The position numbers were made by a program, and so were the translations under genes. A DNA stretch of 64,000 nucleotides from Achromobacter pulmonis. Lineage in GTDB: Bacteria; Pseudomonadota; Gammaproteobacteria; Burkholderiales; Burkholderiaceae_B. A model generated the notes under the pieces. It did not search any database and was not told the origin of the DNA. It saw only the letters and a program-made list of their open reading frames with translations. Location of the stretch: contig NZ_POQS01000006.1 in the NCBI RefSeq assembly GCF_002885955.2, positions 395,644 to 459,643 of the forward strand. The letters run 5' to 3'. Below are positions 1 through 64,000 of this stretch, one piece after another. Within the stretch, counting starts at the first letter, position 1. Every line of letters begins with the position of its first letter.

Positions 1-292
1 CCCAGGCGACCTGGCGCAACAGGAAGCAGGGAGTCTCGCGCGGCAATACCAGCGGCTGCGCGCGCCCTTCCCCGGGCGCCGAGAGCACGTCGGGACGCTG
101 CTGCGCGCGGGCGCGCTGGACATCCAGCTCCTGTTGCTGGCGGCGCTGGATGTCGGTGGCGTCGATGCCGGCCCCGGCCAGGGCTTGCTGCGCGGCCGCG
201 GAGGAAACGCACAGCGCCGTCAGTGCCGCCGACAGCGCCTTGCGCCAACCCTCGTGCCGGACGCGCGTCCGCTTCGGATTATTGGTGCGCAC
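1..292 (-). CDS. Two-partner-secretion outer membrane transporter (ShlB/FhaC-type), N-terminal part
   Basis: Partial gene running off the left edge; 97 codons are visible. The GTG at 292 is the only reasonable start before an in-frame stop at 341-343. A basic N-terminus (VRTNNPKRTR) is followed by a hydrophobic stretch ending SSAAAQQ, a plausible signal peptide. Then come a Gln/Arg-rich helix (IQRRQQQELDVQRARAQQ) and LVLPRETPCF, which resemble the plug helix and the LPxExPCF start of POTRA 1 in TpsB proteins. The family exports large exoproteins such as hemagglutinins and hemolysins across the outer membrane. The partner exoprotein gene is not in the window. The family call rests on only about 100 residues. 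Confidence 0.7.
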   Translation of the reverse strand, partial: MRTNNPKRTRVRHEGWRKALSAALTALCVSSAAAQQALAGAGIDATDIQRRQQQELDVQRARAQQRPDVLSAPGEGRAQPLVLPRETPCFLLRQVAW

Positions 293-408
293 GGATGCCC
301 TTGATTGAAAAGCGCTTCGATGAATCTCTGCGAAGAAACGCTAGTTCGTTTTGCTGGCACCGTCGTCTTTATTGCGTCCTATATGTCTGCGCGCATGCGG
401 CGTGCATA

Positions 409-445
409 GAAAAAAACGCCGCCTTCCACAAGGAGAAGGCGGCGG
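409..445 (-). terminator. Rho-independent terminator after the peroxiredoxin gene
   Basis: On the minus strand a CCGCCTTC/GAAGGCGG stem is followed directly by a run of T (A-run at 409-416 on the plus strand). It lies about 25 bp after the peroxiredoxin stop codon. Confidence 0.85.
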
Positions 446-470
446 TTCGCGCCGGGCATGAAACCCGGAA

Positions 471-1112
471 TTACTTGTCCGGCTGGGGCGTGATGCGCAG
501 GTAGGGACGCACGGCCTTGTAGCCCTTGGGGAATTTCTGCTTGATCACGGCCTCGTCCTGCAGCGACGGCACGATGATCACGTCGTCGCCGTTTTCCCAG
601 TTCACCGGCGTGGCCACGCTGTGGCTGTCGGTCAGCTGCAGCGAATCGATGACACGCAGGATCTCATTGAAGTTGCGGCCGGTGCTGGCCGGATACGTGA
701 TGATCAGGCGCACCTTCTTGTTGGGGTCGATGATGAACACCGAACGCACGGTCAGGGTGGCGTTGGCGTTCGGGTGGATCATGTCATAGAGCTCGGATAC
801 CTTGCGGTCCTTGTCCGACAGGATCGGGAAGTTGACCGTGGTGGACTGGGTATCGTTGATGTCTTCGATCCAGCGCGTGTGCGAGTCGGTGTCGTCCACC
901 GACAGGGCCAGCACTTTGACGTTGCGCTTGGCGAATTCATCGGCCAGCTTGGCGGTGTAGCCCAGCTCGGTGGTGCAGACCGGCGTGAAGTCGGCCGGAT
1001 GCGAAAACAGGACGCCCCAGCTGTTGCCCAGATACTCATGGAAGCGGATCGGGCCGACCGAGGATTCCTGTTCGAAATCGGGGGCGGTATCGCCCAGGCG
1101 TAATTGACTCAT
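471..1112 (-). CDS. Peroxiredoxin, 1-Cys (Prx6) type
   Basis: 213 residues, the normal length for the Prx6 subfamily. It should reduce H2O2 and alkyl hydroperoxides in the cytoplasm. The catalytic motif DFTPVCTTE places the peroxidatic cysteine at residue 46 with Thr43 of the active-site triad; the early HPADFTP context and the long C-terminal arm (VNWENGDDVIIVPS) are typical of Prx6 rather than AhpC. No clear resolving cysteine follows, in line with a 1-Cys mechanism. It stands alone with its own terminator. A GGAGAT Shine-Dalgarno lies just before the ATG. Confidence 0.93.
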   Translation of the reverse strand: MSQLRLGDTAPDFEQESSVGPIRFHEYLGNSWGVLFSHPADFTPVCTTELGYTAKLADEFAKRNVKVLALSVDDTDSHTRWIEDINDTQSTTVNFPILSDKDRKVSELYDMIHPNANATLTVRSVFIIDPNKKVRLIITYPASTGRNFNEILRVIDSLQLTDSHSVATPVNWENGDDVIIVPSLQDEAVIKQKFPKGYKAVRPYLRITPQPDK

Positions 1113-1241
1113 GATATCTCCTGTATGCGGATTCAGTGGGGGCTGGCCGCCCGCCGAAACGGGCGGCGCAGGCTGATCGTCTCCCGGAAGACGATTCTTC
1201 CATCAAACCCGCAGTCGGGGAAATACGCAAGACATATAACC

Positions 1242-3068
1242 TTATGCAATATTCAGGCTGGCGCCACAGGCGTCGGCCACGACCCCGGCGCGCACCGCCG
1301 CCGACAATGCCAGCGCGCGCGGCAGGATATGCGCGCCGTAGAACAGGCCGGTGGCGATTTTCGAGGCATGGAACGGGTCGGTGGAGCCGCCGGCCAGATG
1401 CCGGCGGCAGGCCAGCACGGCGCGCGCCATCTGCCATCCGCCGTGCGTGACGCCGGCCAGCATCAGGTAGGGCACGCTGCTGGAATAGGCCGCCCGCACA
1501 TTGGCCGCGGACTGCTCCAGGATGTAGGCGACGCCGGCCTCGTACGCCTGGATCGCGGCGTCGAAGTTATCGCGCAGCAGGCCCAGGCCGGCGCGGTCCT
1601 GCGCCGCGGCCGACGCGGCCTCGGCGCTGAGCGCGCGCAACGTCTCGCGCATCGCCGCGATGGCGGCATGCGCGGCGGCGCCGCCGTCGCGCTGCGTCTT
1701 GCGTCCGACCAGGTCGTTGGCCTGGATCGCGGTCGTGCCCTCGTAGATCGGCAGGATGCGCGCGTCCCGGTAGAACTGCGCGGCCCCGGTCTCTTCGATG
1801 TAGCCCATGCCGCCATGCACCTGGATGCCCAGCGACGCGATCTCGACCGCGTTCTCGGTGGAGAAGCCCTTGACGATGGGAACCAGGTATTCGTAGAAGG
1901 CGCGGTTGCGCGCGCGCTGCTCCGGGTCGGGATGATGCGTGCCCTTGTCGTGCGCCGCCGCGGCCACGTAAGAGATGGCGCGGGCCGCCTCGGTCAGCGC
2001 CTTCATGGTCATCAGCATGCGCTGCACGTCGGGATGGCGCACGATGGCGACCGGACCGGGCGAGCCTTCGACGGCGCGGCCCTGCACGCGCTCGCGCGCA
2101 TAGGCCAGGGCGTGCTGGTAGGCGCGCTCGGACACGCCGATGCCCTGCTGCCCCACCGAATAGCGGGCGGCATTCATCATGATGAACATGTATTCCAGGC
2201 CGCGGTTGGGCTCGCCGACCAGGTAGCCGATGGCGCCCTCGCCCACGTCGCCCTTGCCCGAGCCGTACAGCAGCACGGCGGTGGGGCTGCCGTGGATGCC
2301 GAGCTTGTGCTCCAGCGAGGCGCACCACACGTCGTTGCGCTTGCCGGGCGAGCCGTCGGGCTCGACCAGGAACTTGGGCACGATGAAGAGCGAAATGCCC
2401 TTCACCCCGGCCGGCGCGTCCGGCATGCGCGCCAGCACCAGGTGGATGATGTTCTCGGCCAGATCGTGCTCGCCGTAGGTGATGAAGATCTTCTGGCCGC
2501 TGAGCCGGTAGCTGCCGTCCTGCTGCGGCACCGCACGGGTGGCGACCTGGGCCAGGTCCGAGCCGGCCTGCGGCTCGGTCAGGTTCATGGTGCCGGTCCA
2601 CTTGCCGCCGATCAGGTTGGGCACGTACTGCTGGCGCTGCGCCTCCGAACCCACGGTCAGCAGGGCTTCGATGACGCCGTCGGTCAGCATCGGACACAGC
2701 GAGAACGCCAGGCTGGCCGCCTGGATGTTCTCGCCCGGCGCCGCCGCCACCAGCTTGGGCAGCCCCTGCCCGCCCCAGGCCGCCGGATGCTGCAGACCCT
2801 GCCAGCCGCCGGCCGCGTAATCCTTGAAGCCCTGCGCATAGCCCGGCGTGGCGGCGACGTGGCCGTCCTGCCAGACCGGCGGGCGGGTGTCGCCCGGCAC
2901 GTTCAGCGGCGCGATCGCCTGTTCCACGAAGCGGCCGTTCTCTTCGAGGATGGCGTCGACCAGATCGGGCGTGACCTCTTCGAAGCCGGGAAGTTTCAGG
3001 ACCTCTTCAAGTCCGGCCAGTTCGCGCAGGGCGAAACGGAAGTCCTGCAATGGGGTTGCGTAGGGCAT
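1242..3068 (-). CDS. Acyl-CoA dehydrogenase (long form, DmdC-like)
   Basis: 608 residues, longer than classical acyl-CoA dehydrogenases (about 380-400) and matching the roughly 600-residue group that includes 3-methylmercaptopropionyl-CoA dehydrogenase. FAD enzyme that makes a 2,3-double bond in an acyl-CoA. Visible motifs are MNLTEPQAGSDL (substrate/FAD loop), QKIFITYGEHDL, the C-terminal GGMGYIEETGAAQFYRDARI and YEGTTAIQANDL, with the Glu of YEGT at the usual catalytic-base position, plus an extra C-terminal helical domain. Last gene of the run CoA-transferase, hydratase, binding protein, dehydrogenase; only 10 bp separate it from the binding-protein stop. The true acyl-CoA substrate cannot be told. 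Confidence 0.9.
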   Translation of the reverse strand: MPYATPLQDFRFALRELAGLEEVLKLPGFEEVTPDLVDAILEENGRFVEQAIAPLNVPGDTRPPVWQDGHVAATPGYAQGFKDYAAGGWQGLQHPAAWGGQGLPKLVAAAPGENIQAASLAFSLCPMLTDGVIEALLTVGSEAQRQQYVPNLIGGKWTGTMNLTEPQAGSDLAQVATRAVPQQDGSYRLSGQKIFITYGEHDLAENIIHLVLARMPDAPAGVKGISLFIVPKFLVEPDGSPGKRNDVWCASLEHKLGIHGSPTAVLLYGSGKGDVGEGAIGYLVGEPNRGLEYMFIMMNAARYSVGQQGIGVSERAYQHALAYARERVQGRAVEGSPGPVAIVRHPDVQRMLMTMKALTEAARAISYVAAAAHDKGTHHPDPEQRARNRAFYEYLVPIVKGFSTENAVEIASLGIQVHGGMGYIEETGAAQFYRDARILPIYEGTTAIQANDLVGRKTQRDGGAAAHAAIAAMRETLRALSAEAASAAAQDRAGLGLLRDNFDAAIQAYEAGVAYILEQSAANVRAAYSSSVPYLMLAGVTHGGWQMARAVLACRRHLAGGSTDPFHASKIATGLFYGAHILPRALALSAAVRAGVVADACGASLNIA

Positions 3069-3078
3069 GGTGTCTCCA

Positions 3079-4056
3079 TCAATTGGCGCTGTCCAAGCTT
3101 TGTTTGGCCAATCTTAAACCCTTGCTTCCCTCCTTGCGGGCGAAGGCGCCGAAGGCTTCCAGCGAGGCCGACGGCGTGACTTCCTCGTAGCCGGCCGCCA
3201 TGCCCTGCTGCACCTCGGCCAGCGCCAGCACTTCGTTGCTGGCCTTGAACAGCGTTTCCAGGACTTGCGGCGGCGTGCCCTTGGGCGCGAACACGCCCCA
3301 CCAGTTGGACAGCTCGTAACCGGGCACGGTCGCGGCGATCGGCGGATAGGGCAGCAGGCGCGAGGGCTGGCCCGACGTCACCGCCAGCGCCACCACCTTG
3401 CCGCTGTCGATCACGGCCTTGGCCGAGGGCGCCGTGGCGAAGGAGACGTCGGTGTCGCCCGCGGCCACCGACTGCGCCGCGGCCGCGCCGCCTTTGAACG
3501 GAATGTGCATCAGCTTCACGCCCGTCAGCGACATGAATTCGACCGCGGCCAGATGGGTGATGACGCCGTTGCCGGACGAGGCCACGTTGATGGTTCCCGG
3601 CTTGCTCTTGGCGCGGTCGATCAGGTCCTGCACGCTCTTGAAGCCCAGCTTGGCGTTGGCGATCAGCACCATGGGGCCGGTGGTCAGCTGCGCCACGGGC
3701 ACGAAGTCGTCGGGCGTGTAATCCACCTTGTACAGCGCGCTGTCGCTGCCCATGACGCTGGAATTGCCCAGGTACAGGGTATAGCCGTCGGCGGCGGCGC
3801 GCGCGGCCAGGCTGGCGCCGATGGTCGAGCCGGCGCCCGGACGGTTTTCGATGACGACGGGCTGCTTGAGCTGGCGGGCCAGCGCGTTCGCGTAGACGCG
3901 CCCCACCTGGTCGGCCCCGCCGCCGGGCGGGAATCCGATCACCAGGGTCAGCGGCTTGGACGGATACGGCGCGGCGGCCTGCGCGGCCTGCGGCATGGCG
4001 GACAACGAAACAACGGCGGCAAGCAAGGCGCCGCAGGCGGTGATGGCGGGTTTCAT
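3079..4056 (-). CDS. Bug-family periplasmic solute-binding protein (TctC-like)
   Basis: 325 residues. Signal peptide at 1-29 with likely cleavage after AQAA, then PYPSKPLTLVIGFPPGGGADQVGR and ENRPGAGSTIGA, hallmark strands of the Bug (Bordetella uptake gene) family. These bind carboxylates in the periplasm for tripartite tricarboxylate transporters. The frame stays open far upstream, but the ATG at 4056 is chosen because it starts the signal peptide and has AAGGAGAC just upstream. No TctA/TctB membrane genes are nearby, as is common for the many orphan Bug proteins in Bordetella. Its position inside an acyl-CoA operon suggests it delivers the acid that the neighbouring CoA-transferase activates (inference). 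Confidence 0.93.
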   Translation of the reverse strand: MKPAITACGALLAAVVSLSAMPQAAQAAAPYPSKPLTLVIGFPPGGGADQVGRVYANALARQLKQPVVIENRPGAGSTIGASLAARAAADGYTLYLGNSSVMGSDSALYKVDYTPDDFVPVAQLTTGPMVLIANAKLGFKSVQDLIDRAKSKPGTINVASSGNGVITHLAAVEFMSLTGVKLMHIPFKGGAAAAQSVAAGDTDVSFATAPSAKAVIDSGKVVALAVTSGQPSRLLPYPPIAATVPGYELSNWWGVFAPKGTPPQVLETLFKASNEVLALAEVQQGMAAGYEEVTPSASLEAFGAFARKEGSKGLRLAKQSLDSAN

Positions 4057-4121
4057 CGAAGTCTCCTTTGTGGATGTCGGAGCCGCTTGTCTTGCGGCCC
4101 TCTGTTGATGCGCCGGCCGCT

Positions 4122-4889
4122 TCAGCGGCCGGTGAAGCGCGGCTTGCGCTTTTCGCGCCAGGCCAGCGCGCCTTCGGCCAGGTCGCGCGAACGCTCGGAC
4201 TGCAGCACCGCCTCCTCGATGGCGGCCACGTCGATCTCGCCGCGCGCGATCCGGTTGAGCTGGGCTTTGACGCCGAACAGCGGTATCGGCGCCATCTCGG
4301 CGATCTGCGCGCTCAGCGCGTCCAGGCGCTGCTGCAGGCGGTCCTCGTCGACCAGCTCGGTCAGAAAGCCGATGCGCAGCATTTCGTCGGCCTGGATGCG
4401 CTCGGCGGTCAGGAACAGGCGCTTGGCCTGGTCCAGGCCCAGGCGCGTGACGTAGCGCGACATGCCGCCGGGATAGAAATGCAGGCCCAGCCGCGTGGCC
4501 GGCATGAACATATCGGCCTGCGGCGTGCCGATGCGGAAATCGCAGGCCAGGCACAGGTCGGTGCCGCCGCCATACGCCCCGCCCTGCACCGCGGCGATGG
4601 TGACGGGCCGGGCCGCTTCGATCAGGTCCATGGTCTGCCCGAAGTACAGCGAGCTGGGCGCGCTGTCCGAGGCCAGGGAAGCAATGTCGTAGCCGCTGCA
4701 GAAGTACTTGCCGTCGGACTGGATGCGCAGCACGCGGACGGCGTCGTCGGCGTTCACGGTCGCCAGATGGTCTCTCAGCACCTCCAGGTCGCGCGGGGAC
4801 AGCCGGTTGGCGTGGCCGGGCCGGCGCAGGCGCAGCGTGGCGACGTGCCCGTCCACCGACAGGCTGGGCGTCTCGCCGGGCGCGTTCAT
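4122..4889 (-). CDS. Enoyl-CoA hydratase/isomerase family protein
   Basis: 255 residues, crotonase fold. GKYFCSGYDI and QGGAYGGGTDLCLACDFRI carry the oxyanion-hole loops; TRLGLHFYPGGMSRYVTRLG covers the region of the second catalytic loop. Likely hydrates an enoyl-CoA or does a related crotonase reaction. The ATG at 4889 overlaps the stop of the upstream CoA-transferase by 4 bases (ATGA), so the two are translationally coupled. The same frame is open upstream, but that part encodes Arg/Ala-rich shadow sequence. The exact substrate is unknown. Confidence 0.9.
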   Translation of the reverse strand: MNAPGETPSLSVDGHVATLRLRRPGHANRLSPRDLEVLRDHLATVNADDAVRVLRIQSDGKYFCSGYDIASLASDSAPSSLYFGQTMDLIEAARPVTIAAVQGGAYGGGTDLCLACDFRIGTPQADMFMPATRLGLHFYPGGMSRYVTRLGLDQAKRLFLTAERIQADEMLRIGFLTELVDEDRLQQRLDALSAQIAEMAPIPLFGVKAQLNRIARGEIDVAAIEEAVLQSERSRDLAEGALAWREKRKPRFTGR

Positions 4890-6088
4890 GCCGCCTCCGC
4901 CTGGTAGGCCACGCCATCGGCCAGCAGCCTGTCGATTTCGGCGCCGTCCATGCCATAGCGCGCGAACACGTCGCGCGTGTGCTGGCCGAACACGGGCGGC
5001 GCGCGGTCGGCGGCGGCCTGCGCGCCGCCCAGCTCCAGCGGCAGGCCCACCTGCCGCAGTTCGCCCAGCACCGGATGCGCCAGCGTGCGCACCAATCCGC
5101 AAGCCTGCACCTGCGGGTCCGCGAACACGTCCTCCAGGGTATTGATCGGGCCGGCCGGAATGCCGGCGTCTATCATCAGCGCGGTCCATTCCATGCGCGT
5201 CTTGCGCTTGAGCCCGGCCTCCAGCTCCAGCTTCAGCTCATAGCGGTGCTGCATGCGTTCGGCGTTGGTGAGAAAGCGCGGGTCGGACGTCAGGTGGGAC
5301 AGGTCCAGGATGGCGCAGAGCTTGACCCACATGGCCTGGGTGGCCGGCGCCAGGTTGAGCGGACCGTCGGCGGTCTCGAAAGTGCCGTAGGGCGCGATGA
5401 CGGGATGCACGTTGCCGCAGGGCTGCGGCACCTCCTCCTTGCTGAGATAACGCTGGCCCTGCACGCTGAGCAGCGCCATCAGCCCCGCCAGTAGCGAGGT
5501 TTGGACGTGCTGTCCGCGCCCGGTGGCGGCGCGCTGCGCCACGGCCGACAGGATGCCGATGACCAGCCACATGCCCGCGGTCAGGTCGCCGATGGCGACG
5601 CCGACCCGCATCGGGCCGGACTCGGGCGTGCCGGTCAGGCTCATGAAGCCGGAATAGCCCTGCGCCACCTGGTCGAAACCGGCCCAGTCGCGCGCCGGGC
5701 CCTTGCTGCCGAAGCCGGAGATCGACGCCATGATCAGGCCGGGATGCTCCTCGGCCAGCGCGTCATAGCCCAGGCCCATCGCGTCCATGGTGCCAACCTT
5801 GAAGTTTTCGACCACGATGTCGGAGGCCAGGGCCAGCTTGCGCAGCAGCGCCAGCCCCTCGGGCTTGCGGAAGTCCACGCCTATCCCTTGCTTGCTGCGG
5901 TTGGCGCTAAGATAATAAACGCTTATGTCATCATCGAAAGGCCCCCACTGGCGCGCCATCTCGCCCGCCGGCATGGGTTCCACCTTGATGACCTCGGCGC
6001 CCAGGTCTCCAAGAATCATTGTGCAGAAAGGCCCGGAAAGCGCCCGGGTCAGATCCAGCACCTTCAGCCCGGTCAATGGCAGACTCAT
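4886..6088 (-). CDS. Family III (CaiB/BaiF) CoA-transferase
   Basis: 400 residues. N-terminal LTGLKVLDLTRALSGPFCTMILGDLGAEVIKVE is the family signature, and VVENFKVGTMDAMGLGYDAL includes the usual ENFRPG-like stretch. The catalytic aspartate of the family lies in the IGDLTAGM region. Moves CoA between carboxylates. Start at 6088 (MSLPLTGLKV) rather than an upstream ATG at 6166, because homology begins there and the extension would run through the divergent regulatory region. First gene of the operon, facing the LysR gene at 6187. Confidence 0.93.
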   Translation of the reverse strand: MSLPLTGLKVLDLTRALSGPFCTMILGDLGAEVIKVEPMPAGEMARQWGPFDDDISVYYLSANRSKQGIGVDFRKPEGLALLRKLALASDIVVENFKVGTMDAMGLGYDALAEEHPGLIMASISGFGSKGPARDWAGFDQVAQGYSGFMSLTGTPESGPMRVGVAIGDLTAGMWLVIGILSAVAQRAATGRGQHVQTSLLAGLMALLSVQGQRYLSKEEVPQPCGNVHPVIAPYGTFETADGPLNLAPATQAMWVKLCAILDLSHLTSDPRFLTNAERMQHRYELKLELEAGLKRKTRMEWTALMIDAGIPAGPINTLEDVFADPQVQACGLVRTLAHPVLGELRQVGLPLELGGAQAAADRAPPVFGQHTRDVFARYGMDGAEIDRLLADGVAYQAEAA

Positions 6089-6142
6089 GTCGGTCGTCCT
6101 CCTCTGATGTGAGGCCCATTCTAGGCAGCGCCGCAGAGGCAT

Positions 6143-6159
6143 AGAAAATACTATTTTCT
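6143..6159. promoter_or_regulatory. Candidate LysR-type operator between divergent genes
   Basis: AGAAAATACTATTTTCT is a perfect 7-bp inverted repeat with a 3-bp centre, placed between the CoA-transferase start (6088) and the LysR gene start (6187). A-T rich dyads of this kind in a divergent intergenic region are the usual recognition sites of LysR-type regulators. Binding by the neighbouring regulator is an inference. Confidence 0.6.
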
Positions 6160-6186
6160 GATCCATCCATAAGTTTTTCTTATTCC

Positions 6187-7110
6187 ATGAATCTGCGTCA
6201 GCTGAAGTATTTCGTCCGCGTGGTGGAACTGCAGAACATGACGCGGGCCGCCGAAAGCCTGCACGTGGCGCAGCCCGCGCTAAGCCAGCAGATGTCGCTG
6301 CTCGAAGAGAACCTGGGCGTGGCGCTGCTGGTGCGCGGCGCCAAGGGCGTGCAGCCCACGGCCGAAGGCCTGCTGCTGTACCGCCACGCGCAGATCATCC
6401 TGCGCCAGGTCGACAGCACGCGCAGCCTGCTGTCGCGGACCGCCGACCAGATCACCGGCACGGTCTCGATCGGGCTGGCCTCCAGCACGGCGCGCATGCT
6501 GGCCCTGCCGCTGATGCGCCGGGTCAAGGCGGAGCTGCCCTCGGTGGTGCTGGAGATCGTCGACGTGCCCAGCGCCGACCTGACCAAGCTGGTGCTGCAA
6601 GGACGCATCGACTTTTCGCTGTCGCCGGACCAGCAGCCCATGCAGGGCCTCCTGCGCACGCCGCTATTGCGCGAACGCCTGTTCCTGCTGGCGCACGCCA
6701 GCGTGGCGCTGCCGCGCCGCACCCTGGCCATCGAGGACTTCGCCGCGCTGCCGCTGGTGCTGCCCAGCCTGCCCAACACGCTGCGCGCGCGGCTGGACCA
6801 CGCCTTCCTGACCGCCGGCCTGACCTGCAACCTGTTCGCCGAGGCCAGCACCTCGGCCATCCTGATCCCCGCCGTGCGCGAGGCGATGGCGGCCACCATC
6901 CTGCCCAGCTCGGCCGCGCAGCCCGAGATCGCGGAAGGCTCCATCGTCGCGCACGCGCTCGACCCGGCGCTGTCGCGCGAACTGGTGCTGTGCGCCAGCG
7001 CAAGCCTGCCGCCCTCGCCCGCGGTCAACCGGGTCATCGAGCTGTGCCAGGACGAAATAAAACGCCTGATCGAGGATCAGGCGTGGCAGGGCTGCACCTT
7101 GCTGCGGTAA
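6187..7110 (+). CDS. LysR-type transcriptional regulator
   Basis: 307 residues. The N-terminal winged helix (MNLRQLKYFVRVVELQNMTR... AAESLHVAQPALSQQMSLLEENLGVALLVR) is of the Nac/Cbl-like type, followed by a periplasmic-binding-protein-like effector domain (about 90-300). Divergent from the acyl-CoA operon, with a palindrome between them. The usual arrangement is autorepression plus inducer-dependent activation of the facing operon. The effector may be a CoA-pathway intermediate (inference). The gene ends 4 bp before the stop of the convergent transporter gene. Confidence 0.95.
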   Translation: MNLRQLKYFVRVVELQNMTRAAESLHVAQPALSQQMSLLEENLGVALLVRGAKGVQPTAEGLLLYRHAQIILRQVDSTRSLLSRTADQITGTVSIGLASSTARMLALPLMRRVKAELPSVVLEIVDVPSADLTKLVLQGRIDFSLSPDQQPMQGLLRTPLLRERLFLLAHASVALPRRTLAIEDFAALPLVLPSLPNTLRARLDHAFLTAGLTCNLFAEASTSAILIPAVREAMAATILPSSAAQPEIAEGSIVAHALDPALSRELVLCASASLPPSPAVNRVIELCQDEIKRLIEDQAWQGCTLLR

Positions 7111-7113
7111 CGG

Positions 7114-8814
7114 CTAGCCCAGGTGGTGGGCCAGCGACACGATGATGGGCCCCAGCACCGGCAGCAGCACGTTGGCGATGGCGTAAGTCACGGTGTAGCC
7201 CAGGAGCGGCACCGCGCTGCCGCTGGAATTCAGGATGGCGCTGATGGCCGGCGTGCTGACGTGCTGGCCGGCGATGGCCCCCACCAGCAGCGGCCCTTCT
7301 ATCTTCAGGATCTTGTGGCCCACCCACAGCGACAGGCATGCCGGTCCCAGCGACACCAGGAGACCGATCACGGGCAGCACCGCGCCGTGCTCGCGGATCA
7401 GCTTCACCGCCTCCGGCCCGGCCGACAGGCCGACGCAGGCCACGAAGATCGCCAGTCCCAGGTCCTTGAGCAATTGCACCGCGTGGTCCGGCATGTGGCC
7501 CAGCGCCGGCCGCTTGGCGTTGATCCAGCCGCAGACCAGGCCGCTGACCAGCGCCCCGCCGCCGCTGCCCAGCGATACCGGAATGCCCCACAGGTTTGCG
7601 CTGAGGCTGCCGATCAGCAGGCCCGCGAGTATGCCGAAAGCCAGGAACACCAGATCGGTCACGCCGCTGCGGCGCAGCTCGTTGCCCAGCGCCGCGCCGG
7701 CCGCCGACAGTTCGGGTTCGGCGCCCACCAGCGTGATCAGGTCGCCGTACTGCACCACGGTGGACGGCGTGATCGGCAGGGAATGGCCGGAGCGCACGAT
7801 GGACTGCAGGAACACGCCGCGCGCCCGCTGCGCGCGCGGCCGCCGGGCCAGCTCGCCCACGGTGTGTCCGTTCACCGCCTTCTTGTTGACGATGACCGCC
7901 AGTTCGCTGAGCTGCAGGTCGTCGGCATGCGCCTCGGGCAGCTGGATCTCGGGGCCGATCACGCCGCCGGCGCCCAGCACGAAGCGCCGCATGCCCAGCA
8001 CCACCACGATGTCGCCCACCGCCAGCACGTCCTCGGGCGAGGCGTCCACCGCCGCCCCGTCGCGCAGGATGCGGCTGACGGCGGTGCGCCCGCCCAGCCT
8101 GGCCTCCACCTCGGCCACGCTCATGCCGCCGGCGTCCTTGACCACGTGCGCGCGGCCCACCAGCCGCGGCAGCGTGGGCATGTTGGCGTCCTCGCCGTCG
8201 CCGGCGGCCACGCCCAGTTTTTCCTCCATCGCCTTGGACGCTTCGCGCAGGTTGATGCGCAGCAGCGCCGGCGCGACCTGGCTGGTGAAGAACACGATGC
8301 TGATGAGGCCCACCAGATAGGTCAGCGTGTAGGCGGTGGCGATGTTGGCTTCCATGCGCTGGACCTCGGCGTCGGCCAGGCCCAGGTGCTTGAGCGCCTC
8401 GGCGGCCGTGCCGACCACGGCCGATTCGGTGGCCGCGCCGGCCGCCAGCCCGGCCGCCGTGCCGGCGTCCAGGCCGAACAGCGGCACCGCCGCCAGCACG
8501 ATGGTCAGCACCAGCACGGCCTCGATGAGCGGCAGCGCGATGAAGCGCAGGCTGGAGCGGTTCAGGTTGGCGAAGAACTGCGGACCGCCCGAGTACCCCA
8601 TGGCGAAGATGAACAGCGCGAACGCGACTTCCTTCAGGTCGCCGCGGATCTGGCAGCCGGTCTGCCCGATCAGCAGGGCGACGATGAGCGTTCCGCACAC
8701 CCCGCCCAGCTGGATCGGGCCGATCCGGAGCTTGCCGATCAGGTATCCCAAACCCACCGTCACGAACAGCACTGCGATGGGGACGCTATTGAAAAACCCG
8801 ACGCTGCAAGTCAT
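7114..8814 (-). CDS. Aspartate:alanine exchanger family (AAE) transporter, second copy
   Basis: 566 residues. Two membrane halves (about residues 10-180 and 380-566) flank a soluble region with two TrkA_C-like domains. LFVTVGLGYLIGKLRIG, FALFIFAMGYSGGPQFFANL and VACVGLSAGPEAVKL mirror AspT. It lies 33 bp after the aspartate decarboxylase gene, so probably co-transcribed. It is a paralogue of, not identical to, the AspT-like protein at 10770-12461. It could exchange another anionic substrate (family members carry aspartate/alanine or succinate); specificity cannot be read from sequence. Confidence 0.88.
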   Translation of the reverse strand: MTCSVGFFNSVPIAVLFVTVGLGYLIGKLRIGPIQLGGVCGTLIVALLIGQTGCQIRGDLKEVAFALFIFAMGYSGGPQFFANLNRSSLRFIALPLIEAVLVLTIVLAAVPLFGLDAGTAAGLAAGAATESAVVGTAAEALKHLGLADAEVQRMEANIATAYTLTYLVGLISIVFFTSQVAPALLRINLREASKAMEEKLGVAAGDGEDANMPTLPRLVGRAHVVKDAGGMSVAEVEARLGGRTAVSRILRDGAAVDASPEDVLAVGDIVVVLGMRRFVLGAGGVIGPEIQLPEAHADDLQLSELAVIVNKKAVNGHTVGELARRPRAQRARGVFLQSIVRSGHSLPITPSTVVQYGDLITLVGAEPELSAAGAALGNELRRSGVTDLVFLAFGILAGLLIGSLSANLWGIPVSLGSGGGALVSGLVCGWINAKRPALGHMPDHAVQLLKDLGLAIFVACVGLSAGPEAVKLIREHGAVLPVIGLLVSLGPACLSLWVGHKILKIEGPLLVGAIAGQHVSTPAISAILNSSGSAVPLLGYTVTYAIANVLLPVLGPIIVSLAHHLG

Positions 8815-8847
8815 ATGTTCATATCACCCTGGGGTTGCCGTGGCCGC

Positions 8848-10659
8848 CTATTTGCCGGCGCCCTTCCTGGCCGACTTGGCCGCCGTATCCGCGCGCTGCA
8901 CCGCCTGCTTGACCGCCTTGCGCGCCACGGCCGCGCCGGCCTTCTTGCCGGCCGCGGCCTTGACCTTCTGGCCCTTGCCCGCGGTCGGACCCGAACGCAC
9001 CAGCTCGGAGGCCTTCCACGCGTCGACGTATTCGGTCGCGGCCGCCACCATGTGCTTGCCGATCTTGGCGTAGTCGCCGTCGTCGAGGTTGGCCAGGGAG
9101 ATCCGGATCGACCAGGGCGGGCCGCCGAAACCGCCGCCGTCCATCAGCACCACGCCGGTCTTCTCGGCCAGGCGGAACAGGAAGTCCACCGGCTCGTAAT
9201 TGTTGACCATGTACTTGCAGAAGCCGTCGCCGTACATCACCTTGGCCCAGACCATGAAGTCCAGTTCCACGTAATACCAGGCGCGCGTCGGATCTTCCGG
9301 CGGCATGGGAATGCCCAGGCCCTGCCACAGCGCGTCGCGCCGCTTGCGCACGATTTCCATCGTCAGGTGCTTGTAGGCGTCCTTCAGGTCGAGCAGGTGG
9401 GACAGCGCGAAAAAGCCCATCTGGACCTGCTGCGGCAGGGACAGGCCGGCCGTGTGGTTCAGCGCCACGTTGCGGCTGTCGGCGACCATGCGGTCGATGA
9501 ACTTGAGCTTTTCCGGCTCCATCGTCATGGCGCTGTAGCGCTTGTGCAGGCGCTTTTTCCACGACGCCGGCAGTTCGGCGATGCGGCGGTCCATGATGTT
9601 GGTTTCGTGGGTCGCGATCACGCCCAGGCGCCAGCCGGTGCAGCCGAAGTTCTTGGAAAACGAATACACGCAGATCGTGTTGTGCGGCACCTCGGCCATC
9701 AGCGAGCGGAAGTTCGGCACGAAGGTGCCGTACACGTCGTCGGTGACCAGCACCAGGTCGGGGTTCTTGCGGATCAGGCGCACGATCTGCTTCATTTCGA
9801 CCGGGCTGAAGGCCACCGACGGCGGGTTGCTGGGATTGACCGTGACCGCCAGCTTGATCTTGGGGTTCTCCAGCTTGGCGATTTCCTCGGGCGGGTAATG
9901 CCAGTCATGCGTGCCGTCGGCCCGCATGCTGCTGGCGTTGATGGGCACGATCTTGAACTGGAAGCGCTCCAGGTGCGCGATTTCGATATAGGGCGTGAAC
10001 GTGGGCAGGAACAGCGCGATGGTGTCGCCCTGCTTGAGCAGCCCGTTCTGCAGCAGCGAATCGAAGATATAGCACATCGCCGCCGTGCCGCCCTCGACCG
10101 GGAACAGGTCGAACTTGCCCTTGGGCGGGCGGCCGTCGCACATTTCCTTGATCAGGTAGTCGTGCACGATCTGCTCGATGTGCACCAGCGCGCGCGGCGG
10201 CACCGGGTAGTGGTCGCCGATGATGCTGTCGGTGAGCTCGTGGACCCATTCGTCCGCATCGAAGCCCTTGACCTTCACGCCGTATTCCAGCACGCCCGCC
10301 AGGAAGTCGCGGCCGTCCTCGCCCTTGTGCTTGGACAGGAACTTGCGCAGCCGGCCGGCGCAGCCCTGCTTGTCCGGCATGCCCGCCAGGATGCCTTCGT
10401 CGCGCACCCGGCGCGCCTCTTTCATCGCGAACCGGCCCAGCAGGAAGAAGGCGTCGCGCGGCTCGGTGGCGATCCAGTTCGGATTGCCGCGGCCGGCGTT
10501 CAGCATGGTCGCCGCCGACAGCTGCTGGCTGTCCTTGGCCAGCGTGATCAGGTAGTCCTTCAGTTCGAACGGCGAAAGCTGTTCGAGGTCGCGCTGGTGC
10601 GAGCGGGTGGTTTTCAGTGCCGAGGCCAGACTGACGGTGAGAGGCGCGGTGGAAGCCAT
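8848..10659 (-). CDS. asdA: Aspartate 4-decarboxylase (bifunctional aspartate aminotransferase)
   Basis: 603 residues, fold-type I PLP enzyme converting L-aspartate to L-alanine and CO2. ATMLNAGRGNPNWIATEPRDAF opens the catalytic domain; VNPSNPPSVAFS is the PLP/substrate region, and CVYSFSKNFGCTGWRLGV holds the Schiff-base lysine near residue 330. The last ~48 residues form an Ala/Lys-rich tail (GKGQKVKAAAGKKAGAAVAR and onward, ten lysines) that the standard enzyme does not need. Flanked on both sides by AAE transporters. With an electrogenic aspartate/alanine exchange, decarboxylation would consume a cytoplasmic proton and generate proton motive force, as known for the AspD-AspT cycle of Tetragenococcus. 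Confidence 0.92.
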   Translation of the reverse strand: MASTAPLTVSLASALKTTRSHQRDLEQLSPFELKDYLITLAKDSQQLSAATMLNAGRGNPNWIATEPRDAFFLLGRFAMKEARRVRDEGILAGMPDKQGCAGRLRKFLSKHKGEDGRDFLAGVLEYGVKVKGFDADEWVHELTDSIIGDHYPVPPRALVHIEQIVHDYLIKEMCDGRPPKGKFDLFPVEGGTAAMCYIFDSLLQNGLLKQGDTIALFLPTFTPYIEIAHLERFQFKIVPINASSMRADGTHDWHYPPEEIAKLENPKIKLAVTVNPSNPPSVAFSPVEMKQIVRLIRKNPDLVLVTDDVYGTFVPNFRSLMAEVPHNTICVYSFSKNFGCTGWRLGVIATHETNIMDRRIAELPASWKKRLHKRYSAMTMEPEKLKFIDRMVADSRNVALNHTAGLSLPQQVQMGFFALSHLLDLKDAYKHLTMEIVRKRRDALWQGLGIPMPPEDPTRAWYYVELDFMVWAKVMYGDGFCKYMVNNYEPVDFLFRLAEKTGVVLMDGGGFGGPPWSIRISLANLDDGDYAKIGKHMVAAATEYVDAWKASELVRSGPTAGKGQKVKAAAGKKAGAAVARKAVKQAVQRADTAAKSARKGAGK

Positions 10660-10769
10660 GGTTCAGTACTCCTGGTTTGCGTGGTGACGGGCGTTGGCTG
10701 CGTGGCGGGCCGTTGCGCCCGCCAGCCTTGGGCAGCGGTCCGCGGGCCTGGCGGCCCGCGGACGAGCCG

Positions 10770-12461
10770 CTAGGTCATGAGCATGACGATGACGATCCCC
10801 CAGATGATCAGCAGCGTGTTGCCGATCGCGTAGGGCACCGTATAGCCGAGGGCGGGCACCTGGCTCTTGGCCGTTTCGGTGATCTGCCCGATAGCAGCCG
10901 TCGTGGTCCGGGCGCCGGCGCAGACGCCCAGCGCGATGGCCGGGTGGAACTTGAAGATGTAGCGGGCAATGAGCACGCCCAGGATCATGGGCACGCTGGT
11001 GGCGATCACGCCGGCGACGAAGAGCTTGGCGCCCAGTTGCTGGAAGCCCAGGACGAAGCCCGGTCCGGACGAGATGCCGACCACCGCCACGAAGGTCGTC
11101 AACCCCACGGAGGTAAGGAACCAGTGCACCGGTTCCGGCACCCGGCCGAAGGTCGGATGCACCGAGCGCAGGTAGCCGAAGACCAGGCCGGCGATCAGCG
11201 AGCCGCCGGAAGTCGACAGCGTGATGGGTATCCCCTTGACGGTCAGCACCAGCGAGCCGAACAGGCCGCCCAGCAGAATGCCGAAGCCCACGAACACCAT
11301 GTCGGTCTGGTCGGTGGCGCGATCGACGTAGCCGACCTTGCCGACCACGCGTTCGACGTCGCGCTTGGCGCCCAGCAGGAACAGCCGGTCGCCGCGGTCC
11401 AGCTTCAGGCCCCAGTTGACCGGCATCTCGTGGCCGCCGCGCACCACCTTGCGCAGGAACACGCCGCGTCCCAGTTCGCGCACGGCGTCGTGCTCGGCGA
11501 TTTCCTGCACCGTCTTGCCGGCCAGGTTCTTGTTGGTCAGCACCACCTCGACGATCTCGGCGGGCAGGTTGATCACGTCCCGGTCCTCGACCTCGCCGCC
11601 GATGATGCCCGGCGCCTGCTGCACCAGCGCATCATGCCTGCCGGTCACGCCGAGCACGTCGCCGGCCTGCAGCACGGTCTTGGAATCGCAATCCAGGATC
11701 TGGTCGCCGCGGCGGATGCGCTCGACGAAGACGCGCGCATCGACGAAGCGCGACTCCAGCTCGCCCACCGTCTTGCCCACGCAATCCTCGCGCTCCAGCC
11801 TGTAGGCGCGCGCCGTGAACTTGCGGTAGCCCGACAGCTCCATGGAATCGGCGCCGCCGGACATCTTGGCCTCGTACTCCTTGCATTCTTTCACGATGTC
11901 CACGCGCATCAGCTTGGGGCCCAGCGAGGCCAGTATCCAGGCGCTGCCCACGGTGCCGAAGATGTAGCAGACCGCGTAGGCCACGGGGATGCTGTCGATC
12001 CATTGCTTCTTGGTCGCGGCGTCCACGTTCAGGCCGTTGATGGTGTCGGTGGCCACGCCCATGACCGCCGAGATCGTCTGCGCGCCCGACAGCAGGCCCG
12101 CGCCGGTGCCGGCGTCAAAACCGAAAGCCACCGCGGTGCCCCAGGTGACCAGCAGGCACACGACGCAAATGACGACCGCGAATATGACCTGGGGCAGGCC
12201 ATCGCTTTTCATGCCGCGGAAGAATTGCGGGCCGACGCCATAGCCCAGCCCGAAAAGAAAAAGCAGGAAGAAAACCTGCTTGACGATGGGAGCGATAGTG
12301 ATATCGAGCTGCCCGACCAGCACGCCCACCAGCAGCGTTCCGGTGACCGCGCCGAGATTAAACCCGAATATCTTCTTGGCGCCTATCCAGTAACCCAGGC
12401 CCAAGGTCAGGAATATCGCGAGCTCCGGATATTTCCGCAAAGTGTCAAAAAACCATTCCAT
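10770..12461 (-). CDS. aspT: Aspartate:alanine antiporter AspT-like
   Basis: 563 residues. N-terminal membrane half (LAIFLTLGLGYWIGAKKIFG; FFLLFLFGLGYGVGPQFFRG), two TrkA_C-like regulatory domains (about 200-370), then a C-terminal membrane half (VGISSGPGFVLGFQQLG; GVCAGARTTTAAIGQI). First gene of the aspartate operon, 110 bp before the decarboxylase. The ATG at 12461 (MEWFFDTLRKYPE) with AAGGAGATTCGGG upstream is preferred over a longer open frame to 12542. Expected to swap external aspartate for internal alanine. Confidence 0.9.
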   Translation of the reverse strand: MEWFFDTLRKYPELAIFLTLGLGYWIGAKKIFGFNLGAVTGTLLVGVLVGQLDITIAPIVKQVFFLLFLFGLGYGVGPQFFRGMKSDGLPQVIFAVVICVVCLLVTWGTAVAFGFDAGTGAGLLSGAQTISAVMGVATDTINGLNVDAATKKQWIDSIPVAYAVCYIFGTVGSAWILASLGPKLMRVDIVKECKEYEAKMSGGADSMELSGYRKFTARAYRLEREDCVGKTVGELESRFVDARVFVERIRRGDQILDCDSKTVLQAGDVLGVTGRHDALVQQAPGIIGGEVEDRDVINLPAEIVEVVLTNKNLAGKTVQEIAEHDAVRELGRGVFLRKVVRGGHEMPVNWGLKLDRGDRLFLLGAKRDVERVVGKVGYVDRATDQTDMVFVGFGILLGGLFGSLVLTVKGIPITLSTSGGSLIAGLVFGYLRSVHPTFGRVPEPVHWFLTSVGLTTFVAVVGISSGPGFVLGFQQLGAKLFVAGVIATSVPMILGVLIARYIFKFHPAIALGVCAGARTTTAAIGQITETAKSQVPALGYTVPYAIGNTLLIIWGIVIVMLMT

Positions 12462-12603
12462 CCCGAATCTCCTTCGTTCTGTACAGGCCAAGCACTTGCG
12501 CGAATCTTGCTGCGCGTCGGAAACATTATCAGAATCTTGCAATAAAGCAAAAGATTTATAGCGTTCCGATTAAATAGCGGTGAACGGGTGTCTCCAAAAA
12601 CAG

Positions 12604-12635
12604 AAAACCCACCGGCGCGCACGCCGGCGGGTTTT
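12604..12635 (-). terminator. Terminator downstream of etfBA
   Basis: Long GC-rich stem (AACCCGCCGGCG with CGCCGGTGGGTT on the minus strand) followed by TTTTCTGTTTTTGG. It lies 66 bp after the etfA stop and before the aspT start. The stretch 12649-12690 between them holds short repeats of AAACCGGAT in both orientations and no gene. Confidence 0.75.
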
Positions 12636-12701
12636 GGATAACGCGGGATTAAACCGGATTCAAACCGGATGCACACCGGTTTCAAACCCGGATCTAAACC
12701 A

Positions 12702-13631
12702 TTACAGCGCGCTGGTCAGTTCGGGCACGACCTGGAACAGGTCGCCGACCAGGCCGTAATCGGCCACGCCGAAAATCGGCGCTTCCGGGTCCTTGTTGAT
12801 GGCCACGATGACCTTGGAGTCCTTCATGCCGGCCAGGTGCTGAATGGCGCCCGAGATGCCCACCGCCACGTACAGCTGCGGGGCCACGATCTTGCCGGTC
12901 TGGCCGACCTGCCAGTCGTTGGGCGCATAGCCGGCGTCGACCGCCGCGCGCGACGCGCCCAGCGCCGCGCCCAGCTTGTCGGCCAGCGGGTCCAGTATCT
13001 TGAAGTTCTCGGCGCTGCCCAGGCCGCGGCCGCCCGACACCACCACGCGCGCGCCAGCCAGTTCCGGACGGTCGCTCTTGGCCACTTCGCGGCCCACGAA
13101 GCTCGACAGGCCCGAATCGGCCACCGCCGCCACCTCTTCGATCGCGGCCGAACCGCCTTGCGCGGCGACGGCGTCAAAGCCGGTCGTGCGCACCGTGATC
13201 ACCTTGACCGCGTCGCCCGACTGCACCGTGGCGATCGCGTTGCCCGCGTAGATCGGGCGCTGGAACGTATCGGCCGATTCCACGCCGATGATGTCGGAGA
13301 TCTGCGCCACGTCCAGCTTGGCCGCCACGCGCGGAGCCACGTTCTTGCCCGAGGCCGTCGCCGGGAACAGGATGTGGCTGTAGCCCGAGGCCACCGCCAG
13401 CACCTGCGCGGCCAGGTTCTCGGCCAGCCCGTCGGCCAGCTGCGCGGCGTCGGCCAGCAGCACCTTGGACACGCCGGCGGCGGCAGCGGCCTGCTCGGCC
13501 ACGGCGCGCGCGTTGGCGCCGGCCACCAGCACATGCACGTCGCCGCCGATCTTGGCGGCCGCGGCGATGGTGTTCAGGGTTGCGCCCTTCAGCTGGGCGT
13601 TATCGTGTTCTGCAATAACCAGCGTCGTCAT
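12702..13631 (-). CDS. etfA: Electron transfer flavoprotein alpha subunit
   Basis: 309 residues from ATG 13631 ([19 protein letters not shown]). The C-terminal FAD domain shows [31 protein letters not shown] and a terminal [22 protein letters not shown] motif. It accepts electrons from acyl-CoA dehydrogenases and passes them to ETF-ubiquinone oxidoreductase. Only 2 bp follow the etfB stop; an in-frame TTG two codons upstream is less likely as start. Functionally linked to the acyl-CoA dehydrogenase at 1242-3068. Confidence 0.97.
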
Positions 13632-13633
13632 GT

Positions 13634-14383
13634 TCAAACCACCTTCGCTTCGTTCTTGAGTTTGTCCACCAGGGCCGCAACGTCGGCCACCTTGATGCCG
13701 GCCTTGCGCGCGGGCGGCTCGCTGACCTTCAGCGTCTTCAACCGCGGCGCCGGGTCCACGCCCAGCTCTTCAGGCGTGACCGTGTCCAGCTGCTTCTTCT
13801 TGGCCTTCATGATGTTGGGCAGCGTCACGTAACGCGGCTCGTTCAGGCGCAGGTCCGTCGTGATGATGGCCGGCAGCTTCAGCGTCACCGTCTCCAGCCC
13901 GCCGTCGACTTCGCGCGTCACCGTCGCCTTGCCGTCGGCCAGCTCCACCTTGCTGGCGAACGTGGCCTGCGGCCAGTCCAGCAGCGCGGCCAGCATCTGG
14001 CCAGTCTGGTTGGCGTCGTCGTCGATGGCCTGCTTGCCCAGGATCACCAGCTGCGGCTGCTCCTTGTCGACCAGCGCGCGCAGCAGCTTGGCCACCGCCA
14101 GCGGCTGCAGCTCCGCGTCGGTCTGCACCAGCACGCCGCGGTCGGCGCCGATGGCCATGGCCGTGCGCAGCGTCTCCTGGCATTGCGCAACGCCGCAAGA
14201 CACCGCCACCACCTCGGCCGCCGCGCCCTTTTCCTTCAGGCGCGTCGCTTCCTCGACGGCGATCTCATCGAACGGATTCATGGACATCTTCACGTTGGCG
14301 ATGTCCACGCCGGTTTGATCAGACTTGACGCGCACCTTGACGTTGTAGTCAACCACGCGCTTGACAGGTACCAATACCTTCAT
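13634..14383 (-). CDS. etfB: Electron transfer flavoprotein beta subunit
   Basis: 249 residues: [21 protein letters not shown] opening, [19 protein letters not shown], the [27 protein letters not shown]-interface stretch and the [20 protein letters not shown] signature near the C-terminus. Partner of EtfA in a heterodimer. Operon with etfA, order etfB-etfA as usual. An upstream GC hairpin (about 14417-14434) has no strong T-run. Confidence 0.97.
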
Positions 14384-14460
14384 CCCGCTGTCTCCAAAAT
14401 GAAAATGAAATACTTGCCCCGGCTTGCGCCGGGATTGCAGTGCACAATTTTTTCCTGATT

Positions 14461-15375
14461 CTACAGCTTAGCCAGGGCTCGTATGTGCGCGACGACGCTG
14501 CGCCCCAAAGCTGACAAGTTGTAACCGCCTTCCAGCGTGCTGACGATCCGCCCCTGGCAGTGGCGCTCGGCCACTTCGACCAGCCTGTCGGTGATCCACG
14601 CGTAGTCGGCTTCGACCAGGCCCATCTGGCCCATGTCGTCCTCGCGGTGCGCATCGAAGCCGGCCGACACCAGGATCAGTTCGGGCCGGTGCGCCTCCAG
14701 CCTGGGCAGCCAGGAGTCGCTGACGATGGCCCGCACGGCGGCGCCCGCCGTGTACGCGGGCACGGGCACGTTCAGCATGTTCGCGGCCGGGTGTTCCGCG
14801 CCGCTGTTCGGAAAGAACGGATGCTGGAAGAAACTGCACATCAGGACGCGCTCGTCGCCGGCAAAGACTTCTTCGGTGCCGTTGCCGTGGTGGACGTCGA
14901 AATCGACGATGGCCACGCGCGCCAGGCCGTGGAATTCCAGCGCATGCTGCGCCGCAATGGCGACGTTGTTGAGAAAGCAGAATCCCATGGCCTGCGAACG
15001 GCAGGCATGGTGGCCGGGCGGCCTGACCGCGCAGAACGCCGTGCGGGCTTCGCCGCCCATCACCGCATCCACCGCCGCCACCCCGGCGCCCGCGGCGTAA
15101 AGCGCGGCCTCGTAGGTGTGCGGATTCATCAGCGTGTCGGGATCTATCGGGAAATACCCTTGTTCGGGCGTGTTTTCGCGCAGACTGTTCAGGTACTGGA
15201 CGGTATGCACGCGCAGCACGTCGTGACGCGACGCCTGCGGGGCCTGGCGGTCGTCCAGATAAGGCATCAATCCGCTCGCAAGCAGCTGGTCGGAAATGGC
15301 GTCCAGCCTCTGCGGGCTTTCGGGATGCCAACTGCCCATTTCATGCAAGCGGCATGCCGGGTGGGTAAGATACAT
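14461..15375 (-). CDS. Histone deacetylase-family protein (class II/acetoin-utilisation-like)
   Basis: 304 residues from ATG 15375 ([20 protein letters not shown]), which has GGAG at a good distance; an ATG three codons upstream at 15384 is possible. The zinc amidohydrolase core is visible: [20 protein letters not shown] (active-site His pair), [18 protein letters not shown] (Asp/His zinc ligands) and [19 protein letters not shown] (third zinc ligand). Bacterial members deacetylate lysines, polyamines or acetylated small molecules; the substrate here is unknown. It diverges from the transglycosylase gene with only 19 bp between starts. Confidence 0.92.
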
Positions 15376-15394
15376 GGTCTCCATAAGGAAGATT

Positions 15395-16549
15395 ATGTTC
15401 ATCTGTCGGCGAATACTGCAACTCGGAACCCTTTGCGCCTTGCTGGCGGGCTGTACCACCACCGCCCCCACCGCTACCGCCCCGGCCTCGCCATCCGCCG
15501 CGGCCTCGTCCTCTCCCGCTCCCATCCGCATCGGACCCAGTGCGCCGACTCCAGGCTCCGGACTGGCCGACGACGGCCCCGCCGCCCTCGGCGCCAACGG
15601 CGCGCTGCGCCCGGAAGTCCGTTCATTCGTGGAAAGCCTGGCCGCCGAGCGCCAGCTGCCGCTGGCGCCCATGGTCGCCGCGCTGGAGGGCTCGCGCTAT
15701 AACGCCACGGTGGCGCGCCTGATTGCGCCGTCGCCCCCGGGCAAGAAAATCTGGCGCAGCTGGCTGACGTACCGCTCGCGCTTCGTGGAACCCAAGCGCA
15801 TCGGCTGGGGCGTGGACTTCTATAACGAAAACCGCGACCTGCTCAACCAGGCCGCGCAGCGCTTCGGCGTACCTGCGCCCATCATCGCATCCATCATCGG
15901 CGTGGAAACGCTGTACGGGCGCAATATGGGCAATTTCCGCGTGCTGGACGCCCTGACCACGCTGGCTTTCGATTATCCCGATCCGGCCAAGCCCGAACGC
16001 GCCACCATGTTCCGCGGGCAGCTGGCCGACTTCCTCACGCTGGCCATGCAGGACAAGCTCGATCTGGAAACCCGCGGCTCGTACGCGGGCGCCATCGGCA
16101 TGCCGCAGTTCATGCCCACCAGCGTGATGCATTACGCCGTGGACGGCGACGACAACGGCCATATCGACCTGAGCAACAACACCCGCGACGCGATCATGTC
16201 GGTGGGCAGCTTCCTGTCCCAGCACGGCTGGCAGCGCGGCCTGCCGGTGTTCGCTCCCGTGATCCTGCCGGTCGATCCCGCGCCGCTGGTCGACGGCGGC
16301 CTCGAACCCAAGCAAAGCTGGAACTCGCTGACCGCCGCCGGCGCGCGCCTGCGCCCCGGCGCCTCCGCCGACGGCTGGACCAGCCAGCCGCTGGGCGTCG
16401 TCGACCTGGTGGAAGAAGCCCGCGGCACCGCGCAGTACCGCGTGGGCACGCCCAACTTCTTCGCGCTGACCAAGTACAACCGCAGCTATTTCTACGCCAC
16501 CTCGGTGGCCGACCTGGCCGACGAGATCGAGGCGCGCGTGGGGCGGTGA
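15395..16549 (+). CDS. mltB: Membrane-bound lytic murein transglycosylase B family lipoprotein
   Basis: 384 residues. Signal peptide with lipobox LLAGC (Cys 18) and a Pro/Ala/Ser-rich linker, then the MltB catalytic domain: PAPIIASIIGVETLYGRNMG (catalytic Glu in GVET), SYAGAIGMPQFMPTSV and the DGDDNGHIDL segment. It cleaves the MurNAc-GlcNAc bond to 1,6-anhydro products at the inner face of the outer membrane. Start at 15395 is set by AAGGAAG and the lipoprotein signal. Confidence 0.95.
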   Translation: MFICRRILQLGTLCALLAGCTTTAPTATAPASPSAAASSSPAPIRIGPSAPTPGSGLADDGPAALGANGALRPEVRSFVESLAAERQLPLAPMVAALEGSRYNATVARLIAPSPPGKKIWRSWLTYRSRFVEPKRIGWGVDFYNENRDLLNQAAQRFGVPAPIIASIIGVETLYGRNMGNFRVLDALTTLAFDYPDPAKPERATMFRGQLADFLTLAMQDKLDLETRGSYAGAIGMPQFMPTSVMHYAVDGDDNGHIDLSNNTRDAIMSVGSFLSQHGWQRGLPVFAPVILPVDPAPLVDGGLEPKQSWNSLTAAGARLRPGASADGWTSQPLGVVDLVEEARGTAQYRVGTPNFFALTKYNRSYFYATSVADLADEIEARVGR

Positions 16550-16570
16550 TGAGGGGGCTTTGTGGTGGCC

Positions 16571-16734
16571 GTAGGATGGGTGGAGCGCGAGAGTCCTTGA
16601 GCAAGAACTCAAATATCCAGCGCGCGTAACCCATCTGGCGGCGAGCCAAAATGCCGGCTTGGGCCGGCTGATGGGTTACGCGCGTTGGGCGGTGGGGTTC
16701 TGGGTCAGGGCGTCTCGCGCTGCACCCATCCTAC
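16571..16734. repeat. Nested palindromic intergenic element
   Basis: The outer arms GTAGGATGGGTGGAGCGCGA (16571-16590) and their complement at 16713-16734 enclose a second inverted repeat, CGCGCGTAACCCATC (16621-16635) with GATGGGTTACGCGCG (16670-16684), around two GCCGGC boxes. No coding sequence. The GTAGGATGGGT core resembles intergenic repeats dispersed in many proteobacterial genomes. It lies in the gap between the convergent mltB and cysM genes, where it could act as a bidirectional transcription barrier. Confidence 0.7.
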
Positions 16735-16770
16735 GCCGTCCACGCCATCCACCATCTACACCATCAACGG

Positions 16771-17679
16771 TCAGTTGAAAACGCCGGTGGACAGGTAGCG
16801 GTCGCCGCGGTCGCAGACGATGAACACGATGGTGGCGTCGTTGACGCGCTCGGCCACGCGCAGCGCGGCGACCAGGGCGCCGGCCGACGAGATGCCGCCG
16901 AAGATGCCTTCTTCGGCGGCCAGGCGGCGGGCCATGACCTCGGCTTCCGTTTGCGCGATGGATTCGTAGGCGTCCACCCGGCTGCGATCGAAGATCTTCG
17001 GCAGGTAGGCCTCGGGCCATTTGCGGATACCGGGAATGGACGAGCCTTCGGCCGGCTGGGCGCCCACGACCTGCACGGCGGGATTGCGCGACTTGAGGTA
17101 GGTGGACACGCCCATGATGGTGCCGGTGGTGCCCATGGCGCTGACGAAATGCGTGACCCGGCCTTCGGTCTGGTTCCAGATTTCGGGGCCGGTGGTTTCG
17201 ATGTGGGCGCGGGGGTTGTCCGGATTGGCGAACTGGTCCAGGACCAGGCCGCGGCCGTCGGCCTGCATTTCGGTGGCCAGGTCGCGGGCGTATTCCATGC
17301 CGCCCTTGTCGGCCGGCGTCAGGATCAGCTCTGCGCCATAGGCGGTCATCGCCGCGCGGCGCTCCAACGACAGGTTGTCCGGCATGATGAGGATCATGCG
17401 GTAGCCGCGCATGGCGGCCGCCATGGCCAGCGCGATGCCGGTATTGCCGCTGGTGGCTTCGATAAGGGTGTCGCCCGGCTTGATGTCGCCGCGCTCTTCC
17501 GCGTGCTTGATCATGGACAGCGCGGGACGGTCCTTGACGGAACCGGCGGGGTTGTTGCCTTCCAGCTTGGCCAGGATGACGTTGCCCCGCGCGGCGCCCG
17601 CGGCTCCGGGGATGCGCTGCAGGCGCACCAGCGGCGTGTTGCCGACGGTTTGCTCGATAGTGGGATAGGTAGTAGTCAT
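16771..17679 (-). CDS. cysM: Cysteine synthase B
   Basis: 302 residues. The PLP lysine is Lys49 in NNPAGSVKDRPA; the phosphate loop is TSGNTGIALA; VGAQPAEGSSIPGIRKWPEAYLP is the CysM-type region. It makes cysteine from O-acetylserine and sulfide or thiosulfate. Length and the short C-terminus fit CysM better than CysK. Same strand as the comEA-like gene, with an 81-bp gap. Confidence 0.95.
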   Translation of the reverse strand: MTTTYPTIEQTVGNTPLVRLQRIPGAAGAARGNVILAKLEGNNPAGSVKDRPALSMIKHAEERGDIKPGDTLIEATSGNTGIALAMAAAMRGYRMILIMPDNLSLERRAAMTAYGAELILTPADKGGMEYARDLATEMQADGRGLVLDQFANPDNPRAHIETTGPEIWNQTEGRVTHFVSAMGTTGTIMGVSTYLKSRNPAVQVVGAQPAEGSSIPGIRKWPEAYLPKIFDRSRVDAYESIAQTEAEVMARRLAAEEGIFGGISSAGALVAALRVAERVNDATIVFIVCDRGDRYLSTGVFN

Positions 17680-17760
17680 GCGGATGATGATAACTCCGCC
17701 CGGCGGCGCGCGGCGGCTAAATCCGCGCTGCCGCCAGGGCCACCGGCGCGGACGCCGGCG

Positions 17761-18207
17761 TCAGGGTTTGGCGCGGGCCGGCGCCGGCCTTGCGGCGGCG
17801 GGCTTCGGCGCCGCGGCCGCCTTGCCCACCTGCAGGCCCGCGGCCTCCAGGGCCTGCGCCTTTTTCGCGCCGATGCCGCGCACGCGTTCGGCCAGGTCGT
17901 CGAGCGATTCGAACTTGCCGCCGCGCTCGCGTTCCTGGACGATGATTTCGGCGGTGCGCGGGCCGATGCCGCGCACGCCTTCGAGCTGCTGCACGCTGGC
18001 CTGGTTCACGTCCACCGCCTGCGCCGGCGAGGCCGCCAGGCCCAGCCCCGCGGTCAGCAGCAGCGCGCCCAGCGCCTGCCGCAACGGGCGCGGCTGCGCG
18101 GCGCACGGCTGGCCGCCGGCCTGGCGCTGGCGCCCGGGCCGGGCGGCGCTGCGCCATTGCGTGGACGGCGACGGCCGCGCCGTGACGGAATGTAGGAACG
18201 GGTTCAT
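17761..18207 (-). CDS. ComEA-like helix-hairpin-helix DNA-binding protein
   Basis: 148 residues. A long Arg-rich N-terminus precedes a signal-like hydrophobic segment (LGALLLTAGLGLAASPAQA), then VDVNQASVQQLEGVRGIGPR and IGAKKAQALEAAGL, two helix-hairpin-helix motifs, and a low-complexity Ala/Pro/Lys tail. Secreted HhH proteins of this size bind DNA in the periplasm during uptake. Start ATG 18207 with AGGAGACTCGC upstream; the real signal peptide could begin further in. No other competence genes are nearby. Confidence 0.8.
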   Translation of the reverse strand: MNPFLHSVTARPSPSTQWRSAARPGRQRQAGGQPCAAQPRPLRQALGALLLTAGLGLAASPAQAVDVNQASVQQLEGVRGIGPRTAEIIVQERERGGKFESLDDLAERVRGIGAKKAQALEAAGLQVGKAAAAPKPAAARPAPARAKP

Positions 18208-18363
18208 GCGAGTCTCCTGAAGGACCGGGCGCGACGGTTGTCGAGCCACGCAGCGATCATGCCGCGCGGCCCGTCGCCAGGAGTTCGCCGTGAATGAAAA
18301 CATCCACCCCGGAAACCCGCGGGTGGATGTGGTCTGCGTGGGGCGATGCCCCGCGCGCGGGCG

Positions 18364-19356
18364 CTAGCGCGTCAGGTTGCGCCAGTACCGCACGTACTCC
18401 GACACGCCGGTGCGCACGTCGCGCATGGGCGCCTGGAAACCGGCCGCGCGCAGGCGCGAGACGTCGGCCTGGGTGTAGCTCTGGTAGCGGCCCTTGAGGT
18501 CGTCGGGGAACGGGATGTAGCGGATCAGGCCCTGCTCGACCAGCTGCGCCAGCGGCAGTTCGGCCTCGCCGCGTTCGGCGCGCAGCGCGTTGACCACGCC
18601 GGCGGCCACGTCGTTGAACGGTTGCGCCCGGCCGGTGCCGCAGTTGAAGATGCCCGACTGCTCCGGATGGTCCAGGAAGTGCAGGTTCACCGCCACCACG
18701 TCCTCGACGGAAATGAAGTCGCGGCTCTGGCCGCCGTCGGGGTAGCCGTCCCAGCCCGCGAACAGGCGCACGTGGCCGTGTTCCAGGAACTGGTTCATGT
18801 TGTGGAAGGCCACCGAGGCCATGCGGCCCTTGTGCTGCTCGTGCGGGCCGTAGACGTTGAAGTAGCGCAGGCCCACCACCTGGGCCGTCAGGCTGTCCAT
18901 GCGCCGGCGCAGGACCTGGTCGAACAGCAGCTTGGAATAGCCGTAGACGTTCAGCGGGCCTTCGTTGGCGGGGTCTTCCACGTAGACCGAAGAGCCGCCA
19001 TAGACCGCGGCCGACGAGGCGTACAGGAAGGGAATGCGGCGCGCCTGGCAGAACTCGAACAGTTCCAGCGTGACGCGGTAGTTGTTGTCCAGCATGTAGC
19101 GGCCATTGCGCTCGGTGGTGTCCGAGCAGGCGCCCTGGTGCAGGACCGCGCGGACCTCGCCGATGCTGCCGTCGGCCACGCGGCGGCGGAAGTCGTCCTT
19201 GTCCAGGTAGTCGGCGATCTTGCAGTCGACCAGGTTGACGAACTTGTCGCCTTCGGTGAGGTCGTCGACGGCGATGATGTCTTCGATGCCGCGGCGGTTG
19301 AGCCCGCGCACCAGGTTGCTGCCTATGAAGCCCGCGGCTCCGGTAACGACGATCAT
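18364..19356 (-). CDS. hldD: ADP-L-glycero-D-manno-heptose 6-epimerase
   Basis: 330 residues. NAD(P)-binding [15 protein letters not shown] at the N-terminus, the SDR catalytic Tyr-x-x-x-Lys in [12 protein letters not shown], and [24 protein letters not shown] typical of HldD. Last step in making the LPS inner-core heptose donor. Start overlaps the hldE stop by 4 bp (ATGA). Ends the lapA-lapB-hldE-hldD run. Confidence 0.96.
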
Positions 19357-20294
19357 GAGGATTCTCCAGCCAGTTCGGCGGCGGTGACGACGGACGTGCC
19401 CAGCTTGCCCACGGCGATGCCGCCGGCGCGGTTGGCCCAGCCCATGGCATCGGCCCACGGCAGGCCGATGGCGCGCGACACGGCCAGCGTGGCCAGCACG
19501 GTGTCGCCCGCGCCGGACACGTCGAACACCTCGTGCGCCTGCGCGTCGATGTGGTCGCGTCCCGCATCGGTAAACAAAGTCATGCCCTGCTCGGAGCGCG
19601 TCACGAGCAGGGCTTCCAGATCCAGATCGGCGCGCAGCCGCTGCGCGCGATCGGTGAGTTCGGCCTCGGAATTCCAGCGGCCCACGGCCTGCTGCATTTC
19701 CGAGCGGTTGGGCGTGACCAGGGTGGCGCCGCGATAGCGGCTGTAGTCGTCGCCCTTGGGGTCCACCAGCACCGGGATGCCCGCGGCCCGCGCCAGCGCG
19801 ATGAGCGACTCGACCCGGGTGAGCACGCCCTTGGCGTAGTCGGACAGCACGATGATGTCGTGGTTGGCCAGGTGCCGGGCCAGCGCGGCGTCCACGCTGT
19901 CGAGCGCGGCCTGTTCGGGGTGCTGTTCGAAGTCCACCCGCAGCAGCTGCTGCTGGCGGCCCAGCACGCGCATCTTCAAGGTGGTGTGCAGCGACGGGTC
20001 GGCGATCAGGTCGGCCTGGATGCCGGCCTCGGTCGACAGGCGGCGCACGCTGTCGCCAGCTTCGTCGGCGCCCAGCACGCCCACCAGGGTCACGTGGCCG
20101 CCCAGCGCCGCGACGTTGCGCGCGACGTTGGCGGCGCCGCCCAGGCGGTCTTCGCGGCGCGCCACGCGCACCACCGGCACCGGCGCTTCCGGCGAGATGC
20201 GTTCGACCTCGCCGAACCAGTACCGGTCCAGCATCACGTCGCCCACCACGAGCACGCGGCTGTGCGAGATGGCTTCGGCGGGAAAAGATTTCAT
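19353..20294 (-). CDS. hldE: D-glycero-beta-D-manno-heptose-7-phosphate kinase
   Basis: 313 residues, PfkB-type sugar kinase. [20 protein letters not shown], a [14 protein letters not shown] sugar-binding loop and [20 protein letters not shown] with the catalytic Asp. It corresponds only to the kinase half of E. coli HldE (RfaE domain I); the adenylyltransferase half is absent and would be a separate gene (rfaE2/hldC), the usual arrangement in this group. ATGA overlaps at both ends couple it with lapB and hldD. Confidence 0.95.
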
Positions 20295-21505
20295 TCGAGT
20301 TCTTCCAGGCGGCGCGGCGCGTAGGTCTCCCAGGCGTTGCAGCCGGGACATTGCCAGTAAAAACGACGCGCCTGAAAACCGCAACTGCGGCATGCGTAGC
20401 GGTCGAGCCGCTGCGTATGCTTGTGGATCAGGCTGCGCAGCAGCGTCAGGTCGGCGCCCGGCACCGGGCCGTGGTCGGCGTCGCCCTCGCCATTGGCCAG
20501 TTCGGCCTCGAGCAGGCGGTCCAGGCCCAGCAGGGACGGATGGCTGCGCAGCGCGCCGCGCGCGAACGTCCAGGCCGGCGCGGCCCCCTGCTGCACGCGC
20601 AGCTCGCGGAACAGTACGTTGAACAGGTCCAGCGAGGCATGGCGCGCGTACTGCTTGAGCAGCACGTCCAGCCCGGCCTGTTCCTGGTGGGCGGCGCGGT
20701 AGTTGGCCAGCACCTGCTCGGCGACCAGGCCCGCGTATTCGGGGGCGTCGTTCATGACCGATTCCAGGTACAGGCGCTCGCGCTTGGGGTCCTGTTCGGT
20801 CAGGGCCAGGCGCGCGCGCAGCATCGCGGTGCGCACCATGGCGCCGCGGCTGGAGGCGGCGTCTATGCCCGACAGCGCATGGTCGGCCGCGTCCAGCGCC
20901 TTGTGGGCGGCGTCGATGTCGGCCGGCTTGGCCGCCAGCGCGGACTGCGCCTGCTCGCAGTAGTAGTGCACGATCTGCGGCACCGGCTCGTCGACCAGGC
21001 CTTGCAGCGTCTTGACGGCCTCGATGGCGCGCGGCCAGTCGTGCTCGGATTCGTAGATGCGGATCAGCGAGCGCAGCGCCGGCAAGGCGTAGCGGGTGTC
21101 CTTGAGCAGCTCGAAACCGCTTTCGGCGCGATCCAGCATGCCGGCCTTGAGGAAATCCTGCGCCAGTTCGTGCTGGGCGTGTTCGCGCTCGGCGGCCGGC
21201 AGGTCGGAGCGGTTGAGCAGGCTCTGGTGCACGCGGATGGCGCGTTCCATCTCGCCGCGGCGGCGGAACAGGCTGCCCAGCGCGAAGTGCAGCTCGGTGG
21301 TTTCGGGGTCGAGCTTGGCGACTTCGACGAAGGCGTCGATGGCGCGGTCCGGCTCTTCATTGAGCAGGAAGTTCAAGCCGCGGAAATAGGAGTCGGGCAG
21401 GCTGCGGGTTTCCCGCAGCATTTGCCGGATGTCGAAGCGCGCGGCCAGCCAGCCCAGCGCGAACAGCACCGGCACGAAAATCAACCACCAAGGTTCAAAA
21501 TCCAC
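20291..21505 (-). CDS. lapB: LPS assembly protein LapB (YciM)
   Basis: 404 residues. An N-terminal membrane anchor (about 6-22, [19 protein letters not shown]) precedes a run of TPR repeats (about 40-330) and a C-terminal rubredoxin-like zinc/iron knuckle CRSCGF...CPGC. LapB links FtsH to LpxC turnover and LPS export, so its coupling to the heptose genes makes sense. Starts 51 bp after the lapA stop. Confidence 0.95.
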
Positions 21506-21556
21506 TGTTCAGGCCCTTGCGGCAGGTCGGTACGGAAAACGAGATGGGCAACGGCA

Positions 21557-21871
21557 TTACAGCGGCGACATCGGCGCGACGGCTTCGGGCGGCACGGCCG
21601 GCGTGGTGCCGTTGACGGCGGCCTGGACGCGGTCGAGCTCGCGGCGCAGACGCATGGCCTCGCGGCGGCGGCGCACGGCGGCGGGCACGGTCAGCAGCAG
21701 GCCGAACAAGGCGCCCAGCACGAAAACCACCAGCATCACGACGATGAGCGGGACGTCCTGCACCACGTAGTCGGCGTAGAACTTCACGGCGACCGGATCG
21801 GTGTTTTTCAAGGCGAACATCAATACCGCAACGAACACGAGCAATCGCAGGGCCCAGACGAGGTAGCGCAT
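21557..21871 (-). CDS. lapA: LapA-family inner membrane protein
   Basis: 104 residues with two membrane segments (about 5-20 and 42-64) and a basic cytoplasmic coiled segment (RRRREAMRLRRELDRVQ). FALKNTDPVAVKFY is the family's conserved stretch. It accompanies LapB in LPS assembly. A basic tail is usual in the family. Confidence 0.9.
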   Translation of the reverse strand: MRYLVWALRLLVFVAVLMFALKNTDPVAVKFYADYVVQDVPLIVVMLVVFVLGALFGLLLTVPAAVRRRREAMRLRRELDRVQAAVNGTTPAVPPEAVAPMSPL

Positions 21872-21948
21872 GGCGCATGCTCCTTAGAAATCGAGACTTT
21901 CAATTGTAAGCGACGTCTCCCGCCCGCCGCGAGAAAAAACCCGGCCCG

Positions 21949-21980
21949 CAAAAACAAAGCCCCTTGATTGCTCAAGGGGC
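21949..21980 (-). terminator. Terminator after ihfB
   Basis: Minus-strand stem GCCCCTTG/CAAGGGGC followed by TTTGTTTTTG. It sits 47 bp beyond the ihfB stop and 77 bp before the lapA start, separating the supraoperon from the lapAB-hldED transcript. Confidence 0.85.
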
Positions 21981-22027
21981 CTGGTTCGCGGTCCGATCCG
22001 CCCGAAGGCAGCCTTTCAGCCGTGCCG

Positions 22028-22387
22028 TCAATGCATGGCGTGCAGACTCACCATCGACGGCATCGGTTCACTCGATCCGGAGGATTGAGCGTCCTCATCG
22101 TTGCCGCCGGCCAAGTCCACCCGCTCGCGCAATTCCTTGCCCGCCTTGAAGTGCGGCACCTGTTTGCCAGGCACCAGCACCTGTTCGCCGGATTTCGGGT
22201 TGCGCCCGATTCGGGGAGACCGCTGCGACAGCGAGAAGCTGCCAAAACCGCGGATCTCAATGCGCTGGCCCGAGGCCAGGGCCTGGGTCATCGCATCGAG
22301 CACGGTCTTGACCGCGTAATCGGTGTCGCGGGCGGCCAGCTGAGGATAGCGGGCCGCCAAGGCGGCGATCAGCTCCGACTTGGTCAC
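22028..22387 (-). CDS. ihfB: Integration host factor beta subunit
   Basis: 119 residues. HU/IHF fold with [41 protein letters not shown] and the DNA-bending arm [23 protein letters not shown]. coli IhfB has 94 residues; the extra acidic, Ser-rich tail after VDLAGG is a beta-proteobacterial variation. Starts 3 bp after the rpsA stop, the conserved rpsA-ihfB pairing. Confidence 0.97.
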
Positions 22388-22390
22388 GAA

Positions 22391-24103
22391 TTAACCGTCG
22401 TTGCGCTGTTGGTCCAGCTTGGCCTTCAGCAGCGCGCCGAGGTTGGTGGTGCCGGACGAGGCGCTGGCATCGGACATACGCTGGATCGTTTCGGCGGTCT
22501 CGGCGTTGTCGCGGGCCTTGATCGACAGCTGGATCGAACGCGTCTTGCGGTCGATGTTGACGATCATGGCTTCGATGTTTTCGCCGACGCTCAGGACGGT
22601 GGTGGCATCTTCGACGCGGCCCGAGGAGATCTCGGAAGCGCGCAGGTAGCCTTCGACGTCCACGGACAGCGTCACGACGGCGCCCTTGGCTTCGACCGAC
22701 TTGATGGTGCCCGGAACCACGGCGCCCTTGTCGAAAGTGGCGACGAAGTTGTTGAACGGGTCGCCTTCCAGCTGCTTGATGCCCAGCGAGATGCGTTCCT
22801 TGTCGGTGTCGATGCCCAGGACCACGGCTTCGATCTCGTCGCCCTTCTTGAAGTTGCGCACGGCTTCTTCGCCAGCTTCCGTCCACGACAGGTCGGACAG
22901 GTGGACCAGGCCGTCGATGCCGCCGGGCAGGCCGACGAACACGCCGAAGTCGGTGATCGACTTGATGGCGCCGCGGACCTTGTCACCACGCTTGAAGTTG
23001 GTGGCGAACTCTTCCCACGGGTTCTGGCGGCACTGCTTCATGCCCAGCGAAATGCGGCGACGGTCTTCGTCGATTTCCAGGACCATGACTTCGACTTCTT
23101 CGCCCAGGGTCACGACCTTGCGCGGATCGACGTTCTTGTTGGTCCAGTCCATTTCGGAGACGTGCACCAGGCCTTCGATGCCGGCTTCGACTTCAACGAA
23201 CGCGCCGTAGTCGGTCAGGTTGGTGACCTTGCCGAACAGGCGGGTGCCTTGCGGGTAGCGGCGAGCGAGGCCGACCCACGGATCTTCGCCCAGCTGCTTG
23301 ACGCCCAGCGAGACGCGGCTCTTTTCCTGGTCGAACTTGAGGACCTTGGCTTCGACTTCCTGACCCACTTGCAGGACTTCGGACGGGTGACGCACACGGC
23401 GCCAGGCCATGTCGGTGATGTGCAGCAGGCCGTCGATGCCGCCCAGGTCCACGAACGCGCCGTAGTCGGTGATGTTCTTGACCACGCCCTTGACCACGGC
23501 ACCTTCGTGCAGGGTTTCGAGCAGCTTCTGGCGCTCTTCGCCCATGCTGGCTTCCAGCACCTGGCGACGCGACAGCACGACGTTGTTGCGCTTGCGGTCG
23601 AGCTTGATGACCTTGAATTCGAGGGTCTTGCCTTCGTACGGGGTGGTGTCCTTGACCGGGCGCAGATCCACCAGCGAACCCGGCAGGAACGCGCGGATGC
23701 CGTTGGTCATGACGGTCAGGCCGCCCTTCACCTTGCCGGTGATGGTGCCGGTGACCAGTTCGCCGTTCTCCAGGGCCTTTTCCAGTTGCAGCCAGGCCGA
23801 CAGGCGCTTGGCGCGGTCACGCGACAGGATGGTGTCGCCGTAGCCGTTTTCCAGGGAATCGATGGCCACCGAGACGAAATCGCCGGGCTGCACTTCGAGT
23901 TCGCCCTGGTCGTTCAGGAACTCTTCCAGGGGGATCAGCGCTTCGGACTTCAGGCCGGCGTTGACGACGACGAAGTTGTGGTCGACGCGCACGACTTCGG
24001 CGCTGATGACCTCGCCGGACTTCATGTCCTGGCTCTTGAGGCTTTGTGCGAAAAGGTCGGCGAAGCTTTCGCCGCCGGTGGCGGTAGTGGAAACGGAAGA
24101 CAT
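22391..24103 (-). CDS. rpsA: 30S ribosomal protein S1
   Basis: 570 residues with six S1 RNA-binding repeats; repeats 3-6 are easy to align (for example [60 protein letters not shown]). Essential for binding structured mRNAs to the ribosome. Start is set at 24103 ([18 protein letters not shown]); an in-frame ATG at 24118 exists. Neither has a good Shine-Dalgarno, which agrees with the known SD-poor, autoregulated rpsA leaders. The 153 bp to cmk probably hold an internal promoter. Confidence 0.97.
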
Positions 24104-24256
24104 GGGGTTGAAATCCATTGGGCCGCAATGGCCGTTAAAAACACACCGCAGCGGATTGCCCGCCACAGTGGAGTCAAAATACCTGCCTGCTGGCTTACCC
24201 TTGCGGGGTGGCCCGTGGGGGTGTCGCCTGGCTTGAGCAGGGCCTAAAAAACAAAT

Positions 24257-24952
24257 CTATTCAGATCCGGACGCCGTGGCGCCCCAGAAATCCAGTATTG
24301 CCTGCACCGTTTCCGCAATCGTCAGATTCGACGAATCCAGTACGTGTGCATCCGCTGCGGGAGCCAATGGCGCGGCCGCCCGCCCGGTATCCCGTGCGTC
24401 GCGCTCGCGCATATCCCGCAAAAGGTCGTCTAGATTAGCAGAAATTCCCTTTTCGATCAACTGCTTACAGCGCCTCTGCGCCCGCGCGACCACGTCGGCG
24501 ACCAGGAACACTTTCAGCGGCGCGTCGGGAAACACCACCGTGCCCATGTCGCGCCCGTCGGCCACCAGGCCGGGCGCCCGGCGAAAGGCGCGCTGGCGCT
24601 CGAGCAGCGCCTGGCGCACGCCGGGGAACGCCGCCACGCGCGAAGCGAAATTGCCGACTTCCTCGCGGCGGATGTCGTGGCCGACCTCCCTGCCCTCCAG
24701 GTAGATATGGGGGCCGTCGAAACGCACGTCCAGCGTCTCGGCCGCGCGCGCCACGGCGGGCTCGTCGTCGGCCGACAGGCCGCGCTCGATCGCGGCCAGG
24801 GCGGTCAGGCGATACAGCGCGCCGCTGTCCAGCACTTCCCAGCCCAGGGCCTTGGCGACCCGGTGGGCCACGGTGCCCTTGCCGGACGCGGTGGGGCCGT
24901 CGATCGTGATGACGGGAACGGCGGTGGAGAGTTCGGAGGAAGTCGAAGTCAT
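24257..24952 (-). CDS. cmk: Cytidylate kinase
   Basis: 231 residues. P-loop [30 protein letters not shown] and the NMP-binding/lid sections ([29 protein letters not shown]). Phosphorylates CMP and dCMP. Start ATG 24952 precedes a short Ser/Thr-rich N-terminus. 13 bp after aroA. Confidence 0.96.
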
Positions 24953-24965
24953 GGAGTAATTGTCG

Positions 24966-26288
24966 CTAGGCCGCAACCAGGCCCGCGTAGACATCAAAGT
25001 AACCCGGGAAGGTCTTGCTGACGCAGCCGGGGTCGAGAATACGTACGGCCGCGGGGCCGAACGCCGCCAGCGAGAAGCACATCGCCATGCGGTGGTCGTC
25101 CCAGGTGCCGATGTGCGCGTCGCGCCAGCCGTCGGCGGCCGGCGGCGTGACCCGCAGCCAATCCGGCCCCGATTCCACCTGCGCGCCCAGCTTGGCCAGC
25201 TCGGTCTGCATGGCGTGGATGCGGTCGGTTTCCTTGACGCGCCAGCTGCCGATGTTGCGCAGCCGGCACGGGCCGTCGGCGTACAGCGCCAGCGCGGCCG
25301 CGGTCATGGCGGCGTCGGGGATCAGGTTGAAATCGGTGTCGAAGGCCTTCAGGCGCTCGCCCTGGGCCACGCGCGCGCCAGACACTTCGATCCAGCCGGG
25401 GCCGTAGCTGACCTGGGCGCCCATCCCGGCCAGGGTGTCGGCGAACGCGACGTCGCCCTGGATGCTGTCGGCGCCCACGCCGGTCACGCGCAGCGGACCG
25501 CCGCCGATCGCGCCCAGCGCCATGAAGTAGGACGCCGTGGACGCGTCGCCCTCGACCGCGATCTGCCCGGGGCTGCGGTAGGACGCGCCGGCCTCGATAA
25601 CGAAGCGGCTCCAGCCCTCGCGCCGCACCTGCACGCCGAAGCGCGCCATCAGGTTCAGCGTGATTTCGATATAGGGCTTGGAGATCAGCTCGCCGATGAC
25701 CTCGATCGCCACCGGCTTGCCGCTGGCGCGCGCCTGCAGCGGCGCGGCCATCAGCAGCGCCGTCAGGAACTGGCTGGAGACCGACCCCTGCACCCGCGCC
25801 ACCGCGTCGCCGGCGATTTCGCCGCGGCCGATGCGCAGCGGCGGATAGCCCGGCTGGCCCAGGTAATCGATGCGCGCGCCCAGCGCGTTCAAGGCGTCGA
25901 CCAGGTCGCCGATGGGACGCTCGTGCATGCGCGGCACGCCCGAGAGCCGGTAGTCGCCGCCCATCAGCGCCAGCGCCGCGGTCAGCGGACGGATGGCGGT
26001 GCCGGCGTTGCCCATGAAAAGGTCGGCGCTTTCGACCGGAAAGCGCGGCACGCCCTGCACCGTGACGCGGCCGGCGTCCAGGTCCGAGACCTGCACGCCC
26101 AGCTGGCGCAGGGCGGCCAGCATCACGCGGGTGTCGTCCGAATCCAGCAGCCCGGTGATGGCCGTGCCGCCTTCGGCGATCGCGGCCAGCAGCAGCACGC
26201 GGTTGGAAATGCTCTTGGAGCCCGGCAGGGCCACTTCGCCCCGCGCCTGGCGCACCCGGGGCAGATCCAGATAAGGCAAAGCGCCCAT
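24966..26288 (-). CDS. aroA: 3-phosphoshikimate 1-carboxyvinyltransferase (EPSP synthase)
   Basis: 440 residues. Phosphate-binding [39 protein letters not shown] (the PEP/glyphosate loop, with the class [10 protein letters not shown] form) and [18 protein letters not shown]. Sixth step of the shikimate pathway. Start ATG 26288, 5 bp after the tyrA stop; a longer frame upstream is shadow of tyrA. Confidence 0.97.
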
Positions 26289-26293
26289 GTCAG

Positions 26294-27196
26294 CTACTCC
26301 TTGCGCCAGTTGCGGCGCGCCCGCGCTGCCGTCTCCAGCAGCGTCGACAAGGCCGCGCCGTCGCCCGCGGCGATGGCGTGCTCGGCCCGGTCCAGCACCG
26401 CGCGGACCTCGGCCAGCTCGGCCAGCATCGCGTCGCGGTTGGACAGGAAAATATCGCGCCACATCTCCGGCGAACCCGCCGCGATGCGCGTGAAATCGCG
26501 AAAGCCGCTGCCCGCCAGATCCAGGCGGGTGGCGGCGTCGGCGGCCGTGGCCACCTGGTTCATGTAGACCGCCGACAACAGGTGCGGCAGATGGCTGACC
26601 GAGGCCAGCAGCCTGTCGTGTGCATCGGCGTCCATGTCGATCACTTGCGAGCCGCAGGCCAGCCAGGCGCGGCGCACCAGATCGACGCTGGCCGCGGAAT
26701 TCCCGGGCAGCGGCGTCAGGATGACGATGCGATCGCGATAGAGGTCGGCCTGCGCGGCTTCCGGTCCGGTGCGTTCGGCGCCGGCGATCGGATGGCCGGG
26801 CACGAACTGCGCGGCCCGCTCGCCCAGCGCGGCGCGCGCCGCGGCGGCCACCTCGGCCTTGGTGCTGCCGGCGTCGGTGAGCACGGCGCCGGCGCGCAGG
26901 TGCGCGCGCATGCGCGACAAGGCGTCGGCCAGGCCGCCCACCGGCGTGGCCAGCAGGATCAGGTCGGCGCGCGCGGCCGCCTCTTCGAGCGACACGACCT
27001 CGTCGATCAGGCCCAGTTCGCGCGCGCGCGCCAGCGACTGCGGATTGCGTCCCGCCCCCAGCACCACGCCGACCTGCCCGGCGCTGCGCAGCGCCGCGGC
27101 GAACGAACCGCCGATCAGGCCCACGCCGACGACGGCCAATACAGGAATCAGGGGGCCAGCGGCCCCCTGATCGGAAGACAGTGCAGCGTCGTTCAT
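26294..27196 (-). CDS. tyrA: Prephenate/arogenate dehydrogenase
   Basis: 300 residues. Nucleotide-binding [38 protein letters not shown] carries the catalytic His/Ser region. Makes the tyrosine precursor. Monofunctional (no chorismate mutase domain), as expected in this supraoperon. Its start overlaps the hisC stop by 4 bp. Confidence 0.95.
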
Positions 27197-28314
27197 GCTG
27201 ACAGGATGGCGCCCAGCGCGTCGATGAAACGCTGGTTCTCTTCGGGCAGGCCGATGGACACGCGCAGCCACTCGGGCAGGCCGTCTCCGGCCACCGGGCG
27301 CACGATCACGCCGCGCTTGAGCAGTTCGAGGTTGATGCGCGGCGCATCGCCCACGTGCACCAGCACGAAGTTGCCGTAGCTGGGCACGTAGCGCAGCTTC
27401 AGGGCCTCGAACGCGGCGCACAGCTGCGCCTTGCCGGCCTTGTTCAGGGAGTAGGCCTGCTGCAGATAGGCGGCGTCGCCCAGCGCGGCCACGGCGGCGG
27501 CCTGCGCCAGCGTGTTGACGTTGAACGGCTGGCGCACGCGGTTGAGCAGGTCGGTCAGGGCCGGCTGCGCCACCGCGAAGCCCACGCGCAGGCCGGCCAG
27601 GCCGTAGGCCTTGGAGAAGGTGCGCGAGACGATCAGGTTGGGATAGCCGCGCACCAGCTCGGTGCTGTCGAAACGGAACTCGGGATCGAGGTATTCGTTA
27701 TAGGCCTCGTCCAGCACCACCGTGACGCGCTCGCCGTGGGCGGCGTGCACGCGTTCGAGGAAGGCCGCGACCTGCTCGCCCGGCACGAAGGTGCCGGTGG
27801 GGTTGTTCGGGTTGGCGATGAACACCAGGCGGGTGTCGTCGGCGATGGCGTCGAACATCGCGTCCAGGTCGTGGCCGTAGTCCCTGGCCGGCACCACGAT
27901 GTGGCGCGCGCCGCGCGCCTGCGTGGCTAGGCGGTACACCGCGAACGAGTGCTGCGCGTACACGGCGGAAGCGCCCGGCTCCAGCAGCGCCAGCGCGGCG
28001 ATTTCCAGGATGTCATTGGAGCCGTTGCCCAGCGTGATCCAGTTCATCGGCACGCCGTAGCGCTCGGCCAGCGCGGCCTTCAGGTCGAAGCCGTTGGGAT
28101 CGGGGTAGCGCGCCAGCGATTCGGCCGCGGCCAGCATGGCCTCGCGCGCCGAGCCGGGCATGCCCAGCGGGTTTTCGTTGGACGCCAGCTTGACGATGCC
28201 AGCCGGATCCAGCCCGAACTCGCGGGCCAGTTCTTCGATGGGCTTGCCCGCCTGGTAGGGGGCGATGGCGCTGACGTGCGCCGGGGCGGCGAGGGGCTTG
28301 GATGCGGTGGTCAT
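27193..28314 (-). CDS. hisC: Histidinol-phosphate/aromatic aminotransferase
   Basis: 373 residues, PLP fold type [21 protein letters not shown], the [14 protein letters not shown] segment and [18 protein letters not shown] with the PLP lysine. It is the hisC2/hisHb member of the aromatic supraoperon and probably serves tyrosine/phenylalanine transamination as well as histidine synthesis (family knowledge). ATG 28314 follows the pheA stop by 11 bp. Confidence 0.94.
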
Positions 28315-28325
28315 GTTGTGGAGGC

Positions 28326-29411
28326 TCACGACGCCGGGTAGGAACCCAGCACTTTCAGGTAGGCGACCTGCGCCTGCAGGGCGGCAAGCGCGCGTTCGAC
28401 GTTCGGATCGTTGCGGTGGCCCAGCACGTCGACGTAGAAATAGTATTCCCACTGGCCGGTGCGGGCCGGACGCGATTCGAAACGCGTCATCGACACGCCG
28501 TTGGCCGCCAGCGGGGCCAGCATTTCGTAGACCGCGCCGGCGCGGTTGGGCACGGCCAGGATCAGGCTGGTCTTGTCGCGGCCGCTGACCAGCGGCTCGA
28601 TATTGCCGATGGCCAGGAACCGGGTGCGGTTCTGCGGGTCGTCCTGGATGCCGGCGGCGGCGATCTTCAGGTTCCAGGCGGGCGCGGCCACCTCGCCCGC
28701 GATCGCGGCGATGGAGGGGTCGGACGCGGCCGCGCGCGCGGCCTCGGAATTGCTGGACGCGGCCACGCGGGGTACGCCGGGATAGTGGCGCGTCAGCCAG
28801 CCCTGGCACTGGGCCAGCGCCTGCGGATGCGCGGAAATGGTCTTGATGCCGTCCATACTGCCGGACTGCGACATCAGGCAATGGCGGATCACCAGCGAAC
28901 GCTCGCCCAGGATCTTGAGCGGCGTGTTCAACAGCAGGTCCAGGCTGCGGTTGACGGCGCCTTCGGTGGAGTTCTCCACCGGCACCATGCCCACGTCGGC
29001 CTGGCCGGCCTCGACGGCGCGGAACACTTCATCGAAGGACGCGCACGGCAGCTGCTGCACGGCATGGCCGAAATGCTCCATCGCCGCCTGTTCGGAAAAC
29101 GAGCCCTGCGGTCCCAGGAAGGCGACCGTCATGCCGCGTTCCAGGCCGCGGCAGGCCGAGATGATCTCGGTCCACACGGCCGCCACGCCCGCGTTCGGGA
29201 ACGGGCCGGGGTTGGTCTGCTGCAGGCGCCGGATGACGTCGGCTTCGCGCTCGGGGCGCAGCACCGGGCCGTCGGCGTGCGCGGCGTGCTTGGCCTCGCC
29301 CACTTCGAGCGCGGCGCGCGCGCGCTGCGTCAGCAATTCGAGGATCTGCGCGTCCAGCGCGTCGATGCGTTGGCGCAGCGGGAGCAGCTTGCTTTGCAGT
29401 TCATCATCCAT
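28326..29411 (-). CDS. pheA: Bifunctional chorismate mutase/prephenate dehydratase
   Basis: 361 residues. AroQ-type chorismate mutase (1-85, [21 protein letters not shown]), prephenate dehydratase (about 95-275, [18 protein letters not shown] and [19 protein letters not shown]) and a C-terminal ACT domain with the Phe-binding [20 protein letters not shown]...ESRP. Feedback inhibition by phenylalanine is expected. Overlaps the serC stop by 8 bp. Confidence 0.97.
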
Positions 29412-30534
29412 AGCGGCGCTCGAATTCCTTCAGATACTCGACCAGCGCCTGCACGGCGGCCAGGGGCACGGCGTTGTAGATGGAGGCGCGCATCCCGCCC
29501 ACGCTCTTGTGGCCCTTCAGCTGCGTCAGGCCGGCGGCGTCCGCGCCTTGCAGGAAGGCCTCGTTGAGCGATTCGTCGCGCAGCACGAACGGCACGTTCA
29601 TGCGCGAACGCACCGGCGCGTGTACAGGATTGCGGTAGAACGAGGTGCTGTCCAGGTAGCCGTACAGCAGGTCGGCCTTGGCCTTGTTGGCGGCTTCCAT
29701 GCCGGCCACGCCGCCGTTGGCCTTGACCCACTTGAACACCAGGCCCGCGACGTAGATCGCGAAAGTGGGCGGCGTGTTGTAGCGCGAATGCTCGGCGGCC
29801 ACGTTGGCGTAGTCGAACGCGGACGGACAGATCGGCAGGGCATGGCCGATCAGGTCGCGGCGCGCGATGACGACGGTCACGCCCGCCGGGCCGGCGTTCT
29901 TCTGCGCGCCCGCATACAGCAGGCCGCAGCGCGTCACGTCCATGGGACGCGACAGGAAATGCGAAGAGGCGTCCACCACCAGCGGCACGTCGGGCGCGCC
30001 CAGCGCGGCGGTGTCCGGCCAGTCCATGAATTCGACGCCGCCGATGGTCTCGTTGCTGCACAGGTGCAGATAGGCGGAATCCTTGCGCACCTGCCAGGTC
30101 TCGACCGGCGGCACCCAGGTCAGCGGGGCCTGCTCGCGGCCGTCGAGCTCGACGGCCTGCTCGCTGCTGGCCGCAAGCTGCGTGCTGCCGTAGCGGCCGG
30201 CTTCCTTGTAGGAACGCTTGGACCAGTGGCCCGTGACCACGAAGTCGGCCGCCGGCGTGCCGCGGCGCCCCATGAGGTTCATGGGCACGATGGCGTTTTC
30301 CCCGGAACCCCCGCCCTGCATGAACATGACGGCGTAGTCCGCCGGCAGTTGCAGCAGGTCGCGCAGGTCCGATTCGGCTTCATCGCAGATCTGCACGAAG
30401 TGCTTGCCGCGATGGCTCATTTCCATCACGGACATGCCGCTGCCGTGCCAGTCCAGCATTTCCGCAGCGGCTTGCTGCAGCACCACCTCGGGCAAGGCCG
30501 AGGGGCCTGCCGAGAAGTTCCAGGGGCGGGCCAT
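29404..30534 (-). CDS. serC: Phosphoserine aminotransferase
   Basis: 376 residues. [17 protein letters not shown] opening, [17 protein letters not shown], the PLP-lysine region [20 protein letters not shown] and the [15 protein letters not shown]-terminus. Serine and pyridoxine pathways. Start overlaps the gyrA stop by one base (TAATG), so it is coupled to gyrA. Confidence 0.97.
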
Positions 30535-33203
30535 TATTGCTCCGTAGGTTCGGTCGAATCCGTCGTGTCGGCTGCGCCGTTGCCGTCGCCGCCATCCGTG
30601 CCCTGGCCGTCCTCGTCGAGGTCGCCGTCATCGTCCGCGTCGCTTTCCACGACCCGGCGCACGCCCGACAGCGAGCTGCCGTCGTCGACGTTGATGAGGG
30701 TGACGCCCTGCGTGGCGCGGCCCATTTCACGGATTTCCGAGACGCGCGTGCGCACCAGCACGCCGCCGGTCGTGATCAGCATGATCTCGTCCGAAGGCAT
30801 GACCAGCACCGCACCCACCACCTTGCCGTTGCGCGAGCTGGTCTGGATGGCGATCATGCCCTTGGTGCCGCGGCCGTGGCGCGTGTACTCGGTGATCGGG
30901 GTGCGCTTGCCGTAGCCGTTCTCGGTGGCGGTCAGCACGCTCTGGGTTTCGTCGCCCGCGACCAGCAGCGCGATCACGGTCTGGGTGTCTTCCAGCATCA
31001 TGCCGCGCACGCCGCGGGCGTTGCGGCCCATCGGGCGCACGTCGTTCTCGTCGAAGCGCACGGCCTTGCCGGCGTCGGAGAACAGCATGACGTCGTGCTT
31101 GCCGTCGGTCAGGTCGGCGCCGATCAGGTAGTCGCCGTCGTCCAGGTCCACGGCGATGATGCCGGCCTTGCGCGGATTGGAGAAGTCCGACAGCGGCGTC
31201 TTCTTGACCGTGCCGCGCGAGGTCGCCATGAACACGTAGTGGTCTTCGCTGAATTCCTTGACCGGCAGCACCACCGTGATCTTCTCGCCGTCGGCCAGCG
31301 GGAACATGTTGACGATGGGCTTGCCGCGCGAATTGCGCGTGCCCTGCGGCACTTCCCAGACCTTCAGCCAGTACACCCGGCCGCGGTTGGAGAAGCACAG
31401 CAGGAAGTCGTGCGTGTTGGCGATGAAGAGCTGGTCGATCCAGTCGTTTTCCTTCATGGCCGTGGCCTGCTTGCCGCGTCCGCCGCGTTTTTGCGAGCGG
31501 TATTCGGACAGCGGCTGGCTCTTGATGTAGCCGCCGTGCGACAGGGTCACGACCATGTCGGTCGGCGTGATCAGGTCTTCGGTGTCGAGTTCGGTTGCGT
31601 TGAGCTCGATTTCCGAGCGGCGCGAGTCCTTGGCGCCGGTCGAGAACTCGGCCTTGATGGCCTGCAGTTCCTCGCCGATGATGGTGGTGATGCGCTCGGG
31701 GCGCGCCAGGATGTCGAGCAGGTCGGCGATGGTGGACATGATGTCCTTGTATTCGCCGACGATCTTGTCCTGCTCCAGCCCGGTCAGGCGCTGCAGGCGC
31801 ATGTTCAGGATTTCCTGGGCCTGCGTATCGCTCAGGCGGTACAGGCCGTCGCCCTGCAGGCCGAATTCGGCGCCCAGGTCGTCCGGGCGGAAGGCCGCGC
31901 GGCCTCCCGGCGTGTCGCCGTCGGCGCGCGACAGCATCTCGCGCACCAGCGACGAATCCCAGGAACGCGCCATCAGTTCCTGGCGCGCGACCGGCGGGGT
32001 CGGCGCAGCCTTGATGATGGCGATGAAGTCGTCGATGTTGGCCAGCGCCACGGCCAGGCCTTCCAGCACGTGGCCGCGTTCGCGGGCCTTGCGCAGCTGG
32101 AACACCGTGCGGCGCGTGACCACTTCCCGGCGGTGCTGCAGGAAGTAGTCGATCATCTGCTTCAGGTTGAGCAGGCGCGGCTGGCCGTCGACCAGCGCCA
32201 CCAGGTTCATCCCGAAGGTGTCCTGCAGCTGCGTGTTCTTGTAGAGGTTGTTCAGGACGACCTCGGGAACCTCGCCGCGCTTGAGCTCGATGACCAGGCG
32301 CATGCCGTCCTTGTCGGACTCGTCGCGGATGTCGGAGATGCCTTCGATCTTCTTGTCGTTGACCAGCTCGGCGATGCGCTCCTGCAGCGTCTTCTTGTTG
32401 ACCTGGTAGGGAATCGCGTCGACCACGATGGCCTGGCGGTTGCCCTTCTCCATGTCCTCGAAGTGGGTCTTGGCGCGCATGACCACGCGGCCGCGGCCGG
32501 TGCGGTAGCCTTCGCGCACGCCCGACATGCCGTAGATGACGCCGCCGGTGGGGAAATCGGGCGCCGGGATGAGCTCCATGAGCTCGTCGACCGAACACGC
32601 CGGATTGCGCAGGCAGTACAGGCAGCCGTCGACCACTTCCTGCAGGTTGTGGGGCGGAATGTTGGTGGCCATGCCCACCGCGATGCCCGAACTGCCGTTG
32701 ACCAGCAGGTTGGGCAGGCGCGACGGCAGCAGCAGCGGTTCCTGTTCGCTGCCGTCGTAGTTGGGGCCGAAGTCCACCGTTTCCTGGTCGATGTCGGCCA
32801 GCAGCTCGTGGGCGATCTTGGCCAGGCGGATTTCGGTGTAACGCATCGCCGCGGCGTTGTCGCCGTCGATCGAGCCGAAGTTGCCCTGGCCGTCCACCAG
32901 CATGTAGCGCATGGAGAAATCCTGCGCCATGCGGACGATGGTGTCGTAGACGGACTGGTCGCCGTGGGGGTGGTACTTACCGATGACGTCCCCGACGATA
33001 CGCGCCGACTTCTTATAGGCGCGGTTCCAGTCGTTGTTCAGTTCGTGCATCGCGTAGAGCACGCGCCGGTGGACGGGCTTGAGGCCGTCCCGCACATCCG
33101 GTAGCGCCCGACCCACGATCACGCTCATCGCGTAATCGAGGTAACTGCGGCGCATCTCTTCTTCCAGCGATACCGGAAGCGTCTCCTTGGCAAAGGAATC
33201 CAT
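30534..33203 (-). CDS. gyrA: DNA gyrase subunit A
   Basis: 889 residues. Active-site tyrosine at 122 ([12 protein letters not shown]), the GyrA-box QKRGGRGK, and six beta-pinwheel repeats (for example [20 protein letters not shown]). Ends in an acidic Asp-rich tail as in other proteobacteria. In the quinolone-resistance-determining region the sequence is [10 protein letters not shown], so position 83 is Gln and 84 is Ser, while Asp87 is retained (E. coli has Ser83-Ala84). The start at 33203 lacks a strong Shine-Dalgarno; an upstream TAGAAT (33256-33261) is a possible -10. Confidence 0.98.
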
Positions 33204-33617
33204 ATATATAACGACAGAATCGTGTAAGGAGGAACCCGGGCCGGGTAAACAGGAAATTCTATCATTCGATTCACCGAGCGGTCAGAAGGAGCGCCCCGGG
33301 ACGCTCGCCGGCGGGCCCGGCCGGACGACATCCAGACCCGGCCGCCGGCGCGTCCGCCCGCGCCCTGCGGGCCTGTTGTCAAAAACCAACATGGAAAACC
33401 GATGGAGCGCCGAAAACGTCATATCCAGCGTCAATGCGCCTGTCCAGGGAAGCCAAAGCCCCCCAAATGCCTTAAGATTGTTTCCAGCACGCAGGAAACC
33501 CAGTAGCTATTCCTTTGAACCAGCTCTTGGCGTTGCTATACTGGCCCCGTTTTCCTGATATGCGGCGGGGGTTCGCTGCGAGTCACTTATCCAGCTTCAA
33601 GCTCAACGAGGAGAAAC
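33204..33617. other. Divergent intergenic region gyrA/ompA
   Basis: 414 bp without a gene. The gyrA side (33204-33290) holds a possible minus-strand promoter (-10 TAGAAT 33256-33261, weak -35 near 33280). The ompA side has the plus-strand promoter listed separately and a long 5' leader. The middle is GC-rich with no hairpin followed by T. No small ORF has a convincing start and RBS. Confidence 0.6.
33515..33542 (+). promoter_or_regulatory. Sigma-70-type promoter of ompA
   Basis: TTGAAC (33515-33520), 16 bp, TATACT (33537-33542). It gives a leader of about 70 nt before the ATG at 33618, which has GAGGAG 4 bp upstream. Close to consensus, as expected for an abundant outer membrane protein. Confidence 0.7.
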
Positions 33618-34211
33618 ATGAACAAACCCTCCAAATTCGCTCTGGCGCTCGCCTTCGCCGCCGTCACGGCCTCGGGTGTAGCCTCGGCCCAGACCTATCC
33701 CGACACGGTGGACAACTGGCGCAATCCGTTCGGTGACGTTTGGAAGAACGGCACGAACGAACTGTGCTGGCGCGATGCGTTCTGGACCCCGGCCACCGGC
33801 ATCCCCGGCTGCGACGGCGTTCCGGTTGCGCAACAGAAGCCGAAGCCCGCCCCGATGGCGGCCAAGGTCGTGTTCAACGCCGACACGTTCTTCGACTTCG
33901 ACAAGTCGACCCTGAAGCCCGAAGGCCGCCAGCTGCTGGACCAAGTCGCCCAGCAAGCCAACGGCATCGACCTCGAAACCATCATCGCTGTGGGCCACAC
34001 CGACTCGATCGGCACCGAAGCCTACAACCAGAAGCTGTCCGAGCGTCGTGCCGCTTCGGTCAAGAGCTACCTGGTCAGCAAGGGTATCGACCCCAACCGT
34101 ATCTACACGGAAGGCAAGGGCGAGCTGAACCCGATCGCTTCCAACAAGACGAAGGAAGGCCGCGCCCAGAACCGTCGCGTTGAGATCGAAATCGTGGGTA
34201 GCCGCAAGTAA
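33618..34211 (+). CDS. ompA: OmpA-family outer membrane protein
   Basis: 197 residues. Signal peptide to VASA, then about 70 residues with a Cys pair (NELCWRDAF, IPGCDGVPV) and a Pro-rich linker, then an OmpA C-terminal peptidoglycan-binding domain (about 80-195: FFDFDKSTLKPEGRQLLDQV, GHTDSIGTEAYNQKLSERRA, NRRVEIEIV). It lacks an eight-stranded beta-barrel of E. coli size, as in Bordetella OmpA. Strong promoter, RBS and terminator mark it as highly expressed. Confidence 0.96.
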   Translation: MNKPSKFALALAFAAVTASGVASAQTYPDTVDNWRNPFGDVWKNGTNELCWRDAFWTPATGIPGCDGVPVAQQKPKPAPMAAKVVFNADTFFDFDKSTLKPEGRQLLDQVAQQANGIDLETIIAVGHTDSIGTEAYNQKLSERRAASVKSYLVSKGIDPNRIYTEGKGELNPIASNKTKEGRAQNRRVEIEIVGSRK

Positions 34212-34235
34212 TTGCCGGACTAGCTACAATAAAGG

Positions 34236-34261
34236 GGCCTCGCATAGCGAGGCCTTTTTTT
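34236..34261 (+). terminator. Terminator of ompA
   Basis: Perfect stem GGCCTCGC-ATA-GCGAGGCC followed by seven T, 24 bp after the ompA stop. Confidence 0.95.
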
Positions 34262-34361
34262 CGTCGCCTGCGCACCCTTTTGGTGCAGTGGTGCGGCGCC
34301 CCTCCTCGCCAGGCGCGCAGGAGCCCCTCTATATATAGCGTCGCCTTACGCTGGACTGCCC

Positions 34362-35090
34362 ATGACCACGCAAACCCACGACACCGCCCGCCCCGCCGTC
34401 AACGCCGACCAGGCCGAACTGGACAAGTTCGGCGCCCTGGCCAGCCGCTGGTGGGACCCTGAAAGCGAGTTCAAGCCGCTGCACGCCATCAATCCGCTGC
34501 GGCTCGAATGGATCCAGGAGTGCGCGGGCAGCCTGGCCGGCAAGACCGTGCTGGACGTGGGCTGCGGCGGCGGCATCCTGTCCGAGTCCATGGCCAAAAG
34601 CGGCGCGGCGGTCACCGGCATCGACCTGGCCGACAAATCCCTGAAGGTGGCGCGCCTGCACGGCCTGGAATCCGGCGTGCAAGTGGAATACCGCAAGGTC
34701 CCGGTCGAAGAGCTGGCGGCCGAACGGCCCGGCCACTACGACGTGGTCACCTGCATGGAAATGCTGGAACACGTGCCGGACCCGGCCTCCATCGTGCGCG
34801 CGTGCTCGACCCTGGTCAAACCGGGCGGCTGGGTGTTCTTCTCCACCCTGAACCGCAACCCCAAATCCTTCCTGTTCGCCATCGTGGGCGCGGAATACGT
34901 GCTGCGCCTGCTGCCGCGCGGCACCCACAGCTACGAGCAGTTCATCAAGCCCAGCGAGCTGTCGGCGGCGGCGCGCGGCGCCGGCCTGGAGCCGGTCGGC
35001 ATGCGCGGCATGGAATACAACCCGATCACCCAGATCTACTCCCTGTCATCCGATACTTCGGTCAACTACCTGATGGCTACCCGCAAATGA
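34362..35090 (+). CDS. ubiG: Ubiquinone biosynthesis O-methyltransferase
   Basis: 242 residues. SAM motif [47 protein letters not shown] is the UbiG signature N-terminus; [15 protein letters not shown] is motif II. Catalyses both O-methylations in ubiquinone synthesis. The start codon of gph overlaps its stop (ATGA), a common ubiG-gph pairing. Confidence 0.96.
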
Positions 35091-35761
35091 GCGCCCTGAT
35101 CCTGTTCGACTTCGACGGCACGCTGGCCGACACCGCCCCCGACCTCGCCGCCGCGGCCAACCGCCAACGCACCCGCAAGGGCCTGGAACCGATGGCCTAC
35201 GAACTGCTGCGTCCGGTGGCCTCGCAGGGCGCGCGCGGCCTGCTGCGCGTGGCGCTGGGCCTCAAGCCCGGAGATCCCGACTACGAGCCCACCCGCCTGC
35301 AGTTCCTGGAAGACTACGCGGCCGGCTCCACCGTCCACAGCAAGCTGTTCCCCGGCATCGGCGAGCTGCTGGCCGATATCCGCCGCCGCGGCCTGTCCTG
35401 GGGCATCGTCACCAACAAGGTCACCTACCTGACTCTGCCCATCGTCGAACACCTGGACCTGACGCGCGACAGCGCCGTGCTGGTCTGCGGCGATACCACG
35501 GCGCACGCCAAGCCCCATCCCCTGCCGCTGCAGCACGCCGCGCGCGAGGCCGGCTTTGCCGTGGACCGCTGCGTCTACGTCGGCGACGACCTGCGCGACA
35601 TCCAGGCCGCGCACGCCGCCGGCATGCCCGCCGTCGCCGCGGCCTATGGCTACGTCGGCGAAGACGACAACATCACGACCTGGGAAGCCGAGACCTGCGC
35701 CCACTCCCCCGCGGAGCTGTGGCCGGCCATCGAGCCCCTGCTGCCCAGCGACCTGCGCTAG
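35087..35761 (+). CDS. gph: Phosphoglycolate phosphatase (HAD family)
   Basis: 224 residues. HAD motif [20 protein letters not shown], motif II-like GIVTNK, and motif [20 protein letters not shown]. Removes phosphoglycolate formed by DNA repair and oxygenase side reactions; some members act on N-acetylmuramate phosphate. The true start is at 35087; the open frame upstream is ubiG in another frame. A GC hairpin (35773-35793) follows without a T-run. Confidence 0.93.
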
Positions 35762-36005
35762 AGCCGCCCGATGGGACGGGCCGCGCCCGTCCCGGTCCCG
35801 GCGCCGGTCAGGCGAATTAGTCTGATAGACGGAATAATCTTTCCGCGATCGCCATCTTTATCCTGATAGCCCGGTCACTTAAAGTGTGACCCATGCACGG
35901 CATCAGGGTCTACCCGAAGCCTTCGCCGCAATCTCCGCCGCGGCGGCGCCCTCCCTTCACCATCGCCTGTCCGCGCGCCGCGGTGCGTCGCGCCCGAGAA
36001 CGCCC

Positions 36006-37184
36006 ATGCTATTGCCCATCCTGCTGCTTTCCGCCGCCGGCTTCACCATCCTGACGACGGAATTCCTGATCGTCGGACTGCTGCCGGGACTGGCCCGCGA
36101 CCTGGACGTCACCGTGTCCCAGGCCGGCCTGCTGGTCTCGCTGTTCGCCTTCACCGTGGCCGCGACCGGGCCGCTGCTGACCGCGCTCATGGCCAACATC
36201 GAGCGCAAGCGGCTGTTCATCGGCGTGCTGCTGCTTTTCGGCCTGTCCAACGCGCTGGCGGCGGTCGCCCCCAACATCTGGGTCATGGCCGTCGCCCGCT
36301 TCGTCCCGGCGCTGGCCCTGCCCGTGTTCTGGTCCCTGGCCAGCGCCACGGCGGTCGAGCTGGTCGGCCCGGCCCGCGCCGGCCGCGCCATTTCCACGGT
36401 GGCCTTCGGCATCGTGGCCGCCACGGTGTTCGGCATTCCCATCGGCGTGCTCATCTCCGACGCCTTCGGCTGGCGCGCCGCCTTCGCCGTGCTGTCGGCC
36501 GTCGCCTTCGCCAAGGCCGTGCTGCTGCTTTTCGCCTTCCCCAGCATCCGGGTGCACGGCGACGGCGTCCGGCTCATTACGCAGCTGCGCATCCTGCGCC
36601 GCCCCATCGTGGTCGGCCACGTGCTGCTTTCGCTGCTGGTCTTCACCGGCATGTTCACCGCCTACACCTACCTGGCCGATATGTTGGAGCGGCTGGCCGG
36701 TTTCAACGGCCAGATCGTGGGCTGGACCATGATGGCGTTCGGCGCGGTCGGCCTGGTCGGCAACACCCTGGGCGGCCGCCTGGTAGACCGCAGCCCGCTG
36801 GGCGCCACCGCCCTCTTCTCCAGCCTGATGGCCGCCGGCCTGGCCGCGCTGGCGCCGGTCATGGCCTCGCACGGCCTGCTGGCCGTGGCGCTGGGCGTCT
36901 GGGGCATCGCGCAGGCGGCGCTCTTCATCGTGTGCCACGTGCGGCTGATGAAATCCGCCCCCGAAGCGCCGGCGTTTGCCGCGTCCCTGAATATCTCGGG
37001 CGCCAACATCGGCATCGGCCTGGGCGCCGTGGTCGGCGGCCACGTCATCGACCAGTACGGCCTGGGCGCCCTGGGCTGGGCCGCCGCCGCCATCGTCGGC
37101 CTTTCGGTCGGTCTGGCTTTGCTGCTGATGGCCGCCTCCCGCGCCCGCCCGGCGGCCAAGGCCGCCTGCCCGAACCCGGCCTGA
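36006..37184 (+). CDS. MFS exporter (AraJ/DHA1-like)
   Basis: 392 residues, twelve predicted membrane segments. TTEFLIVGLLPGLARDLDVTV is typical of the sugar-efflux/DHA1 group, and LMANIERKRLFIGVLLLFG is the loop 2-3 signature region. Substrate unknown. ATG 36006 starts the first membrane helix; the longer frame from 35886 lacks sense in its first 40 residues. Upstream, 35873-35891 is a near-palindrome (GGTCACTTAAAGTGTGACC), a possible operator. A perfect 10-bp hairpin (37209-37232) follows the gene. Confidence 0.9.
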   Translation: MLLPILLLSAAGFTILTTEFLIVGLLPGLARDLDVTVSQAGLLVSLFAFTVAATGPLLTALMANIERKRLFIGVLLLFGLSNALAAVAPNIWVMAVARFVPALALPVFWSLASATAVELVGPARAGRAISTVAFGIVAATVFGIPIGVLISDAFGWRAAFAVLSAVAFAKAVLLLFAFPSIRVHGDGVRLITQLRILRRPIVVGHVLLSLLVFTGMFTAYTYLADMLERLAGFNGQIVGWTMMAFGAVGLVGNTLGGRLVDRSPLGATALFSSLMAAGLAALAPVMASHGLLAVALGVWGIAQAALFIVCHVRLMKSAPEAPAFAASLNISGANIGIGLGAVVGGHVIDQYGLGALGWAAAAIVGLSVGLALLLMAASRARPAAKAACPNPA

Positions 37185-37247
37185 CCGGCGCTGTCTCCCC
37201 CGGGCCACGCCTGCACGGGAAACCGTGCAGGCTATGGGATTTCCCAG

Positions 37248-37253
37248 TACAAT
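37248..37253 (+). promoter_or_regulatory. -10 element of ssrA
   Basis: TACAAT lies about 11 bp before the mature 5' end of tmRNA. No good -35 is visible 17 bp upstream. Confidence 0.5.
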
Positions 37254-37264
37254 AGGTCTTACTT

Positions 37265-37653
37265 GGGGCCGATCCGGATTCGACGTGGGTCGCGAAACAA
37301 CTCAGGGCATGCCGAGCACCAGTTCGCTCGTTAATCCACTGGAACACTACAAACGCCAACGACGAGCGTTTCGCTCTCGCCGCTTAAGCGGTGAGCCGCT
37401 GCACTGATCTGTCCTTGGGTCAGGCGGAGGAAGGCAACTTCCTAGGGGGGCAACCCTCGAACCGCAGCAGCGACATTCACAAGGAATCGGTTTGAACTGG
37501 GGTCACACGGTTCAAATTTAAATTACGTGAATCGCTCTGGTCCGGCCTGTCGGTTGGCTAAGTCCAGGGTTAAAACTAAATAGATCGACTACGCATGTAG
37601 AACTGGTTGCGGAGGGCTTGCGGACGGGGGTTCAATTCCCCCCGGCTCCACCA
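37265..37653 (+). ncRNA. ssrA: Transfer-messenger RNA
   Basis: 389 nt from GGGGCCGATCCGGATTCGAC to the terminal CCACCA. The 5' GGGGCC and 3' GGCTCCACCA ends form the tRNA-like acceptor, with the TTCAATTCCCCCC T-arm. The tag frame (37355-37387) reads A-N-D-E-R-F-A-L-A-A-stop, with resume codon GCC. Rescues stalled ribosomes. The tag matches that known for Bordetella. Confidence 0.98.
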
Positions 37654-37680
37654 AATTCCGCTTTATTATCAAGCACTTAG

Positions 37681-37713
37681 AAAAGGCCAACTCAAAAAGT
37701 TGGCCTTTTTTTT
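37681..37713 (+). terminator. Terminator downstream of ssrA
   Basis: AAAAGGCCAACT-CAAAA-AGTTGGCCTTTTTTTT, 27 bp beyond the CCA end. Strong plus-strand intrinsic terminator. Confidence 0.93.
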
Positions 37714-37751
37714 GGGCTGTTTTGGGCTGCGTGGTCAGCTTTTTGGTCAGC
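37711..37751 (+). repeat. Paired direct repeats next to ssrA
   Basis: TTTGGGCTG occurs at 37711-37719 and 37721-37729; TGGTCAGC at 37732-37739 and 37744-37751. Short, helically phased direct repeats beside an integration target look like integrase arm-type sites, but no integrase gene is nearby. Confidence 0.4.
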
Positions 37752-37769
37752 ATTTATTCGGGCTTTGCG

Positions 37770-37785
37770 CTGTATGTCCATCCAG
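37770..37785 (+). promoter_or_regulatory. Weak candidate LexA/SOS box upstream of the SRAP gene
   Basis: CTGTATGTCCATCCAG fits the CTG-N10-CAG frame of proteobacterial SOS boxes, with a good left half and an imperfect right half. A separate TATACT (37836-37841), a plausible -10, lies closer to the gene, so the box may be too far upstream to act. Confidence 0.35.
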
Positions 37786-37867
37786 CCTTCCGCAGGCCCG
37801 AATGCCGGAAAGTTCGCCCTGGGCTTCCTTGCTTCTATACTGGTTCTCCGCTGGTCAGGAGTGCGCT

Positions 37868-38542
37868 ATGTGCGGTCGCATTGTCCAGAAGTCAGGCCCT
37901 ATGGATTACGTCGAGCGCCTGTTCCCCAACCTGCGCCGGATCTTTGCCGATTCCGCAGGACCGCGCTACAACATCCCGCCAGGCACAAGGCCGCTGACCA
38001 TGCACCGCTTCGCCGGCGACTTTGAGCTGGAGCGCCTACACTGGGGCTGGCGCCCGCACAATTCGAAGTACTTCATGTCAAGCGCGCGGCTGGACAAGAT
38101 CCTCGCCGGCGCCTGGCCCTGGAAGATGCTCACCGCGCGCGGCCGCATCCTGGTGCCGGCGGACTGCTGGTATGAATGGAAGCCCCTGGCCGATGGGCCG
38201 AAGCCGCCCAAGCAGCCCTACTACATCCACGCGACCGACAATGCACCGCTGTTCTTCGCAGCCCTTAGTAACTGGCGCCCCGGCGCCGACAAAGACGAAG
38301 CCCACGGCTTTGCACTCGTCACCAATGACTCCCTGGGCGGCATGATCGACGTTCACGACCGGCGGCCGGTAGCGCTACCGGCCGACCTCGCCATCCACTG
38401 GGTGGACCCGGAGTTTCCCACCGCCCAGGCGCTTGCGCTGCTGGAGCATGGCCTACCGGAAACGGCGTTCACCTGGCACCCGGTGCGCAAAGAAGTGGGC
38501 AATTCCAAATACCAGCTCGCCGACGCAATCGACCCCATTTAA
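37868..38542 (+). CDS. SRAP (HMCES/YedK-type) abasic-site-binding protein
   Basis: 224 residues. The catalytic cysteine is Cys2 (MCGRIVQ), exposed after Met removal; RYNIPPGTRPL, LVPADCWYEWK (catalytic Glu) and TWHPVRKEVGNSKY (His/Asn) complete the SRAP active site. These proteins form a thiazolidine crosslink with abasic sites in single-stranded DNA. SD CAGGAG 6 bp before the ATG; the longer open frame to 37607 runs through ssrA and is discarded. Lies at the ssrA end of the prophage in opposite orientation to the late genes, together with a small SOS-box gene. Confidence 0.93.
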   Translation: MCGRIVQKSGPMDYVERLFPNLRRIFADSAGPRYNIPPGTRPLTMHRFAGDFELERLHWGWRPHNSKYFMSSARLDKILAGAWPWKMLTARGRILVPADCWYEWKPLADGPKPPKQPYYIHATDNAPLFFAALSNWRPGADKDEAHGFALVTNDSLGGMIDVHDRRPVALPADLAIHWVDPEFPTAQALALLEHGLPETAFTWHPVRKEVGNSKYQLADAIDPI

Positions 38543-38553
38543 AGCGGAATATA

Positions 38554-38569
38554 CTGGATATACAACCAG
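38554..38569 (+). promoter_or_regulatory. SOS (LexA) box before the small phage gene
   Basis: CTGGATATACAACCAG, framed by A and T to give an 18-bp near-palindrome, matches CTG-N10-CAG and is close to the E. coli recN box. It overlaps a possible -10, TATACT (38550-38555), and ends 11 bp before the ATG at 38581, an ideal place for LexA repression. Confidence 0.7.
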
Positions 38570-38580
38570 TGTTTTCCGCT

Positions 38581-38874
38581 ATGCCGTTCAAAGAGCCCCT
38601 GACCGCCGACCAGCTACGCGCAATCCGAGAGCGCCAGCCCTGGAACCCAGATGTAATGGCACTGCTCTGGGAAGTGAAGCGCTTGCGCGCGGCCTTGCTG
38701 CGCCTACACCAAGTGTCATTCGAACTGAAACGCCCCACCGGCTTGATGGGAGGCATCTACGATGACTTGATCCAGCAGTTGGCGACAGAGCCATGCGTGA
38801 AAGAAAAGGACCAGCTTGTGCAGGAACTGCTAGAGCCTGCCTCCAAAGTACGCAAGGGAATGGCGCCGCGCTAA
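38581..38874 (+). CDS. Small conserved phage protein downstream of SRAP, function unknown
   Basis: 97 residues, predicted mostly helical and charged: DVMALLWEVKRLRAALLRLHQ forms an amphipathic helix, and the C-terminal part has EPCVKEKDQLVQELLEPASK. No membrane segment or known catalytic motif. Starts 38 bp after the SRAP stop, right behind an SOS box, with no clear Shine-Dalgarno (a very short leader is possible). Probably induced with SRAP after DNA damage (inference). Confidence 0.75.
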   Translation: MPFKEPLTADQLRAIRERQPWNPDVMALLWEVKRLRAALLRLHQVSFELKRPTGLMGGIYDDLIQQLATEPCVKEKDQLVQELLEPASKVRKGMAPR

Positions 38875-38911
38875 CGGCACCACGCGCGCGTCGGCGCACG
38901 ATGGGCAACGG

Positions 38912-39328
38912 CTAGTGGATACGCTCCATGCGCCAGTCTGTTGTGATGCCGTTCCCGGTCATCCCGACTCGATACTCGTAAGTAGCTCCCGCCTGGACGT
39001 TGACCTCTTGGTACTGTATTGGCTCGGTGACGTTGTTTGTCTGGAGCCCCAGCCTCCTAGCCCCGGGCGCAACATGCAGATCTAGCACACGATTTGCATC
39101 GACGTTGGCAACATGGCGCCCGTCCACATAGATGAGCACGGAAATTCCCGAACCAAAAACACCGCGGTCCCTGATGATCCGAATGGTGCCCTTGTCCGCG
39201 CTCTCATTTAGCAGGGCGGGGTCAAGCACAGAAGAGGCCTTGGCCCGTGGAGCCGTCTTTACGTCGGCTGGCGTTGAGGCGCATCCCGACATGGCCGCCA
39301 GCAGCAAAATCGCGACTTGCTTACGCAT
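38912..39328 (-). CDS. Lipoprotein, DUF2846-like
   Basis: 138 residues. Signal peptide with lipobox AMSGC (Cys 16). IRIIRDRGVFGSGISVLIYVDGRHVA followed by VLDLHVAPGARRLGL resembles DUF2846-type domains found in secreted bacterial lipoproteins. It has its own place between the SOS pair and the lysis cassette, in late-gene orientation; it may be a cargo gene expressed from the prophage and anchored in the host envelope. Function unknown. Confidence 0.75.
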   Translation of the reverse strand: MRKQVAILLLAAMSGCASTPADVKTAPRAKASSVLDPALLNESADKGTIRIIRDRGVFGSGISVLIYVDGRHVANVDANRVLDLHVAPGARRLGLQTNNVTEPIQYQEVNVQAGATYEYRVGMTGNGITTDWRMERIH

Positions 39329-39375
39329 CTACTTTCCCTCTTCTATAGATCTGCGCGCCAACTATACCCCACGCC

Positions 39376-39594
39376 CTAGGGGTCGCAGAGCGCGCGCCAG
39401 GTTTCATTCCCTTCCAGCACTTGGCGCCGCACCGGCCCCGGGGTCTGGTCCACTTGCGCGGCAGAATCGAAGTAGACCGGCCGCGCGTGGTCGCAGTACT
39501 CAACGCCGACCCTGGCGGGGGCCGCGCACCCAGTCAGACTTAAGCCTATCAGCAACAGCATCATCATCCCGGCGGGCCACGCTCTCCTGCACAT
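39376..39594 (-). CDS. Rz1-like o-spanin lipoprotein
   Basis: 72 residues from ATG 39594; a later ATG at 39567 is possible. Signal peptide MMMLLLIGLSLTGC with lipobox LTGC, then a short mature protein (EYCDHARPVYFDSAAQVDQT...). It overlaps the 3' part of the Rz gene by 95 bases in another frame, the classic Rz/Rz1 arrangement. The outer-membrane member of the spanin pair that fuses inner and outer membranes at lysis. Confidence 0.8.
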   Translation of the reverse strand: MCRRAWPAGMMMLLLIGLSLTGCAAPARVGVEYCDHARPVYFDSAAQVDQTPGPVRRQVLEGNETWRALCDP

Positions 39595-39766
39595 TTCGCA
39601 CCTCCTGGCGAGCCTGCGCCGCCTGTTCGTTGATCTGGTCCTGCCTCTCCTGTCGCTCTTCCTGGCGCCCTGTGGCGCGCCCCCGGTAGAAGACGCTGGC
39701 CAGCGCGGCCAGCGCCAAGCCGGCCAGCAGAAGCCAGCCTTTGAATCGTTCAAGCCACGACAGCAT
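39500..39766 (-). CDS. Rz-like i-spanin
   Basis: 88 residues. One N-terminal membrane segment (about 9-25, WLLLAGLALAALASVFY) followed by a charged coiled helix rich in Gln/Arg/Glu (TGRQEERQERQDQINEQAAQ). Start ATG 39766 with GGGAGGTGG upstream, overlapping the end of the endolysin gene by 17 bp. Confidence 0.8.
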   Translation of the reverse strand: MLSWLERFKGWLLLAGLALAALASVFYRGRATGRQEERQERQDQINEQAAQARQEVRNVQESVARRDDDAVADRLKSDWVRGPRQGRR

Positions 39767-40247
39767 TTCCACCTCCCACCTCTGCGACTGCCTGGGCGTA
39801 TAGCCCGCCCCAGGTCTGCGGGTGAGGCTTCCCGGGCCGCCATGTACGGATGTACATGTCCCACGCCCCCCGCACGTCGCCCACGGCGGGCAGGCGCCAG
39901 GCGTCCGTCCACATGAGCAGGCGCGCGAAGACTGCCGCCAGCACGTCGTCAGTCTCCAGCGCCGGATGAACAGCAGCTGCGACCGGCTCCACGCCATGCA
40001 GGCCGCAGATCCTATACGCGTGTTCGCGGCTGGCCGGATGGGTCAGTACCCCTCGCACGCCGCCCCCACGTTCGAACTGCCATAGCCCCCGGGCCGGACC
40101 GTTGCCCAGCTGCCGCCGATGCAGAAAGCGACTTTCTTGCAGACCGATGGCCAGCAACTGGACACGCGCCGCAGGCGTGTCCATCTTGATCGGCAGAAGC
40201 GCCAGGGCGGGATTGATCGCCGTCTGTATGATCGTTTGGAGAACCAC
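39750..40247 (-). CDS. Phage endolysin (lysozyme/transglycosylase-like)
   Basis: 165 residues from GTG 40247 (GGGAGG 8 nt upstream); an ATG at 40277 would overlap the preceding gene. Motifs: QLLAIGLQESRFLHRRQLGN (probable catalytic Glu in LQESR), GPARGLWQFERGGG, and a C-terminal TWRPGKPHPQTW. The layout (ExxR then GLWQFE) fits the lysozyme/soluble-transglycosylase superfamily seen in phage lysis cassettes. No signal peptide, so it needs the holin. Exact glycosidase class uncertain. Confidence 0.75.
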   Translation of the reverse strand: MVLQTIIQTAINPALALLPIKMDTPAARVQLLAIGLQESRFLHRRQLGNGPARGLWQFERGGGVRGVLTHPASREHAYRICGLHGVEPVAAAVHPALETDDVLAAVFARLLMWTDAWRLPAVGDVRGAWDMYIRTWRPGKPHPQTWGGLYAQAVAEVGGGNAVVA

Positions 40248-40249
40248 GA

Positions 40250-40693
40250 TCAGCCCTCCCCGCCGGACCTGCGCCAAGGCAGGCGCGCCAGCACCTCGTC
40301 AAGCCACGGCAGCACCCCCTGCTCGCGCATGCGCGACATCCAGCGCATATATGCGCCGAGAACCCACCAAGCCGGGAGGCCGGCAAGCAGCATGCACGGC
40401 CCCAACACGTAAAACATCGCCAGCAGGCTATCCTCGCCCGTTCCGCTGCGCTGGGCCATCCAGTGGGCGGCGTCGATCAGCGACGGCCGCCAAGAGATAA
40501 CCGCAATCGCAAGCATCGGCCCGAACACGAAGGAACTGACCACCGTACAAACAGTTCGGCCGATGAATTCCCGCGGCGAACGCGGCGGCATGACGAGCAT
40601 GCCAATGATCGCGGCCAGCGCCGCCGGCACCCCGAAGGCCAAGGCGAGTTTTACGGCCGCCCAGCCGCCGAATCCGGTGGAACTCGGTTCCAT
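40250..40693 (-). CDS. Membrane protein, candidate holin
   Basis: 147 residues with three or four predicted membrane segments (about 12-34, 48-66 and 90-112), and a basic C-terminus (RMREQGVLPWLDEVLARLPWRR). Placed directly upstream of the endolysin with AAAGGAG 7 bp before the ATG. Position and topology suggest a class I holin, but it is longer than most. The upstream 40694-40742 leader is short and follows a terminator. Confidence 0.65.
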   Translation of the reverse strand: MEPSSTGFGGWAAVKLALAFGVPAALAAIIGMLVMPPRSPREFIGRTVCTVVSSFVFGPMLAIAVISWRPSLIDAAHWMAQRSGTGEDSLLAMFYVLGPCMLLAGLPAWWVLGAYMRWMSRMREQGVLPWLDEVLARLPWRRSGGEG

Positions 40694-40742
40694 TGAAACG
40701 CTCCTTTGGGTTCGCATTTCTGCCCTCCCGTATGTGTGGACG

Positions 40743-40768
40743 AAAAAAAACCCGCTTTAGGCGGGTGG
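40743..40768 (-). terminator. Terminator at the end of the tail operon
   Basis: Minus-strand ACCCGCC-TAAA-GCGGGT stem followed by eight T; it overlaps the stop codon of the last tail-region gene. The lysis genes lie beyond it and would need antitermination or their own promoter. Confidence 0.85.
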
Positions 40769-40969
40769 GTTACTGTCAGGTTGCTTGGGATATCGGCGCT
40801 TCACCTCCAGGCATTTGTCGACCCATTCGCAAACCTCGGTCGGAAGCTCGGCGCCCTGCTGGCGCAAGTGGTTCGCCAGCTTCATGATGGCGTCGACCTG
40901 ATCCCCGATCTTCGGGTACTCGCGTTCGCGGCGCTTGTCATACTCCATATCAAAGCTCAGGACTTGCAT
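40757..40969 (-). CDS. Small phage protein downstream of the tail tip genes
   Basis: 70 residues, charged: MEYDKRREREYPKIGDQVDA, then AELPTEVCEWVDKCLEVKRR. Similar short proteins with a YPKxGDQLDxLxK motif often follow tail-fibre genes in siphophages. No assigned function. Overlaps the preceding gene by 20 bp. Confidence 0.65.
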   Translation of the reverse strand: MQVLSFDMEYDKRREREYPKIGDQVDAIMKLANHLRQQGAELPTEVCEWVDKCLEVKRRYPKQPDSNPPA

Positions 40970-41399
40970 AAACTCCTCGAAAAGTCTTGTACGGGTGTTT
41001 CTCCACTGAGATGTGCAGGACCTTGCCGGGCGGGGCCTCCAACTTGATAGTGGAATCCGTCACGGCGTAGTAGGCACCATTCACGCATAGAGCTGCATCC
41101 AGCGGAACCCCGCTAAGGATTCCGCCGGCCAGCTCAATCCCCATATCAGGGCGCTCCACAAACGTCATGGCGATTGGATCAACCATGAAGTCCTGGGCCT
41201 CCATCGGGCCGCTAATACCGATGAACGGCACGCCGTCCTTTTGGTATCCCCGCGCCACCATGAAGCCCTGGCAGTTGACCCAACCGGTCATCAGGAGCGT
41301 ATCCGGATCGAAGTAGCCGACGTATCCGGATTTGGTCCTGAATGGGTGCCCGAGATGCACGTCTTCGTAGTTCTTGTAGTTGACGCCTTCAAAGCTCAT
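40950..41399 (-). CDS. Phage tail-associated protein, function unknown
   Basis: 149 residues, beta-rich, no membrane segment. GYVGYFDPDTLLMTGWVNCQ suggests a repeat-like beta element, and the middle part (GIELAGGILSGVPLDAALCV) is hydrophobic. Starts 2 bp after the stop of the tail tip gene, so likely a tail-tip or fibre-associated protein. Not recognised. Confidence 0.6.
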   Translation of the reverse strand: MSFEGVNYKNYEDVHLGHPFRTKSGYVGYFDPDTLLMTGWVNCQGFMVARGYQKDGVPFIGISGPMEAQDFMVDPIAMTFVERPDMGIELAGGILSGVPLDAALCVNGAYYAVTDSTIKLEAPPGKVLHISVEKHPYKTFRGVYASPEL

Positions 41400-41401
41400 G
41401 T

Positions 41402-44400
41402 TTACCTCTGGAATCCAAGAAGCGCAGCGGAAACGCTGTACGTGGCCGTTCCGTTAGCTGGCCGGTACACGTCCATGAATAGCGTGTAAGCGCCAGGACC
41501 GACCGGTCCGTATACATATGAAAACCCATCAACGATGGTATTCATGTCCCCGCCGTTAGGATTCTTCCAGCCGGATGGGGTCGCATTCAGGATGAGCGGG
41601 TTTCCGTTGATACTGGCAATCAAAGTGGGGAACCTGCCGAGGGGAGATCCAGGTTGACCCCATGCACCACCAGCCGTTTTCGCCTGGATGAAAACTAGCA
41701 GCGTCCCGCCATAGGGGAGATACAGCGGCACGTTTCCGATTGGAACCTGCTGGTTTCCAGACGACCCAAACTCGGTATTCCACCCTCCCGAAGCTCCGCC
41801 CACCACCGAGCCGTTGGCAATGCGCAGTGTGTCAACCTGCGCAACGCCAATCTTAGCCGTCGAGATAACGGCATCAACAAGGTGCGCATTGCCGATCATC
41901 GCATTGGCAATATGCCCGCTCCAGATCTGCGCGTTCCCGATCTTGGCGCCGGTGATCTGCCCGTCCCCAATCTTGGCCGTGGTGATCGATGCGTTCCGGA
42001 TGAATGCATCGTTGATGAACGTCTGTCCGTTGACCACCGAGAAAGGCGACGACAGGGTGCCGTTCACCGAAGTGAGCAGCACCAGCTGGTCCGCGACCAT
42101 GGTGATGTACGAATCCACCGTACCGCCGTTGCCATCGGACTGGATGCCCACGCCGATGCCGGCCAGGTACTTGCGGCCGGCATTGTTGGCCTGAACGCGA
42201 ACCGTCCAATTACTGGAAACCCGGCCATCCAACGTCGCGAGGGTATTGGCCTGCGTTGCAACGGAGGTTTCCACCGTTCCTACGCGAGACGTTACCGTAT
42301 CGATCCGCTGGCCCAGCGCCGTATCCGCGTTGACGCGCGCGGTCTGCTCGGTGCGAATGTCCGCGGCGTTGCTGGCCTCGGACACGGACTGCAGCTGCAT
42401 ACGCGTGGCGAACAGCCCCATGTTGGTGACGCGGAAGTCACCGCCCTGCGGCCCGTAGATGAACCGATACCGGAACCTGAACGATGCCGCCGCGCCCGGC
42501 GCCGTAAAGGTCGCAGACCAGGGCCAGACACCTTGCGCGGACAGGTCTGCTGTCGCCAGAATGGGATCGGAAACCTGATCGCCGTTTGCGTCGAAAAACT
42601 GGCATCGAACTTGAACGACGCCCACAGAATCGTTGTTGTTGAGCGCGATCTTGCCGCTGAACGTGTACGTTTTCCCTCCCTCAATGGGTTGCCCAGCAAA
42701 CACGCCAGGATTCTCCGACGCATCGCGCCGGGTTATGAGGTCGCCAACGAAAGCATTTGCCGCGCCGCCGCTCGCGGTGATCGAGGCAACGAAGGGATAT
42801 CCGTTGCCGTCATTCTGGTTGTTGAGCGGCAGCGTCCGTTTGCTGAACCTGTTGGCAAGCGACCCAGACCAGTGAATCTGAGGCGCATCCCAATACGGGT
42901 CGCGAATCAGGTTCTCACCGTTGGCCTGCACGTTGTACTCGGCCTTGAGCTGCGTGATGCGCTGGGCCTGCGCATCGACGGCCGAGGTACGCGCCTGCGC
43001 CTCGGACTTGACGGCCGCATCCAGCCGCGCATCCTCGGCTTCGGTGGCGGTGCGCAGCGTGTCAACAGTCTGCGCCAGGGCACCATCAGCATCGGCCCGC
43101 GCACGTGCCTCCTGCTGGAGAAGAGCATGCGATAGCGGAGCGCCGTAACGTCCAACCGCTACGAAGTCGATATCAAAAGGTCCGTTTTGAGAATCCCGCG
43201 TATCGCCAATGACAATACGCGAAATATTCGTCGCGGTAGGCACACCACCCGGAAACTCGTTCAAATCGAAATCTACGATCTGCCAATCGGTACTTTCACT
43301 ATTGATCGGCACATTTAAGAATTGAGTCCCGGGCGACGCGGCGTTGTTGATGGCAACGTAGCAAATCAAATGCTGCCGAACGCTTTTATTTCGAAACCGA
43401 ATTCGAACCCGAATAATGTTATTCAGTTTCCCGTCGAATCTCTCCGAAATAGGCAAATAGCCACTGTCGGCGCGTCCGAGTAGCGACGGAGCATTGGGTT
43501 TCTGCGTATTTCGAATGTAGTACGGACTTTCGCCAACCCAGGTCAGATCGTTACCGGGATTCGTTCCGTAAGGGACCCATCCTTCAGTGCTGGTGTCGAA
43601 GTTCCATGCGCGCTCGGTATCGAAGCTTTCCAGCTGCCCGGCCTCCATCCGGGTAATGCGTTGGGAAAGCGCGGCGTCCTCAGTCGCGCGCGCCTGCTCC
43701 TCCTGGGCAATGCGCGCCGTATTCTGACCGACTGCCGTGTTGGTCTGGTTGATGCGCAGCGTTAGAGCGTCATCGGCGCTGACCCTTGCCTGCTCTTCTG
43801 CACGAATCGCGGCCGTGTTCTGGCCGACAGTCGTGGACATGGAATTGCTCTGCTGAGCCAGGCCGTCGGTGGTGGTCTTTAGCGAGGAAATCTCGCTAGC
43901 ATTCCCGTTAACATCCGTTCGCAGCGTGTTGATCTGCGTGGCCTGGTTCGCCTGGGTCTGCTGAATGGCGGTGATACTGCTCGCCTGTTCGCCTTGGGTG
44001 GATTCCAGGGAGCTGGTGCGGCTAGCCAGGTCAGCGGTGGTGGTCTCCAGATTCTGGATCCTGCTGGCATCCTGCCCCTGCTTGGTTTCCAAGCTGGTCA
44101 TGCGCAGTGCCTGACTCTCCTGTATGTCCTCGATCGTTTCGATCTTGGACGCCTGATCGCCTTGATTTGCCTCCAGAGTGGTGATCCGCTGGGCTTGGCC
44201 CGCTTGGGTGGTTTGCAGCGTACTGATGCTGCTCTCCTGCCCGTCCACCTTTGTGCTGAGCGTATCGAAGCGGCTGGCCATGTCGGCCGTCACGGTTTGC
44301 AGCGTGCTGATGGCGCTCTGCATATCGCCTTGCTGCACAACCACGTTTTGCAAGGTCCGAGCCGTATCAGCCGTCACGGTTTCCAGGCTGTGGATCTTGC

Positions 44401-47400
44401 TCGCCTGCTCCCCCTGTTCGGACTCGATGGTAGCCATGCGCGTGGCGTGGCCAGCCTGGACCTGCTGCACGTCCGTAATGGCGGCGGCCTGCTCGCCCTG
44501 CACGACCTCCAGTTGGCTGATCTTCTGGACATTGCCGGCCGTCACAACCTCCACGGCGGCCATGCGTCCGGTCAGGTCGCCCACAGCTTCGGCGAGAGAG
44601 TCGTAGTTGCCGATCTTGTCCCAGTATCCGGTGTCGCCAGGCGCCACCCCAGGCGGCACTTCCTGCTTGGCGCGGTATAGGCCACCCTGCCAGGAAACAA
44701 CGACCCCTGCGGGGTATGCCTTGCCGTCCTCCCAGGCCGGAGTGCCGACCAGGCTTGCAACCTCCGCTTGCAATGCGTCGACCCGAGCGCCCAACGCGGC
44801 TGCGTTAGCGTCAGCCTGCAGCTTGCGTTCAGTCGCTTCAGCGCTGATTGCCGCAGCGTTCGCCTGATCGCCCTGTGAACGCGCAACGGCCTCAAGCCGC
44901 AGCTCCTCGGTCAGGTCGATCAGCTTGCGGGCCTGCTCGCTCATTGTCTGGCCTTGAGTGGTCAGTTCGGCATCTATCTCCGCGATGGACTGATTGAGGT
45001 TTTCAATGTCGGCCAGCAGCTGGCGTCCGACTTCCGACGACAGCACTTCGTCCTTGATAGCCTCCAGGTACTCGGTGGGATCGGTGATCGTGATCCCGTG
45101 AACGCCGTCGCCAGAAATGGGGAAAAAGTCGCCCTTTTCGCCGAGCGAATCCACCAAGCGCCCCCAAAACCAAAATTCAGTTCCGGCCTTGAGGCCCGGC
45201 AGCTCCAGTTGCGAAGTCGGAAACGAGACCTCCGATAGCAGCGTGGCTTGCGAGAAGTCCGGCGCCGGCGACCAGTAGATTTCGGTCCGACGCAGCGGGC
45301 TAATGGTTTCCGGGAACCCCCATTCCAACCCGATTCCATAAAGGCGGGACGCCGTGCGCAGATACGCCAGGACTGGCGGCGGCTCCAGCGTACCTTGCAG
45401 TGCAGTGAACTCGGAAACACCCCAGCCAGAATGCACGTCGAGCGCGCTGATGGCCTGAACGCGAGCCTGGTACGTGCCGGCACGGATTCCCGGAACCTCC
45501 GCGGACTCCAACGACGTATCCGGCAAAGCGATCCAATCCGAGTTATCCCGACGCCACTGGACAGCATAGGCGCGGGCGTCCTTCGACCCATCCCACTCGA
45601 TACGCATGGTATGGGACGCCGCCCCCTGATCGACACTGGTGTTGCTCACCAGGCGAACGTTGGCGGGAACGGCCATTTCTCTGCCGGGAATTACGGTAGT
45701 CGGCAGCGGGTCCAGCTTCGTTCCGTAGTCCACTGCTTCATGCTTGCCCACGGCCTCTTGCTGCGCCGTAATCTCGACCTCCATCGGGCCGATATGCGAC
45801 ACGCTCACCACACGAAATGGCGCGGGCTTCAGATCGTCCGCGGATACGCTCCAACCCGCCTCAGCCTGGGGCATCTCACTGAACTGGGAGGTTTGCACCC
45901 GCACCAGATTTTCGAGGAACTCCACGCCTACCACAGATTGCGACTCGCACATCCCGCTGGGCATGTTGATCGTCAACACGTCGCCAGGCTTGACGCGGGC
46001 GCGCCTATCCAAAACCACCAACGTGCGGGACTCAGCCGCGGCCAGCCGTCCGCCGATCATGGCGCCGGCCAAGACGTTATCGGCAATCTCGATGACAGAC
46101 CCCGGAAGAACGACCGCGTAGTCCATAGCCACGCGGAACTTCACGGCATTTGTCTGTTCCTGCGAAGTCAGCAGGGTCCATGCGCCGAGACGATGCGCCT
46201 GTCCACGGCTAACGCACATGAAGGCCGTCATGCTCGATTCGATAACGCCGTACCGTGCCAGCCCCTTATGGTTCTCCACCGGCTCGACCTTCTGCCGGCC
46301 GAAGTCATCCATGTTGCTGTAGGACACCTGCGCCACGGTGTACCGCGTGCTCCGACGACTTCCCGCGTACTGGAACTTACCGCGAATGTTCGCCCGGCTG
46401 TAGGTGTACACGGGCTGGGCGGGCATGTCCGCAGTGACAACAACCGTACCGTTCGCTGCGAATGCGGCGCCACGGAACACAGTTGCCAGATCCTGCAGAA
46501 GCTTTGCCGCGTCCTCTCGCGAGGCGATTTGCCCCACGGCGCGAAATCGGGGTTCCATCCCGCCCAAGCCATCCGGCACCAGTTCATCGCAGTAGCGAGC
46601 GATGGTGTACAGGCGCCAGCGGTCGACCATGCCCAGTTTGATCTGCTGTCCGAGCCCGAAAATGTCGGACACGATAATGTCGAGCAAGACCCAGGCGGGA
46701 TTCGAAGACACTGCCAGTTTAAAACTGCCGTCCCACGTTCCCGAGTACGTGCGCGTGGCCGGGTTGTAATTGCTCGGAACTCGGATAATCCGCCCCTTCG
46801 CCCGCACCGCCCGCGTGGGAACGCTGGAAAAGAGCTCCGCCGGAATCTTGTAGCCGACAAGTGCAATGTTCGGATAGCGCATGCGCTGATCCGTGACCGT
46901 GCCGTAGGTGTCCACAAACAGGCTGCTGGCGATATGCGAGCCAGTGGAATCAGGCGACGTACGGCGAACACGGATAGACCACGGGCCAGAGCGCAGCGGC
47001 AGATTGATACGGTGCGTTCGCGTATAGCGCGCCGTGGTTTTGCCGCGCATCGAAGCCGTCAACACGGTTTCCCACTGGCCACCCGAGACCTGCAGATCGA
47101 TGGCATAGTCGATGTAGTAGCCGTTCAGGTCGCCGTTCTTGGTATTTTGCTCGGTCAGGCGGTCGGTGGCGAGCGTGATACGCACCGCATCGTGCTCGCT
47201 TCCCGTGATGAGCTGGGTCCAGGGAGAGCCCATCTTGACCTGGTAGCCGACCGCATAGGTCGCTTCCGCGCCGGGAAAACCAGGAATAGGGTCTTGCGTC
47301 TGGGTACCGGTGCGGAAATGCACTTCCACGCCGGGCCAGTTGATCGTTCCGTCCTCGTTCTGTATGGGCGTGCCATTGAGGAAGAAGTCACGCATGGCCA

Positions 47401-47572
47401 TCTCTTCGGGGCTGTACAAGCCGCCGGTCGGACCAACGTTGATCGCGTCAAGGATCTGCGCAAACTGTGTGCTGTGCAGGCTATCCGGGGCTTCCTTGGC
47501 CACTCGGCCGCCACCGCCCCCTTTTCCGCCGAACCCAATGATGTCTGGCCGGCGTTCAAGCGTCTCGGTCAT
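41402..47572 (-). CDS. Tail tip attachment protein J (central fibre, host specificity)
   Basis: 2056 residues, about twice lambda gpJ. The N-terminal two-thirds hold the tail-hub core (about 1-620; RRPDIIGFGGKGGGGGRVAK to RVVSVSHIGPMEVEITAQQE) and a fibronectin-like part (about 640-850). Then comes an 18-copy, 14-residue coiled repeat (residues 1002-1253), a carbohydrate-binding-like jellyroll part (AWNFDTSTEGWVPYG and NLIRDPYWDAPQIHWSG), and a C-terminal beta-helical stretch of IG-A repeats (ITTAKIGDGQITGAKIGNAQ) that resembles the lambda J C-terminus. Expected to bind the host receptor. TAATG overlap with gene I. Confidence 0.88.
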   Translation of the reverse strand: MTETLERRPDIIGFGGKGGGGGRVAKEAPDSLHSTQFAQILDAINVGPTGGLYSPEEMAMRDFFLNGTPIQNEDGTINWPGVEVHFRTGTQTQDPIPGFPGAEATYAVGYQVKMGSPWTQLITGSEHDAVRITLATDRLTEQNTKNGDLNGYYIDYAIDLQVSGGQWETVLTASMRGKTTARYTRTHRINLPLRSGPWSIRVRRTSPDSTGSHIASSLFVDTYGTVTDQRMRYPNIALVGYKIPAELFSSVPTRAVRAKGRIIRVPSNYNPATRTYSGTWDGSFKLAVSSNPAWVLLDIIVSDIFGLGQQIKLGMVDRWRLYTIARYCDELVPDGLGGMEPRFRAVGQIASREDAAKLLQDLATVFRGAAFAANGTVVVTADMPAQPVYTYSRANIRGKFQYAGSRRSTRYTVAQVSYSNMDDFGRQKVEPVENHKGLARYGVIESSMTAFMCVSRGQAHRLGAWTLLTSQEQTNAVKFRVAMDYAVVLPGSVIEIADNVLAGAMIGGRLAAAESRTLVVLDRRARVKPGDVLTINMPSGMCESQSVVGVEFLENLVRVQTSQFSEMPQAEAGWSVSADDLKPAPFRVVSVSHIGPMEVEITAQQEAVGKHEAVDYGTKLDPLPTTVIPGREMAVPANVRLVSNTSVDQGAASHTMRIEWDGSKDARAYAVQWRRDNSDWIALPDTSLESAEVPGIRAGTYQARVQAISALDVHSGWGVSEFTALQGTLEPPPVLAYLRTASRLYGIGLEWGFPETISPLRRTEIYWSPAPDFSQATLLSEVSFPTSQLELPGLKAGTEFWFWGRLVDSLGEKGDFFPISGDGVHGITITDPTEYLEAIKDEVLSSEVGRQLLADIENLNQSIAEIDAELTTQGQTMSEQARKLIDLTEELRLEAVARSQGDQANAAAISAEATERKLQADANAAALGARVDALQAEVASLVGTPAWEDGKAYPAGVVVSWQGGLYRAKQEVPPGVAPGDTGYWDKIGNYDSLAEAVGDLTGRMAAVEVVTAGNVQKISQLEVVQGEQAAAITDVQQVQAGHATRMATIESEQGEQASKIHSLETVTADTARTLQNVVVQQGDMQSAISTLQTVTADMASRFDTLSTKVDGQESSISTLQTTQAGQAQRITTLEANQGDQASKIETIEDIQESQALRMTSLETKQGQDASRIQNLETTTADLASRTSSLESTQGEQASSITAIQQTQANQATQINTLRTDVNGNASEISSLKTTTDGLAQQSNSMSTTVGQNTAAIRAEEQARVSADDALTLRINQTNTAVGQNTARIAQEEQARATEDAALSQRITRMEAGQLESFDTERAWNFDTSTEGWVPYGTNPGNDLTWVGESPYYIRNTQKPNAPSLLGRADSGYLPISERFDGKLNNIIRVRIRFRNKSVRQHLICYVAINNAASPGTQFLNVPINSESTDWQIVDFDLNEFPGGVPTATNISRIVIGDTRDSQNGPFDIDFVAVGRYGAPLSHALLQQEARARADADGALAQTVDTLRTATEAEDARLDAAVKSEAQARTSAVDAQAQRITQLKAEYNVQANGENLIRDPYWDAPQIHWSGSLANRFSKRTLPLNNQNDGNGYPFVASITASGGAANAFVGDLITRRDASENPGVFAGQPIEGGKTYTFSGKIALNNNDSVGVVQVRCQFFDANGDQVSDPILATADLSAQGVWPWSATFTAPGAAASFRFRYRFIYGPQGGDFRVTNMGLFATRMQLQSVSEASNAADIRTEQTARVNADTALGQRIDTVTSRVGTVETSVATQANTLATLDGRVSSNWTVRVQANNAGRKYLAGIGVGIQSDGNGGTVDSYITMVADQLVLLTSVNGTLSSPFSVVNGQTFINDAFIRNASITTAKIGDGQITGAKIGNAQIWSGHIANAMIGNAHLVDAVISTAKIGVAQVDTLRIANGSVVGGASGGWNTEFGSSGNQQVPIGNVPLYLPYGGTLLVFIQAKTAGGAWGQPGSPLGRFPTLIASINGNPLILNATPSGWKNPNGGDMNTIVDGFSYVYGPVGPGAYTLFMDVYRPANGTATYSVSAALLGFQR
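43814..44569 (-). repeat. Coding tandem repeat: 18 units of 42 bp in the tail tip gene
   Basis: Translation gives eighteen consecutive 14-residue units without any gap, approximate consensus xxIxxLExxQGxQA (for example SKIETIEDIQESQA, SRIQNLETTTADLA). Two heptads per unit suggest a trimeric coiled-coil shaft. The DNA copies are diverged, so the period is kept by selection on the protein. Confidence 0.9.
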
Positions 47573-48219
47573 TACTGCGTATCCTCGGAATAAATGCCTT
47601 TCGACAGCTCAACGCTGCCAGCCCAGAAGTAACCGTCATAATCGGAATAGCCGACTGGAAACGGGTTGCCCTGGGCTACCGTGTTGACTGGACCGTTGAA
47701 GGCGTACGAAGCCTTGTTATTCGGCGGGTCGCCTCCGGAAAGGCCGCCGGGAACGGGCGACAGCGCTTGGGCGAATCCTCCGAGCATCATTGCCGCGCCA
47801 GTCCACGCGGCCGCGCCAACAATGCCGCTCGCGGAGAACGCTGCAGCGAACCCACCCGCCGAAACAACCGCCGCGGCGATCATGACTGCACCAAGAACGA
47901 TCTGGAACAAGCCGCCACGCTTGCTACCCTTGATGATTGCCGCAACCCTGATTGGCTCCTCGGGATCAAGCCATTCCTGCAACCTTTCCGGACCAAGCCG
48001 GCGCGTGCCATGTAAGCAAGCGAATTCGCGCTTCTCGGCAGCAGCGCGAGTCATATACGCCTTGAAGCCCGGAATGAGCTCGCCCAAGGCGCAGATGACT
48101 TCCCCTACGCTGGTGACAACTAAGCGATGCTCACGCCCGAACAGCCGGCCCAGCTCGCCGTACAGGCGCACGATTCGAATGGGCTCGTCGTCGAGCACCA
48201 TGTTTTCCGTAGCGTCCAT
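47572..48219 (-). CDS. Tail assembly protein I
   Basis: 215 residues. The N-terminal part (IRIVRLYGELGRLFGREHRL) is the ubiquitin-like domain, GSKRGGLFQIVLGAVMIAAAV is a hydrophobic segment, and the Gly-rich C-terminus ends near NPFPVGYSDYDGYFW. Matches the lambda gpI/tail tip assembly family, and its order K-I-J is standard. Two bp follow the K stop. Confidence 0.85.
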   Translation of the reverse strand: MDATENMVLDDEPIRIVRLYGELGRLFGREHRLVVTSVGEVICALGELIPGFKAYMTRAAAEKREFACLHGTRRLGPERLQEWLDPEEPIRVAAIIKGSKRGGLFQIVLGAVMIAAAVVSAGGFAAAFSASGIVGAAAWTGAAMMLGGFAQALSPVPGGLSGGDPPNNKASYAFNGPVNTVAQGNPFPVGYSDYDGYFWAGSVELSKGIYSEDTQ

Positions 48220-48221
48220 TG

Positions 48222-49007
48222 CTATTTCTCCAGCGACTGGTGCCGGGCGATAGCCACGGTGCAGTGCTTGTACATGCCGCCATACATGGTCCTTTCGGAC
48301 GGGCGGCCATAGAGGTGATGAATCATTGCCTCGCTCATCGGATGGAGCGCCGGCCCCTCCTCCAGCTGCTCGACCCCGAGGTACAGGGCAGCGTGATTGG
48401 CGACATCAGCGCCGATCTGCATCAGAATCATGTCGCCCGTCTGCAGCGGCTCATCCTCGGCCAACACTCGCCAGCCATCGGAGGCGAGGTTGTCCATGTA
48501 GAGGTTCTGTCCTTTTTCCCACCATAGGTCGTCGCGCTTGTGGTTGGGGAGCTCGACGCCGCGGCATCGCCCGAACCAATCACGGATAATGGCGTAGCAG
48601 TCCAATACGCCGTGAACGAATGGCCGGCCCATCAACGGAATGGGCTTTCCGGTGGGCGCGATGCCAAAGACGTTGCCCGCCTTCGGCACGCCCTCGTCGT
48701 CCTTGTAGACCGCCACGATGTACCAGGGGACGTCCTCTTGATTGCAGTAGGCTCTGTCAGCGTCGGTGGCAGCATCCGGCCCCTCGGGGTGGGAATGCAC
48801 CACTGCCAGCACGCGGCCGGCTTCCTCGGCGCGGATCAAGTCCTCGGCGGCGATGACGAAGTACTCTTCCGGCCGGTCCGCCCGATTAAGAAGCGGCCAG
48901 TACTCGTCACGCCCCTCGGCATCCTGCACGATGAGGCCACAAGCCTCTTTCGGATACTCCTGCTCGGCGTGGACCTTAACGGCCCGGATCGTTTCCTTAG
49001 AAATCAT
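48222..49007 (-). CDS. Tail assembly protein K (JAB plus NlpC/P60 peptidase)
   Basis: 261 residues with two peptidase domains. N-terminal JAB/Mov34 metalloprotease-like: KEACGLIVQD and VVHSHPEGPDAATDAD (zinc ligands H, H, D). C-terminal NlpC/P60: GVLDCYAIIRDWFG carries the catalytic cysteine, and VANHAALYLGV the histidine. Needed for tail tip assembly and possibly peptidoglycan cleavage at infection. ATGA overlap with the L gene. Confidence 0.92.
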   Translation of the reverse strand: MISKETIRAVKVHAEQEYPKEACGLIVQDAEGRDEYWPLLNRADRPEEYFVIAAEDLIRAEEAGRVLAVVHSHPEGPDAATDADRAYCNQEDVPWYIVAVYKDDEGVPKAGNVFGIAPTGKPIPLMGRPFVHGVLDCYAIIRDWFGRCRGVELPNHKRDDLWWEKGQNLYMDNLASDGWRVLAEDEPLQTGDMILMQIGADVANHAALYLGVEQLEEGPALHPMSEAMIHHLYGRPSERTMYGGMYKHCTVAIARHQSLEK

Positions 49008-49738
49008 GCACGTAACCTGTCCGCTGCTGGCGCGGCGAGAATGTTGATGCACTGATCCGGGAAGCCGGCTTGACGCAGCCTGCAGGACGAGAGGCGGCCC
49101 GCGCAGCGGTCCTTGGCGGGATCAGTGGTGGGGTTGTCGTCCTCGTCAAACATGGCGGCCCCGGTGTATCCGCAGTACGGACCGCGATAGCCCCCCTTTC
49201 GCAGCCACGCGCAAACGCTCACCATTACGACCAGGTCGGGGATCTTCTGGCCGCCGGTGTCCAGCACGCTACCCAGCTCGAAGCTGACAACCTCATCATC
49301 TGAACTGAGCCGTGCCTCGATCCGCCACCGCTGCGGGGGAAACTGCTGCGTCGGATCAGCGTCAGGGTTTCCATCCGGGAAATTGACAGCATCCAGGTAC
49401 TTTCCAAGCGTCCGCCGCATAATGACAGGCGCTCCAACCATGTCTTGAAACTGGATACACAGCGCCGAAACCAAACCGGGAACCGGATCGCCGTTCACGT
49501 CGCTGCCGATGTTAGAAACAGTCAGGGTGGGCTGCGGCTGCACACCTTCTGACCGTTGTTCAATGCCCTCGATAGCAATCGGCCAGGCGGTGTACTCTTG
49601 CCCGTCGAAAACGATGTTTCCGACCTGCATGTACCCGTGGAAAAGCAAGCGCTCGCCACCAAACTCTGTCAGGTCGATCTCGTAGAGATCTACCTGATCG
49701 CCGATATCGAGCCGCTGCACGTCGGCGTAAATTCCCAT
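49004..49738 (-). CDS. Minor tail protein L
   Basis: 244 residues. FHGYMQVGNIVFDGQEYTAW is the N-terminal tail hub region; near the C-terminus the four cysteines 176, 189, 212 and 219 (VCAWLRKG, YCGYTG, DRCAGRLSSC) are set like the cluster ligands of lambda gpL, which binds an iron-sulfur cluster. Starts 49 bp after the M gene with AGGAG upstream. Confidence 0.88.
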   Translation of the reverse strand: MGIYADVQRLDIGDQVDLYEIDLTEFGGERLLFHGYMQVGNIVFDGQEYTAWPIAIEGIEQRSEGVQPQPTLTVSNIGSDVNGDPVPGLVSALCIQFQDMVGAPVIMRRTLGKYLDAVNFPDGNPDADPTQQFPPQRWRIEARLSSDDEVVSFELGSVLDTGGQKIPDLVVMVSVCAWLRKGGYRGPYCGYTGAAMFDEDDNPTTDPAKDRCAGRLSSCRLRQAGFPDQCINILAAPAADRLRA

Positions 49739-49787
49739 CTACATGCGCTCCTGAAAGTAGGAGATGTATTCGATTTCTGCGGGCATA

Positions 49788-50144
49788 TCACGCTCCAGGA
49801 GGGAGCTGGCCGGCGTACTTGAATTCACCGGATACGGTCCACATCGGACCACCTTGCGGGTTCGACTCCCACACAACGCAGCGCCACAACCGGCGTTCGC
49901 CAGTGAATGGATCGCGCCAGATAAACCGGCGGCCCATGTTGCGCTCAAGGAACCTATGCACCTCCAGCACCTCGGCCTTGGAGCCGGGCACTACGAAGGG
50001 CCAGGAGGTACGAAGCGCCTGCATGCGCGGTCCGTTGACCGCGACTGCTTCATACCCATCATTGAATTGCGCCGTGAGGAGCGATGGGACGTACCTTGCT
50101 GCGGTGCGGTCCGTAACCCGCCACGTAAAGGTTTCAAACGACAC
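49788..50144 (-). CDS. Minor tail protein M-like
   Basis: 118 residues from GTG 50144, chosen because AAGGGAG lies 6 nt upstream; another GTG two codons earlier (50150) overlaps the tape measure stop. FETFTWRVTDRTAARYVPSL and the RFLERNMGRRFIWRDPFTGE core fit the small tail-tip protein placed between tape measure and L. Function by position and weak similarity. Confidence 0.75.
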   Translation of the reverse strand: MSFETFTWRVTDRTAARYVPSLLTAQFNDGYEAVAVNGPRMQALRTSWPFVVPGSKAEVLEVHRFLERNMGRRFIWRDPFTGERRLWRCVVWESNPQGGPMWTVSGEFKYAGQLPPGA

Positions 50145-50146
50145 GC

Positions 50147-52945
50147 TCACCTCCCTTGCATCGCGCGCGACGAGTTGTAGGAAATGCCCCCTTGTCGCCA
50201 CGACTTCGCGATCTGGTCGCGGACCGTCGCAGCAATGGCTTCACCCAGAGCCTTGCCGACCTGCTCATTGCTTGAAACATTGGATTCCTGACCATCTCGC
50301 GAAACCGTGACGCTCACGTTGATAATCGGCGGCGCCGCAGCCGTACTTCCCAGTTCTCCTGCGCCCGCTTTGAGAGGCGTGACATAGCCCCCGTTTTTGC
50401 CACTCATCAGGTAGGTGTTCCCCCCCTCCGAATACAACTCGGGGCCGAGTTCGTTCACGCGGTACAGCGAATTGGCCGCCGTAGGACCTCCGGACGCTCG
50501 CGCGCCAGCAATCGAAGTCCAGCCGGAAGCCGTCATCCCTTCGGTGCTGCCTACCGCGGGCATGCCGCTACCCTGGTAGCTCGCGCCTGCTGAGACCCCA
50601 GCGGACGTGGCGGCGCCAGCGAGAGAGCCGACGATGCTGCCGACCATGCCTACAATCGCCTGACGCGCCGCAATTCGCGCCAAGTCTGCGATTACGGAGG
50701 TCGCGAAATCCTTGAAGGAGAGCTTTCCCGTCGTCGCGAAGCGGACAATCGCATCCTCCATGCCCTGGAAGGCATTGGAGAACAAGATCTTCGTCTGCCC
50801 GGCCACGTTCGCGGCAGAGTCCAGATAGTTGGCCAGCGCTGAAGTTGCGCCATTCTTCCAGTTGCCCTGCGCCTCCCGGACCTGGTCGAAATACTGCTGC
50901 TGCATCGACAGACGCAGATTCAGGTGTTCCTGCAAGAGCGCCGTCTGGCTCTGATAGGCCTCTGGCGTCATCTGCCCTGACGCCATCGACCGGTCGAACT
51001 GCGCCTGCTGGCGCTGGTAGTCCCGCAAGATCGCCTGGCGTGCGCGAAGCTCCTCCTGCGCGCGGTCGCCCAGGCCCACACCAGCTATCTGGTCGGCATA
51101 CTGTTGCTGCTCCAGATCTCGCGTGGAGGCCAAGCTGACACGCAGCGCGTCGACCTTGGCGGTTTCCTGCCTCGTGCGCAGTTCCCTTTCTGCCGCAACG
51201 TTCAGGTCAAGCTGGCGGCGCAGCAGGTCTTCCTGCGCCAGTAGGCTCTTCTGGTCGGCCGTCAGGACCTTCTTGGCCTTCAGGTCCGCGATCTGCTGTT
51301 CGAACTCCGCGCGCTTCTGCCCCCAGGTGGTCAGCTTGCCTTCGCTGGTGATCTGAGCCTGAAGAGAGGCCTCCGCCTCGCGATACTGCTGCAAGAGCTT
51401 GGTTGCGGCATCGTCCGTGTGAACCTTCTTTGTGCCCCTATCCGCAAACTGTCGCTCGATGGCAGCACGCGCCGCCTTGATGTCGGAAGCGGCCAGCGTC
51501 GTACCGTCTTTCTGCGCCTTGACGATGCGGTCGTCTAGGTCTTTCAGTGCCTTGCTGCGCTGCTCTGCCTTTGACGCGCCCTCTTCAATCAGCTTGGAGA
51601 TTTCCTGCCGCGCCTGGATCGCATCACGGTTGATCTTGAGCTGTTCCGCCTGCGCTTTCGCCGCGTCTTCGGCCTCCTTCTTCTGAGACTTCAGCGAATC
51701 AACGAGGGTCTGGGCATTTCGCAGACCCGCCTTCTCCTTGTCGCTGATCGATGCCCCTCCCTCAGCAGCGATTCGGATGATCTCGGCCCGTTGACGAACC
51801 TCGCGTTCTGCGCTCCTGATCTTTTCATCGACCGACTCTTCCCGGCCGATGTCCAACATCTTGCCCCAAGCCCACGACGCAGCTGCACCCAGCTTGTTCC
51901 AAGCCGATTCAAGCGATCCCAGGTTCTCCTTTTGCGCGGATGTGCGCCCAGTGAGCTCCACCGCCGCCTGCCGGGCGACCAGTTCCACCGCCTCCTGCGC
52001 TCGCCCCTGCTCCTTCAAAGCCAGAACCTGCGCGTATACGGAGCCGGTCAATATTCCGTAGCGCTCGTTCAGGTCAACAACCGCCGCCACGGGGTCCTTT
52101 CCGAGCTTTGCGAAAATCTCGACTGTGCCCTCAATCTCCGCGCCAGCCGCGCGCTGCATTTCAGCGGCGATGAGAGCCACGTCCGCCAGAGCGGTACCGG
52201 AAAGCTTCCCGGAGGCCGCCACGGCGTTCAGGGCTTGAACTGCGCGCGAATGACTTCCGGTAATCTGGCCCAGGCCGTGCGCCATCGCGACGAGATTGCT
52301 CGCCGTTACGCCCGCGGCATTGCCGGTCAGAATTAGTGACTCACGGAAGTTCTCCGCTTCGGAAGAACCTTTTACCCAAGCCACAGCCACCGCTGCGGCC
52401 GCCCCAGCCGCCAGGGTGTACGGATTGATGAGGGCCAACAGCGCCCCGCCCAGCGCCCGCGCCGCCGGCACGATGCCGCCGAACATGTCCTTCAACTGCC
52501 CGCCCTGCTGAAGCAACACGGTCAGCGGTTGCTGCCCGCCCTGCAACGAAACCACGATGTCAGTGATTTGGGCCGGGACTCCCCTAAGCGCGGCCGCCTG
52601 CTGCGCAGCGCTAATCCCATATTGGTTCAGCTGCTTCGTGGCGTTGGCCGCCGCCGCGCCCGCGCCCGCCAGCTTGGCCTTCAGTTCGTCCAGAAGCGAA
52701 GTCGGCACACCACGGAGGGCAGCGTTGTAAAGGATCTGCTCCTTTCGGGTCATGCTGATGGTGTTGGCCTGGTTCACCAGGGCGTCAACACGGCGGCGCT
52801 CCGCAGCCGTCAGCTTCGCATAGTCGGCCTGCGCGGCCTGAGACATGTCGCTGGTTCGGCGCTTGGCCGACGTAATCGCGGCGTCAAACTGCGAGGTGTC
52901 GACAACGATGTCTAGCCGCGCAGTGCCAATGCTTTCCTGTGCCAT
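50147..52945 (-). CDS. Tail tape measure protein
   Basis: 932 residues. N-terminal VDTSQFDAAITSAKRRTSDM, a long coiled-coil centre (about 300-640, EQLKINRDAIQARQEISKL, rich in Lys/Glu/Ala), a hydrophobic patch near 170-200 (ALLALINPYTLAAGAAAAVA), and a C-terminal lambda-like segment (FSNAFQGMEDAIVRFATTGK, FKDFATSVIADLARIAARQA). Length predicts the tail length. ATG 52945; a TTG two codons upstream is not needed. Confidence 0.93.
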   Translation of the reverse strand: MAQESIGTARLDIVVDTSQFDAAITSAKRRTSDMSQAAQADYAKLTAAERRRVDALVNQANTISMTRKEQILYNAALRGVPTSLLDELKAKLAGAGAAAANATKQLNQYGISAAQQAAALRGVPAQITDIVVSLQGGQQPLTVLLQQGGQLKDMFGGIVPAARALGGALLALINPYTLAAGAAAAVAVAWVKGSSEAENFRESLILTGNAAGVTASNLVAMAHGLGQITGSHSRAVQALNAVAASGKLSGTALADVALIAAEMQRAAGAEIEGTVEIFAKLGKDPVAAVVDLNERYGILTGSVYAQVLALKEQGRAQEAVELVARQAAVELTGRTSAQKENLGSLESAWNKLGAAASWAWGKMLDIGREESVDEKIRSAEREVRQRAEIIRIAAEGGASISDKEKAGLRNAQTLVDSLKSQKKEAEDAAKAQAEQLKINRDAIQARQEISKLIEEGASKAEQRSKALKDLDDRIVKAQKDGTTLAASDIKAARAAIERQFADRGTKKVHTDDAATKLLQQYREAEASLQAQITSEGKLTTWGQKRAEFEQQIADLKAKKVLTADQKSLLAQEDLLRRQLDLNVAAERELRTRQETAKVDALRVSLASTRDLEQQQYADQIAGVGLGDRAQEELRARQAILRDYQRQQAQFDRSMASGQMTPEAYQSQTALLQEHLNLRLSMQQQYFDQVREAQGNWKNGATSALANYLDSAANVAGQTKILFSNAFQGMEDAIVRFATTGKLSFKDFATSVIADLARIAARQAIVGMVGSIVGSLAGAATSAGVSAGASYQGSGMPAVGSTEGMTASGWTSIAGARASGGPTAANSLYRVNELGPELYSEGGNTYLMSGKNGGYVTPLKAGAGELGSTAAAPPIINVSVTVSRDGQESNVSSNEQVGKALGEAIAATVRDQIAKSWRQGGISYNSSRAMQGR

Positions 52946-52947
52946 GT

Positions 52948-53256
52948 TCAACTCTTACGGAAGATTTCCAAGGCCGCCCGCTCGATGATCCGAAGAACGT
53001 CCATGATTTCCTGCTGCTCCGCCTTGGGAAGCTCTTGACGGTCCAGATCGTGATACAGGACCCCGTAGTCCAGCCCTATCGGCCCCCCAGCCCCTACACG
53101 CCACTGTGTGTAGTTGCGCGTGAAAAGGTTGAACGCCAGCACGTGGTCAGGCCAGAGTTCGACGCAAGGCCGAGGAAAGTCACTGAGCTTTAGCCCGGCC
53201 ATTGCTAACGTTGCGGCTGATGGCGGCTCCCACAGGAACGCCGCCACAGCCTCCAT
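52948..53256 (-). CDS. Tail assembly chaperone, frameshifted part (DUF1799-like)
   Basis: 102 residues from an ATG that overlaps the upstream stop (TGATG). More likely it is reached by a -1 slip at the A AAA AAC site just before that stop, giving a fused protein of about 206 residues. LPKAEQQEIMDVLRIIERAA is a helical C-terminus; LEIFRKS is the end. In long-tailed phages the fused form and the short form together guide tail tube assembly on the tape measure. Confidence 0.85.
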   Translation of the reverse strand: MEAVAAFLWEPPSAATLAMAGLKLSDFPRPCVELWPDHVLAFNLFTRNYTQWRVGAGGPIGLDYGVLYHDLDRQELPKAEQQEIMDVLRIIERAALEIFRKS

Positions 53257-53567
53257 CAGTTTTTTTTGCGATCAACCCGGATGGCATCGTTGAAGGCGCT
53301 GGCAATCGCCAAATCAGCGCCAGGCTGATGCTCGCAAAGCAATTCGATCGATTCCTTGCTTACGCGCATGTCCGCGTCCCAATCCGCGATCAGGAGAAGC
53401 AGCAGGTCGGCGGTCGTAATCTCGCCGGCCGCCAACTGCTTCATCAACGCTTCGTACTCTTTGCCGGTCTTGTGGCGATACGTGATGTTCAGTTGCTGCT
53501 CGCGCCCCTGGCCGACGATGGTGATGCAGGCGTCGATAGTCGGATTGGATTTGATCTTGAACGTCAT
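53256..53567 (-). CDS. Tail assembly chaperone, short form (gpG-like)
   Basis: 103 residues: FKIKSNPTIDACITIVGQGR, a beta-rich N-terminus, then MKQLAAGEITTADLLLLLIA, ending RVDRKKN. Lies between the tube gene and the tape measure, the fixed location of the G/GT pair. Its final codons carry the slippery run. Confidence 0.85.
   Translation of the reverse strand: MTFKIKSNPTIDACITIVGQGREQQLNITYRHKTGKEYEALMKQLAAGEITTADLLLLLIADWDADMRVSKESIELLCEHQPGADLAIASAFNDAIRVDRKKN
53259..53265 (-). promoter_or_regulatory. Programmed -1 ribosomal frameshift site
   Basis: The minus strand reads CGC AAA AAA AAC TGA. The heptamer A AAA AAC is a canonical slippery sequence followed at once by the stop codon. A -1 shift continues AAA CTG ATG GAG in the frame of the downstream ORF. 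Confidence 0.8.
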
Positions 53568-54220
53568 TACGCGGCCTCGTAGCGGATGGGATCGGCGACC
53601 AGGGAAAAAACGGCAGTGTTCTGCAGGTTCTCGTTCACTTGGCCGACGGGGACCTTGTTGAACGAGGGATAGGCGTAGTAATAGAGCGTCGAGCCGCTGG
53701 GCAGCACGCCGCGCACGACCACGGGTTCGCGCAGGCGGTCAGCCTCGATCAGGGCCGCATACCAAGGCTTGTCCGGGTCATAGTCCAGCGACACCGTCAT
53801 GGTCATTGCGTTCTTGAACGTCGGCTTCTGGCGCTGGCGGCTGGTAGGATCTTCGACGTACTGATAACTGAAGAACTGCTGCTCGCCGCCGGCCATCACC
53901 ACGTCGCGCACCTGGTCCAGGTCTACCCAGGAACTGACCTCTTGATAGGAGCCCGCGCCCCCGCCGGCCGGGAACAGGACGGTGCTCGTGGTGTCCACGC
54001 CTTCCAGCTCGAAACTGTCGGCGTCTGCATTGGCGCTGCGCGCCACGGTCTCGTTCAGATTGGTCCACGCCGATTTCAGAACCAGGATGGAGCCGTCTTG
54101 CGGCGGGGCGGCTGCGGAGGCAACCGCCGGATTCGCATTGGAGAGGGCCGAGATGGCGGCGGCCGCGGCGAGCTTCGTCGAGATGGAATATCGCGTGCCG
54201 TTGATGAAGATGGAAGACAT
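53567..54220 (-). CDS. Major tail tube protein
   Basis: 217 residues. Beta-rich, with TSTVLFPAGGGAGSYQEVSS and KPTFKNAMTMTVSLDYDPDK; the N-terminal part has an Ala-rich stretch. Located between the tail terminator and the chaperones, and preceded by a hairpin, fits the abundant tube subunit (lambda gpV position). One-base overlap with the chaperone gene. Confidence 0.85.
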   Translation of the reverse strand: MSSIFINGTRYSISTKLAAAAAISALSNANPAVASAAAPPQDGSILVLKSAWTNLNETVARSANADADSFELEGVDTTSTVLFPAGGGAGSYQEVSSWVDLDQVRDVVMAGGEQQFFSYQYVEDPTSRQRQKPTFKNAMTMTVSLDYDPDKPWYAALIEADRLREPVVVRGVLPSGSTLYYYAYPSFNKVPVGQVNENLQNTAVFSLVADPIRYEAA

Positions 54221-54235
54221 TTGTGTTCCTCAAAT

Positions 54236-54262
54236 GAAAAAGCCCGGCGCGTGGCCGGGTTC
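54236..54262 (-). terminator. Terminator-like hairpin before the tail tube gene
   Basis: Minus-strand CCCGGC-CACGC-GCCGGG followed by CTTTTTC, 16 nt before the tube ATG. It could end a part of transcripts or act as a 5'-protecting stem for the tube message. Confidence 0.6.
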
Positions 54263-54282
54263 GATGTAGAAGCGGGGGAAGG

Positions 54283-54642
54283 TCAGGAGGGAAGGAACCA
54301 GATACCGAAGTCCTGGCGGGTGCCGTACTTCTTGATCGCCTCTTCGTAGAGGCTGGTGGGTGCGCCGTAGGGCTCTACGGCAGGAAAGCCACTTTCACAG
54401 AGAGCAGTTCCGATCAGATCTGCGATACCGGATGCCTCCAGGCGCGTGGTGGCCCAAACGTAGACCTGGACGCGTTGGTGACGCTTCTTTCGGCGCTTAC
54501 CCTCGACGTACCACTGCTCCGTGCCGCCGACGCCTTGGTAGACGATCAGCGGAAAAACCGGTTTGTCCGGCGTCACATCCGGGTAGATCCGGCCCGCGAC
54601 CAGCGGACCCAGCAGCACCTTGAGATCTGCATCAAGGCTCAT
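54283..54642 (-). CDS. Tail terminator/tail completion protein (DUF3168)
   Basis: 119 residues: MSLDADLKVLLGPLVAGRIY, PVFPLIVYQGVGGTEQWYVE and a C-terminal YEEAIKKYGTRQDFGIWFLP. The family DUF3168 caps the tail and joins it to the head. Overlaps the next upstream gene by 11 bp. Confidence 0.85.
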   Translation of the reverse strand: MSLDADLKVLLGPLVAGRIYPDVTPDKPVFPLIVYQGVGGTEQWYVEGKRRKKRHQRVQVYVWATTRLEASGIADLIGTALCESGFPAVEPYGAPTSLYEEAIKKYGTRQDFGIWFLPS

Positions 54643-55129
54643 CTCGCCCCCCCTGTCCAGCCAGCAATTCAGGGAGCCGTTCTCGCCCGCGCTGGATCAT
54701 GGCCGTCCGCGCCCTCGCCGAGGCGGCCTCATACGCCGGCCGCAGGAATGGATAGGCGGGCACCCACTTCGGCGTCGCCAGCTTGCGGCGCTTGTCTGTG
54801 ACATAGCTCCCGTCTGGTTTTCGGACCACCGCATAGATCTGCCAGTGCCCGAACTCGACCAGGTGGCCGTGCGGCGCCTTGCGCTTGTTCCAGGTGACGG
54901 CATACTGGATCTCCCGATCAGTGGAATACCGTTCCCGAAAGGCAAGGTAGATCGCTGCGCCGAGCACGCCGTTGTGCGTGTTTACGCGTGCCTTCGCCTC
55001 GTCCCGCAGAACCTCGCCGCCGGCGACGGCCATGGAGCGCGCCATGCTGATCCGTGCGGGCCCCAGCAACCGATCCAGGCCAGCCGACCAGCCGGAGGTG
55101 TCGAAAGACGCCTGAAGCCCTTTAGCCAT
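54632..55129 (-). CDS. HK97 gp10-like tail completion protein
   Basis: 165 residues from ATG 55129. ISMARSMAVAGGEVLRDEAKARV, the GVLGAAIYLAFRE core, GHLVEFGHWQIYAVV and a Pro-rich YPFLRPAYEAASAR, the usual gp10 motif order. It works at the head-tail joint. Overlaps the adaptor by 8 bp. Confidence 0.85.
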   Translation of the reverse strand: MAKGLQASFDTSGWSAGLDRLLGPARISMARSMAVAGGEVLRDEAKARVNTHNGVLGAAIYLAFRERYSTDREIQYAVTWNKRKAPHGHLVEFGHWQIYAVVRKPDGSYVTDKRRKLATPKWVPAYPFLRPAYEAASARARTAMIQRGRERLPELLAGQGGRDEP

Positions 55130-55472
55130 CGTTGCCTCCCAGTTCGCAGATGAGGAATGCGCTCCTTCGGTCCTTGAAGTCGCGGGTAATGCCCTTGACC
55201 TCGAAAACATCCCCGTCATGGATGATCCGCATTCCCTCGTCAATACCCAGCGCCCTGGCGGCCTCGAAGCTCACCAGAAAGCTATAACGCGCAATGGACG
55301 CTGACACGTTGCCTTGCAGGCTTGATCGAATCGCCCCCAACCCCGTCTCGTTCGCGATGCCGGCCCAAAGGGGACCGACATTCATCCATTCGTCCAGTGG
55401 TTGACCCGCATCGTCCACTGAACCGGAGCGGCGCTGTACCAGGATGCGGCGATTCCGCGCTCGGGCCGTCAT
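55122..55472 (-). CDS. Head-tail adaptor
   Basis: 116 residues: RRILVQRRSGSVDDAGQPLD, PLWAGIANETGLGAIRSSLQ, then FEVKGITRDFKDRRSAFLIC. Typical of the SPP1 gp16/HK97 head-closure group. ATGA overlap with the connector. Confidence 0.82.
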   Translation of the reverse strand: MTARARNRRILVQRRSGSVDDAGQPLDEWMNVGPLWAGIANETGLGAIRSSLQGNVSASIARYSFLVSFEAARALGIDEGMRIIHDGDVFEVKGITRDFKDRRSAFLICELGGNDG

Positions 55473-55888
55473 GGCAGCACCCGCGTATAAGGAAAGACCA
55501 AGCGGGCGAAGCCGGGGTTCTGGTGCAAGACCTTTTCGCCCGCAGCCTCCGGATTCTCGATCATGTCGCCCACCAGCATGATGATGGCCAGCTTCAGCGG
55601 CTCCGGCACCGGGCCTGGCTTGCTCGTGAACAGGATCGGAAGTACGCCCGCCTCGCTGGTTGTTTCGCCAGGCCAGATGGGCAGGGGGGATACCCTGCCG
55701 CCAACCGGCGTCCACTCATACGATGCCTCGGCAAGTGCAAAGCCCGTCCTGCGCTCGACCAGTTCGCGCGCCGCGGTAATGACGCCCGGAATATCCTCGT
55801 CCAGCGCGTCGTGGTCGATATGCAGTAGCCGCTTTACCTGCTCCACCGTCACCGGCTCCTGTGTCGCGGCAGCGATCAGGCGCAGCAT
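55469..55888 (-). CDS. Head-tail connector (gp6-like)
   Basis: 139 residues. VTVEQVKRLLHIDHDALDED starts the connector helix bundle; VITAARELVERRTGFALAEA and LKLAIIMLVGDMIENPEAAG complete it. Ring protein next to the portal. Two bp follow the preceding gene. Confidence 0.85.
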   Translation of the reverse strand: MLRLIAAATQEPVTVEQVKRLLHIDHDALDEDIPGVITAARELVERRTGFALAEASYEWTPVGGRVSPLPIWPGETTSEAGVLPILFTSKPGPVPEPLKLAIIMLVGDMIENPEAAGEKVLHQNPGFARLVFPYTRVLP

Positions 55889-55890
55889 GT

Positions 55891-56274
55891 CTACCCTCCC
55901 GCGAAGGCAACGGCATTGGGATGCGGGTCAATGTATCCCGCGTCCTTTAGCGCCGCGACCAGTGCAGCGTCGAAGTCGCGGACTTCGCCGCACTTGCCGT
56001 AGATGCTGTCGTGCAACACCAGCGCGCGAACCGATCCGCCCTCGCTCGGAGGCGCATCGGCGGCGGCGAGCGCGCCTTCCTCCGGCGGCGCCGCCGGCGT
56101 AGCCCCGGGGTCGCCCCCCTCCGAAACATTGATACTCACGCCGCCGTCGTTCTGGCCAGCCGGAACATCGCTGCCCGGTGTCGCTTGGCCGCCGCCCCCC
56201 TCCGTGGGCACCAACGCCGCAGGAGCGTTCGATTCGTCGCCGGCCGGGGCCGGCTGTGCCGCTTTTCGTGCCAT
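55891..56274 (-). CDS. Phage structural-region protein with low-complexity N-terminus
   Basis: 127 residues. The first ~85 residues are rich in Gly/Ala/Pro/Glu (PAALVPTEGGGGQATPGSDV) without a fixed fold. A folded C-terminus (SIYGKCGEVRDFDAALVAAL, then DAGYIDPHPNAVAFAGG) could be a small capsid-bound module. It might decorate heads or bind the connector. ATG 56274 with AAGGA upstream; an extended start is possible. Confidence 0.65.
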   Translation of the reverse strand: MARKAAQPAPAGDESNAPAALVPTEGGGGQATPGSDVPAGQNDGGVSINVSEGGDPGATPAAPPEEGALAAADAPPSEGGSVRALVLHDSIYGKCGEVRDFDAALVAALKDAGYIDPHPNAVAFAGG

Positions 56275-56293
56275 GGTTTCGTCCTTGCTAAAT

Positions 56294-56322
56294 TGCGCCG
56301 GGGGCACTCGCCCTCCGGCGCA
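56294..56322 (-). repeat. Strong hairpin after the capsid gene
   Basis: TGCGCCGG-GGGC-ACTC-GCCC-(T)-CCGGCGCA, a 12-bp stem with one bulge, between the capsid stop and the next gene start. No long T-run follows, so it is more likely an mRNA-stabilising or processing stem than a terminator. Confidence 0.65.
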
Positions 56323-56340
56323 GGGTGACTACTTGGCCGC

Positions 56341-57579
56341 TTAGGCGGCGGCCCCGTGCTGGAACAGCTTGACCGCGCCGCCAACGTCGATCAGGTTGCC
56401 CCCGGAGCGCATCCACGCCAGGAAGCCAACCTGGCCCTTCTTGACATAGGCCGAGTCGTTGAAGCGGAACAGGGTGATCGACATGACATCGCGGATCTTG
56501 TACAGGCTGAAGTCTCCGAAGGCGATGGACTTCGCCGCGGCGGCCGGCACCGGCATATGCTGGTTGATCTGGATATCGCGGTTCAGCAGGCGATCCGGAG
56601 CGCCCCCGGGGTTGCCCTGCTCGTAGCCGGGAACGAAGATCGGGCGACCCTGATCGTCCTTGATCTTGCGCACCATCTTGAGCATGTCATCGTGGAACAT
56701 CCACTTGGCGCCCAGGCGATAGGCCGGGTCCACGCTGTGTTCCAGATCCACCAGATCGTCGTAGGTGATGACGGGCGTTGCCGACACCGCGCCGATCTTG
56801 CCCGTCACCGCGGCAGTGACAACCCCGGTCGGGCCGGCAGTGCCGGGGCCAACGGTGTAATGGCGGTTGGTGACGCGGCCGAGGCGCGTTTGCAGGCGCT
56901 GACGAATGAAGCCCTCGATGTCCGAGGAGCTGTCCTGCAGAAGTTCCCAGGGGACGGTCACCACCTTGGAACTGAACTTGTACACCGACAGGCCCTTCGT
57001 GCCGAACGACACGTCCTGGTCGCTGGCCGACTGATTCTCGGCGACGATTTCGCCTTCTTCGTTGGTGCCGTCGCTGGTCGGATACTGCATGGGCTCGCCG
57101 CCGCCGGTCGTGAAGACGTTCGCGACTGCGCGCATCCCGCCGAACGCCTTGAGCGCGTCCAGAATCGAAGTGGCGACAGTTGTCGGAACGGTATAGCCGC
57201 CCTGCTCGGGATTGACCGAGGGGTTGCCGCTCATGGCGTTGCGCACATGCGTCCAGTCCTCCGCAGTCAGTGCGTTGTCGCCCCCACGGCACCACTTGTC
57301 GAACAACGCCACATCAGCGGGGCGGCCCTTGTTGGCGCCGGGGCGCACGTCGTGCTCACGCACGCCGGCGTTCTGCAGGTCGTTTTCGGCAGTCAGATCC
57401 ATCATCTTCTGATGGCGCGCGATGGCGGCGTCGATGCGCTCGATTTCCGCCGTGTTGTCGTCGTATTTCTTCTGGTGGTCAGCGTTCCAGTTGGCGCCGG
57501 GGTTGTTGTCCAGCAGGGCGCGGGTTTCCTTGGCCAGCGCGTTGCGGCGCTCCCGCTCGGCTTGCAGATTGAAAGCCAT
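56341..57579 (-). CDS. Major capsid protein, HK97 fold
   Basis: 412 residues. An N-terminal coiled scaffold-like segment (1-60, RERRNALAKETRALL) is followed by the capsid body: NPEQGGYTVPTTVATSILDA, VVTVPWELLQDSSSDIEGFI, VDPAYRLGAKWMFHDDMLKM and a C-terminal FSLYKIRDVMSITLFRFNDS. The protease just upstream would remove the N-terminal delta domain. Flanked by hairpins on both sides. Confidence 0.95.
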   Translation of the reverse strand: MAFNLQAERERRNALAKETRALLDNNPGANWNADHQKKYDDNTAEIERIDAAIARHQKMMDLTAENDLQNAGVREHDVRPGANKGRPADVALFDKWCRGGDNALTAEDWTHVRNAMSGNPSVNPEQGGYTVPTTVATSILDALKAFGGMRAVANVFTTGGGEPMQYPTSDGTNEEGEIVAENQSASDQDVSFGTKGLSVYKFSSKVVTVPWELLQDSSSDIEGFIRQRLQTRLGRVTNRHYTVGPGTAGPTGVVTAAVTGKIGAVSATPVITYDDLVDLEHSVDPAYRLGAKWMFHDDMLKMVRKIKDDQGRPIFVPGYEQGNPGGAPDRLLNRDIQINQHMPVPAAAAKSIAFGDFSLYKIRDVMSITLFRFNDSAYVKKGQVGFLAWMRSGGNLIDVGGAVKLFQHGAAA

Positions 57580-57599
57580 AGTGTGGTTTCCTTCAGTCG

Positions 57600-57622
57600 A
57601 AAAAAAACCGCCCGAGGGCGGT
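57600..57622 (-). terminator. Terminator-like hairpin before the capsid gene
   Basis: Minus-strand ACCGCCC-TC-GGGCGGT followed by eight T, 20 nt before the capsid start, with AAGGAAACC between. A strong terminator in the middle of a late operon points to attenuation or processing. Confidence 0.75.
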
Positions 57623-57648
57623 GGGGTTGTCCTGCGAGCGGGAGCCGC

Positions 57649-58389
57649 TTAAGCAGGTGTTGCCTCGATCAGCGAAAACCGCCGCTCAAGATCGTTTCTG
57701 AGAGCCTGCACCTTGGCGTCATCGACGGCCGGCGATTGCGGCTCGGTCAGGGCCTTGGGCGCGTTCTGGTAAGCGCCGAGGTTCCAGGTGTTCGATGCCG
57801 TCGCCTTCTTTCCGGCCGCCTCGACAATTCGATCCACAAAGCCATGCTCCAGCGCCTCTTCGGCGCTGAACCAGGTTTCGGCATCCATCCACGCCTTCAC
57901 TTGGTCCGCTTTCTGCCCGGTTCGCGCCTGGTAGTCGGCAGTGATCGCGCCGTCGACCTTTTCCAGTAGGTCCGCCGTTTCGCGCATGTCGGCCTTGTTG
58001 CCAATGGCGACCGTCCACGCGTTGTGGATCATGAAGAAGGCGCCCTTGGTGATTTCCACCTCGTCGCAAGCCATGCAGACATCGGTCGCCGCAGAGGCGG
58101 CCAGCCCGTCGACATGGCCGATGACCTTGGCCGAGTGCTGGCGAATCGCGGTCATCATGGCGCGGGCGTCGAAAACGTCACCGCCCGGTGAATTGATCCG
58201 CAAGTGAATGGTTTCCGCCTTGATGGCGTTGAGCGTCTTGGCGAACTCGGTCGCGTCAATGTCGCCCCACCATCCGCCGATAACGCCGTGAAGGTAGATG
58301 GTGGCCTCGCCCTCGCCGGCTTCGGCGCGCAACGGCTTCGCCCCCGAGGCGTTGTCACGCGCCAGCTGAAGCAGTTTCGGAATTTTCAT
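57649..58389 (-). CDS. Prohead protease, ClpP-like (S14/S49 type)
   Basis: 246 residues. IYLHGVIGGWWGDIDATEFA, LRINSPGGDVFDARAMMTAI (oxyanion loop), HVDGLAASAATDVCMACDEV (nucleophile Ser) and AFFMIHNAWTVAIGNKADMR (catalytic His). Overlaps the portal gene start region by 35 bp. Matures capsid and scaffold. Confidence 0.95.
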   Translation of the reverse strand: MKIPKLLQLARDNASGAKPLRAEAGEGEATIYLHGVIGGWWGDIDATEFAKTLNAIKAETIHLRINSPGGDVFDARAMMTAIRQHSAKVIGHVDGLAASAATDVCMACDEVEITKGAFFMIHNAWTVAIGNKADMRETADLLEKVDGAITADYQARTGQKADQVKAWMDAETWFSAEEALEHGFVDRIVEAAGKKATASNTWNLGAYQNAPKALTEPQSPAVDDAKVQALRNDLERRFSLIEATPA

Positions 58390-59698
58390 CTTGGATTTCC
58401 CTGTCTTGATCGTCTTGTTGCTGCGCCGGACCCTGCGCAGCGCCAGCAAGGGTTGGCCGGTCAAACGCACCGCCCAGCGGCTGGAGGTTCTTCAATCGGC
58501 GCACTTCGTCCACCGACATCCAACCCTGAGTGCCTGGCCCGCCCAGCGCCTTAGAGAAGTACTCGCCCTGAGCCTTGGAATCGCCGGCCATCAATCCGTC
58601 CACGTTGTGTTCCGTGAAGTAGCGGGCGGTCCGGAACAGTTTCCGGTTCAGTTCGGCCTTGATGCGCTTCAGGTGCGGGGCAAGCGTGTATTTCACGAAA
58701 CCGATACCCATCTGCTCGATTCCGCTACCCCAACTGCTCGCCTTCGTCATTTCCCCGATCATGTGCGGGGGGACGCCAAAGGCCCGCGCGATGTCAATAA
58801 CCTGCCATTGCCGCGATTCCAGGAGCTGCTGGTCCACGGCCGACATAGTCAGTTCCTTGATGTCCAGCCCTTCGGTCAGAATCAGCGGGATTCGGCGGTT
58901 TCCCTGAATGCCGCCATATTTCGCTACCCAGGCGGCCCGGAAGTCCTCCTGCATATCGGGAGACATCGCCGCTGGGGCCTTGATGGCGACCTCCGGCTTT
59001 CCTCCTTCACTGAAAAACTTTCCGGCATGTTCGTCGCCCTGAATTGCAATGCCAATGCCGTTGCGCGCCCCCCACTGAATCACCGACATAGAACTCACGC
59101 CGTTGAAGCCGAAGCCGGGAAGGTGGATGACGTCGTCCTGGTCGACGGTGAAGTACCCCTTGTCATCGTGAAAGGTGTATTGCAGCCGCCTCGGGTCGCG
59201 GGGGCTATCCCTCGCCTGCTCGCGAATATCCACTCGGTCGCGTGGCCACGGGATCATGCCCGTCATGGCGCCGGCGCGGTTGCGGGTGATGTAGCCGACG
59301 CCATCGCCACGCAGCAGCATCTGGGTCACCAGAAACTCCCAGCCTGCGGACGCCACCCAGTTCGGGCAGAACTCTTCATTCAGCGTCCACCAATAGCTGT
59401 GATCGACCTGCTGCCGTGATCCCCTGATCCGCTCGAAGATCGGCAGCGGCAGCTGGGCGATAGATCCGGCGATCAGCGACACGCAAGCGTACACCGCTGA
59501 AACACGCATCGCCGTCCTTTCATTCACCACGGCGCCCGAGGCGGTCCGAGGGTCGCCGAATACCTCGAAAATCCGGATATCAGACGACGAAACGGTTTCC
59601 CCGTCAGCAAGGCTGGCGAATCCTGGTTCCTTCCGTTCCGCCTGCGGCGGCTGTTCGGCGCTGCCGCCACCCAAGAGTTTGGAAAGTAGTCCCATCAC
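58355..59698 (-). CDS. Portal protein
   Basis: 447 residues, HK97 gp3-like: [40 protein letters not shown], and [20 protein letters not shown], the conserved portal segment, followed by [20 protein letters not shown]. Forms the dodecameric DNA gate. Its start overlaps the terminase stop by 4 bp. Confidence 0.95.
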
Positions 59699-61395
59699 AT
59701 CACCACGAATCCTTGTTGAATTTTCTTGACGCCGGCCGCAGGGTTCAGCGCCATGAGCTGCGCGGCGTCGAACAACGCCATGAGCGGGTCAATCTTCGCC
59801 GTTCCACTCGCCTGCTTGGTGATCAAGATGCCATTGGCGCGTTGCTCGATACGCGCATTTCCCACCGACCAGGCCAGCAATGCCTGATCGCCATGCAGAA
59901 ACGTCCCTTCGGCCAGTTTTCGCTCGACCGTCTTGATGATTCCGCCAAGCTTCCAGCCCTGGGACACACCGACGATAAGATCCTCGGGGATTTCTGCCTC
60001 TACCAGCGCGTCGTTGAAGGTCACCCCGTTCTGGTCGGCCCCGATTGCGTTTTTCTCTGGGAATAGCCCCGCGTCGTAAACTTGGCGCACCAGGGCGGCC
60101 AGTTCGGCGGTGTCGTCGCCGATATGCTTCACGACGACCAGCTCGCCGGCACGCTCGAAATCTCGCAATCTGGGTTCAATCTCTTTCCGACGTTCCAACG
60201 CCGAAGGATGAGCCCAGGCGCGCCCCCAATGGAGCCAGTTGCCTGTGCCGCGCTCTCGCCCGATAAATGCCAGCCCGAGCAGGTCATCGAGGCCACCGCC
60301 GTCAATGCCTGCCGTGACCACTTCGGAGCGCTCTAGCAAGGCGTGCAGCGTCAATGTGCGCTGCCCGCGCGGCAGCCAATGGTCCGCGCCCGCCCAGCGG
60401 TCGGAACGCAGGTTCAGCCCGATTTCGACATTCAGGTGCTTGGCCAGGAATTGCTGGAATGCTCCGTCCGTTCTGGCCTGCAGCAGCCTAAGCTGATCGC
60501 CTAGCCATTCGGCACTGACCGAACGGCCTAGGTTGGGGTTGGTGATATAGAAGTTGGCCGGATCGAGATAGGCCTTTGCCTCGATCATGTCGTCCGGAAA
60601 TTCATACAAGATTCCCAGCGTCTTCGGGTCTATCACCTTCCCGTCTCGCACATCCCGCCAGTAAGAGAGCTTTTCTCTGAATACACCCGCCGGCGGCTCG
60701 TCGCTTTGTGTGGTGAGGTAGATGACCCAGCCCTCGTCCCGCGATATCTGGCCGCCCAGAGCCTCAAGGAACATCGCCACGGCGTTTGCACGCTTGCCGA
60801 ACAGCCAAAGTTCATCAACGAGGATACGGCCCGACTTCTTCCCCGACACCGTGTCGGTGTCGGCCGCAACAACCTTCAAACTGTTGCGCGTCGTGCGATG
60901 CGTGATGGTGCGTACATGATCCTGGACATGGAACATGTCGGATAGTTCTTCGTCCGCCCGCACCATCGCCGCAGCTGGCTTGAAGCTGTTGTCGGCCACC
61001 TCCTTCGTGGGCGCCAGGATCAGGTGTTCCTCTTCCTGGCGCCAGCAGATGATGACCGCGGTCAGCATGATGCCGGCGGCAATAGTCGATTTCGTATTCT
61101 TCTTGCTGATGAGCAACCCGTATTCACGGATCAGCTGCTTTCCCGTGTCCTCTTCATAGCCGCCAAAGATGGCGCGGACGAAATCGAACACCCATTCCTC
61201 GGAACATTCGCCAAACGTCTGATGCCGGTATTCGCCGATGGCATCGTCATAGACCTGCGGGAGGTCAACTACCTTCAACTGCTTGAAGATGCCCAACGCA
61301 TACTCGGCCTGGTCCGGAAAGATCGGCGGGGGGATTATCGACTGTCGCGCCCGCAGTCGATCCGCCCAGTCTGGGCACGCGGTGGTCCAGGCCAT
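59695..61395 (-). CDS. Terminase large subunit
   Basis: 566 residues. N-terminal ATPase with a Walker A-like [18 protein letters not shown] and Walker [15 protein letters not shown]-terminal nuclease with [20 protein letters not shown] (first Asp pair) and a later D-rich segment. Terminase_1-type as in HK97-like cos phages. 3 bp after the small subunit. Confidence 0.95.
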
Positions 61396-61398
61396 GCC

Positions 61399-61860
61399 TT
61401 ACCCCTTACCGACAACACGCAGGTGCGGGGGCCGCGGCGGGGCGCCGAACTTGCCACCTGCCACGGCCTCGCTGGCCGCCTTCTTCTTGGCGTCCTTTTT
61501 TCCTTGCTCGCCGATCTTGCCGTGGACATAGGGAACCCACGCCTTTGCGGCATCGACTCGCAGCTTCATGTCCTGCGCGGGGTCGTTTGCGACGGCCTTT
61601 AGAAACTCCAGCGGATCCGAATAGAGCTTGCCCAGGTCGGGCAGCGAAACTATCTTTCCAGCGGCGGCGGCCTCTTCCTTCAGTTTGTTAACCTGATTAA
61701 CACGGCCCAGGGCTTCCTGGACGTCCTTGTCTTTCATCAGCCGGGACGCTGCAACGGCCGCCCCTTTTTCGCTGTAACCCGCATGGATAGCGGCTTTCGC
61801 ACCGGACAGGCCCGACTGCAACGCCTGCACAAAGCGGCGCTTTTTGTCGGTTAATGCCAT
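61399..61860 (-). CDS. Terminase small subunit
   Basis: 153 residues. ALTDKKRRFVQALQSGLSGA and KAAIHAGYSEKGAAVAASRL form the winged HTH of the Terminase_2 (P27-unlike) family; the Lys-rich C-terminus may bind the large subunit. Recognises the packaging site. ATG 61860; a TTG two codons earlier is not needed. Confidence 0.92.
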   Translation of the reverse strand: MALTDKKRRFVQALQSGLSGAKAAIHAGYSEKGAAVAASRLMKDKDVQEALGRVNQVNKLKEEAAAAGKIVSLPDLGKLYSDPLEFLKAVANDPAQDMKLRVDAAKAWVPYVHGKIGEQGKKDAKKKAASEAVAGGKFGAPPRPPHLRVVGKG

Positions 61861-61866
61861 TAACAA

Positions 61867-61983
61867 CCTCGGTTAACAAATCCGGTTAAGGGGAAATTTT
61901 CCGCGCGTGAGGGAACGGGTGGTTTCCGTGCGGCGACCCCGCCAGACTTTGACCCCCCCCCTTGGCCCAACCAAGCCGGCACA
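61867..61983. other. Candidate cos/packaging region
   Basis: Non-coding stretch between HNH and small terminase. It holds a 9-base C run (61953-61961) next to a CTTGG/CCAAG hairpin and a GC-rich block. In HK97-like phages with adjacent HNH and terminase the cos site lies in this gap. No actual nick site can be read from the sequence. Confidence 0.35.
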
Positions 61984-62316
61984 TCATGCCCGCTGGCGAT
62001 AGCCCATGTCTTCCCGCGTCTTGGCGTCATGGCAGCCGACCTTGCGCCCGTGCGCATCGCGCGAGACGCAAAGCACCTGCGTGTTCTCGTCCGTGTCCGC
62101 GCCTCCATCGTTCAGGCTGACCTTATGGTCCAGCTCGAAGCCGTAGGGGTACACGGTTAGCTTGCCGCAATGGGCACAGTGCGGGTCAGCCGACCATACG
62201 CGCAGCCGCCGCTCTTGCAGCCTGCGGCCTGTCAGACGCGTGGCGCTGGGTGTGGGCGCAGTGGCCAGTCTGGAGCCCGCCATTGCAATACGCGGCTTGA
62301 GTGTCTTGAGCTTCAT
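61984..62316 (-). CDS. HNH endonuclease (packaging associated)
   Basis: 110 residues. CAHCGKLTVYPYGFELDHKV has the CxxC zinc knuckle and the first catalytic His; NDGGADTDENTQVLCVSRDAH and C-terminal GCHDAKTRED complete the fold. In HK97-type phages the adjacent HNH protein stimulates terminase to cut cos. The 139-bp gap upstream (62317-62455) has no gene. Confidence 0.92.
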   Translation of the reverse strand: MKLKTLKPRIAMAGSRLATAPTPSATRLTGRRLQERRLRVWSADPHCAHCGKLTVYPYGFELDHKVSLNDGGADTDENTQVLCVSRDAHGRKVGCHDAKTREDMGYRQRA

Positions 62317-62455
62317 ATCGCTCCCTTCTGTGATCTTGCCGGGTGCTACCTACTGCACACCGCCCGGCGCGATGCCCCAATCCCACACGCCATGCCCAGC
62401 GTGCGGTCCTCGGTAGCGGGAGGGTGGAGTTACTTCAGATTTGTGGGGAGCCGGT

Positions 62456-63229
62456 CTAGTCGTCAGCAGGCCAGCTGCGAATGAGCAGCTCGGCCCGAGG
62501 AACGCCGGCGCCCCCGCCGACCGTGTACCGGATATCCAGCACCTGCATTGGGAAACCCGCAAACACCTCCCGCATCTTCGGGTGGTCGTTCACGCTTACG
62601 AGCGCGCGCCCCTTCATGGTCCGCATGGACTCGGCCATCGATACGTACTCGTTCAGTCCGAACTCCACGCCGTAGCCGGCCGTGTCCCAGTACGGCGGGT
62701 CCATGTAGAAAAGCGTGTGCGGCCGGTCATAGCGCTTCACGCAGTCCCGCCAGGGCAGATGCTCGACGTAGATACGTGCCAACCGCAGATGCGCCGCAGA
62801 CAGCGTCTCCTCCAGCCGCAGCAGGTTGAGGCCCGGCGGTGCGGTCGTAGCCGTGCCGAACGTCATACCCTCCAGCTTGCCGCTGAAGCAGTTCTGCATC
62901 AGGTAATAGAAGCGCGCCGCCCGCTGAATGTCGGTCAACGTCTCCGGGCGGGTTTCCTTCTGCCACTTGAACATCTGCCTGCTGGTCAGCGCCCACTTGA
63001 ACTGGCGGACGAATTCTTCCAGGTGGTGCTGCACCACGCGGTACAGGTTGACCAGGTCGCCGTTGATGTCGTTCAACACCTCCACCTTGGCCGGCTCCGG
63101 CCTGGCGAAGAGAAGCGCAGCGCCCCCGGCGAAGGGTTCGACGTAGCAGGAATGCTTGGGAAAATGGGGAAGTATCTTGTCGGCCAGGCGGCGCTTGCCA
63201 CCCAGCCAGGGAATGATCGGTTTTGCCAC
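62456..63229 (-). CDS. DNA adenine methyltransferase (Dam-type)
   Basis: 257 residues from GTG 63229. PIIPWLGGKRRLADKILPHF and VEPFAGGAALLFARPEPAKV bind SAM; HTLFYMDPPYWDTAGYG is the catalytic DPPY motif. Probably protects phage DNA or regulates it. The frame is open upstream to 63418, but that part reads through the tRNA gene and is rejected. RBS weak; start could be elsewhere near 63229. Confidence 0.9.
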   Translation of the reverse strand: MAKPIIPWLGGKRRLADKILPHFPKHSCYVEPFAGGAALLFARPEPAKVEVLNDINGDLVNLYRVVQHHLEEFVRQFKWALTSRQMFKWQKETRPETLTDIQRAARFYYLMQNCFSGKLEGMTFGTATTAPPGLNLLRLEETLSAAHLRLARIYVEHLPWRDCVKRYDRPHTLFYMDPPYWDTAGYGVEFGLNEYVSMAESMRTMKGRALVSVNDHPKMREVFAGFPMQVLDIRYTVGGGAGVPRAELLIRSWPADD

Positions 63230-63250
63230 TTGTGAGCGTCCATGTAAACT

Positions 63251-63278
63251 GGCCGCCGCCTGTACAGGTGGGGCGGCC
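63251..63278. repeat. Hairpin between tRNA and methylase
   Basis: GGCCGCC (63251-63257) pairs with GGCGGCC (63272-63278); the loop holds the palindrome CCTGTACAGG. It stands in the 128-bp leader of the late operon, where a late regulator or promoter would be expected. Confidence 0.45.
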
Positions 63279-63357
63279 TTGGGTCGTTCACGGGCCACGT
63301 CCGTGTTTCGGCTGTCAGCTGGGGAACTCGCGATTCCACAGCTGTCGCCGCCTTCTT

Positions 63358-63432
63358 TGGTTGCGGCGGCAGGAATCGAACCTGCGCCATCCGGGTTATG
63401 AACCCGGCGCTCTACCACTGAGCTACGCCGCG
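63358..63432 (-). tRNA. tRNA-Met(CAU) with initiator features
   Basis: 75 nt including CCA. Acceptor 5' CGCGGCG against 3' CGCCGCA gives a C1-A72 mismatch; anticodon stem CCGGG/CCCGG has three G-C pairs next to the loop TTCATAA. Both are initiator hallmarks. The D-stem GCTC/GAGC has a C11-G24 pair, as in elongators. T-arm GCAGG-TTCGATT-CCTGC is regular. Same strand and just upstream of the phage late genes. Confidence 0.92.
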
Positions 63433-63439
63433 AAATGGG

Positions 63440-63473
63440 AAAGCCCCGACCGGCATATCCGTAGCGGGGCTTT
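63440..63473. terminator. Terminator-like hairpin beside the tRNA
   Basis: AAAGCCCC (63440-63447) pairs with GGGGCTTT (63466-63473) across an 18-nt loop. T-runs are short on both sides (TTTCGTTTGT on plus). It may stop transcripts coming from the right into the tRNA or close a tRNA-Gly transcript. Confidence 0.6.
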
Positions 63474-63481
63474 CGTTTGTA

Positions 63482-63501
63482 TGGAGCGGGTGATGGGAAT
63501 C
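63482..63501 (-). other. tRNA-Gly 3'-end fragment, possible attachment site
   Basis: On the minus strand GATTCCCATCACCCGCTCCA has the T-loop end, T-stem, CACCCGC acceptor strand, discriminator T and CCA of a tRNA-Gly. The rest of the tRNA is missing upstream. Such 3' fragments arise at one end of elements integrated into tRNA genes. Confidence 0.5.
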
Positions 63502-63646
63502 ACCCAAAGCAGCCAACCCATTGATTAATAAAGATTTTTTCTGGTTATTAAAACCAGAAGTGGCCTCTGAATGTACCACATCACCCCTCTTGGCGAAAGG
63601 CATAAATCCACCGCCCTCTGCTGGCAGCTACCGACAGCCACTGCGA
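63502..63646. other. Intergenic, no gene seen
   Basis: 145 bp, more A-T rich than its surroundings. It holds a small inverted repeat CTGGTT-ATTA-AACCAG near 63541-63557 that is not followed by T on either strand. No ORF with an RBS. Confidence 0.6.
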
Positions 63647-64000
63647 TCAGGAAGGGAGCGCTTTTGCGATCTGCAGTGCCCTGCGCTCGAACCGTTCGGA
63701 AACAGGGTTCGCTTGCCCCTGGGGCCTATGCAGGTGCGTCACGATTTCGTAGGGGCCGTCGTCCAGTGGTCGCATGCTGACTCCCCATCCAGGGGCGTGC
63801 TTGATACGCGATTGTGCGGATACCCCGACACCGTAGCCGGCAGAAACCCATAGCGCCATCATCTCGAAGGAAGTCACGTACTGAAGGTTCTGCGGGTCAG
63901 CAGGCAGACGCGCGAGCAGCCGACGATCCAGCGAAGAACAGGTCTCAGCCTCCCAGCGAAAGATCGGATAGTTCTGGAGGTCGGCGATGGTGAGCGATGC
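63647..64000 (-). CDS. LysR-type regulator, C-terminal part
   Basis: Last 117 residues of a gene running off the right edge. ALWVSAGYGVGVSAQSRIKH is the typical GxGV core of the LysR effector-binding domain, and the C-terminal NPVSERFERRALQIAKALPS is also characteristic. The N-terminal HTH is outside the window. Not related in detail to the LysR protein at 6187-7110. Confidence 0.8.
   Translation of the reverse strand, partial: ASLTIADLQNYPIFRWEAETCSSLDRRLLARLPADPQNLQYVTSFEMMALWVSAGYGVGVSAQSRIKHAPGWGVSMRPLDDGPYEIVTHLHRPQGQANPVSERFERRALQIAKALPS

Follow-up and report, generated by a model that had tools for sequence, protein, structure and literature searches.

Location and genetic context of the tRNA gene

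The window analysed here is the whole stretch of 64,000 nucleotides of Achromobacter pulmonis DNA, in which ARAGORN located a tRNA-Met(cat) gene at exactly 63358-63432, minus strand. Positions 63361-63432 also match the Rfam family RF00005 (73.5 bits, E 3.3e-14), and the tRNA strand folds into a cloverleaf of -34.9 kcal/mol, equally good folds being found in 2 of 200 shuffles. These three results bear out the original prediction, made from the letters, of an initiator-type tRNA(CAU) at this place. From left to right, the features of the locus are the following:

37265..37653, plus strand: tmRNA (tag ANDERFALAA), left neighbour of the prophage block (ARAGORN, Rfam)
38912..59698, minus strand: rest of the late block, with portal, protease, capsid, tail and lysis-type genes (Pfam and ORF reading)
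59695..61395, minus strand: terminase large subunit (Pfam; 91% identical to that of phage PHB09)
61399..61860, minus strand: terminase small subunit (Pfam; 86% identical to that of PHB09)
61984..62316, minus strand: HNH endonuclease (Pfam)
62456..63229, minus strand: D12-class Dam methylase, first gene after the tRNA, with a probable GTG start (Pfam)
63358..63432, minus strand: initiator-type tRNA(CAU) with C1xA72, three G:C anticodon-stem pairs, C11-G24, A73 and encoded CCA
63396..63402, minus strand: anticodon loop UUCAUAA, positions 32-38 (CUCAUAA in the host initiator), from the letters
63439..63474, minus strand: GC-rich hairpin (-23.0 kcal/mol with flank) ending 6 bases before the tRNA, with a weak T tract after it

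The stems read from the letters (CGCGGCG/CGCCGCA, GCTC/GAGC, CCGGG/CCCGG and GCAGG/CCTGC) are intact except at 1:72. The acceptor contains C1xA72, G2:C71, C3:G70, G4:C69 and A73, followed by an encoded CCA; the anticodon stem contains G29-G30-G31:C39-C40-C41, and the D-loop has 7 nt. The predicted C1-A72 mismatch and three G-C pairs of the anticodon stem are both present in the letters. With its open 1:72, three consecutive G:C pairs at 29-31:39-41 and CAU plus A73, the gene has the features of an initiator, but the secondary formylation element A11:U24 is absent, its place being taken by C11-G24. For this reason, it is classed here as an initiator-type variant and not as a canonical tRNA-fMet. 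According to a published survey, the 1:72 mismatch is found in 98.6% of predicted bacterial initiators, while 99.5% of elongators are paired, and the CCA is frequently encoded in initiator genes (PMC5143459).

The tRNA is followed on the same strand by the genes for Dam, HNH, the small and large terminase subunits, a Clp-type protease, capsid and tail tube, in this order, which agrees with the predicted position just upstream of the late operon. Within 38912..59698, the Clp-type protease, capsid and tail tube were recognized by Pfam and the remaining product names come from ORF reading. The original prediction also held that this position fits neighbouring genes with GTG starts. However, this part is unsupported: if the most upstream start of each of the 21 late genes listed is taken, 11 begin with ATG, seven with GTG and three with TTG, several of the ten GTG/TTG genes have a nearby ATG, and only that for Dam, the first gene, lacks an ATG within its first 120 codons. 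A CAU initiator also serves GUG.

The hairpin located just before the tRNA suggests that late transcription reads through a terminator-like element, as occurs in other phages. The terminator scan did not call this hairpin (it gave one other site on the same strand, 2.3 being expected by chance), and the sole site found by the promoter scan is on the opposite strand. On the left side, an SOS-response-associated peptidase-like ORF (37607-38542, ORF reading) overlaps and follows the tmRNA end. In the search for an att site, the tmRNA end (37561-37900) was compared with everything from the right side of the tRNA up to the end of the contig, and no shared direct or inverted repeat of at least 15 bases was found.

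To the right of the tRNA, the 36-base hairpin is followed by about 170 bases and a LysR fragment that retains just the substrate domain. Beyond this fragment, IetA, IetS, a WYL protein, BrxC, SIR2 and HerA were detected by family search, and ORF reading adds transposases and TraC-like conjugation genes. No integrase, repressor or replication gene was seen in the ORF lists of this side, which were read without profile search. Since defence and conjugation genes stand where the early genes belong, the prophage resembles a late half fused with a defence island plus a conjugative element, a remnant whose early half has apparently been lost. For this reason, expression of the tRNA in this strain is doubtful, and the gene may be silent. 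The defence genes IetAS, BrxC, SIR2 and HerA near the prophage block (L041, 1458-15307) are apparently situated within a conjugative element.

Host tRNA genes and phage relatives

The host genome (6.94 Mb, 96 contigs) contains 57 RF00005 matches. In the 34 distinct sequences read, the CAU tRNAs are the window gene, a canonical initiator with A11-U24 in three copies, and an elongator type (L034); a further host CAU tRNA is possible, because not all 57 matches were read. The three host tRNA-fMet genes (C56:267145, 268632 and 329682) have C1xA72, G2:C71, C3:G70, G4:C69, the three anticodon-stem G:C pairs, CAU, A73 and the encoded CCA in common with the window gene. However, they possess A11-U24, C32, a 9-nt D-loop and another body; the corresponding features of the window gene are C11-G24, U32 and a D-loop of 7 nt. 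The nearest host tRNAs among those compared are a tRNA-Arg(tct) (78% global identity) and the initiator (77%). The comparison with host tRNA-Met genes that had been proposed as a check separates the window gene from all three initiator copies, and its body is unlike that of the usual host initiator, as predicted. The window tRNA is single-copy in its own genome, the other three genome matches being tRNA-Trp genes of 74% identity.

Finding the identical gene at a core locus of strains that lack the prophage had been named as the observation that would speak against a phage-borne gene. No such gene was found among 268 genomes of the family (Alcaligenaceae), where the search gave 11 matches in 10 genomes and the best match outside the own genome was 91% identical. 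A corrected pattern for this type of tRNA is present in 3 of the 268 genomes, the own genome counted. A pattern needing an 8-10 nt D-loop gave 0/398 and 0/399 genomes, which does not indicate absence, because the window tRNA itself is outside that pattern. The order-level DNA search yielded 49 matches in 45 of 399 genomes, many of which are ordinary host tRNAs (loci near the centre were viewed).

The phage-borne nature of the tRNA was confirmed by the presence of the same gene, in the same neighbourhood, in a free phage. Bordetella phage vB_BbrS_PHB09 (MN103401, 15175-15249) carries it unannotated, at the same place as the window, between the replication region and the BrnT, Rha, HNH and terminase genes. 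The two tRNAs are 92.8% identical over 69 bases and, besides the protein identities of TerL and TerS given above, the late block as query is covered to 26% at 80% DNA identity. C11-G24, GGG:CCC, the open 1:72 and the upstream hairpin are also shared. However, the PHB09 tRNA has UxU at 1:72, C38 and U73, and a BrnT toxin gene with its partner and Rha are located between tRNA and HNH, where the window has Dam.

The window, PHB09, three IMG/VR contigs and five family genomes were combined in a ten-sequence alignment. Position 1:72 is unpaired in all ten (CxA in eight, UxU in two), and both GGG:CCC at 29-31:39-41 and C11-G24 are present in 10/10. The bases at 1:72 thus vary among the ten sequences without closing the mismatch. 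In the whole cloverleaf, 196 of 210 cells are paired, the ten open 1:72 cells included in the count, and three pairs have changed on both sides among the relatives, 12:23 doing so in three of them. U73 replaces A73 in PHB09 and L293, which may lower charging. Two relatives seem degraded: L220 has an 8-nt loop and lacks the CCA, and the acceptor stem of L221 is broken. Outside the alignment stand L223 and L227, paired as U1-A72, the canonical A11-U24 initiator L226, and L225 and L228, two matches with GxA and CxA in the tRNA array of one genome.

The neighbourhood is comparable in eight of the nine relatives, on the basis of ORF reading except for PHB09 and for the downstream HNH of L289, which is 81% identical over 75 aa to that of the window. 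L289 also has a Rha-like ORF. Near the tRNA there are BrnA-like and terminase-like genes in L293, BrnA/BrnT-like genes in L219 and L220, and HNH- or terminase-like genes in L222, L224/L236 and L301; L221, the one relative outside these eight, has a RelA/SpoT-like gene upstream. A tblastn search with TerL, TerS, HNH and Dam of the window gave no match at E 1e-4 in L219, L220, L221, L222, L224/L236 and L301, and only a weak TerL match in L293; therefore these neighbourhoods are comparable but not gene-by-gene homologous. A similar upstream hairpin is found in seven of the nine relatives (PHB09, L219, L222, L224, L221, L289 and L301), and none comparable was seen in L220 or L293.

A recurrent protein of about 210-240 aa is encoded within 1.8 kb upstream of the tRNA in PHB09 (L042), L289, L293, L222 and L224. 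It is a candidate late regulator with a possible C-terminal helix-turn-helix, seen by eye. No Pfam or PHROGs family was matched by the two recurrent proteins tested or by the upstream proteins of PHB09, L224 and L301. The host also carries a short phage-type tRNA-Gly(UCC) (L048, G000:C56:142434-142503) that is nearly the same as the one at L219:1174-1246, which adjoins the initiator-type tRNA in that related prophage.

Initiator-type tRNAs in viral contigs and their anticodons

IMG/VR contigs were searched with four patterns in which the D-stem, the GGG:CCC stem and CAU were fixed and 1:72 was free; one also allowed CAC, and none came up. The first C11-G24 pattern and the A11-U24 pattern had an 8-10 nt D-loop, and another C11-G24 pattern covered GCTC/GAGC stems with a 7-nt D-loop. 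Before filtering there were 28 matches for the 7-nt D-loop pattern, at least 120 for the pattern that also allowed CAC, 44 for the first C11-G24 pattern and at least 124 for the A11-U24 pattern; in the same order, contig-end cuts removed 0, 0, 1 and 1, and poor folds 5, 8, 1 and 3. Identical sequences were counted once, and the class sizes are lower bounds.

Among the matches listed, a 1:72 mismatch is present in 105 of 153 distinct viral tRNAs with C11-G24, GGG:CCC and CAU (15/35 for the first C11-G24 pattern, 12/21 for the 7-nt D-loop pattern and, again among the matches listed, 78/97 for the pattern that also allowed CAC), and in 76 of 101 with A11-U24, GGG:CCC and CAU. The ratio between both D-stem types, 105 to 76 among the matches listed, depends on the patterns, and the sequences are related and not phylogenetically independent. 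As a control, the distinct non-CAU tRNAs of the same listed loci showed the mismatch in 7 of 412 cases, and those that also have GGG:CCC in 1 of 19; the comparison of the 15/35 set with 6/255 non-CAU controls, taken from the loci of the first C11-G24 and the A11-U24 patterns, gave an odds ratio of 31 (p 2.5e-11). The elongator-like C11-G24, which the original prediction had read correctly, is the constant mark of this large class of phage tRNAs. The class mismatches comprise CxA, AxC, AxA, GxA and UxU, as expected if the open pair, and not its letters, is kept. Paired members amount to 48 of 153 among the matches listed, 23 of them being U1-A72. In the loci of the first C11-G24 and the A11-U24 patterns, 6 of 20 CAU tRNAs without GGG:CCC are mismatched, so an open 1:72 also occurs in phage CAU tRNAs outside the class.

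Fourteen other phage records, left out of the class counts, contain both D-stem types, and several are paired at 1:72 (V12, BaileyBlu, PfAn1, and Alone3 with CxG). For instance, the annotated tRNA-fMet of Stenotrophomonas phage QDWS359 (H15) adjoins the large terminase gene and shares C1xA72, GGG:CCC and CAU with the window tRNA, but it has the canonical A11-U24 D-stem instead of C11-G24. The tRNA-Met of Pseudomonas phage PfAn1 (L044, 2500-2575) carries C33 in place of the near-universal U33. In Mycobacterium phage ValleyTerrace (L277), an initiator-type tRNA with AxC at 1:72 is found near a gene annotated as peptidyl tRNA hydrolase.

Initiator-like tRNAs with other anticodons were also detected. 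An Eoetvoesiella caeni prophage (L224:1501-1576, minus strand) contains one with CAC, and the same sequence is present in L236 and L279; the L224 locus (G122, same family as the host) is 100% identical over 3076 bases to an Eoetvoesiella caeni record. The L224/L236 tRNA has C1xA72, GGG:CCC, C11-G24, A73, CCA and a similar upstream hairpin, and terminase-like genes follow it (ORF reading). The CAC anticodon matches GUG, and such a tRNA would start GUG genes, perhaps with formyl-valine. A scan for CAV anticodons (GGG:CCC, 5-nt variable loop, GCAACCA) in the genome contigs of 84,980 species found four loci, namely L235, L236 and L237 (CAC) and L238 (CAG). L237 belongs to an array of 26 tRNAs, while L235 and L238 are on two Clostridia MAG contigs among ordinary bacterial genes (ORF reading), so that assembly error is possible for both. 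Viral contigs provided L232 (CAG) and L234 (UAC), and L232, L234, L235, L237 and L238 all have A11-U24. Four further candidates that were non-CAU by pattern (L229, L230, L231 and L233) were rejected, since they are actually CAU. A speculative idea, to which we assign a small probability, is that phages maintain an initiator tRNA reserved for the late phase, with a start-codon specificity that can be altered.

Possible functions of the phage tRNA

In a report on engineered initiators, the main determinants of initiation are two, the open 1:72 and the three G:C pairs, which are described as excluding a tRNA from elongation, and elements such as A11:U24 are reported to act in formylation (PMC8576571). 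E. coli tRNAGln with C1:A72 and the three G:C pairs initiates, and so does M. jannaschii tRNATyr with these and more acceptor-stem changes, in the absence of A11:U24 (PMC8576571). Both engineered molecules resemble the window tRNA in combining an elongator body with C1:A72 and three G:C pairs, and Mj-itRNA also in lacking A11:U24; however, they are man-made, their anticodon is CUA, and Mj-itRNA has the extra acceptor-stem changes (PMC8576571). Our best reading is that the window tRNA would be a natural counterpart of these elongator-body initiators (PMC8576571).

Judging from its sequence and from this analogy, the window gene probably encodes a phage initiator tRNA with an elongator-style D-stem, placed at the head of the late operon. 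Late transcription would pass the hairpin, and the tRNA would be processed out of the 5' portion of the resulting transcript. It would be charged by the host MetRS and formylated by means of the determinants C1xA72, G2:C71, C3:G70, G4:C69 and A73. The open 1:72 would keep the tRNA from EF-Tu and GGG:CCC would hold it in the P site, so that during late-protein synthesis the phage tRNA would add to the host initiator or replace it. A11-U24 would be dispensable, or would merely tune formylation. Its absence from the window tRNA counts against the initiator reading, given its published role in formylation (PMC8576571).

It is possible, although we consider it doubtful, that the main role of the gene is the survival of host VapC-type nucleases that cut initiator tRNA, the phage providing a replacement with a different anticodon loop. 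This would be another reason for keeping the gene and is compatible with a phage initiator tRNA. General nuclease evasion by phage tRNAs is a published hypothesis (PMC10264068), the cut made in initiator tRNA by an enteric VapC falls between A38 and C39 (PMC4105405), and the host genome has eight PIN-domain matches. Among the matches listed, 34 of 105 viral C11-G24 initiator-type tRNAs have a base other than A at position 38, 15 of the 105 coming from a pattern that fixed A38, and C38 is present in eight of the ten aligned sequences, including L220 with its 8-nt loop; the A11-U24 viral set is no control for this position, because its pattern fixed A38. However, the window tRNA, like L224, keeps A38, its cleavage site A38/C39 is unchanged, and its loop differs from that of the host only at position 32. 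Moreover, PIN-domain proteins cut many targets, and tRNA-fMet genes were reported to be generally avoided by phages where this tRNA is a target of VapC-LT2 (PMC10264068). Nuclease evasion may thus shape the family, as position 38 changes in relatives and class, while the window copy shows no visible sign of it.

It is unlikely that the gene is a remnant, decaying or free of selection, with no function in this strain. The early half of the prophage is apparently absent, with the LysR fragment, IetAS, BrxC, SIR2, HerA and conjugation-type genes in its place, and two relatives, L220 and L221, look decayed. Nevertheless, the window stems are intact save 1:72, the relatives have changed on both sides of three pairs, and the free phage PHB09 retains the gene.

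A methionine elongator, or a tRNA for isoleucine (AUA), whose 1:72 mismatch arose by accident is a very improbable reading of the gene. The elongator-type D-stem and the 48 of 153 class members paired at 1:72, among the matches listed, would fit. However, its acceptor is unlike the usual tRNA-Ile2 acceptor, the mismatch appears in 10/10 aligned sequences in two forms while GGG:CCC is invariant, and both initiator elements are described as barring elongation (PMC8576571). Capture of a host initiator gene at the phage border can hardly be entertained: the gene is of CAU initiator type and 77% identical to the host initiator, but the host has three separate canonical initiators, the PHB09 gene is far closer, and no match above 91% exists outside the own genome in the 268 family genomes.

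The purpose of phage tRNAs is debated, codon supply and nuclease evasion being two published ideas. Among the openly licensed papers searched, no listed title or abstract start dealt with phage initiator tRNAs that have C11-G24 or an anticodon other than CAU. The joining of the two main initiator determinants to an elongator-style D-stem throughout a large class of phage tRNAs suggests that phages may act on initiation itself and, as such genes are found in many phages, viruses may supply a tRNA of their own for starting proteins late in infection. These natural variants make the role of A11:U24 testable. The naturally occurring CAC tRNAs would provide a system in which initiation is specific for the start codon, something that to our knowledge is otherwise known only as engineered.
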